A DNA stretch of 32,188 nt from Syntrophaceae bacterium. Its GTDB lineage: Bacteria > Desulfobacterota > SM23-61. The DNA lies in contig JACAEW010000261.1 of NCBI GenBank assembly GCA_013388675.1, positions 1 to 32,188 on the forward strand, in the 5' to 3' direction. The notes under the pieces were generated by a model that ran no database searches, was not told the DNA's origin, and worked only from the letters and a program-made list of their open reading frames with translations. Numbering within the stretch: position 1 is the first letter of the stretch; the number at the start of each line of letters is the position of its first letter. Made by a program: the position numbers and the translations under genes. Shown here piece by piece: positions 1 to 32,188 of this stretch.

Positions 1-72
1 GGGCAGGACATCCTGAGGCAGCGGTTCTTCCATCGGGTCGCGTCGAAAATGAATGGGGTTGTCGCAGTTTAA
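1..72 (+). CDS. Possible 3' end of an upstream gene (partial)
   Basis: Frame 1 is open from the window edge to a TAA at 70-72 and would encode about 23 residues ending GVVAV. This could be the C-terminus of a gene that starts left of the window. The piece is too short to assign a family or to exclude chance. No clear terminator follows it. Confidence 0.3.
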   Translation, partial: GQDILRQRFFHRVASKMNGVVAV

Positions 73-379
73 GCTAGGATTTAGTTTGAGGCGAAGGGTT
101 CGGGGACCGGTGCCTTGGGGAAGCCGGGCCAGGGCTCCGGAACCCCGGATTTTACCCGCCGAGGCTGTCCCGCCCCGGGCGGGATGCCCCCCTGGGCCTA
201 TGCGATGGAGTCGTTTTCTCCCTTTTTACCCACTCGATTGGGAGAAGACCCGATTTTCATTTCCCTGGATTCTACGAAAAAACCGCTCCTTACAACCCCC
301 AGCCATAAAAATTTACCGCCCCAGGAGAAGCCTTACGATTCTTTTGGCTGCCTTGGGTCGAAAAGGAGGAGTCAAAAGA
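73..379. other. G+C-rich non-coding leader region
   Basis: No convincing gene is seen here. The first part is very G+C-rich and can fold locally: TCCCGCC at 168-174 pairs with GGCGGGA at 178-184 around a 3-nt loop. Other GC-rich segments near 100-150 and 180-200 may also pair. The second part (about 230-360) is more balanced. I could not match it to a riboswitch, SRP RNA, 6S RNA or RNase P motif. A longer open frame starting at 53 runs through it but has no RBS and no protein-like composition. Confidence 0.4.
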
Positions 380-454
380 ATGACATCGACGGGCCCATGG
401 ATGGCCGAATTCAGGCCGGGCGGGGGCGGAGTTGAAAAGTCCGGAAAAGTATAG
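380..454 (+). CDS. Possible small protein or leader peptide, 24 aa
   Basis: A strong Shine-Dalgarno-like sequence (AAAGGAGGA, 362-370) lies 9 nt before the ATG at 380. The frame ends with TAG at 452-454, only 41 nt before the downstream regulator start. The predicted peptide begins MTSTGPWMAEF and is Gly-rich in its second half. Only the RBS supports it; no homology is recognised. It could be a translated leader for the downstream GGDEF gene or a chance ORF. Confidence 0.3.
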   Translation: MTSTGPWMAEFRPGGGGVEKSGKV

Positions 455-495
455 TAATCATAAAAGCTGTGTTTTTTAGGGGAGGAGAAGTTTCC

Positions 496-1401
496 ATGAC
501 CGGCCGAGAAAAAGGTGTCCCCACAATCGTCCTTTTGATCGAGGATGACCCCTACGACGCGGAACTAACCATGGCCGTCCTAGGGGAGATTCAGAGTTTT
601 CGATGCCTGGCCGAGCGGGCGGGAACGCTCTCCGCGGGGCTGGAGCGACTGTCCCGCGGGGGGGTCGATCTTTTATTGCTCGACCTGGGGCTTCCCGATT
701 CCCTCGGACTGGCCACTTTCGAGCTGGCCTATGTCCAGTATCCCGATATTCCGATCGTCATCCTAAGCGGCCTGGCGGATGAGGAGATGGCCATCAAAAC
801 CGTGCAGATAGGGGCCCAGGACTATCTGGTGAAAGGAAATTTCGACAGCAATCATCTGGCCCGGGCCATCCGTTACGCCATCGAGCGGCACCGAATCAAG
901 GCCGAGCTCAAGTCCCTGTCGTTGACCGACGAACTCACCGGCCTGCACAACCGCCGTGGATTTTTGACCTTGGCCCGGCAGCAAGTGAAGATCGCCCACC
1001 GGCTTAAGAAAAAGCTCCTTCTCCTCTACATCGACATGGATAACCTGAAATGGATTAACGACAACCTGGGGCATGAAGAAGGGGATCGGGCTTTGAAGGA
1101 AATGGCGCAAATCATGAGTGCCACCTTTCGGGCTTCCGACTTGGTGGCGCGCATGGGAGGGGACGAGTTCGCCGTCCTGGGCCTGGAAGAGGGCGAGGCC
1201 GATTTTTCCAAGATCAGGCAGCGGCTCGATCAGAAGACAGGCCTGCCCGGAAAGAACTCGGCAAGGCCCTACCGCTTATCCCTCAGCATGGGCTTTGTCC
1301 AGTACGACCCCGAAAGGCCGGAAGACATCGAAGAGCTCCTGGCCCGGGCGGACAAACTCATGTACGAGGAAAAAAGCCTAAAGAAATCCAGAAAGGGATA
1401 G
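496..1401 (+). CDS. Response regulator with diguanylate cyclase (REC-GGDEF) output
   Basis: This is a cytoplasmic two-domain protein of 301 aa. The N-terminal receiver has an acidic pocket (E16, D17, D18), the phospho-acceptor D63, the switch S91 and the conserved K113. A short helix leads into a GGDEF domain with the exact motif at 221-225. Five residues before it lies an RxxD inhibitory site (R212-D215), so the enzyme should make cyclic di-GMP from two GTP and be product-inhibited. ATG 496 was chosen over the in-frame ATG at 469 because GGAGGAG at 481-487 sits 8 nt upstream of it. No histidine kinase is adjacent, so its sensor partner is unknown. It is the only GGDEF protein in the window with an intact catalytic motif, and is therefore a candidate c-di-GMP source for the degenerate GGDEF proteins further right. 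Confidence 0.93.
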   Translation: MTGREKGVPTIVLLIEDDPYDAELTMAVLGEIQSFRCLAERAGTLSAGLERLSRGGVDLLLLDLGLPDSLGLATFELAYVQYPDIPIVILSGLADEEMAIKTVQIGAQDYLVKGNFDSNHLARAIRYAIERHRIKAELKSLSLTDELTGLHNRRGFLTLARQQVKIAHRLKKKLLLLYIDMDNLKWINDNLGHEEGDRALKEMAQIMSATFRASDLVARMGGDEFAVLGLEEGEADFSKIRQRLDQKTGLPGKNSARPYRLSLSMGFVQYDPERPEDIEELLARADKLMYEEKSLKKSRKG

Positions 1402-1430
1402 GGCCCAAGGGCCGTCCTTTTTGTTTTTTT
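1402..1430 (+). terminator. Weak rho-independent terminator candidate after the GGDEF gene
   Basis: Immediately after the stop codon, GGCC (1402-1405) and GGCC (1410-1413) can form a short stem around CAAG. It is followed by GTCC and then a T-rich run (1418-1430). The stem is only about 4 bp, so efficiency is doubtful, but the U-tract is long. Confidence 0.4.
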
Positions 1431-1432
1431 TC

Positions 1433-1461
1433 TCGACCCCGGATCATTTCGATTTTATAAT
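1433..1461 (+). promoter_or_regulatory. Sigma-70-type promoter candidate
   Basis: A -35-like TCGACC (1433-1438) is separated by exactly 17 bp from a perfect TATAAT (1456-1461). The expected transcription start, near 1468, is about 30 nt before the ATG at 1499. It would drive the nucleotidyltransferase gene independently of the upstream regulator. Confidence 0.5.
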
Positions 1462-1498
1462 TAACTCGGCGGGATAAGGATCTTTTTGAGGGCCAGAA

Positions 1499-2881
1499 AT
1501 GAACCCCCAACCTCTTCTGGAGCTGCTGGAAAAGCATGATCAAAGGCATATCCTTGCTCACTACCAAAGCTTGAAATCAGCCCAGCGGGAATCCTTCATC
1601 CGGGGCCTGGGTCCGCTCGGTCTAGCCTCGGTCCTAACGCTCTACCGGAAATTTTCCCGGCCCGAGAGCTCGATACCCCATTCCTCCCGGATTGAACCAG
1701 CCTTTATCTTGCCGATTCCCAAGACTGAGGAAGAGGTCCAACGGCGGAAAGAGGCTCAAGAGCTGGGCGAATCCCTGATTCGCGGCAATGAGGTGGCGGT
1801 CCTGATTGTGGCCGGGGGGCAGGGAACGAGACTGGGGTTTCCGGGCCCCAAGGGGATTTTCCCCATTTCCCCCATCAAGAAAAAATCCTTATTTCAGCTT
1901 TTCGCCGAATCGGTCCGGGCGATCTGCGGCCGATACCGGGCAACCTTGCCGCTGCTGATCATGACCAGCGAGGAAAACCACGAAGAAACTCGGGCCTTTT
2001 TCAAATCCCGTGACTTTTTCGGCTTGAAGGGGGAGTTTGTGCATTTTTTTCGGCAGGGGATGCTTCCGACCCTGACGCCCGATGGAAAACTGATACTTAA
2101 AGATGCGGAGAACCTCCTGGCCCATCCGGATGGGCACGGGGGATCGCTGAAGGCCCTTTACGATTCCGGGCTCGCCGGCTGGTTAAAGACGCAGGGGGTT
2201 TCCGAGCTGTTTTACTGCCAGGTGGACAACCCCCTGGCCAAGATTGCCGACCCGGCCTTTATCGGGGTTCATCGGCAGGAAAACGCCGAAATATCCACCA
2301 AGGTAGTCCGGCGCCGGGACCCGGAAGAAAAGGTGGGAATCTACGGAAGGGTGGACGGCAAACCCGCCATCATAGAATACAGCGATTTTTCTCCGGAAGA
2401 TTACCGTTCTCTCGACGAAAAAGGAAACTTAAGATATTGGGCGGGAAATATCGCGATTCACATGATCTCCCTATCCTTTGTGGAAAGAATGAACCGGGAG
2501 GGCTTTGCCCTTCCCTATCACCGGGCCCTCAAAGAGGTGGAGGGCTTGGGCGCGGGGGGGCGGAGCGAAAAAATGACGGGCCTGAAATTCGAAACCTTTG
2601 TCTTTGACGCCATCCCCCTGGCGAAAAAGAGCATCTGCATGGAGGTCCCCCGGGAAGAGGAGTTTGCTCCGGTAAAAAACCAGGCCGGTCCTGATTCCCC
2701 GGACACTGCCCGCCAAGCCATGACCAATCTTTTTACCCGTTGGCTGATCGGGGCAGGGGCGAAGGTTTTCCCCGGAGTCCAGGTGGAGATCAGCCCCCTA
2801 TTCGCCCTGGACAAAAATGAGTTGAAGGAAAAGTTGGGAGAGAAAGAGGTGGAAGTCCGGGAGGATACCTATTTCGGGTAG
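1499..2881 (+). CDS. UDPGP-family nucleotidyltransferase (UAP1/AGX-like UDP-sugar pyrophosphorylase)
   Basis: The 460-aa protein belongs to the UDPGP family, which transfers UMP from UTP to a sugar 1-phosphate. The nucleotide-binding loop is AGGQGTRLG at residues 105-113, followed by a P-K-G. Further segments resemble eukaryotic UDP-GlcNAc pyrophosphorylase (UAP1): a MTS motif, FxQGMLP, a DGHGG substrate loop, a VDNPL motif and an AGNIAIH motif. The N-terminal ~95 residues form the helical extension typical of that group. Substrate (GlcNAc-1-P, GalNAc-1-P or Glc-1-P) cannot be decided from sequence. It stands alone between a promoter candidate and a spacer. UDP-sugar supply for the EPS locus about 23 kb downstream is possible but inferred. 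The start at 1499 has only a weak RBS (GAGGG). Confidence 0.9.
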   Translation: MNPQPLLELLEKHDQRHILAHYQSLKSAQRESFIRGLGPLGLASVLTLYRKFSRPESSIPHSSRIEPAFILPIPKTEEEVQRRKEAQELGESLIRGNEVAVLIVAGGQGTRLGFPGPKGIFPISPIKKKSLFQLFAESVRAICGRYRATLPLLIMTSEENHEETRAFFKSRDFFGLKGEFVHFFRQGMLPTLTPDGKLILKDAENLLAHPDGHGGSLKALYDSGLAGWLKTQGVSELFYCQVDNPLAKIADPAFIGVHRQENAEISTKVVRRRDPEEKVGIYGRVDGKPAIIEYSDFSPEDYRSLDEKGNLRYWAGNIAIHMISLSFVERMNREGFALPYHRALKEVEGLGAGGRSEKMTGLKFETFVFDAIPLAKKSICMEVPREEEFAPVKNQAGPDSPDTARQAMTNLFTRWLIGAGAKVFPGVQVEISPLFALDKNELKEKLGEKEVEVREDTYFG

Positions 2882-2967
2882 GGAATAAAACGAGGCGGCG
2901 CGTCGATAAAGATTCCCAATGGTCGGATAGAGGGTCCATCGTCCTGCTGCCTGATTTTTAAACCCTC

Positions 2968-2983
2968 CGGCATAAAAATTGCA
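2968..2983 (+). promoter_or_regulatory. Sigma-54 (-24/-12) promoter candidate upstream of the peptidase-T2SS block
   Basis: The sequence CGGCATAAAAATTGCA matches TGGCAC-N5-TTGCA with the invariant GG (2969-2970) and GC (2981-2982) at correct spacing. Mismatches are T to C at position 1 and C to T at position 6. A start near 2994 would give a roughly 100-nt leader before the gene at 3095. All genes from 3095 to 17203 run in the same direction with short gaps, so it could drive the whole block. Confidence 0.5.
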
Positions 2984-3094
2984 AAATCTTCCAGAAATAG
3001 TGATATAAATAAAAACTCATTTCTCATTCGCTGCAAAGGTCCTTAAATCCCTCTCTTTTTCCAAATCTTCTTAGGAGGGAGCCGGAAGCCCCCA

Positions 3095-3472
3095 ATGGCA
3101 ATCTCAAGCGGGGGGACATGGTCCAAGGGGTCCAAGATCCCTGGCAGTCTATCCAGTTTTTTGAAAACTGCAGGGATCTTCCTGATTCCTTTTCTTTTCA
3201 TCGTCACCCTGGGCGCGGGGAGCCTTAAAGAGGGAAAGGGAGAGATGGAAGTAACCGGAAAGGTCTATGTCATGGGGAATGAACCTTTCAGCCAAGCGGC
3301 CATCCAGATGGACGACGGCCAAGTTTACGCTTTGGTGGGGGTGCATGAAAAGGAACTTCGTCGCCATCAAGGAAGGCGGGTTTCGGTAACCGGCAGACCG
3401 TCCGTGGAAAAACCGCGGGGGTCCAAGGCGATTGAGGTGAAGTCCTTTCGGGTGTTGGAAGAAAAGAGATAA
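3095..3472 (+). CDS. Small secreted or membrane-anchored protein, possibly OB-fold
   Basis: This 125-aa protein of unknown function has a hydrophobic helix at about residues 25-42. The C-terminal 75 residues are short beta-rich segments ([29 protein letters not shown]) resembling small periplasmic OB-fold domains. AGGAGGGA at 3073-3080 precedes the ATG by 14 nt, which is long, but no better start is visible. It lies 31 nt before the metallopeptidase gene and downstream of a sigma-54-like site, so a role connected with the secreted peptidase or T2SS is possible. I do not recognise a named family. Confidence 0.7.
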
Positions 3473-3503
3473 AAGAAGGGATTCGAAGGATCGAGAGGAA
3501 AGG

Positions 3504-5252
3504 ATGAAAAAAGACTGTTTTCTGGGGCTGGTTCTTTCCGTCCTCTGGTTCTTTGCTCTTGGTTCGCCCGAGCCCCTGGCAGCCGCTTTCGGGAAAGCCC
3601 CCATCAGCGGCACACCCCTGCTGCGGGAACAAAGACTTATGCTCCTCAGGGATTACGGCCTTGAGAGGCGGATCAAAGCCGAAAGGGGCATCCTGGCCGA
3701 TACGGTGGGGGACAATCTTTTTTTCTATGCCTTCCATTTTGGCACCATGACCTATTATACGACTGCGGCCACTTGCCGCAGCAGGACGCAATTGAGCTCC
3801 GGTTTTTTTTTGAACATTTACGTGGAAGACGCGGAATGGACGCGGGACCCGGGCCGTTTTACCGATACGATCCTGAATAACATCGGAAACGAATACAAGA
3901 ACGGGATTCTTGCTACGATGTCGGCTCACTTCGGAACCCCTCCTGCAGGGGATTTTACCATCCTGCTCATGGACATTAAAGATGGCGGGGGAGGGGCCTA
4001 CGTGGCCGGGTATTTCGATCCCAAGAATGAAAACACGGTGGCCAACAGCAACCGCCGCCACATGGTTTACTTGGACTCCAAAGAGGGGACGCCGGGCAGC
4101 ACCTCTTCTTTCGGAACCCTGGCCCATGAGTTTCAGCATTTCATCCATTACAACTATGACCCTTATGAAGAGTCCTGGTTAGAAGAGGGCCTCTCGGGGC
4201 TGGCCCGGTATGTGTGCGGATACGGACATCAGGTCAGCCATGTCTCGGCTTTTGCCGCCACTCCCACGACCAGCCTGACCCGCTGGAAGGACGACCTGGC
4301 GAGTTACGGGGCGACCTACCTTTTCATGCTGTATCTTTCCGAGAAATACGGGGGGGCGGGCACCACTCGGGATATCGTAGCCAATAGCGGGAAGGGAATC
4401 AACGGCATCAACAACGTCCTCTTCTCGAGGGGTTACCTGGTTTCGGTCAATGAGGTCTTCAAAAACTGGGTGGTGGCCAACTATCTGAACAATCCGGCCA
4501 TCTCCGGCGGCCGCTACGGCTACTTGGCCAGTTTTTCCGGCATCGCCGGTGCCCCCGGAAACATCGCCATGACCACGACGGTCAGCGGTTATCCCGCAGC
4601 GGGAAGGGGAAGCGTCAACGAGTACGCGGCCGAATATATCCGATTCACCAACCTGGGGGGAACTTATAACCTTTTTGTGCTCATCCCCTACAGCTTGACC
4701 GAAGGCGATGTCCAGGACTATTCCTACACCGCGGCGATCGGGTCTTTGGATCTGAACCTAAACGGCCTGACTCCGACCCTGGGCGCCCAGGGAGTCAAGC
4801 AGGGAACCTCCAACCCCACTCCCGCCGTGGTTACGAATCTTTCTCCATCGAACAATATTTCCACCAGCGAGGGCGGGGAGAGCAGCGATGGAGGAGAGGA
4901 GGGGGGAGGGTGCTTCATCGCCACCGCGGCCTTCGGCTCGCCGCTGGCAGAGGAGATCATCATCCTGCGGGAGTTCCGCAACCGGTACCTTCTGACGCAT
5001 CTTCCGGGCCGGGCCGTAGTGAAGGCCTATTACCGGATCAGCCCGCCTCTTGCGGACTTCATTTCTTCGCATGGGGATTTAAGATTCCTGGCCCGGGCGG
5101 CTCTGTATCCATTTGTGGGATTCAGCCGTTCTGCCCTGCAAGCCCCTGAAGAAGTCGCCGGCTGGGGAATCGGACTGATCCTCCTGGTCGTTTTGGCCGC
5201 GGGGCGTAAGAGGAATGCGCAACGCGGCAGGACCGCGAATAAGAACGGCTAA
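3504..5252 (+). CDS. Secreted HExxH metallopeptidase with CFI-box C-terminal region
   Basis: The 582-aa protein starts with a typical signal peptide (residues 1 to about 27, ending LAAA). The zinc motif HEFQH is at 208-212, and WLEEGLSG follows, with E228 the likely third zinc ligand, as in the M30/hyicolysin and M6-like gluzincins. The catalytic part runs to about residue 440. After a Gly/Ser/Glu-rich linker comes [10 protein letters not shown] starting at C470, then a conserved-looking segment rich in R, Y and P, a membrane helix near 550-565 and a basic tail. The CFI-box is a recurrent C-terminal domain of deltaproteobacterial exported proteins; its processing is not established as far as I know. 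The RBS is GAGAGGAAAGG just upstream. The stop lies 2 nt before gspC, suggesting co-transcription and a link to type II secretion, as substrate or surface component. Confidence 0.85.
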
Positions 5253-5254
5253 AG

Positions 5255-6172
5255 ATGATAAGGTTTTTGGCTCGACATTTTTGGGTTGTCCACCTTCTTT
5301 TTATCGCCTGCGCCGCCTGGCTGATCGCTCACCTTTCCATCCTCTTCATCGAAGACCGGGTCCTGAATCCGCCCTTGCCGAATTCGTCCCGGAAAGCCTC
5401 TTCCCTGGCAGCGACGGCGCAGGAGCCCTACGAGAAATATTCTGCAATAACGGAGCGGAATATTTTCAGCCCCGCGGACCGGGGGCAAAAACTTCTCCCC
5501 TTGGGGGATAGAAAGGCCCACGCTCCCGGGAGCGGAGCGGCGGAGGCGGGGCAGGACGCCGCATCCGGGAACTATGTTCTGGCCGGCACCATCACCGGGC
5601 CGGAGGGATATTCATGGGCCATCCTTCAGGAAAGGGGAAGCCGCAAGCAGCAAATCTTTCGGATTCATGGTAATATCGATGGGGGGAAAATCGTCAGCGT
5701 CACCCGGAAACAGATTCAGATCGAAAAGGACGGAAAGAGGGAAACCCTGATTCTGTCCGAGGAAACGCCCCAACCCCCCCGGCCTGCGGGAAAACCCATC
5801 CCGCCGCCGCCCCCCGCTCCGGCGGGGAAAGAAGAGGTGAAGAAGCTCTCGGCCAACCGGTTCCTGGTGAACCGGGAAGATGTTTCTTCCGCCGTGGGGG
5901 ACATCAACCGTTTTATGACCCAGGCCCGGCTGCGGCCTCATTTCGAAATGGGAAAACCGGCCGGGTATTCCGTATCGGAGATCGTTCCCGGCAGCCTCAT
6001 GGAAAAGCTTGGGCTTAAGAATAACGACATTATCCGCAAAGTGAATGGGATGGCGGTAAGCCGTCCGGAAGAGGTGATGCAAGCCTACGCCCAGTTCCAA
6101 CAGGACTCGAACATCGAACTGGAAATCGACCGGGGCGGGCGGACGGAAATCCTGCGGTACGAAATCAGGTAA
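5255..6172 (+). CDS. gspC: T2SS inner-membrane protein GspC
   Basis: GspC links the inner-membrane T2SS platform to the outer-membrane secretin. The 305-aa product has a short cytoplasmic N-terminus and one membrane helix (about 9-33). The homology region contains YEKYSAITERNIFSP, followed by small beta segments. A Pro-rich linker comes next, then a segment typical of GspC (FMTQARLRPHF). The C-terminal PDZ domain (about 232-305) includes the usual IVPGSLMEKLGLKNNDII pattern. It starts 2 nt after the metallopeptidase stop and ends 17 nt before gspD, the first of twelve consecutive T2SS genes. Confidence 0.95.
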   Translation: MIRFLARHFWVVHLLFIACAAWLIAHLSILFIEDRVLNPPLPNSSRKASSLAATAQEPYEKYSAITERNIFSPADRGQKLLPLGDRKAHAPGSGAAEAGQDAASGNYVLAGTITGPEGYSWAILQERGSRKQQIFRIHGNIDGGKIVSVTRKQIQIEKDGKRETLILSEETPQPPRPAGKPIPPPPPAPAGKEEVKKLSANRFLVNREDVSSAVGDINRFMTQARLRPHFEMGKPAGYSVSEIVPGSLMEKLGLKNNDIIRKVNGMAVSRPEEVMQAYAQFQQDSNIELEIDRGGRTEILRYEIR

Positions 6173-6189
6173 CGGTAGGCAGAGACCCG

Positions 6190-8226
6190 ATGAAAGAGCG
6201 GATCGAGCGGTTCACCTTGGCTTTCTTTTTTCTGGCGGCGATGGTCCTGGTCCTCGGCTGGGTTCGGCCCGCGCAGGGGCAGGAGAAAAAGGGCCCGGAA
6301 ATTCAGATTCCCAAGAAGCCCCTTCCCGATGACGCCCTCATCACCATGGACTTCCAGGACGCGGACCTTGCCGTGGTCATCAAGTTCATGGGGGAGTTGA
6401 CGGGAAAAAATTTCTTGGTGAGCGATCCGATTCGGGGGAAAGTGACCATTATTTCCCCCAAAAAGATCACGGTCCGCGAGGCGTATCGAGTCTTCGAATC
6501 GGTGCTGGAGATGAACGGCTACACGGCGGTGCCGGGAGACGATGCGATTAAGATCATTCCCTCCGCCGCCGCCCGCCAGGCGGGCTTGGAAATCCGGGAA
6601 GGAAAGGAAGCCAAGGCCGTTGCGCCCGAAGACCGGATGATCACCCAGATCATACCCCTGGAACACGCCTCGGCCGACGAAGTACGCAACCTCTTCGCTT
6701 CCTCGGTCTCCAAGGAAGGGATGATCATCTCCTACAAACCGACCAATCACTTGGTCATAACCGACCGCGCCTCCAACATCCACCGCCTTCTCAAGATCAT
6801 CGAACAGATCGACGTGCGGATCGTGGAGGAGAAAATCACCGTCTTTCCCCTCGAATACGCTTCGGCCAAGACCCTGGCGGACAAACTGGGCCAGCTCATG
6901 GCCGCGGACCCGAGGCAGCCCGCGCCGGGGAGGCCCCCGGCCCCGGCGGCGGCGCAGAGGGTGGTGAAGATCATCCCGGAGGAACGGACCAACACCCTGA
7001 TCGTCCTGGCCAACGAGCAGGACGCCCGGGAGGTCCGAAACCTGGTGGCCCGGCTGGACACGGAAGCGCCCAAGGGCAAGAGCCAGCTTCATGTCCGGTA
7101 CCTGGAGCACGCCCGGGCAGAGGAGCTGGCCAAGGTCTTGAACTCCATCGTCACCGGCAAAGCAAAGGCGGCGGCCCCTCCGGGGCGACAGCCCCAGGCC
7201 GGGGCGCCCCCGGAAGAGGTATCGATTACCGCGGACAAGGCAACCAATTCCCTGGTCATCACCGCCTCGCCCCAGGAGTTCAAGGAGCTGGAGGAGGTCA
7301 TCGCCAAGCTCGACATGATCCGGTCCCAGGTGCTGGTGGAGGCCCTGATCGCCGAGGTCTCGATGGAAAAGGCGCTCCAGATCGGGGTGGACTGGCGGAT
7401 CATGGACCAGCCGGTGGAGGGGAGCGCCCGGGGATTTGGGGGGAGCGACTTCGGGCTAATCAGCGGCACCCAGCGCGGAGTCTACCCCAGTTCGGCCGGG
7501 GACACGGGTCTTCTCTTGGGCGTGGCCAAGGGCTTTATTACCGTGGGGGGAGTCCAGGTCCCCAACCTGGGAGTGCTGGTCCGGGCCTTTCAGAAGGATA
7601 CGGACGTGAACGTCCTCTCTACCCCCCACCTTCTGACGATGGATAACGAGAAGGCCAAAATCATCGTGGCCGACAACGTTCCCCTCCTCAAATCCGACCT
7701 GACCACTCCCCTGGCCACGGCGACAGCCACGGTATCCAATGTCGCCGTGTCCCGGACCTACGAGTACAAAGATATCGGGATTCAACTGGAGATCACTCCC
7801 CATATCAGCAAGGGCAACATGGTCCGCCTGGAAATCTCCACCGAGGTAAGCAACATCCTGGCCATCGACCCGGCCAACCCCGGTTTTGTAACCACGCGGA
7901 AACGCCAGGCCACGACCACGGTGGCGGTGGACCACGGGCAGATCATCGTCATCGGGGGGTTGATCCGGGACGAGAGCTCGGACACCACCAAGAAGGTCCC
8001 CTGCGTGGGGAACGTTCCCGTCCTGGGGTGGCTGTTCAAGAACTTCGCGGGTTCCAGCACCAAGACCAATCTCCTGATCTTCATCAGCCCCCAAATCATC
8101 CGCACGGCGGAAGACTTGGAAAAGGCCACGGCCAAGAAGAAGAAGGAATCCGAGGAGAACCTGGAGAAGCTCAGGAAGGATCGGGAGAAAGAGGTCCAGG
8201 ATACCTTCGACAAGTTGATCAAATAG
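6190..8226 (+). CDS. gspD: T2SS outer-membrane secretin GspD
   Basis: GspD forms the multimeric outer-membrane channel. The 678-aa protein begins with a signal peptide (to about residue 31). Periplasmic domains follow: N0 (about 45-115), then N1, N2 and N3 between about 150 and 390. Two of them are joined by Ala/Pro-rich insertions (AAAPPGRQ type). The secretin domain occupies about 470-640 and carries the VLSTPHLLTMDN and GQIIVIGGLI signatures. The last ~38 residues form a Lys/Glu-rich, probably coiled-coil tail beyond the secretin core, which may serve in assembly. No pilotin (gspS) is seen in the window. The RBS is weak; the ATG is 17 nt after gspC. Confidence 0.96.
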   Translation: MKERIERFTLAFFFLAAMVLVLGWVRPAQGQEKKGPEIQIPKKPLPDDALITMDFQDADLAVVIKFMGELTGKNFLVSDPIRGKVTIISPKKITVREAYRVFESVLEMNGYTAVPGDDAIKIIPSAAARQAGLEIREGKEAKAVAPEDRMITQIIPLEHASADEVRNLFASSVSKEGMIISYKPTNHLVITDRASNIHRLLKIIEQIDVRIVEEKITVFPLEYASAKTLADKLGQLMAADPRQPAPGRPPAPAAAQRVVKIIPEERTNTLIVLANEQDAREVRNLVARLDTEAPKGKSQLHVRYLEHARAEELAKVLNSIVTGKAKAAAPPGRQPQAGAPPEEVSITADKATNSLVITASPQEFKELEEVIAKLDMIRSQVLVEALIAEVSMEKALQIGVDWRIMDQPVEGSARGFGGSDFGLISGTQRGVYPSSAGDTGLLLGVAKGFITVGGVQVPNLGVLVRAFQKDTDVNVLSTPHLLTMDNEKAKIIVADNVPLLKSDLTTPLATATATVSNVAVSRTYEYKDIGIQLEITPHISKGNMVRLEISTEVSNILAIDPANPGFVTTRKRQATTTVAVDHGQIIVIGGLIRDESSDTTKKVPCVGNVPVLGWLFKNFAGSSTKTNLLIFISPQIIRTAEDLEKATAKKKKESEENLEKLRKDREKEVQDTFDKLIK

Positions 8227-8260
8227 GGACTTGAAAGGTTTCAGTACCCCTAGGGATGAT

Positions 8261-9961
8261 ATGGCTAACAGGATCGACCGGATCATCGCGGAAATCCTTC
8301 AGCACGGGAAAGGAATAGATTCCGCGACGCTGGAAGAGGGCCGGCAGAAACGGAACGGAAAGCCCCTATCCAGCTGGGTCGTTCAGAAGGGATGGATGAC
8401 CGAGGAGGACCTTCTCAGCGAGGTGGCGGCCAAGATCGGGGTGCCCTACTGGAAAGATTTGGAGGCGAAAGGGTTGGAGTCCTCCCTGGTTTCCCGGGTT
8501 CCCCTCGCCTTTGCCAAGAGGAACGGGATCGTCCCGATTCGATTGGAGGAAGAGGTCCTGACCGCGGCGACCTCGGACCCGCTGAACCATGAAGCCCTGG
8601 ACGACCTCCGGCTGATCCTGGGCTGCCGGGAGGTGCGGCCCGTGCTCAGCAGCGAGCAGGAGGTGCTCCGGGCGATCCATCGCTTCTACGAGCGGAGCGG
8701 AGAGACCCCCCAGGAGATGATCCAGTCCCTCGACACGGAGAGCAGCGACCGAATCCTTCACGAGTTGGAGGAAACGGAAGACCTTCTGGAGGTGAGCGAC
8801 GAGGCTCCGGTGATCCGCCTCGTCAACCTCATGCTGTTTCAGGCGGTGAAGGAACGGGCCAGCGACATTCACATCGAGCCTTTTCAGAAGGAGTTAAAGG
8901 TCCGCTACCGGATCGATGGCATCCTCTACAACCGGCTGACCCCTCCCCGGAGATACCACGCGGCCATCGTCTCCCGCCTGAAAGTGATGGCCAAGCTGGA
9001 CATCGCCGAAAAGCGCCTTCCCCAGGACGGGCGGATCCCCATCAAGATCGCGGACAAGGACATCGACATCCGGGTTTCGGTCATTCCCACGACCTTCGGG
9101 GAGAGGATCGTTCTGCGGCTGCTGAACAAGAGCGGCGCCCACTTCGGACTGGGGGAGATCGGCCTTTCCCCCGACCATTTGCGGGTCCTGGAGGATTTGA
9201 TCCAGCGCCCCAACGGGATCCTCTTTGTCACCGGGCCCACGGGCAGCGGGAAGACCACGACCCTGTATGCGGCCCTGAGCCGGATCAATTCGGCGGACAA
9301 GAACATCGTCACCATCGAAGACCCGGTGGAATACCAGCTTTTCGGGATCGCCCAGATCCAGGTAAATCCCAGGATCGGACTCACCTTCGCCCACGGCCTT
9401 CGGTCGATCCTGCGCCACGACCCGGACGTGGTCCTGGTGGGAGAGGTGCGGGACCCGGAGACGGCGGAGATCGCCATCCAGGCGGCGATGACCGGGCACC
9501 TGGTCTTCAGCACGCTGCACACGAATGATGCGGCCAGCGCCGTAACCCGCCTCCTGGACATGGGAATCGAGCCCTTCCGGATCGCTTCGGTCGTCCGGGC
9601 CGTGGCCGCGCAAAGATTGGTCCGGGTCCTGTGCCCCGACTGCAAAGAGGCCTTTTCTCCCGAGGCGGAGGTCCTGAAAGGCCCGGGGATCCCTCCCGCC
9701 CGGCTTCGAGATAGGCCGATCTACCGGGCCAAGGGTTGCCCGGCCTGCGCCGGGACCGGGTACCGAGGGCGGACGGGGGTATATGAAATCATGCTCGTTT
9801 CCGAGCGCATCCGCCACCTGATCATGAAGAAAGCCGACTCGGCCACCATCGGCCGTCAAGCCCTGGAGGAGGGCATGAAGACGCTTAGGGAAGACGGGGC
9901 GGAGAAGGTTCTTTGCGGGGTCACCACCCTAGAGGAGCTGGCGAGGGTCACTCAGGAATAA
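8261..9961 (+). CDS. gspE: T2SS assembly ATPase GspE
   Basis: GspE is the cytoplasmic hexameric ATPase that powers pseudopilus assembly. The 566-aa product has an N-terminal MshEN/GspE-N domain (about 1-145) followed by the secretion ATPase domain. It shows Walker A (GPTGSGKTTT), an Asp box (EDPVEYQ), Walker B (VVLVGEVRDPETA), a His box (STLHTN) and a zinc-binding pair CPDC plus CPAC before YRGRTGVYEI. The frame extends to a TTG at 8231, but ATG 8261 has AGGGA a few bases upstream and gives the usual family N-terminus. gspF follows after a 113-nt spacer made of degenerate repeats. Confidence 0.96.
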   Translation: MANRIDRIIAEILQHGKGIDSATLEEGRQKRNGKPLSSWVVQKGWMTEEDLLSEVAAKIGVPYWKDLEAKGLESSLVSRVPLAFAKRNGIVPIRLEEEVLTAATSDPLNHEALDDLRLILGCREVRPVLSSEQEVLRAIHRFYERSGETPQEMIQSLDTESSDRILHELEETEDLLEVSDEAPVIRLVNLMLFQAVKERASDIHIEPFQKELKVRYRIDGILYNRLTPPRRYHAAIVSRLKVMAKLDIAEKRLPQDGRIPIKIADKDIDIRVSVIPTTFGERIVLRLLNKSGAHFGLGEIGLSPDHLRVLEDLIQRPNGILFVTGPTGSGKTTTLYAALSRINSADKNIVTIEDPVEYQLFGIAQIQVNPRIGLTFAHGLRSILRHDPDVVLVGEVRDPETAEIAIQAAMTGHLVFSTLHTNDAASAVTRLLDMGIEPFRIASVVRAVAAQRLVRVLCPDCKEAFSPEAEVLKGPGIPPARLRDRPIYRAKGCPACAGTGYRGRTGVYEIMLVSERIRHLIMKKADSATIGRQALEEGMKTLREDGAEKVLCGVTTLEELARVTQE

Positions 9962-9993
9962 AGAACGAAGGTGAAACCATTCATCGGGTACCG

Positions 9994-10066
9994 GCAATGA
10001 GGAACGGGTCGCCGGAACCCGGCAACGAGTAACCCGCAAGCAGCAACGAGCAACCAGCAACGAGGA
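9994..10066 (+). repeat. Short degenerate GCAACGAG repeats in the gspE-gspF spacer
   Basis: The unit GCAACGAG occurs exactly at 10022-10029, 10043-10050 and 10057-10064, with a one-base variant (GCAATGAG) at 9994-10001. Related AACGGG and AACCCG words lie between them. The last copy supplies the GAGGA that acts as Shine-Dalgarno for gspF. The spacing is irregular, so this is a low-complexity array rather than a CRISPR or true tandem repeat. Confidence 0.6.
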
Positions 10067-10074
10067 ACGATCCT

Positions 10075-11289
10075 TTGCCCGTTTTCGAATACCAAGGCCT
10101 GAGCCCCTCGGGAAAAGCGCTTCGCGGGATTATCGACGCGGAAAGCCCGCGCACCGCCCGGATCAAGCTTAGGAGCCAGGGGGTCTATCCCACGGAGGTC
10201 CGGGAAGAGACCGCCGGCGCGGTCCATGGGGAGGCTTCCTACGGTCTTTTCCGCAAGGTCCCGCCCAAAGAACTGGCCCGGGCCTTCCGCCAGTTGGCCA
10301 CGCTGGTGGGAGCGGGAATCCCCCTGGTATCTTCCTTTTCCGCCCTGATTGAACAGATCGGCCACCCTGTCCTGAACAAAGTCCTTACCCGGACCCGAGA
10401 GAGCGTGCGGGAGGGCGGGAGCCTGGTCGATGCCCTGGCCGCCCACCCCCAGGTTTTCCCCCCAATTCTCGTGGGGCTGGTAAGAGCCGGCGAAGTCAGC
10501 GGCGCCCTGGCCCTCACCCTCGGGCGGTGGGCCGATTTTAGCGAAAATCAGGTGGCCCTTCGCCAGAGGGTCCGGGCCGCTCTGACCTATCCGGCCTTTA
10601 TGTTTTTCATCGGGTCAGGGGTTCTTTTTTTCCTCCTGACCTTCGTCGTTCCGACGGTGACCGGGGTCTTCTCCGACCTGGGCCAGTCCCTTCCCTGGCC
10701 CACGCTGGTCCTCATGGCGGTAAGCGGTTTTCTGAGCCGGTTCTGGTGGGCCTTGGCAGGGGCCATCGTCCTTTTAGCCCTTTGGGCCCGCAGTTTCCTC
10801 AGGAGCGAAAGGGGTGGCCTGTTGGGGGACCGGTTGAAAATGAAGATTCCCCTGGTCAGGGAGCTGCACCGCAGACTGGCCGTATCGCGCTGGGCTCGGA
10901 CCCTGGCGACGCTCCTCTCGGGAGGGCTTCCTTTGCTCCAGGCGCTGGAATACTCCCAGGGGGTGGCGGGAAACCGCCTCTTTTCCCGGGCGATCGGCCG
11001 GGCGCGGGAACGGGTTCGGGAGGGCGAGGAGATGGCCCTCGCCCTGAAAGAGAGCGGCCTTTTCCCTTCGGTGGTTCTGGAGATGGTGGCGGTGGGGGAA
11101 AAAAGCGGGGAACTCTCTCCCATGCTGGAAAAAGTGGCTTCAAGCCTGGAGAACGAAGCGGAGAGCGACCTTCGGGGGCTGATCGCTCTCCTGGAGCCCC
11201 TCATGATTCTGATCATGGGGCTGGGAGTGGGTTTCATCGCCCTCTCCATTCTCCTGCCCATCCTGGAGATGAGCCAGGTGATCCGGTGA
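10075..11289 (+). CDS. gspF: T2SS inner-membrane platform protein GspF
   Basis: GspF is the polytopic platform protein that contacts GspE and the pseudopilus. The 404-aa sequence starts [14 protein letters not shown], the family's usual N-terminus, using a TTG start at 10075 with GAGGA at 10062-10066. Two repeated cytoplasmic GspF domains are visible; each has an [14 protein letters not shown]- or [15 protein letters not shown]-like helix. Membrane helices lie at about 172-194, 223-242 and 372-398. The rare TTG start and repeat-derived RBS may lower its translation relative to gspE. The spacer to gspG is 83 nt. Confidence 0.95.
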
Positions 11290-11372
11290 ATCGAGTGCGG
11301 AACGGGGAAGTCGGAAAACGGAATGAAAAAAAGAAAAGCGCCCGGGGGGGCTTTCTTGGGCGGGGTGAAAGG

Positions 11373-11819
11373 ATGAAATTATTCCGCGAATGGCCAAAAA
11401 GGAAGACCGGGGGCTTCACCCTGATCGAGCTCATGGTTGTCATTGTGATTTTGGGGATCCTGGCCGGGCTGGTGCTCCCCCGCTTCATGGGCCGGACCGA
11501 GGAAGCCAAGAGAACCAAGGCCAGACTGCAGATCGAAAACCTGGAGGCGGCCTTGAAGCTTTACAAACTGGACAACGGAGGCTATCCCACGACGGAGCAG
11601 GGGCTGGAGTCTTTGGTGCAAAAACCTTCCACGGGATCCATCCCCAAGAACTGGCGGGAGGGCGGATATCTGGAGAAGGCCAAGGTCCCGGAAGACCCCT
11701 GGGGACGGCCTTACGTTTACCTTTCGCCCGGGATCAAGAATAAGGACTTTGACCTGAAATCCCTGGGGGCGGACGGAGAAGAAGGTGGAGAAGGGGAGAA
11801 TGCGGACATCGAAAGGTAG
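11373..11819 (+). CDS. gspG: T2SS major pseudopilin GspG
   Basis: GspG is the main pseudopilus subunit. From ATG 11373 the product is 148 aa with a 14-residue basic leader ending TGG. The prepilin peptidase site is [10 protein letters not shown], with Glu at +5 and the hydrophobic N-terminal helix. Downstream, [15 protein letters not shown] and [13 protein letters not shown] are diagnostic of GspG and include the calcium-binding-loop region. The frame is open far upstream, overlapping gspF, but that part is a shadow. The 3' end overlaps the start of gspH by 20 nt. Confidence 0.95.
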
Positions 11820-12318
11820 CTTAGGATTCACCCTCGCCGAGCTGATCGTGGTCCTCTTTCTTCTCGGTTTCATTTTTCTGCTCACCTTTCCCGGCTTCCG
11901 GGACCTTCTCGAATCCCGGGACATCAAGAAAGCGACGGTCCGCCTGGCCGGCTCTTTACGCTATGCCCAAAGCCAGGCCGCTTCCACCAAGCAAAGGTTT
12001 CGCTTGAACATCGATTTAAAAGAAAACGCCTACTGGATCAGCAAGGAAGGGGGAAAGGAGCCCTTTCACCCGGATTTCACCCCCCTGGGAAAACCCGCCC
12101 CCCTTCCCGCGGGGGTTATTTTTTTGGATGTAACTCACCGGGAAAGGGGCAAAGTGCGGGAAGGCACGGCTTACATCGATTTTTCTCCCACGGGGTGGGC
12201 CGACGAGTGCGAGATTCATCTGGGGAAAGGGGAGGATGAAGTCTTCACCCTTTTCGTCCACCCCCTGGGTGGAAAGACCGAAGTCACCGCAGGGTACCTG
12301 GAAAGAAGGACGTCCTAG
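11800..12318 (+). CDS. gspH: T2SS minor pseudopilin GspH
   Basis: This 172-aa minor pseudopilin has the leader MRTSKGSLG followed by FTLAELIVV, with Glu at +5 and a long hydrophobic helix. A segment typical of GspH comes after it ([21 protein letters not shown]). A GTG at 11785 is in frame, but ATG 11800 gives a standard leader length and has GGTGGAG at a proper distance, so it is preferred. It overlaps gspG by 20 nt, indicating translational coupling. It ends 1 nt before gspI. Confidence 0.9.
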
Positions 12319-12319
12319 G

Positions 12320-12676
12320 ATGAAGAAAGGTTTCACCCTCCTCGAAGTGATGATCGCCCTGGCCATTCTGGCCCTGGTGGGCGTGGCCTTTTTGCGGGCC
12401 CAGGCCAGCAGCGTCCGTTTGGTGGATGAATCCATCCAGGTCTCCCTGGCCACCCTTCTGGCGCGGGAAAAAATGGCCGAGCTGGAAGGCCAGGGGTATC
12501 CCGAGGTGGGCAAAACTTCGGGAGCGGGAGGGGAAGCCTACCCCCGGTTCCGCTGGGAGCAGGTCGTAACCTCCACGGACCTTCCGGTCCTCCGCCGGGC
12601 CCTGGTCCGGGTCCTCTGGACAGAGGGGGCCCGGGAACGGAACCTGGAGCTGATGGCCTATTTTTCCCAGAAATGA
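12320..12676 (+). CDS. gspI: T2SS minor pseudopilin GspI
   Basis: This 118-aa protein has the shortest leader in the set, MKKG, before FTLLEVMIALAILAL with Glu at +5. A segment LLAREKMAELE follows, as in other GspI proteins. AGAAGGA at 12304-12310, inside the gspH end, is the RBS for ATG 12320. GspI normally joins GspJ and GspK in the pseudopilus tip complex, which agrees with the next two genes. Confidence 0.93.
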   Translation: MKKGFTLLEVMIALAILALVGVAFLRAQASSVRLVDESIQVSLATLLAREKMAELEGQGYPEVGKTSGAGGEAYPRFRWEQVVTSTDLPVLRRALVRVLWTEGARERNLELMAYFSQK

Positions 12677-12683
12677 TGGGCCT

Positions 12684-13466
12684 ATGATTTCTCATGAGGG
12701 GAATCGGGGTCATCCATTTACGTTCCGACCCTCGTTGGGGCACTTGAGAACCTTAAGCACGCTTAAGCAGGCTTTTTATGAATTGCGGCGCGGCCGTCTT
12801 GGGCTTTCCAAGCAGCCCGAAAGGCCGGGTGGATTCACCCTTTTTGAGGTTTTGATCACCCTGGCCATTCTGGGGGTCGTACTTTCCCTTCTCTACCTGA
12901 CCTTTCATCAATCCATGACGGTCATGGCCGAAGTCGATGACCGGGCGGAGGTAATCCGCGAGGGCCGGATGGTTTTGGAGAGAATGGCGGGAGAGCTAAA
13001 GGGAACATTCTCCCTCATTCAGAAAGAGGCCTCCCCGGCCTTCCGCACAGGCTTTGTCGGCCGCCCCGCAAGCGAGGGGAATGATTCCCTGGACCGCCTC
13101 GATTTTACCGCCCGTCTGCCTTCTTTTTCCGATTCCCGCGAGGGAGGATGGGGTTTTTTCGAGCTGGGCTATTTCCTGGACCGGTCCCCGGGCAGGAAGG
13201 GATTGACCCTTTTCCGCAGGCAGGATGATGGGATGGATAGAAATCTTCTTCAGGGCGGCCGGTCGGTAGCCCTTTGTGACGGGGTTCGCAGCCTGGCTTT
13301 CTCCTACTATGACCGCCAGGGCCGGAAAGGGAAAGAATGGAACACGCTCGAAGGAGAGCGGCGCAATCTGCTTCCCTCCCGGGTGGAGATTCAATTGAAA
13401 ATGGAGGATTCCCGGGGCCGGGTCCACGAGTTTCGCACCCAAGTCTATTTGCCCATGAGCGGGTAA
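12684..13466 (+). CDS. gspJ: T2SS minor pseudopilin GspJ (start uncertain)
   Basis: The prepilin motif is GG/FTLFEVLITLAILGVVLS, with Glu at +5. The body contains a segment typical of GspJ (REGRMVLERMAGELKG) and a C-terminal VEIQLKMED strand region. From ATG 12684 the protein is 260 aa, but the leader would be about 50 residues, far longer than usual, and no RBS precedes that ATG. An in-frame TTG at 12783 would give a 17-residue leader and 227 aa. Either the start is TTG, or this GspJ has an unusual N-terminal extension. It follows gspI by 7 nt. Confidence 0.88.
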   Translation: MISHEGNRGHPFTFRPSLGHLRTLSTLKQAFYELRRGRLGLSKQPERPGGFTLFEVLITLAILGVVLSLLYLTFHQSMTVMAEVDDRAEVIREGRMVLERMAGELKGTFSLIQKEASPAFRTGFVGRPASEGNDSLDRLDFTARLPSFSDSREGGWGFFELGYFLDRSPGRKGLTLFRRQDDGMDRNLLQGGRSVALCDGVRSLAFSYYDRQGRKGKEWNTLEGERRNLLPSRVEIQLKMEDSRGRVHEFRTQVYLPMSG

Positions 13467-13537
13467 AGGAAAGGACTTCCCGGGTGGCAGGAGAAGGCAA
13501 GAAGGAACAATCGGGAACTGGAAGGCTGGGAAGGGGC

Positions 13538-14491
13538 ATGGGAATCAAACCCATCGGGGATCAGAGGGGGGTTGCTTTGGTGCTGACCCTATTGATCCTG
13601 ACTCTTTTGGTGGTGAGCGGCCTCGAAATGAACCGAGCGGTTCGGGTGGAGGCTACCCTGGCCGAGAATTTCCGCGACCTGACCCAGGCCTCTTACATCG
13701 CCCAATCCGGGGTGGAAGTGGCCCGGGCATTGATTCAGAACGACAACCCCCTTTACGAAGGCCTGGATGAGAACTGGGCCCAATTCGAAAACTTCGCCCT
13801 CCTATCTTCGGGGCTCTTCCCCGAGGGAAGTTTCAACGGGCGGATCGGGGATGAAAACAGCCGGTTCAACCCCAACGGACTCCTGGACCCTTACGGCAAC
13901 GTCAATCTGAAAAAAAAGGAACAGCTGGAGCGTCTCCTTGCCCTTCTGGGCCACCCGGCGGATTGGGTGGAAGCCTTGCTGGACTGGATGGACCCGGACC
14001 ATCAGCCCAGGCCCCGCGGAGCGGAAAGGGAATTCTACCTCAGCAAGAAAAAGCCCCATCCGGCCAAGAACGCCCCCCTGGATTCACTGGAAGAGTTGCT
14101 CCTGATCAAGGGAGTGGACCCTTCCATGTTTTATGGAACGGAGGACAAGGAAGGGCTGAAGGATTACCTGACGGTCCATTCCGACGGAAGGATCAACATC
14201 AACACCGCCAGCCCGATTCTGATCATGAGCCTCTCGCCCAAGATCGACCAAGCCATGGCCCAGGCGGTAATCGCCCACCGGAGGGAGAAACCTTTCCAGA
14301 ACCCCGAAACCCTCCGTTCCCTTCCGGGTTGGGACGGCGTATATCCTTCCATCAGCAGCCAAATCACGGTGCAGAGTAATTCCTTTTTCATAGAGGTGGT
14401 GGGCAACTACCGCGAGGCCCGGGCCCTGGTGCAGACGGTGGTCCGCAGGGAAGGAAGACGGACCCGGGTTCTTGCCTGGAAGGCCGGGTAG
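13538..14491 (+). CDS. gspK: T2SS pseudopilin-tip protein GspK
   Basis: The 317-aa GspK starts MGIKPIGDQRG, then VALVLTLLILTLLVVSGLEM. As usual for GspK, position +5 is not Glu, because this subunit caps the pseudopilus tip. The large inserted domain contains DENSRFNPN and a helix-hairpin-helix-like region (ININTASPILIMSL; PFQNPETLRSLPG). AAGGGG lies close to the ATG. The open frame extends upstream over gspJ, but nothing there looks like GspK. The gene ends 3 nt before gspL. Confidence 0.93.
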   Translation: MGIKPIGDQRGVALVLTLLILTLLVVSGLEMNRAVRVEATLAENFRDLTQASYIAQSGVEVARALIQNDNPLYEGLDENWAQFENFALLSSGLFPEGSFNGRIGDENSRFNPNGLLDPYGNVNLKKKEQLERLLALLGHPADWVEALLDWMDPDHQPRPRGAEREFYLSKKKPHPAKNAPLDSLEELLLIKGVDPSMFYGTEDKEGLKDYLTVHSDGRININTASPILIMSLSPKIDQAMAQAVIAHRREKPFQNPETLRSLPGWDGVYPSISSQITVQSNSFFIEVVGNYREARALVQTVVRREGRRTRVLAWKAG

Positions 14492-14494
14492 AAC

Positions 14495-15952
14495 ATGACC
14501 TTGAAGACCTGGGGATTGGACATCGGGACAACCGGGATCAAGGCCGTGGAGCTTACCCGCACCCTGCGGGGACCCCGGGTGACCCAATACGGAGTTTTTC
14601 CCCTCACGCAGAAAGAAAAAGGGAGTTCCCGCCCCGAGATCGTCCGCCGGCTTCGCGAGGTCCGTGACAAGGCCGGCGGGAGGGGAGAGGACTTGGTGCT
14701 CGTTTTTCCCTCTGCCCGAACCATGGTCCATCGACTTTCCCTTCCCTTCCGGGACCGAAAGAAGAACCGGCAGGTGATTAAGTTCGAGGTGGAGCCCTTC
14801 CTGCCTTTCCCCCCCGAGCAGGTGGTGGTGGATTTTTATTCGGGGGAAAAAGACGAGGCTGGAGAAGAGGCCCTGGTCTTTGCCGCCCGGAAGGAAGACC
14901 TGGGGGAATCCCTGGCGGTGTTAGAGGAGGCGGGACTGGACCCCGAGAGGGTGGTGCCCGAAGGTTTGGCCCTTTTCTGGCTGATTCGGGGGCTGGGTAG
15001 AAATTCGGATGGTCCGGGGGCCCTGCTGGATTTGGGGCTGGATAAGGCCACCTTGATCTTATGGCAAGGAAACCGGTTGAGCCTGGCCCGGTCCATTCCC
15101 ATTTCGGGAGGCCCATCGGCGGGCGCGGAAAATCCCAACCTGGATCATCTGGCTGGAGAGGTAAAACGGACCTTCCTATCTACGGGGGACGGTTTAGAAG
15201 CCCGGTCCATAGGAAGGATTTATGTCACCGGGGGCGTTTCTTTGGCTCCCGGGGCGGAAAGTATTTTGAGCCGGTCTTTGGACATTCCAGTTTCCCTTTT
15301 GAACCCGGGGGAAGTGGCCGGTGAAGCCCCCGCGGAGCATCGGCCCGCCCTGGCTGCAGCCCTCGGCGCGGCCTGGGGAGAATCTTCAGCCGATGGGGTG
15401 AATCTGCGGCGCGAGGAATTCGCCCCCGCCCAGAAAGCCCGGAGGGCGAGGGGCCGGATGAAAGTTCTGATCTCCTACGGGATCATCCTGGCAATCCTCG
15501 GGGTCTCGGCCTTTCTCCTGAACCTCCATCTGCAAGAAAGGAAATACCGGGACCTGAAGGCCCAGATGAGGAGGGAATTTTCCCGGGCGCTGCCCGAGGT
15601 AAAGAGGGTGGTGAACGAACTCCAACAGATGAAGGCTCGAGTGCAGGAAGAGACGGCCAAACTGGGCTCCCTTGGAGGAGGGCCGGGCGGAGGGTCCCCG
15701 CTGGACATCCTTCGGGAGGTGAGCCTGATGGTGGACCCGGGCGCCAAAGTGAGAGTGACGGAATTTTTAGTGGAGTCGGAGGCCATCGAAATCAATGGAG
15801 AGGCGGACTCCTTCGACGCCGTGAACGGGCTAAAGGCCCGATTGGACCAGTCGGCAAAATTCAAGGAGGTCCAGTTGAAAACGGCCCGGGCCAGCAGCCT
15901 GGAGAACGTGGTCGAGTTCAAGTTTCAGATGAAGCAAGGGACGAGGAGATGA
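14495..15952 (+). CDS. gspL: T2SS inner-membrane protein GspL (PilM-like cytoplasmic domain)
   Basis: GspL recruits the ATPase GspE to the membrane. The 485-aa protein begins with an actin-like/PilM-type fold (GLDIGTTGIKAVEL; later LLDLGLDKATLILWQG and IYVTGGVSL). One membrane helix lies at about 324-346. It is followed by a coiled periplasmic segment, a Gly-rich linker and a ferredoxin-like C-terminal domain. The N-terminal part looks more like type IV pilus PilM than enterobacterial GspL, and the periplasmic part resembles PilN. It overlaps gspM by 4 nt (ATGA), indicating tight coupling. Confidence 0.92.
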   Translation: MTLKTWGLDIGTTGIKAVELTRTLRGPRVTQYGVFPLTQKEKGSSRPEIVRRLREVRDKAGGRGEDLVLVFPSARTMVHRLSLPFRDRKKNRQVIKFEVEPFLPFPPEQVVVDFYSGEKDEAGEEALVFAARKEDLGESLAVLEEAGLDPERVVPEGLALFWLIRGLGRNSDGPGALLDLGLDKATLILWQGNRLSLARSIPISGGPSAGAENPNLDHLAGEVKRTFLSTGDGLEARSIGRIYVTGGVSLAPGAESILSRSLDIPVSLLNPGEVAGEAPAEHRPALAAALGAAWGESSADGVNLRREEFAPAQKARRARGRMKVLISYGIILAILGVSAFLLNLHLQERKYRDLKAQMRREFSRALPEVKRVVNELQQMKARVQEETAKLGSLGGGPGGGSPLDILREVSLMVDPGAKVRVTEFLVESEAIEINGEADSFDAVNGLKARLDQSAKFKEVQLKTARASSLENVVEFKFQMKQGTRR

Positions 15953-16458
15953 GAATCTCGGGAAGGGAGAAGGTCTTCCTCTGGGGAGGGGCCGCTTTTT
16001 TGGCCGCCCTGCTGGTTTTCCTGTTCGCCGTGGACCCGGCCTTAAAAAGAGCCGGGGAATTGAAACGTCTGATTCCCCAGAAGGAGCGGGAACTCAGGCA
16101 GCTGCGCCTCTTAAGTCAAGAGCTCGAATCGCTGAAACAGGCCAAGGCGGCATTTCTGCAGAAAATCCCCGCGGAGGAAAGGGCCCGCCCGCCTCTTTCC
16201 CGGTTGGACGGTTGGATCGAACGATCGGGCTTGCGCCCGAATGTAAAGTCGATCAAGCCCTCTTCTTCCCCGCTGGGAGAAGGGATGGTGGTGGACGTGG
16301 CGTTGGAAAAAGCCGAACTCCCCCCCCTTACTCGCTTCCTCTACGAGGCCCAATCCTCCCCCGGGGGCTTCCGGGTCGCCCGAATCAGCGTGAAACCCCG
16401 GTACACCACGCCCAAGTACCTGGATGTCTCCCTGCAGCTGATCTTTTACCAGGGTTGA
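15949..16458 (+). CDS. gspM: T2SS inner-membrane protein GspM
   Basis: The 169-aa protein has a short cytoplasmic N-terminus, one membrane helix (about 9-28), a predicted coiled coil (about 35-85, rich in Lys, Glu and Leu) and a small ferredoxin-like periplasmic domain. This is the standard GspM/PilO layout; GspM partners with GspL. Sequence similarity in this family is low, so the call rests on architecture and the invariable position after gspL. Confidence 0.88.
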   Translation: MRISGREKVFLWGGAAFLAALLVFLFAVDPALKRAGELKRLIPQKERELRQLRLLSQELESLKQAKAAFLQKIPAEERARPPLSRLDGWIERSGLRPNVKSIKPSSSPLGEGMVVDVALEKAELPPLTRFLYEAQSSPGGFRVARISVKPRYTTPKYLDVSLQLIFYQG

Positions 16459-16468
16459 GGGGTCGGCC

Positions 16469-17203
16469 GTGAGAATTGCTAAGTCCATAATGGGATACGT
16501 TCTCCTGGGGGGCTTTTTCTTCTACGTCTTTTTCCTCTGGCAATTCCCCTACGATCGCCTGAAAAACAATCTGATTCAAATTTTCGAGGAGTCCCTTCCT
16601 CTATCCTTGTCCATCGCGCGAATCGCGCCTTCCTTGCCCATGAACATGAGATTCGAAGACATCCGGGTGGGATGGGAAGGGTTTGCTCTGCACCTTCCGG
16701 ACCTGATCGTTCACCCCCGCCTGGTGGAAACCCTCCTGGGAACCCCCGCTTTTGAGTTCCACGACGGGAAAAATTCACCCCGGATGGAGGGGACGTTCCA
16801 GCGGGAGAAGAGGGGGAACAAACTTAACCTGCGGCTGGATAAAATGGAAATTCGCACGGCCTTCGGGAACGGGGAAACCCTTCGGATTCAAGCGAGCGGA
16901 GAGGCCTCCTTTCAATGGGAGGGGGAAGATTTGGAAAGAGGAAGGGGACAGCTTTGGGGTCTCTTGGAGAGGGAAGCGCTTCAGGCCCGCGCGGTCCCGC
17001 AAATCCCCCTGCCCCTGCCCTTAACCCTTTTCGATTCCCTGCGGATAGAGGTGCAGATTCAGGATGGAGTGGCGCGAGTGAGACGCCTGGAGGCCTCCGG
17101 AAAGCAGGCCCGATTCTCCCTTCCCCGGCCAATCCAGGTCCCGCTGAAAGGGGGAGCCCTGCCCGCGGAGCTGCTATCGCTCCTTCCGATGGCACCGAGG
17201 TAG
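16469..17203 (+). CDS. gspN: T2SS protein GspN (deltaproteobacterial type)
   Basis: The 244-aa product starts at GTG 16469 and has one N-terminal membrane helix (about 8-25) and a beta-rich periplasmic domain. Features include MRFEDIRVGWEGFALHLPD and a C-terminal repeat of short strands. Its size and position after gspM match the GspN form common in delta lineages. GspN is dispensable in several T2SS and its role is not settled. It is the last T2SS gene here; prepilin peptidase (gspO) is absent from the window. Confidence 0.82.
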   Translation: MRIAKSIMGYVLLGGFFFYVFFLWQFPYDRLKNNLIQIFEESLPLSLSIARIAPSLPMNMRFEDIRVGWEGFALHLPDLIVHPRLVETLLGTPAFEFHDGKNSPRMEGTFQREKRGNKLNLRLDKMEIRTAFGNGETLRIQASGEASFQWEGEDLERGRGQLWGLLEREALQARAVPQIPLPLPLTLFDSLRIEVQIQDGVARVRRLEASGKQARFSLPRPIQVPLKGGALPAELLSLLPMAPR

Positions 17204-17416
17204 GAGGCGGAATTCTTTTGCTCAAGTACGCAAGGGCCGCCAAGATAAAAGCAGCCCTAAAAATAATCTCCATGAGAGGCGCAAAGGGCGCGGAGAAAAA
17301 TATGCAGATCGGCCGTCTCAACTTTCTTATCGATCATGATTTCGCTACGTCCGGGCGCTCTGCGGCTCCTGCGGAGCGGGGCCGAGAAAATTGGTTTTTC
17401 GTTTGAGGAGGGGTTC
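17204..17416. other. Spacer after gspN with repeat-like relics
   Basis: No gene is seen. Two similar words, at 17230-17250 and 17281-17301 (both built on GCAA-GGG-CGC and ending in an A-rich stretch), look like decayed copies of a dispersed intergenic sequence. A small hairpin (CGCTC 17356-17360 with GAGCG 17374-17378) precedes the RBS of the next gene. No convincing promoter was found. Confidence 0.35.
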
Positions 17417-18799
17417 ATGGACGGACAGATTGTATTCGGCGACCGGATGATTCCGGTCAAGCTTCCCGAGCGGACGAAATCCCTGCCCCCGGGCCTTTCC
17501 ACTTCTCTGCCGCCCGTGGCCGATCCCCAGGCCGCCATCCGGGAGGCCCTGAAAAGGCCCCTCGACCTTCCCCCCCTTCGCGACCTGGCGAAACCGGGCT
17601 GGAAGGTCACGATCGCCTTCGATGACCCGACGGTTCCCTGCTACGGCCCCTTATGGGAACCGGCCATCCGTTCGGTCCTGGAAGACTTGGAGCACGGCGG
17701 AGTGAAGAAAAAGGATGTCCACCTTCTTTGCGCCAATGCGCTGCACCGTAAGTTCACCCGAGGGGAGCTGGCCCGAGTCATCGGCAAAGGATTGGTCGAG
17801 GAGTTTGGTTACCGGCTGCTCTGTCATGATGCCGAGGACCGGGACAACCTGGTCTGGCTGGGGACCACGCGTAACGGGTATGACGTGGAGGTGAACCGCC
17901 TGGTTGCCGAAAGCGACCTGACCGTTTACATCAATACCGTGGTCTGGAGGGGGTTTAACGGGGGTTGGAAATCGATCTGCGTGGGCCTTTCCACTTACCG
18001 CTCGATCCGCTGGCATCACTCCCCGGAGGGCATGTCCATGTCCATCGACCGGAACCCGATGCATGAAATGCTCGACGAAATGGGTGAGGTCGTGGAGGAG
18101 AAAATCGGAAAAAGGCGGATTTTCAAGATGGAAACGGTCCTCGCCAACCCCTTTCAGATGGCCCGGGTATGGACCGGCACCGTGGGGGACACCCGGCGGG
18201 CAGCGCTCGAGGTCCTGAAAAAGCAGTATCCCCCCCGCCGGGACATGACCGAGGAAAAGGCGGACATTCTCGTCTATGGGGTTCCGGACTGGAGCCCCTA
18301 TGCCTCCTTCTCGGTGATGAATCCCCTGTTGACTCTGGTCTCAACCGGCCTTGGATACTTGGGGGGAGTGATCGAAGCCATGGGAAAGCCGGGTTGCTCG
18401 GTAATCCTGGCCACCCCTTGCCCTAACCGATGGGATGATCTCCACCATCCTTCCTACCGAGAAGTCTGGCATGCGGTCCTCGGCCGTTCCAGGGACCCTT
18501 ACGAGATCCGGGACCTCTTCGAAGAGGATTTCGCCCACCGCCCCGAGTACCTCTACAAATACCGGTTCTGCTACGGGTTCCACCCGATCCACGGGATCCT
18601 GGCCACCTATCCCCTGAAGCGACTGAAACATGCAGCGAGGGTTTTCGTGGCCGGTGCGGAAAATCCCTCCCTGGTGACCCACCTGGGATTCGAACCGGCG
18701 GGGTCCGTGGAGGCGGCCGTTGCCAGAGCCGAGGAGATTCACGGAAAGGACGCTTCGATTATTTTTATCCAGAATCCCCCGGCCAGGAACAGACAATGA
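17417..18799 (+). CDS. LarA/DUF2088-family protein (lactate racemase-like, catalytic His missing)
   Basis: The 460-aa protein belongs to the nickel-pincer LarA superfamily of 2-hydroxyacid racemases and relatives. By-eye alignment to Lactiplantibacillus LarA gives nearly identical numbering: H110 (LarA H108), K185 (K184, which links the pincer cofactor) and H201 (H200, nickel ligand) are present. The position of H174, the second catalytic acid/base, is V175. It therefore probably binds the cofactor but may not be a canonical lactate racemase. GAGGAGGGG at 17405-17413 fixes ATG 17417; the in-frame ATG at 17336 has no RBS. No larB, larC or larE is nearby, so cofactor genes must lie elsewhere. 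A hairpin-T-tract follows the gene. Confidence 0.85.
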   Translation: MDGQIVFGDRMIPVKLPERTKSLPPGLSTSLPPVADPQAAIREALKRPLDLPPLRDLAKPGWKVTIAFDDPTVPCYGPLWEPAIRSVLEDLEHGGVKKKDVHLLCANALHRKFTRGELARVIGKGLVEEFGYRLLCHDAEDRDNLVWLGTTRNGYDVEVNRLVAESDLTVYINTVVWRGFNGGWKSICVGLSTYRSIRWHHSPEGMSMSIDRNPMHEMLDEMGEVVEEKIGKRRIFKMETVLANPFQMARVWTGTVGDTRRAALEVLKKQYPPRRDMTEEKADILVYGVPDWSPYASFSVMNPLLTLVSTGLGYLGGVIEAMGKPGCSVILATPCPNRWDDLHHPSYREVWHAVLGRSRDPYEIRDLFEEDFAHRPEYLYKYRFCYGFHPIHGILATYPLKRLKHAARVFVAGAENPSLVTHLGFEPAGSVEAAVARAEEIHGKDASIIFIQNPPARNRQ

Positions 18800-18829
18800 T
18801 TTTCGTTCCGGCATTCCGTACTCCTTATT

Positions 18830-18873
18830 CTGCTTCCCCGTCCGGTTCGGGAATGGAAGCAGTCAAGTTTTTT
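18830..18873 (+). terminator. Rho-independent terminator candidate after the LarA-like gene
   Basis: CTGCTTCC (18830-18837) pairs perfectly with GGAAGCAG (18855-18862). An inner CCCG/CGGG pairing extends the stem with a small bulge. A six-T run at 18868-18873 begins 5 nt after the stem, slightly farther than ideal. Confidence 0.55.
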
Positions 18874-19015
18874 CCCCGCATAGTCCTTGGCTCCGGCCCG
18901 GCACGGAATACGGGAATCCGCTGCCCGGCGGAAGGCCGAAAAAAGCAGATGCCAAAGGCAAGTTGCTGGGGTACAATGAAAGCGGATGAACCAAAGAGAT
19001 TCAGGAGGGAGAAGA

Positions 19016-19390
19016 ATGAAGATCGTTGAGTATTTCAAAACGGCCAAGGGCCGTGGGGTCATGGCCACGGCGGATGCAAAAGGAAAAGTGGATGTGGCTA
19101 TTTATGCTTCGCCTCATGTGATCGACGAAAAAACGGTCGCTTTCATCATGGCCGACAAGCTAACCCATGCCAACCTTCAATCCAACCCCCACGCAGCTTA
19201 TCTTTTCACCGAAGAGGAAGAGAAATTCAAAGGGGTTCGGCTCTTTTTGACCAAGACCAAGGAAGAGACGGACCCCAAAAAATTGGATGAATTCCGGCGC
19301 AGGGAATACCCGAATTTGAGGGGGAGCGAATTTTTGGTTTATTTCCAGGTGGAAAAAGTGCTTCCTTTGATCGGCTCGGGCGGCGAATAG
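19016..19390 (+). CDS. Pyridoxamine 5'-phosphate oxidase-like FMN-binding split-barrel protein
   Basis: This 124-aa cytoplasmic protein has the single-domain split beta-barrel pattern of the PNPOx-like superfamily: MATADAKGKVDVAIYASPHVIDE, then FIMADKLTHANLQSNPHAAYLF, then a C-terminal strand FLVYFQVEKVLPL. Members bind FMN, F420 or haem; the actual substrate is unknown. AGGAGGGA at 19003-19010 fixes ATG 19016, so the upstream in-frame ATG at 18986 is rejected. The gene lies between two terminator-like hairpins and appears transcribed alone. Confidence 0.82.
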   Translation: MKIVEYFKTAKGRGVMATADAKGKVDVAIYASPHVIDEKTVAFIMADKLTHANLQSNPHAAYLFTEEEEKFKGVRLFLTKTKEETDPKKLDEFRRREYPNLRGSEFLVYFQVEKVLPLIGSGGE

Positions 19391-19442
19391 AGAGCCTTTT
19401 CCCCTCCCGGGACCCCTCTTCCGAAGGGTTTGTCGCCAGTCC

Positions 19443-19485
19443 TGAGCCCCTCCCCAAAGGACCTCAGAAAGTTTTTTGGGGCTCA
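19443..19485. promoter_or_regulatory. Inverted repeat upstream of the sigma-54 promoter
   Basis: TGAGCCCC (19443-19450) is a perfect inverted repeat of GGGGCTCA (19478-19485). Adding CCCCAAA (19452-19458) against TTTGGGG (19475-19481) means the right arm can pair with either left segment. It ends 33 bp before the -24 element. It could be an activator binding site or the terminator of the preceding gene; the T-rich tract is not immediately adjacent. Confidence 0.4.
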
Positions 19486-19518
19486 CATCGAGCTTTCTTT
19501 TCTTTTTGACCCGATTCA

Positions 19519-19534
19519 TGGTACAAAAATTGCA
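19519..19534 (+). promoter_or_regulatory. Sigma-54 (-24/-12) promoter, strong match
   Basis: TGGTACAAAAATTGCA matches TGGCAC-N5-TTGCA with one mismatch (C to T at position 4). The invariant GG is at 19520-19521 and GC at 19532-19533. A start near 19545 gives a roughly 130-nt leader to the TPR lipoprotein gene. Two sigma-54 activators are encoded 2.5-6 kb downstream. Confidence 0.7.
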
Positions 19535-19675
19535 CTTTCTAATAAAACCCTACCCAGGGAAAACCCTCAAGCCTCGCCTTTCATGGGGTTTTTACGGGGC
19601 CTGCGCGGACGGAGGCCTTGAAGCTGGGAGGACGGCCCAGACCCGGATCAAAAAAAACAATCCGAGAGGATGCTC

Positions 19676-21961
19676 ATGGATCTCAAAGCAAAAAATTTTT
19701 ATCGAATCGCGGGTATCCTGGTTCTCGTGAGTGCCTTTTCTTTTCTGGCCGGGTGTAGCCAGGAAGCCAAAAAGGAAAGGCATTGGAGTAGGGGAGAGAA
19801 ATATTTTGCCGAGAATAAATTCAAGGAAGCGGTCATCGAATACCGGAACGTCCTGAAACTGTCCCCCAACGATGCCAAGGCTTATTACAAAATAGGCCTG
19901 GCCAGCCTTCGCATGGGGCAGGTGCGCGAAGCCTACGCATCCATGGTAAAAAGCGTGGAGCTGGACCCGGAGCAAACCGACGCCCGGCTGAATCTGGGGA
20001 ACCTTTACCTTTTGGGCCGGGACCCGCAAAAGGCCCAAGAGCAGGCCGAGAAAGTCCTGGCCAAGGAACCGAAGAATACCGCCGCCCTCCTCCTGATGAG
20101 CTCGGTTTACCAGGCCCAAGGAAATCTGGATGTTGCGATTGGGGAGGCCCAGAAGGCCATCCAGAACGACCCCAAGAATGTCGACGCCTACCTGCACCTG
20201 GGCAATCTATATTTCCAGAAAAAAGACCCGGCGCGGGCGGAAAACACCTTTCGACAGGCGGTGCAGGTTGACCCTGAATCGACCCGCATCCGCTACGCCC
20301 TGGGGGATTTTTACCGAAGAACAGGAAAACCAGAGCTGGCTGAGGCTCAGTTCGTAGAGGCAACGAAGATCACGCCCAAGGAAGTATCGGCCTGGGTGAT
20401 TCTCGCAAACTTCTATGTTTCCCAGCGGCGTATGGAAGATGCGGAAAAGCAGTTTCTGAAAGCTGTCGAGGTTGATCCCAAGAGAATTTCCTCGCTCCTT
20501 CAGCTGGGGGATTTTTACCTCGCCTGGAACCAGGCGGAAAAAGCCGTTGAAACCTACAAAAAAGCCACGGCCATAGATTCCAAGAATATTCTGGGCCGGG
20601 CCAAGACCGCCGAAATCTATCTGCGGCTGAACCAGCCCGACAAAGCCGGGCCGGTCATCGATGAGATCCTGAAGATCAACCCCAAGAGCACCGAGGGGAA
20701 CGTGCTCAAGGCCCAATGGCATCTGGCCAGGAAAGAGTTCCCTGACGCCGTAACCTACCTTCAGGTCTTCCTCAAGGAGAACCCCCGGGCCGCGGCAGGG
20801 CACTATTACCTGGCTCTCGCCCATCTGGGGAACAGGGATGTGCAGCAGGCCAAAACCGCTCTGGGCGAGGCGATAAAATTGAATCCCCAGTGGAACGAAC
20901 CCAGATATCTGCGGGCGGACTTAAACCTGCAGACCGGGGCCATGGACCTGGCCGTCGAGGACGCGCGGGAAATTCTGAAGAACGACCCCAAGTCCTACAG
21001 GGCTAGGATGGCCCTGGGAGCGGCCTATCTGAATAAAAAGGACCTGGCCAAGGCGGCCCAATCCTTTGAGGAAGCCAAGGAAATCGATCCCAAGGAACCT
21101 CAGGCCTATTACCAGATGGGACGGGTTCTCCTGGCCCAGAACAAAGGAAAGGAAGGTTTGGCCCAACTGGAGAAGGCCATAACCCTTCAGCCAAACCATG
21201 CGGAGGCCCTATACCTTATCATAGCCCACCACCTCAACCAGAAGGACCCTAAGAGGGCGATTGAGAGGATGGAGGCCCAGATCAGGGTTTCCCCCCAGAA
21301 TCCGTTCTTCTACCATATGGCCGGGAGCTTATATGAAGTCGCCAACGACCCGGAGAAGGCGGAAAGGAACTTGCGGAAAGCCATCGAGCTGAATCCGAAT
21401 TTTCCGGAATTCTATCGATCGCTGGGTGACTTCTATCTGCGGAGGCAGAAGGTGGACCAGGGCATCGCCGAATACAAAACAGCCCTGGAGAAGGACCCCA
21501 ACTCGTTACCCGCCCACATGTCATTGGGGATGATCTACGACTTTCAGAAGAAATTCGATCAGGCCCAGGAACATTACCAGAAAGCCCTGAAGATCAATCC
21601 CAAGTTCGCCCCGGCAGCGAACAACCTGGCGTACCTGTACGCCGAAAAAGGGGAGAACCTGGATGAAGCCCTGGCCCTGGCCCAGATGGCCAAAGAGCAG
21701 GTCCCGGACGACGCCAATATTGCCGATACTCTGGGCTGGGTCTATTACAAGCGGGGCATTTACAGCCGGGCCATCGTCTATCTCCAGGAGGCCGGGGAAA
21801 AATCGCCCAATAATCCATTGATTCGCTACCATCTGGGAATGGCTTATTTCAAGAATGGCGAATCGGCAAAGTCCCGGAAGGAATTGCAAAAGGCCCTGGA
21901 TTTGGCTCCTAAGTTCCCCGGATCGGATGAAGCCAGAGCAACTTTGCAGAAGCTGGGCTGA
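19676..21961 (+). CDS. TPR-repeat lipoprotein (PrsT-like, PEP-CTERM system)
   Basis: The 761-aa protein has a lipoprotein signal peptide with lipobox FLAGC (C27). The rest is an almost continuous array of roughly twenty tetratricopeptide repeats, each with the A-Y-x-LG and A-x-x-x-P-like spacing. Such long TPR lipoproteins (PrsT type) are encoded in PEP-CTERM/exosortase EPS loci and probably scaffold polysaccharide export at the outer membrane. ATG 19676 is preferred over ATG 19670 because GAGAGGA (19664-19670) would overlap the latter. A sigma-54 promoter candidate and an inverted repeat precede it. No Asp at +2 is seen after the Cys (it is Ser), consistent with outer-membrane sorting. Confidence 0.9.
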   Translation: MDLKAKNFYRIAGILVLVSAFSFLAGCSQEAKKERHWSRGEKYFAENKFKEAVIEYRNVLKLSPNDAKAYYKIGLASLRMGQVREAYASMVKSVELDPEQTDARLNLGNLYLLGRDPQKAQEQAEKVLAKEPKNTAALLLMSSVYQAQGNLDVAIGEAQKAIQNDPKNVDAYLHLGNLYFQKKDPARAENTFRQAVQVDPESTRIRYALGDFYRRTGKPELAEAQFVEATKITPKEVSAWVILANFYVSQRRMEDAEKQFLKAVEVDPKRISSLLQLGDFYLAWNQAEKAVETYKKATAIDSKNILGRAKTAEIYLRLNQPDKAGPVIDEILKINPKSTEGNVLKAQWHLARKEFPDAVTYLQVFLKENPRAAAGHYYLALAHLGNRDVQQAKTALGEAIKLNPQWNEPRYLRADLNLQTGAMDLAVEDAREILKNDPKSYRARMALGAAYLNKKDLAKAAQSFEEAKEIDPKEPQAYYQMGRVLLAQNKGKEGLAQLEKAITLQPNHAEALYLIIAHHLNQKDPKRAIERMEAQIRVSPQNPFFYHMAGSLYEVANDPEKAERNLRKAIELNPNFPEFYRSLGDFYLRRQKVDQGIAEYKTALEKDPNSLPAHMSLGMIYDFQKKFDQAQEHYQKALKINPKFAPAANNLAYLYAEKGENLDEALALAQMAKEQVPDDANIADTLGWVYYKRGIYSRAIVYLQEAGEKSPNNPLIRYHLGMAYFKNGESAKSRKELQKALDLAPKFPGSDEARATLQKLG

Positions 21962-22308
21962 TAGCGCAGCCTTTTGCGGATCGATTCCGTCCCCTAAAAT
22001 ATGGCGGCCTCTCCCCGTACTCGATACCATTTTTCTTCCCCATTTCTTTTCTCCATTTCTTCAGGAATGAGTAAAACCTTCCGATAAAAAAGGGTATTTT
22101 AATAAAATGGGATGATTCCCGGGTTGGGTTTTTAGAATGATCCGACCGGGCATAATATTTGCTTAAAAAAATGAATGATTTGAAACCCTTGGATTTTGCC
22201 CTGGGCAAAATAAAACTCGAAGTTTTCCCATCTCGGGAATAAACCCTTGGAAAGGGAAAAAAGCCTGCTTTCATGATTATTGGCAAGGAAAAACGAGAAG
22301 AAGGGAAT
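21962..22308. other. A+T-rich regulatory spacer before the GAF-sigma-54 activator
   Basis: No gene is seen in this stretch. A small stem (CGCA/TGCG around GCCTTT) lies just after the TPR stop codon. GGGA-TGAT-TCCC at 22109-22120 is a short interrupted palindrome 28 nt upstream of the sigma-54 site at 22148. The A+T content is higher than in the flanking genes, as expected for a promoter region. Confidence 0.5.
22148..22163 (+). promoter_or_regulatory. Sigma-54 (-24/-12) promoter candidate
   Basis: GGGCATAATATTTGCT fits TGGCAC-N5-TTGCT with mismatches at positions 1 and 6. The invariant GG (22149-22150) and GC (22161-22162) have correct spacing. The start would be near 22174, leaving about 135 nt of leader before ATG 22309. 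Since the gene encodes a sigma-54 activator, autoregulation is possible. Confidence 0.5.
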
Positions 22309-24024
22309 ATGGAAAGGGAAAGGAATCATACGGTTCCTTTTCCGGGGAGAAAAACGAGCCCCGGTGAATCCCCGGCCCTTGCTTCCGGGGGCGATCGGGA
22401 GTTCGTCCTCTTTAGAAAAGTGCAGGGCGCCTTGCGTTATGTTCCTGACTTTCCCGAAACCTGCAGGGCGATCCTGGATGCGGTGATGGACGAAATGGAA
22501 GTTGAAAACTGTTCCATCATGTTGCAGGACCCTGTCTCCGGGGAATTATCAGTCTTAGCCGCTCGGGGAAAGGCAGAGAAGCGGACCGCCTATTATCCCG
22601 ACTCTTCCTACAAGGGGGGGCGTTTCAAGCCGGGGGAGGGAATCGCCGGGTGGGTGTTAAAGGAAGGGCAAGCGCTGCTGGTCAATGATGTCCACGACGA
22701 GCCCCGATTCGTTCGCGTGAAGGAAGGGCTGAACCCCCAGGTGCGGTCCCTCATCTGCTTTCCCATCCGCGAAAAAGACCGGGTGGTGGGGGTCTTCAAC
22801 CTGAGCCATTCCCGCAAGGGGGCCTTCGACGAGGGGAAAAAAATGGCCCTTTCCTATATTACCACTCAAATGGGAGCCGCCCTCACCTCGGCCCGCTTCT
22901 TTTTGAAGATTCGGGACGTGAACCGCTTACTGAATGACGCCGGAGAGTCCCCGGGCATGGTCCTTCTTCCCCCGGCCTCTTCTTCTCCTTCTTCCACTTT
23001 CGTGGAGGTGGGGGAAATGATGATCCAGGACCAGGGGATCTTCCTTTACGCCAGCGGAAAAATGCAAAGAATCAAAGAAATGATCGACCAGGTGGCGAAT
23101 ACGGATGTCACCATCTTCATTCAGGGTGAAAGCGGGGTGGGAAAGGAGGTTGTGGCCCGTTCCATTCATATGAATTCGGTAAGGAAGGACAAACCTTTCG
23201 TAAAGGTGAATTGCGCGGCCCTGCCCCAGGAGCTGCTGGAAAGCGAACTTTTCGGATACGAAAGGGGGGCCTTCACCGGGGCCTACCGGCAGAAACCGGG
23301 CAAGTTCGAATTGGCCGACGGAGGCACCATATTCCTGGATGAAATCGGGGACATCAACCCTTCCCTGCAGGCCAAACTCCTCCAGGTCCTACAGGATCGG
23401 GAATTCTCGCGGCTGGGCGGGAAAAAGGACATAAAAGTGGATGTGCGGGTCTTGGTGGCCACCAACCGCAATATCGAGGAAGCGGTCATGGAGGGGAAAT
23501 TCCGGGAGGACCTTTACTACCGGTTAAACGTGGTGAACATAACCGTGCCCCCCCTCCGGGAGCGCAAGGAGGAGATCCCTTTCTTTGTCGAATACTTCCT
23601 GAAAAGATTTTCCGAAAAGTACCAGAGGAAGGTCAAATCCGTCAGCGATTTATTCATGCGCGCACTCATGGCCCATCACTGGTCGGGAAACATCCGGGAA
23701 TTACAGAATGTGATCCAACGTTACCTCGTTCTGGGGAATGAAGAGGAGATCATCAGTGAACTGGGGGGGATCGGGAAGAAAGGTAAAGCCTCCCCGGAGA
23801 ACGGGGAGGGGGAAAATGAATTCATATCTCCCCACCCTTCCCTTAAGCAGGTCCACAAAGATGCGGCCCGGAAAGCGGAGGCCAAAATAATCCTAAAAGC
23901 CCTTGATATGACCCATTATAACCGCAAAAAAGCTGCCCAACTGCTCAATATTAGTTATAAGAGCCTATTATACAAAATAAAAGAGTGCGGCCTTCGCAAT
24001 TCTTTCAAAAAGAAAAACCTTTGA
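22309..24024 (+). CDS. Sigma-54-dependent transcriptional activator, GAF-AAA+-Fis
   Basis: The 571-aa bacterial enhancer-binding protein has an N-terminal GAF domain (about 40-200; IAGWVLKEGQALLVNDVHDE and SLICFPI are typical). A Ser/Pro-rich linker leads to a sigma-54 AAA+ domain with Walker A (GESGVGKE, from G273), GAFTGA at 320-325, Walker B with D344-E345, sensor I ATN, and the FREDLYYRLN arginine-finger segment. The C-terminal Fis-type helix-turn-helix (RKKAAQLLNISYKSLLYKIKE) binds DNA. All catalytic elements are intact, so it should activate sigma-54 promoters in response to a GAF ligand that cannot be predicted. ATG 22309 was chosen for its AAGAAGGGA RBS; ATG 22273 is also in frame. 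Targets probably include the sites at 19519 and 22148 (inference). Confidence 0.93.
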   Translation: MERERNHTVPFPGRKTSPGESPALASGGDREFVLFRKVQGALRYVPDFPETCRAILDAVMDEMEVENCSIMLQDPVSGELSVLAARGKAEKRTAYYPDSSYKGGRFKPGEGIAGWVLKEGQALLVNDVHDEPRFVRVKEGLNPQVRSLICFPIREKDRVVGVFNLSHSRKGAFDEGKKMALSYITTQMGAALTSARFFLKIRDVNRLLNDAGESPGMVLLPPASSSPSSTFVEVGEMMIQDQGIFLYASGKMQRIKEMIDQVANTDVTIFIQGESGVGKEVVARSIHMNSVRKDKPFVKVNCAALPQELLESELFGYERGAFTGAYRQKPGKFELADGGTIFLDEIGDINPSLQAKLLQVLQDREFSRLGGKKDIKVDVRVLVATNRNIEEAVMEGKFREDLYYRLNVVNITVPPLRERKEEIPFFVEYFLKRFSEKYQRKVKSVSDLFMRALMAHHWSGNIRELQNVIQRYLVLGNEEEIISELGGIGKKGKASPENGEGENEFISPHPSLKQVHKDAARKAEAKIILKALDMTHYNRKKAAQLLNISYKSLLYKIKECGLRNSFKKKNL

Positions 24025-24478
24025 TCCAGTCTGACCGCAAATAACTTTCCACTCTGGGGGATTAACAAATACTGCCTTTTATTCCCTTAAATACCAAATT
24101 AACCCTATACGCTATTACCTGCACCTGAAGTACTATCTTTATTAAGTTATTGACTAAAAATGGCAATTAATGGTAAATTTTTGTCACTTTTTACTAAAAA
24201 AATTCCTTTTTTTCCCCTTTTAATTACCCGAATTTGTTTTTTTGGGGGTAAAATTACAAATAGAATCGAGGACGAATCGGCAAAGCGCGAAAATCAAAAC
24301 CATCGATATTTTACTGGGAAAAAGCCGGGGGACAGAACTCGTTGAAATAACTGGATTCCGGATTTCACAAGAATGGCAAAGTGTATGGGGATTCGAATTT
24401 TTGCGAGATTATCAAGAAAAAAACTTTAAAATTCCAATATTTTTGCTATTGGCATTGGTATTGCAAAAGAAAACTAAT
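24025..24478. other. A+T-rich island between the two sigma-54 activator genes
   Basis: About 450 bp with clearly lower G+C than any flanking gene, including long A and T runs near 24180-24250. A weak sigma-70-like pair (TTGACT 24150-24155, 18 bp, TAAATT 24174-24179) is present. An open frame from a TTG at 24242 runs in phase into the next gene, but its roughly 79 residues resemble no sensor domain and have no RBS. It may be a remnant of a lost N-terminal domain or simply a promoter region. Confidence 0.45.
24450..24465 (+). promoter_or_regulatory. Sigma-54 (-24/-12) promoter candidate just before the PspF-like gene
   Basis: TGGCATTGGTATTGCA differs from TGGCAC-N5-TTGCA at one position. The GG is at 24451-24452 and the GC at 24463-24464. 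The predicted start, near 24476, is only about 3 nt before ATG 24479, so a transcript from it would be nearly leaderless. That oddity, and the A+T-rich context, lower confidence. Confidence 0.4.
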
Positions 24479-25528
24479 ATGGAGACGATTCACCAGATTT
24501 TCTTCAACCATTCCCCCCGGATGGAGAAACTGGACCGGGTTGTAAACGAGGTTGCCGTGGTTGATGTTCCCGTTTTGATTAAGGGGGAAAGCGGAACCGG
24601 CAAAGAGGTATTGGCCCAGGCAATCCACCAGCGTTCCCACCGCCGGGAGAAGCCCCTGATAAAGGTAAATTGCGCGGCTATACCCCAAACCCTCTTGGAA
24701 AGTGAGCTCTTCGGCTTCGACAAAGGGGCCTTTACCGGCGCTCACCTGAAGAAGCCGGGAAAGTTTGAGCTAGCCAACGGTGGGACGATTCTGTTGAATG
24801 ATATTGGGGAAATTGATGTCTCCATCCAGGCCAAACTTCTCCAAGTCCTCCAGGATGGGGAATTTTCTCGCTTGGGAGGAGATGGGGACGTGGCCGTGAA
24901 CACCCGGGTGATCACTACCACCCAGGGTGATCTGGAGAAATCGGTCTTCGAAGGCCTCTTTCGGGAAGACCTTTTTTTCCGTATCAATGTCATCGGGATC
25001 ACGATCCCTCCCCTGCGGGAAAGGAAAGAACAGATCCTTCCTTTTGCCCGATATTTCTTCGACCGGAACCAGACCAAATACGGGAAGTCAACGCCGTTCC
25101 CCAGCTCCCGGGCGCTGGAATTGTTTCAAGAATACGACTGGCCCGGAAATATGCGGAAGCTGGAAAATATGATCAAAAGGATTATCCTCTTTGGAGAAGA
25201 AGTGGTGATCCAGGGCCTACGAAGAACTCCCTTTCCGGTTAAGCCAAGCCCGGCTTTATCCCCCTCCCCCCATGGGGATGGGACTCCGGCCAGACTGGTG
25301 ACCCTCAAACGAATCGGAAAGGAAGCGGCGGCGGCGGCGGAAAAGGAATGCATCCAAAAGGCGCTCCAAGAGACTTGTTGGAACCGGAAGGAGGCGGCCA
25401 AGATGCTTCGAGTCAGCTACAAAGCCCTGCTCTACAAGATCAAGAAATACCGCTTGCATAAATTGAGCAACCTCAAAAGGCTTAGGAAGGAGTTGGAATG
25501 GCCCATCCAGGCCAAGAACTTGCCATAA
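24479..25528 (+). CDS. PspF-like sigma-54 activator lacking a sensor domain, with altered ATPase residues
   Basis: The 349-aa protein consists of a sigma-54 AAA+ domain and a Fis-type helix-turn-helix (RKEAAKMLRVSYKALLYKIKK), with no N-terminal regulatory domain. From ATG 24479 its numbering coincides with E. coli PspF: Walker A GESGTGKE (36-43), N64, GAFTGA (83-88) and arginine fingers R162 and R168 are all in place. Three catalytic positions differ: Walker B is N107-D108 instead of D-E, and sensor I has Q149 instead of N. ATP hydrolysis may be reduced or lost, while sigma-54 contact and DNA binding look intact. It is a paralogue of the upstream activator. Its 3' end overlaps the next gene by 31 nt. 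No clear RBS precedes the ATG. Confidence 0.85.
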   Translation: METIHQIFFNHSPRMEKLDRVVNEVAVVDVPVLIKGESGTGKEVLAQAIHQRSHRREKPLIKVNCAAIPQTLLESELFGFDKGAFTGAHLKKPGKFELANGGTILLNDIGEIDVSIQAKLLQVLQDGEFSRLGGDGDVAVNTRVITTTQGDLEKSVFEGLFREDLFFRINVIGITIPPLRERKEQILPFARYFFDRNQTKYGKSTPFPSSRALELFQEYDWPGNMRKLENMIKRIILFGEEVVIQGLRRTPFPVKPSPALSPSPHGDGTPARLVTLKRIGKEAAAAAEKECIQKALQETCWNRKEAAKMLRVSYKALLYKIKKYRLHKLSNLKRLRKELEWPIQAKNLP

Positions 25529-25968
25529 CCCGGCAAGAGGGACCGGCCCGAATCCTGAACCGGGATGCCTTTCTCCGCCTTCTGGACCTGGAAGTGAAAA
25601 GGTCCCGGCGTTATCAGAATTTCTTCTGCATCCTGGTCCTAAAGCTTTCCGAGCTTTACCCCCACGAAGACGGGGGGGATCTTCAGACCTGCATTGAGCG
25701 GATGGCGCAACTGCTGGGGGAAGAAATGCGGGATAGCGACATCCTGGGGGCCCTGGAGGAAAACCGGCTGGCTATCCTTCTTCCCTACGCGGACCTGCTT
25801 GCTGGGGGAGACACGCGCTCCCGTTTTGAGAACAGCCTCCGTTATTATGATTTCAGCCGCGACGGCTATCATGTACAAATCGAGCAGCTCTGCTTTCCCC
25901 GCGACGGGACGGATACCCCTGACCTCGTCGAGAAGATGATGGGGAGGAAATTCAATACGCATAGATAG
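25498..25968 (+). CDS. Degenerate GGDEF-domain protein retaining the c-di-GMP I-site
   Basis: This 156-aa cytoplasmic protein follows the GGDEF fold: ILNRDAFLRLLDLEVKRSRRY, a strand FFCILVLKLSEL, a helix ending AQLLGEEM, and then RDSD-ILGAL-EENRL-AILLPYAD. The RxxD inhibitory site (R78-D81) is present at the exact five-residue spacing found in active cyclases, but the GGDEF signature is replaced by EENRL (87-91), so it cannot be a cyclase. It is a candidate c-di-GMP receptor, by analogy with PelD. AGGAAGGAG at 25484-25492 fixes ATG 25498, which overlaps the previous gene by 31 nt. It ends 8 nt before the EPS export gene, placing it at the head of that operon. Alternative: a purely structural GGDEF relic. 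Confidence 0.8.
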   Translation: MAHPGQELAITRQEGPARILNRDAFLRLLDLEVKRSRRYQNFFCILVLKLSELYPHEDGGDLQTCIERMAQLLGEEMRDSDILGALEENRLAILLPYADLLAGGDTRSRFENSLRYYDFSRDGYHVQIEQLCFPRDGTDTPDLVEKMMGRKFNTHR

Positions 25969-25976
25969 GAGCGGGT

Positions 25977-26588
25977 ATGAAAAAAAACATGTGGAAATTT
26001 GGGTGGACGGGGATGGCTCTCATCTTCTGGTTTCCCCTGGCGGCCTACGCCCAGGCGGAGAAAGGAGCCCTTCCTCAGAAGCAGGCCGAGGGGGAAGTGA
26101 TAGCGGATAGCAGTCAATACGTGATCGGCCCGGAGGACCTGCTCTATGTTCACGTTTGGAAGGAGGAAAGCCTTTCCCGCACAATCCCGGTGAGGATTGA
26201 CGGAAAGATCTCCCTTCCCCTCATCGATGAGGTCCAGGCTGCGGGGCTGACCCCGCTGCAACTGAAGGAGACGCTGATCAAGCGGTTCCGGGATTTTGTG
26301 GACATCCCCAATGTCTCGGTGATCGTCATGGAGGCCAACAGTTTCAAAGTCTTCGTCTCCGGCCAGGTGAGGACCCCTGGAGTGGTCCGCCTGCGCAGCG
26401 AGACGTCCATTCTCCAGCTCATTCCCATGGTGGGGGGATTCACCGATTGGGCCAACGAGAAGAAAATCCTGGCGATCCGCAAAGAGGGAGGGCAGGAAAA
26501 GCGGATCCTCATCAACTATCGCAGAATCGTGGATGGAAAAGACCCGAACTTCATCTTGAAGGCCGGGGATACAATTATCGTTCCGTAA
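25977..26588 (+). CDS. Polysaccharide export protein (Wza/PEP-CTERM type)
   Basis: The 203-aa periplasmic or outer-membrane protein has a signal peptide (cleaved after about AYAQA) and a Poly_export domain (YVIGPEDLLYVHVWKEESLSRTIPVRIDGKI pattern). One SLBB domain follows (FKVFVSGQVRTPGVVRLRS). It ends in GDTIIVP and lacks the C-terminal membrane helix of E. coli Wza. No lipobox is seen. Short forms like this are the usual export protein of PEP-CTERM/exosortase EPS loci. The RBS TAGGA lies 6 nt before ATG 25977. It is followed 16 nt later by a beta-barrel gene that may supply the outer-membrane pore. Confidence 0.92.
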   Translation: MKKNMWKFGWTGMALIFWFPLAAYAQAEKGALPQKQAEGEVIADSSQYVIGPEDLLYVHVWKEESLSRTIPVRIDGKISLPLIDEVQAAGLTPLQLKETLIKRFRDFVDIPNVSVIVMEANSFKVFVSGQVRTPGVVRLRSETSILQLIPMVGGFTDWANEKKILAIRKEGGQEKRILINYRRIVDGKDPNFILKAGDTIIVP

Positions 26589-26604
26589 CCGAAGGGATAA
26601 ATGG

Positions 26605-27915
26605 ATGAGAACCGGAAAAAATCATAAATGGTATGCCGGGATGGCCTTGGGGCTTTTCTTGGCGATCCTCCCTTCGGCAGCAGGGGCGGACTGGGTGGAT
26701 TTGCTGGCCAAATTCAAGCCCCGTCTCTCTCTCCTGGAGGAATATAACAGCAACATTTTCCTGACCAAAACCAATACCCAAGAAGACTTCATCACCACGG
26801 TCTCCCCGGGGGTGACCTTCGTGGCCACGGAGGAACCGGATGCGAAGTTCGGCCTGAACCTGGATTATGAGTTGGGTCTGGTCTTCTATGCCCGCAACTC
26901 GGACCGGGACTATGTCAGCCATTCAGGGTCCCTGAACACCTGGTACTCCTTCGGCCATCGCTGGACGATTCGGCTGTGGGATTCTTATACCCGTTCCCAG
27001 GACCCTGTGGAGCGGGTCGTCATGGTCCAAACTTCTCCGGGGGTCTACTACCCGGGGACTCAGAGGGGAAGATTTACTTACGAGCGGAATATTTTGGAAC
27101 CTTCCCTGGCCTATCAATTCGGCCGGGAGGACCGTTTGGAGATCATCTACCGGAATAATTATTATAATACCCGGAATCCCGAAGGGGATGACAGCCTGGG
27201 CCACAATTTTCATCCCCGGCTCACCTACTGGTTTAATATAAACCATGGGGTTGCCTTGGAGTACGTATTTCAAACCGTCGATTACGAAATCGCCCCGGAC
27301 TTAAAAAGCGGCCATCGAGGCCGGGGACGGTACAACTATCGCTTCGATCCTCAGACCTCGATTTTCGCCGAGTATACCTACGATACGCTCGATTACGATT
27401 CCCCGGGCATAAATTACTTCGTGAACAACCCCAGCGTAGGGATCACCCATGCCTTCACTCCCACGCTAACCAGCAGATTCCAGGTAGGTTATTTCTGGAG
27501 AAACCCCGAATCCGGCGAGACGGTCAAAGGCCTCACAGTTGACGCGGGCATCTCCCAGCGGACCCCGAGATTGACTCTCGACCTAACGGTCCAGGGCGGA
27601 TACAGCTACGACTTCTTCGGCGGCGATGCCCTTGGGTTTACCAAATACTACCGGGGAATCGTCTCCCTGAGTTATCGATGGACGGAGCGGCTTTCCAGCT
27701 CCCTTACCGGAACTTTGGAGTGGGACGAGTACCCCGAGGAAGGCGACCGGCAGGACTGGTTCACTCGGGTGGACGCAGTTTTATTGACTTATCGGCCGTG
27801 GAGGTGGTTTACGGTGGCCCTGGGGGGCTCCTTCGGGCAGCGGGAATCCAACCAGGATGTGAACGACTATCAAGAATGGCGCGGTTTTCTGCGCCTGACG
27901 GCAAGCACCTGGTAA
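26605..27915 (+). CDS. Outer-membrane beta-barrel protein of the PEP-CTERM EPS locus
   Basis: The 436-aa protein has an N-terminal signal peptide ending about ..AAGA, then alternating aromatic/polar beta-strands throughout (YNSNIFLTKTNTQEDFITTVSPGV, the pattern at the start of this family). It ends with a Trp, the usual terminal aromatic residue of outer-membrane barrels recognised by BamA. Proteins of this type are regularly found between the export protein and the chain-length protein in exosortase-linked EPS loci and are thought to be the export pore; direct evidence is limited. GAAGGGA (26591-26597) is the RBS for ATG 26605; an out-of-frame ATG lies 4 nt earlier. Confidence 0.85.
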   Translation: MRTGKNHKWYAGMALGLFLAILPSAAGADWVDLLAKFKPRLSLLEEYNSNIFLTKTNTQEDFITTVSPGVTFVATEEPDAKFGLNLDYELGLVFYARNSDRDYVSHSGSLNTWYSFGHRWTIRLWDSYTRSQDPVERVVMVQTSPGVYYPGTQRGRFTYERNILEPSLAYQFGREDRLEIIYRNNYYNTRNPEGDDSLGHNFHPRLTYWFNINHGVALEYVFQTVDYEIAPDLKSGHRGRGRYNYRFDPQTSIFAEYTYDTLDYDSPGINYFVNNPSVGITHAFTPTLTSRFQVGYFWRNPESGETVKGLTVDAGISQRTPRLTLDLTVQGGYSYDFFGGDALGFTKYYRGIVSLSYRWTERLSSSLTGTLEWDEYPEEGDRQDWFTRVDAVLLTYRPWRWFTVALGGSFGQRESNQDVNDYQEWRGFLRLTASTW

Positions 27916-27937
27916 GGACCGCCATGCTGTCCTTTTT
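27914..27937 (+). terminator. Weak intrinsic terminator or attenuator inside the EPS operon
   Basis: AAGGAC (27914-27919) pairs with GTCCTT (27929-27934) around a 9-nt loop, and a run of five Ts (27933-27937) follows. The stem overlaps the stop codon of the barrel gene. A 6-bp stem suggests partial termination, which would lower expression of the chain-length and kinase genes relative to the export genes. Confidence 0.35.
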
Positions 27938-28020
27938 CGGCGCCCCGTTGCAGGGATGAGGACGAGTCCAAGAGGCGAAACGGCGAACCTGGAACGGGCA
28001 GCCGGTAGAAGGGTTTCATC

Positions 28021-29595
28021 ATGATCAATCCAGCCAAACCTTTCAACCTTCACGACTACCTGGAAGTGTTCCTGCGGCGCATTTGGTATTTGGTCATTCC
28101 CTTTGTGGCCGTAATGGTCGGGACGATCGTTTACGCCCTTACCGTGCCCAAGGAATACCGGGCTTCCACCCTGGTCCTGGTGACTCCTCAGAAGGTGCCC
28201 GAGGATTTCATCCGGCCCACGGTCACTTCCCGGATCGAGGACCGCCTTCAATCCATCGGCCAGGAGATTATGAGCCGGACCCGGCTGGAGAGGGTCATCA
28301 GCGAGTTCAAGCTCTACCAAGAGGAGCGCAAATCGAAGTCCCTGGAAGAAATCGTGGAGGTTATGCAAAAGAACATCCAGGTCCAGCTGCCCGGGAAGGC
28401 CAGAGAAGGCTACTTCACCATTTCCTACATAGGGAAGGACCCTAAGATCGTAACCCTGGTAACCAATAAGCTGGCCTCGCTGTTCATCGAGGAGAACCTG
28501 AAGCTGCGGGAGCAGCAGGCGGTGGGCACGTCCGAATTTTTATCCGTCGAATTGAGTGCCACTAAGGCCAAGCTGGAGGAGCAGGAAAAGGTGATCAGCG
28601 ACTTTAAAAGAAAGCACCTGGGCGAGCTGCCGGAACAGAGGGAGGCCAACCTGCGCGTTCTGGATCAGCTGCAGATGCAGTCCCAGAGAATTGGGGATGG
28701 CATCAAGGCCGCCCAGGACCGAAAGCTTCTCCTCCAGAAACAGATGCAGGACTACGAGATGCTGGTCAACACGGCGGCCCAGTCCCTGGCGGCTCAGGAA
28801 GAAGCCTCCCAAGCCACGCTTCCCTCCCTTGGGGCTTCCCCACCCCCTGCGGTCAAACCGCGGAATCCCCATTCGGCCCAGCTGGAGCAACTGCGGAATT
28901 ACCTTTCCGACCTGCAGGCCAAATATACGGAGAAGCATCCTGATATCCTGGTGACCAGGAAGAAGATCGCCGACTTGGAGGCCAAGAGCGCCCAGTTCGA
29001 GGCCGCTCAGGCAGAGGCCGAAAAGGAGGAAAGGAGGAGTGCCCCGGCTGCGGCCAGCGCCCCGGCAAAGCCTTCTACCCCCAAACGATCCATTCCCCTG
29101 GACTTCCGGCTGACTCCTCGGTACAAGGAGTTGGAAACCCAAGTCATCTCCGTGGACCAGGAGATTGCCAGGCTGAAGCAGGAGGACTTAAAAATCAGGA
29201 GCCAGATTGCCCAATACCGGGAACGAATCGAGAATACCCCATCCCGGGAGCAGGCCCTGGCGGTGCTGACCCGGGACTATAACAATACCCGGGAGATTTA
29301 CAGCTCCTTATTAAGTAAGAGCCAGGCAGCCCAGCAGGCCGAAAACCTGGAGCGCCGCCAGAAAGGGGAGCAGTTCAAGATCATCGACCCGGCCCGAATT
29401 CCCGAAAAACCCTTTCGGCCGGACATTACCAAGATCCTCCTCATTGGCCTCTTCCTGGGGCTCTTCGGCGGGGCGGCGGCAGCCTTCTTCCGCGAGCAAA
29501 TGGACCGATCCTTTCGCGACGCGGAAGACTTGCAGGTCACCTTGGGGTTTAAGGTCTTAGCCAACATCCCCCGGATCGGACCGAAGGCGAGCTAA
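28021..29595 (+). CDS. Wzz/GNVR-type polysaccharide chain-length determinant (PEP-CTERM type)
   Basis: The 524-aa polysaccharide co-polymerase is anchored by two membrane helices (about 22-42 and 470-492), with a long periplasmic coiled-coil region between them. The Wzz domain starts at about residue 6 (INPAKPFNLHDYLEVFLRR), and the GNVR-like segment before the second helix contains DPARIPEKPFRPD. The cytoplasmic tail is short and lacks a kinase domain; the partner BY-kinase is encoded two genes downstream. An Ala/Pro-rich stretch near residues 340-360 is probably flexible. AGAAGGG lies 8 nt before ATG 28021. The next gene begins 5 nt after the stop. Confidence 0.92.
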   Translation: MINPAKPFNLHDYLEVFLRRIWYLVIPFVAVMVGTIVYALTVPKEYRASTLVLVTPQKVPEDFIRPTVTSRIEDRLQSIGQEIMSRTRLERVISEFKLYQEERKSKSLEEIVEVMQKNIQVQLPGKAREGYFTISYIGKDPKIVTLVTNKLASLFIEENLKLREQQAVGTSEFLSVELSATKAKLEEQEKVISDFKRKHLGELPEQREANLRVLDQLQMQSQRIGDGIKAAQDRKLLLQKQMQDYEMLVNTAAQSLAAQEEASQATLPSLGASPPPAVKPRNPHSAQLEQLRNYLSDLQAKYTEKHPDILVTRKKIADLEAKSAQFEAAQAEAEKEERRSAPAAASAPAKPSTPKRSIPLDFRLTPRYKELETQVISVDQEIARLKQEDLKIRSQIAQYRERIENTPSREQALAVLTRDYNNTREIYSSLLSKSQAAQQAENLERRQKGEQFKIIDPARIPEKPFRPDITKILLIGLFLGLFGGAAAAFFREQMDRSFRDAEDLQVTLGFKVLANIPRIGPKAS

Positions 29596-29600
29596 GAGCC

Positions 29601-30614
29601 ATGTATCTGAAATTCTACGGCCTAAAGGAAAAACCCTTCGAGATCACGGTCGATCCCCGCTATTTCTACCTGAGCGAAACCCACAAGGAGGCGCTGGCCC
29701 ACCTGATCTATGCCGTGCAGGAAAAAAAGGCCTTTGCGGTCGTCACCGGCGAAGCGGGGACCGGCAAGACCACCCTGGTCCAGGCCTTCCTGAGCCGGTT
29801 GGATTCCAAGGCCAAGACCGCCTTCCTTTTCAATCCCAAGCTGGACAGCAACAGCGATTTTCTGTACTCCATCTGTGAGGACCTGGAACTGGGCGGGCAA
29901 AAGGGGAGCAAGGTCGATTACCTGATCCGGCTGAATGCTTATTTGACGGAATGCTATTCCAAGAAGGAGGATGTGGTCATCATCATCGACGAAGCTCACA
30001 CCCTCGGCCCCGAGCTTTTGGAGGAGGTCCGGCTGCTGACCAACCTGGAGAATTCCAGGGCCAAGCTCCTCCAGGTCATCCTTTTGGGGCAGCCTGAGCT
30101 GGACAACATCCTGAACCGGCCTCAATTCCGCGCCCTCAAACAGCGGATCAACGTCCGCTACCGGCTGCAAACCTTGAACCGCAAGGAAACGGGGGAATAC
30201 ATCCAACGAAGGCTCAGGATCGCCGGGGCCCGATCGACCAACCTTTTCACTCCACGGGCCATCCGGAAGGTCTTTCGATACTCCAAAGGGATCCCCCGGG
30301 TGATCAACACCGTCTGTGATAATGCCCTGGTCAATGGATACGCGGAAAGAGAAAGGATCATCGATATCGGCTTGATTCGGGAGGTAATCAGCGATCGGGA
30401 AGGGAAAAATCCCGGCGCCCGCAGGAAATTTGTTTTTGCGGCCGCGGGCATTGCCGGGGTCAGCCTGATCCTGGGGGTCCTTTACTATTACGGCCCCACC
30501 CAAATCAGCGAGACGGTGCGAAACATCGGGGAAAAGATATGGCAATACGGGAAGTTGGGTCTGAAGGGAATCGTGGCCCTCGTGGAGCAGAGATTTCCGA
30601 CCTTCTTCGTGTAA
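29601..30614 (+). CDS. PEP-CTERM-locus AAA ATPase (ExeA/GspA-like)
   Basis: The 337-aa protein starts MYLKFYGLKEKPFEITVDPRYFYLSE, typical of the ExeA/GspA ATPase family and its exosortase-locus branch. Walker A is GEAGTGKTTL (G50-K56), Walker B is VVIIIDEAH (D130-E131), and a sensor-like LLGQPEL follows. A membrane helix at about 277-298 leaves a short tail outside the cytoplasm. In PEP-CTERM EPS loci this ATPase sits next to the chain-length protein; its exact function is not known, but it is presumed to energise assembly or export. It could be misread as T2SS GspA, but the genomic context favours the EPS role. Confidence 0.9.
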   Translation: MYLKFYGLKEKPFEITVDPRYFYLSETHKEALAHLIYAVQEKKAFAVVTGEAGTGKTTLVQAFLSRLDSKAKTAFLFNPKLDSNSDFLYSICEDLELGGQKGSKVDYLIRLNAYLTECYSKKEDVVIIIDEAHTLGPELLEEVRLLTNLENSRAKLLQVILLGQPELDNILNRPQFRALKQRINVRYRLQTLNRKETGEYIQRRLRIAGARSTNLFTPRAIRKVFRYSKGIPRVINTVCDNALVNGYAERERIIDIGLIREVISDREGKNPGARRKFVFAAAGIAGVSLILGVLYYYGPTQISETVRNIGEKIWQYGKLGLKGIVALVEQRFPTFFV

Positions 30615-30780
30615 ACCTCTGCTCTCAAAGAGGGACGGATTCAATTCGCGCATGGCAGGCGGTAACAATCCCTTGAATTCTTGGAAATCAGCTCTCCATT
30701 CTTGGGAAAAGGGGGCATGAGAAGGATGCGCGGGAGGTCGAACCCAAAAAACGAAACCCATCAAAAGAAAGAAGAGCCAA

Positions 30781-31680
30781 TTGAGTAAAATTCACAAAGC
30801 GTTAGAAAGAGCCCAGAGGGAGAGGGGAGCCGACCTGACCCGGGAAGTTTTGCCCCTGGTCCTGGAGGACCTGGAAAAGGGGAAAAAGGAATCGGCGAGA
30901 AGGGTCATGGAGCCACACCCCAGGGGACCGCTGGTAGCCGAAAAAGTGATCTCCGGCCAAAAGCTGGTTACTTTTTACGATCCCGATTCGGTGGCCTCCG
31001 AGCAGTTCCGCAAGCTGCGCACCCAGCTCCTTCGCCTCCGCCTCCCCAAGCCGCCGAGAACGATCCTCGTAACCAGTGCGAAGGCGGGGGAAGGGAAGAC
31101 CTTCACCTCCGCCAACCTGGCGGCGGGGATCGCCCACGAGTTCAATGCCCATGCCCTCCTCGTGGACGCTGATCTTCGGAACCCTTCTCTGGGAGACTGG
31201 TTCGGTATCTCCAACGGCTACGGCCTGTCCGATTACCTGGTGGGGAGAAAGGAAATCCCCGAGCTGCTGATCAAGACCGAGATCGAACGATTGAGGATCC
31301 TTCTGGGAGGAACGCTGCAGGACAACGCCACGGAATTGATCGGTTCGGCCCGCATGGAGGCGCTGATCCAAGAGCTCAAATCGCGATACGCCGACCGGTA
31401 TATTATCTTCGATTCCACCCCGTTGCTGGCCACTTCCGAGCCGGAGGTGCTTTCGAAGATGGTGGACGGAATCCTGATCGTCGTGAGGGCCGGGGAGACT
31501 CCCCGGGAGACAGTCAAACAGGCCATTTCTTCGCTGGAGAAAGAGAAGATTTTGGGGATGGTGCTCAACGACCTTCAATTCAGGTCCTCCGGCCTGACCA
31601 ACCGTTACTTCGGTTCCAATGACCCTTATTATGGATACCGGTACGGCCAGAAGAAAAAAGGATCGGATAATGGCCAATAA
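30781..31680 (+). CDS. BY-kinase (CpsD/CapB-type tyrosine autokinase) of the EPS locus
   Basis: This 299-aa cytoplasmic tyrosine kinase controls EPS polymerisation with the Wzz-like protein. Walker A is SAKAGEGKT (99-107), Walker A' is VDAD (128-131), and Walker B ends at D211 (YIIFDSTPLL). The C-terminal tail has a tyrosine cluster (Y276, Y283, Y284, Y286, Y288), the expected autophosphorylation site. Translation probably begins at TTG 30781 (MSKIHKALERAQRE is the family start), with GAAGAG just upstream. A 166-nt spacer separates it from the ATPase gene. A hairpin after the gene suggests the transcript ends here. Confidence 0.92.
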   Translation: MSKIHKALERAQRERGADLTREVLPLVLEDLEKGKKESARRVMEPHPRGPLVAEKVISGQKLVTFYDPDSVASEQFRKLRTQLLRLRLPKPPRTILVTSAKAGEGKTFTSANLAAGIAHEFNAHALLVDADLRNPSLGDWFGISNGYGLSDYLVGRKEIPELLIKTEIERLRILLGGTLQDNATELIGSARMEALIQELKSRYADRYIIFDSTPLLATSEPEVLSKMVDGILIVVRAGETPRETVKQAISSLEKEKILGMVLNDLQFRSSGLTNRYFGSNDPYYGYRYGQKKKGSDNGQ

Positions 31681-31976
31681 ACGGATTCCCTAAAAGATGG
31701 GTCCCTCTTGCATTCGTCGGAGGGGACTGAAGTTTTGGCAAAAAACAATTGGCCAATTATTCGATTATCCACATTTGAGTAGGATTTTGTCCAAGCCCTT
31801 AAGACATAATTTGCAGGGCTGCCTTATGTAACTGAGAGGGGCGAAGCCTGCCCTCCTCGGGAAAAATTGAAAATGGGCCTGATTATGTTTCTGTGGCTCA
31901 AGGCAAAAAAAAGGACAGGTAACCGGAAACGGGAACGCGCGGGCGGCCGCGGGTCCGATAGAAGCCGGAGAATCGA
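31681..31976. other. Spacer with terminator-like hairpin and a 12-bp palindrome
   Basis: No gene is seen. AATTGGCCAATT at 31747-31758 is a perfect palindrome in an A+T-rich setting and may be an operator. The rest, up to 31976, contains a G+C-mixed stretch that I could not assign to a known RNA. No good sigma-54 or sigma-70 promoter was found for the next gene. Confidence 0.45.
31701..31734 (+). terminator. Terminator candidate after the BY-kinase gene
   Basis: GTCCCTC (31701-31707) pairs with GAGGGGAC (31720-31727) with one bulged G, and a short TTTT run lies 5 nt further on. The stem is good but the U-tract is short. Confidence 0.4.
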
Positions 31977-32188
31977 ATGGCGTTCATAAAGCCCAGCAAT
32001 CCCTCGGACCAACACCGAAACCCGGATAGCGACCCTCATATCGTTTATCCTTCCGCAGGGGACGGCGGTTTTTATTCTGAGGTCGGTTTTGACCGGATGC
32101 TCTATCTGGAACGAAAGCGGACGGAGAGATCCCGGCGGCCTTTCCTTCTCATGCTTTTGAATCTCGAGGCACTTTCCCCATCCGCGGA
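31977..32188 (+). CDS. N-terminal part of a degenerate GGDEF-like protein (cut by window end)
   Basis: The frame is open from ATG 31977 to the window edge (70 complete codons). After about 30 variable residues it reads GFYSEVGFDRMLYLERKRTERSRRPFLLMLLNLEAL in overlapping parts, the same helix-strand pattern (F..L...E..RS.R..F....L.L) that opens the degenerate GGDEF protein at 25498. It lies just downstream of the EPS locus. In related loci, such N-termini precede sugar-transferase or other EPS domains, but this is from memory and the rest is outside the window. CCGGAGA lies about 6 nt before the ATG. Confidence 0.7.
   Translation, partial: MAFIKPSNPSDQHRNPDSDPHIVYPSAGDGGFYSEVGFDRMLYLERKRTERSRRPFLLMLLNLEALSPSA

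Follow-up and report, generated by a model that had tools for sequence, protein, structure and literature searches.

A CFI-box-tailed M30-type metallopeptidase directly upstream of gspC as a candidate client of the adjacent type II secretion system

A Syntrophaceae bacterium encodes an exported zinc metallopeptidase of M30 type directly before gspC, at the head of a full type II secretion system (T2SS) gene cluster. The enzyme ends in a CFI-box, a transmembrane (TM) segment and a basic tail, together called the CFI tail here. The DNA analysed, hereafter the window, is a stretch of 32,188 nucleotides. There is about an even chance that the peptidase is a membrane-tethered, surface-destined client of the adjacent T2SS, with the CFI tail as its C-terminal anchor or sorting module. 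The link to secretion would be borne by the tail and not by the enzyme, because CFI tails stand on unrelated cargo at T2SS loci.

In the proposed mechanism, Sec would export the M30-type peptidase, and the CFI-box, TM segment and basic tail would hold it in the inner membrane; gene fusions in other genomes suggest a cytoplasmic C-terminus. The tail would keep the folded periplasmic enzyme near the T2SS, within reach of the GspC PDZ domain and possibly of GspN. The T2SS would then carry the enzyme across the outer membrane, and the enzyme would presumably remain on the cell surface. The sequence suggests that C470, the first residue of the box, might be a site of cleavage or lipidation.

The tail is tied to T2SS by co-occurrence across genomes, gene adjacency, pseudopilin fusions and replacement of the MYXO-CTERM anchor on related cargo. 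A dedicated T2SS substrate, proposed by an earlier annotation from the DNA letters alone (the sequence-only reading), is the best reading of this tie.

Gene and protein layout

The peptidase gene, on the forward strand like the small upstream gene and gspC to gspN, occupies 3504-5252 and encodes 582 amino acids followed by a TAA stop, as supported by its open reading frame (ORF) and by profile and structure matches. The sequence-only reading had placed it at 3504-5254; the start stands, and the true end is 5252, since 5254 takes in the 2-nt gap before the gspC ATG at 5255. A Sec signal peptide is predicted by eye at residues 1-28 (3504-3587), with probable cleavage after A28. The catalytic part contains the HEFQH zinc/catalytic motif (residues 208-212, with H208, E209 and H212; 4125-4139), the third zinc ligand by homology, E228 (4185-4187), and Y268 (4305-4307), the equivalent of lugdulysin Y315 by an offset in our own numbering. 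A Gly-rich linker leads from the catalytic domain to the CFI-box (residues 470-538, from C470 on; 4911-5117), which belongs to the CFI_box_CTERM family (NF041770, 93.3 bits against a cut-off of 40, E=5.8e-27). The predicted TM segment covers approximately residues 549-567 (5148-5204): the hydrophobic 19-mer from residue 549 has a mean KD of 1.72, and the AlphaFold2 model (mean pLDDT 75) places a helix at 548-577. The basic tail (5205-5249) carries a net charge of +6 and is predicted to be cytoplasmic. The ORF thus bears out the earlier description of an exported HExxH protein with CFI-box, helix and basic tail 2 nt before gspC, and its order of Cys box, TM segment and basic tail is laid out like a sorting signal, as had been proposed.

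The profile of 13 peptidase relatives (A2) matches the structure of lugdulysin, an M30 peptidase (PDB 7bb8), with E=4.3e-53 over profile positions 59-374. Foldseek, started from the AlphaFold2 model, also ranks 7bb8 first (E=3.8e-15, 22% identity). A2 shows no variation at H208, E209, Q211, H212, E228 and Y268 and almost none at F210; HEFQH aligns with lugdulysin HEYQH, giving HExxH, a distal Glu and an active-site Tyr. Because of this match and the conserved catalytic residues, the window enzyme is M30-like and probably active. It shares catalytic domain, zinc motif and Tyr with lugdulysin, whereas its CFI tail falls outside the aligned part. No Pfam-A profile, peptidase or other, matches the window peptidase at E<=1, and the MXAN_6640 metalloprotease model (NF045524) reaches 41 bits against a cut-off of 140, outside that family.

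The T2SS operon and its surroundings

Upstream lies a gene for a small protein of 125 amino acids (3095-3472), exported by eye and with a weak DUF5818 match (PF19135, 25.4 bits, below the gathering score of 27); it ends 31 nt before the peptidase ORF. Downstream, gspC with a C-terminal PDZ domain (5255-6172; NF041515, 196.6 bits, cut-off 150) is followed by the secretin gene gspD (6190-8226; 541 bits, cut-off 351), gspE (8231-9961; profile match) and gspF (10075-11289), which falls narrowly below the TIGR02120 cut-off (418.5 bits against 424) and above that of Pfam T2SSF. The mature part of gspG (11412-11819) lies in the frame of ORF 10746-11819. Next come a gspH-like pseudopilin gene (11785-12318; below the GspH NCBIfam cut-off), gspI (12236-12676), a gspJ-like pseudopilin gene (12684-13466; below the GspJ NCBIfam cut-off) and the gspK ORF (13337-14491; match from residue 76); gspF, gspH and gspJ are assigned by position together with pilin or Pfam matches. 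The series closes with gspL (14495-15952), gspM (15949-16458) and gspN (16469-17203; TIGR04411, 89.8 bits, cut-off 50), gspI, gspL and gspM being assigned by profile matches.

The core genes C to M thus stand in order, followed by gspN up to 17203, as an operon, and the operonic join of the peptidase to a full T2SS, claimed earlier, holds from gspC to gspN. No prepilin peptidase is found among the window ORFs scanned. A scan for regulatory sites yields no promoter-like site and seven terminator-like sites, against 5.2 +/- 1.9 in shuffled sequence.

Other features of the genome are recorded here for context. After gspN, 17336-18799 encodes a LarA-type NPN-dependent hydroxyacid isomerase family protein (Pfam Lar_N above cut-off, the NCBIfam model below). 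Farther downstream of the T2SS, 25977-31680 is an XrtA/PEP-CTERM-type exopolysaccharide locus with genes for an export protein, a barrel, a chain length determinant, an ATPase and a tyrosine kinase; of the XrtA-system models, the chain length determinant alone exceeds its NCBIfam cut-off. The source genome has a second CFI protein (contig 290; L002, 589-2286) with a CFISTS variant box, a TM segment and a long basic tail, and its gene adjoins a transposase-like ORF (by eye).

Conservation of the locus

Three of the seven other genomes searched in the class repeat the series small exported gene, peptidase, gspC, gspD: G002 (loci L006/L078), G005 (L077) and G006 (L005/L079). Because of this recurrence, the gene order reflects more than chance. 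The CFI tail is intact in G002, absent in G005 though the gene lies near gspC, and interrupted in G006 by a deletion with frame change, where a small ORF stands before gspC. These losses may be biological or may be assembly faults of metagenome-assembled genomes (MAGs). In G007, from the same genus as the window, gspC and gspD are present and no peptidase-core match is found. The tail losses near gspC and this peptidase-less T2SS count against the client reading.

A relative of the small partner gene adjoins the peptidase at L077-L081, L083, L084, L087 and L089, and none is seen beside the peptidase at L082, L086 and L088; among the nine distant peptidase relatives (L080-L084, L086-L089) it is kept in six (L080, L081, L083, L084, L087, L089). 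None of these nine has a gsp cluster within the stretches scanned; at L084, one GspE/PilT-like ATPase ORF lies beside the peptidase relative on the opposite strand. This bears on the rather unlikely alternative that the peptidase, facing the periplasm, never leaves the inner membrane and acts on the T2SS or its cargo as a housekeeping or maturation protease. Its C-terminal TM segment, operon place directly before gspC and conserved catalytic residues would all suit such a role; the lack of a gsp cluster in the stretches scanned around L080-L083 and L086-L089 and the recurrence of the CFI tail at T2SS loci on other cargo argue against it.

By eye, an N-terminal lipobox is present in four (L084, L087, L088, L089) of the six relatives without a CFI motif (L080, L084, L086-L089), and in none of the six proteins whose CFI motif is intact or of the mini form (window, L078, L085, L081, L082, L083); the comparison leaves out L077 and L079, whose tails are lost or broken. 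Because of this distribution, the sequences suggest that the peptidase anchor may be exchangeable between an N-terminal lipid and a CFI tail. The two are not mutually exclusive overall, since the script rule finds a lipobox in 7 of the 97 CFI proteins that have the Cys. The L081-L083 proteins (family f22) have a mini-CFI motif, some 28 residues long, at their end and no TM segment. In L083 (from 4764), an in-frame TAG precedes the last third of the peptidase relative and the frame runs on to the mini-CFI end; this TAG may reflect stop readthrough, TAG recoding or a pseudogene.

Distribution and composition of the CFI tail

A CFI match at E<=0.001 occurs in 70 of 247 genomes of the phylum, 64 of them above cut-off. 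From these, 105 distinct CFI segments were gathered, and dropping eight without the Cys left 97 from 55 genomes; near-identical boxes were merged before counting, whereby the TM-less G055 was lost. Lipobox and long-tail classes follow simple script rules. Two long-tail genomes (G033, G100) were added to the long-tail set after the 97 proteins had been fixed. Twelve of the 70 CFI genomes are unclassified or Cys-less (G012, G028, G035, G040, G065, G075, G076, G083, G108, G162, G186, G187), and their omission leaves the long-tail result unchanged.

A TM-like segment follows the box in 73 of 97 proteins, with net positive charge behind it in 64 of the 73. Ten positions (C470, F471, G478, R492, G502, Y509, Y510, S513, P514, A517) are invariant in 43 aligned tails, which were chosen by a motif that requires the Cys. 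The tail is predicted to be all-helical in the structure model; it matches no PDB fold at E<=0.001 and no PDB sequence at E<=10. The open-licence PMC library, outside which most subscription journals fall, contains no match for the CFI-box.

The cargo proteins are unrelated, and secreted-type proteases are among them. An NCBIfam scan of 72 of the 97 proteins (E<=1e-5) identifies, among proteases, seven of mycosin serine type, five MXAN_6640 metalloproteases and four M6 metalloproteases. Further cargo comprises a lysophospholipase/thioesterase family (5), choice-of-anchor U (4) and D (4) domains and delta-60 repeats (4), and pilin-type cargo comprises pilin leaders (6) and GspG (3).

One genome, G082, holds 15 CFI matches (L115, L118, L122, L124, L125, L129, L131, L133, L141). 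Of 13 CFI proteins read there, nine are without a TM segment by rule and 12 without net positive charge after it, so a TM segment and basic tail are not obligatory. The TM-less G082 proteins end shortly past the box, and several have NCDG-like repeats ahead of it.

The peptidase itself is much rarer than the tail: by our own reading, its catalytic part is matched in 13 of 247 genomes. Because of this disproportion with the CFI genomes, the window peptidase is unlikely to process all CFI tails. The processing enzyme that the sequence-only reading had offered as its other option is therefore weakly supported.

Adjacency and fusion to T2SS and pilin genes

CFI genes recur at T2SS loci outside the window's family. 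Eight of 97 CFI genes lie near a T2SS cluster (p=1e-5, with assumed cluster and genome sizes and a hand count), and adjacency or fusion is spread over families f1 (the window's), f15, f18, f39 and f65. In five f15 genomes (L070, L073-L076) the CFI gene sits inside the T2SS cluster, directly before gspG, and in three of them (L070, L073, L075) CFI and GspG form one open frame. At L070 (genome G021), no ATG, GTG or TTG occurs in the 60 codons before FTLIE, and the fusion is the sole above-cut-off GspG of the genome. For these two reasons GspG is probably released by prepilin peptidase, and therefore the end of the CFI tail would lie in the cytoplasm.

Looser arrangements are also present. In G157 (L071) a CFI gene lies 3.6 kb from gspD with an opposite-strand ORF between them, and in G233 (L072) one lies beside gspN on a contig that holds the CFI gene's end alone. 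G124 (L175, 3632-5237, family f18) has a gspC-like gene whose first ATG comes 1 nt after the end of a TM-less CFI gene; the gspC-like gene scores 115.7 bits with GspC_delta, below the cut-off of 150. This genome has no above-cut-off GspD, no GspG at E<=1e-10 and no GspK at the limit used, and the locus is possibly a relic or a divergent T2SS.

Fusions to pilins other than GspG are found in five genomes (L090, L097, L103, L106, L137). Four (L090, L103, L106, L137) read prepilin, CFI, TM segment and a second pilin-like frame, this second part recognized by eye, and L097 is a short pilin with a CFI-TM end. L090 and L106 carry the script label signal peptide, their pilin fusion having been recognized by eye. 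In L100 and L101, a stretch that by eye resembles a second signal peptide comes after CFI-TM and leads into an MXAN_2562-type barrel. Judged from their sequences, the fusions would fit a periplasmic box with a cytoplasmic tail end. A tail left on a pilin would bar entry into the filament, a further point against a peptidase that simply resides in the inner membrane.

Co-occurrence with T2SS and GspN

Genomes were counted as T2SS-positive with GspD at E<=1e-90 or GspK at E<=1e-12, across the 247 genomes of the phylum; the curated GspK cut-off is passed by just 89 of 156 genomes with a GspK match. T2SS markers occur in 62 of 70 CFI genomes against 108 of 177 others (p=1.5e-5). For the long-tail form, they occur in 43 of 47 genomes against 127 of 200 otherwise (p=9e-5). 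Co-occurrence, which the sequence-only reading had put forward as a check, thus holds for the long-tail form, while exclusivity does not. These tests, like those below, ignore phylogeny, except for the family tally.

GspN is above cut-off in 91 of 247 genomes. Among T2SS-positive genomes, gspN is found in 37 of 43 long-tail genomes and in 53 of 127 otherwise (p=3e-7), and in genomes with both GspD and GspK the figures are 32 of 36 and 49 of 103 (p=1e-5). Counted by family, they are 19 of 22 and 27 of 51 (p=0.008), in a tally without G033 and G100 and with G161 taken as T2SS-positive through a GspG check limited to CFI genomes and a few others. Six T2SS-positive long-tail genomes are without gspN (G033, G047, G100, G157, G209, G246). 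GspC_delta and gspN are themselves strongly associated (p=7e-33), and within GspC_delta-positive genomes the contrast falls to 30 of 32 against 49 of 66 (p=0.03), so much of the link between long tail and gspN is explained by T2SS subtype.

Exosortases provide the control: they show no association with gspN (p=0.86) or with the long tail (p=0.13). The latter figure also weighs on the idea that an exosortase-type enzyme processes the CFI tail. At two f58 loci (L168, 15641-18483; L169, 16207-18945) a CFI gene and an exosortase gene meet tail to tail, and the window has its XrtA-type exopolysaccharide locus; against this, 25 of 47 long-tail genomes have no exosortase match at E<=1e-6. An exosortase as general CFI partner is rejected for want of association, and exosortase processing of the tail is highly improbable. 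The f58 exosortase is nearest XrtC, below that cut-off, and the CFI protein of L169 has fn3/PKD domains.

Replacement of MYXO-CTERM on related cargo

NF045522, whose name is 'MXAN_2561 family MXYO-CTERM-anchored protein', recognizes the passengers of L098, L099, L100 and L145 at E values between 2e-7 and 4e-14; none of the four reaches its 150-bit cut-off. In the profile, the match stops at position 266-281 of 304, 0-9 residues from the CFI Cys. L101 resembles L100 in its N-terminal part, yet its NF045522 match is below the limit. L100 and L101 include a fused MXAN_2562-type barrel (above cut-off), and the gene for such a barrel follows the CFI gene in L098, L099, L132 and L145, as judged by similarity to the L100 barrel. 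MXAN_2561 and MXAN_2562 would, from their numbers, be neighbors in Myxococcus. These MXAN_2561-like CFI proteins come from families f31, f12 and f26. By sequence comparison, the CFI tail stands on them where MYXO-CTERM is expected. A literature search for MXAN_2561, MXAN_2562 and MXAN_6640 found nothing.

MYXO-CTERM proteins are reported to be cut by myxosortase and displayed on the Myxococcus surface in a T2SS-dependent manner (PMC11980579). MYXO-CTERM consists of a C-terminal Cys, a TM segment and a basic tail on exported proteins, features common to the CFI tail (PMC11980579). Unlike MYXO-CTERM, the CFI tail has a conserved box of 69 residues that separates the Cys from the TM segment, spans about 95-140 residues from Cys to end in unfused forms with TM and basic tail, and is also found without a TM segment. 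The window tail does not match MYXO-CTERM, and its C470 lies about 79 residues ahead of the TM segment. To our knowledge, the CFI tail has no known cognate protease, unlike MYXO-CTERM with its CPBP-family myxosortase; the present analysis also found no sorting enzyme for it.

A broader version of the client reading is tentative: outside Myxococcota, the CFI tail may serve GspN-type T2SSs as a many-to-one C-terminal signal for surface anchoring that can be swapped with MYXO-CTERM, and it may be cut near C470 and perhaps lipidated at the Cys, with GspG polyproteins split by prepilin peptidase. After Sec export, a cut near C470 on the periplasmic side would let the T2SS take the protein to the surface; some relatives would make tail and GspG as one polyprotein, to be split by prepilin peptidase.

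CFI boxes outside T2SS

CFI boxes are not confined to secretion loci. Among 23 plasmid records are those of an archaeon, Paracoccus, Burkholderia and a Bacteroidota species, and the two plasmid CFI proteins examined are TM-less and cytosolic-looking. Short boxes occur on a Haloquadratum restriction-endonuclease-like protein (by eye; L174, 715-1749) and on a Burkholderia cold-shock protein (L173, 1147-1731).

Within the phylum, 7 of 70 CFI genomes have neither GspD nor GspK at the limits used nor an above-cut-off GspG (G023, G046, G085, G124, G162, G215, G238). Secretin matches are present in all of them and stay under the GspD cut-off; they may represent secretins of pili. The CFI proteins of G085 and G215 are TM-less and cytosolic-looking, that of G023 is a pilin fusion, that of G238 a cut multi-TM protein, and that of G162 a weak match. 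G046 is the true exception: an exported long-tail CFI protein in a genome with sub-cut-off secretin matches only, its signal peptide read by eye against the script label 'noSP'. This protein (L091, 3754-6369) combines an EACC1-type caspase-like domain, below cut-off, with the long CFI tail. The sequence-only reading had named CFI-box proteins common in genomes lacking T2SS as a finding that would speak against it. This objection holds in part: such proteins do occur, in an archaeon and in these seven genomes. The two plasmid cases and G085, G124 and G215 have no TM segment. The CFI-box is therefore a general module, and it is the exported, membrane-tailed form that tracks T2SS.

A stronger claim, that the box binds membranes or proteins in general and has no part in T2SS, that its adjacency to gspC is accidental and that the statistics reflect lineage, is improbable. 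Other phyla and the archaeon have short boxes on cytosolic-looking proteins, which favors it, as do the inflation of the tests by related genomes and the share of the gspN signal owed to T2SS subtype. It is opposed by the repeated adjacency and fusion in five families, the family-level gspN result with null exosortase controls, and the replacement of MYXO-CTERM by the CFI tail.

Comparison with known systems and significance

Two other systems resemble the proposed client of the T2SS. VesB, a GlyGly-CTERM/rhombosortase-type protease, has a Gly-rich stretch, a C-terminal TM segment and a basic tail, and is a T2SS client with involvement of the GspC PDZ domain (PMC12369372; PMC6219818), which VesB is reported to need (PMC12369372). 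The window peptidase shares this design, but it has no GlyGly-CTERM match. GspN is reported to be required by T2SS lipoproteins in Acinetobacter (PMC12802150); these too are surface-anchored T2SS cargo, and the window has gspN, which is enriched with the long CFI tail. The anchor in that system is an N-terminal lipid, whereas in the window it is C-terminal (PMC12802150).

The tie to T2SS and GspN gives the membrane-tailed CFI-box, a named domain, a testable role. It predicts many surface proteins, proteases included, in this phylum. The use of CFI and MYXO-CTERM tails on related cargo would be a natural experiment on how T2SSs handle membrane-anchored clients.
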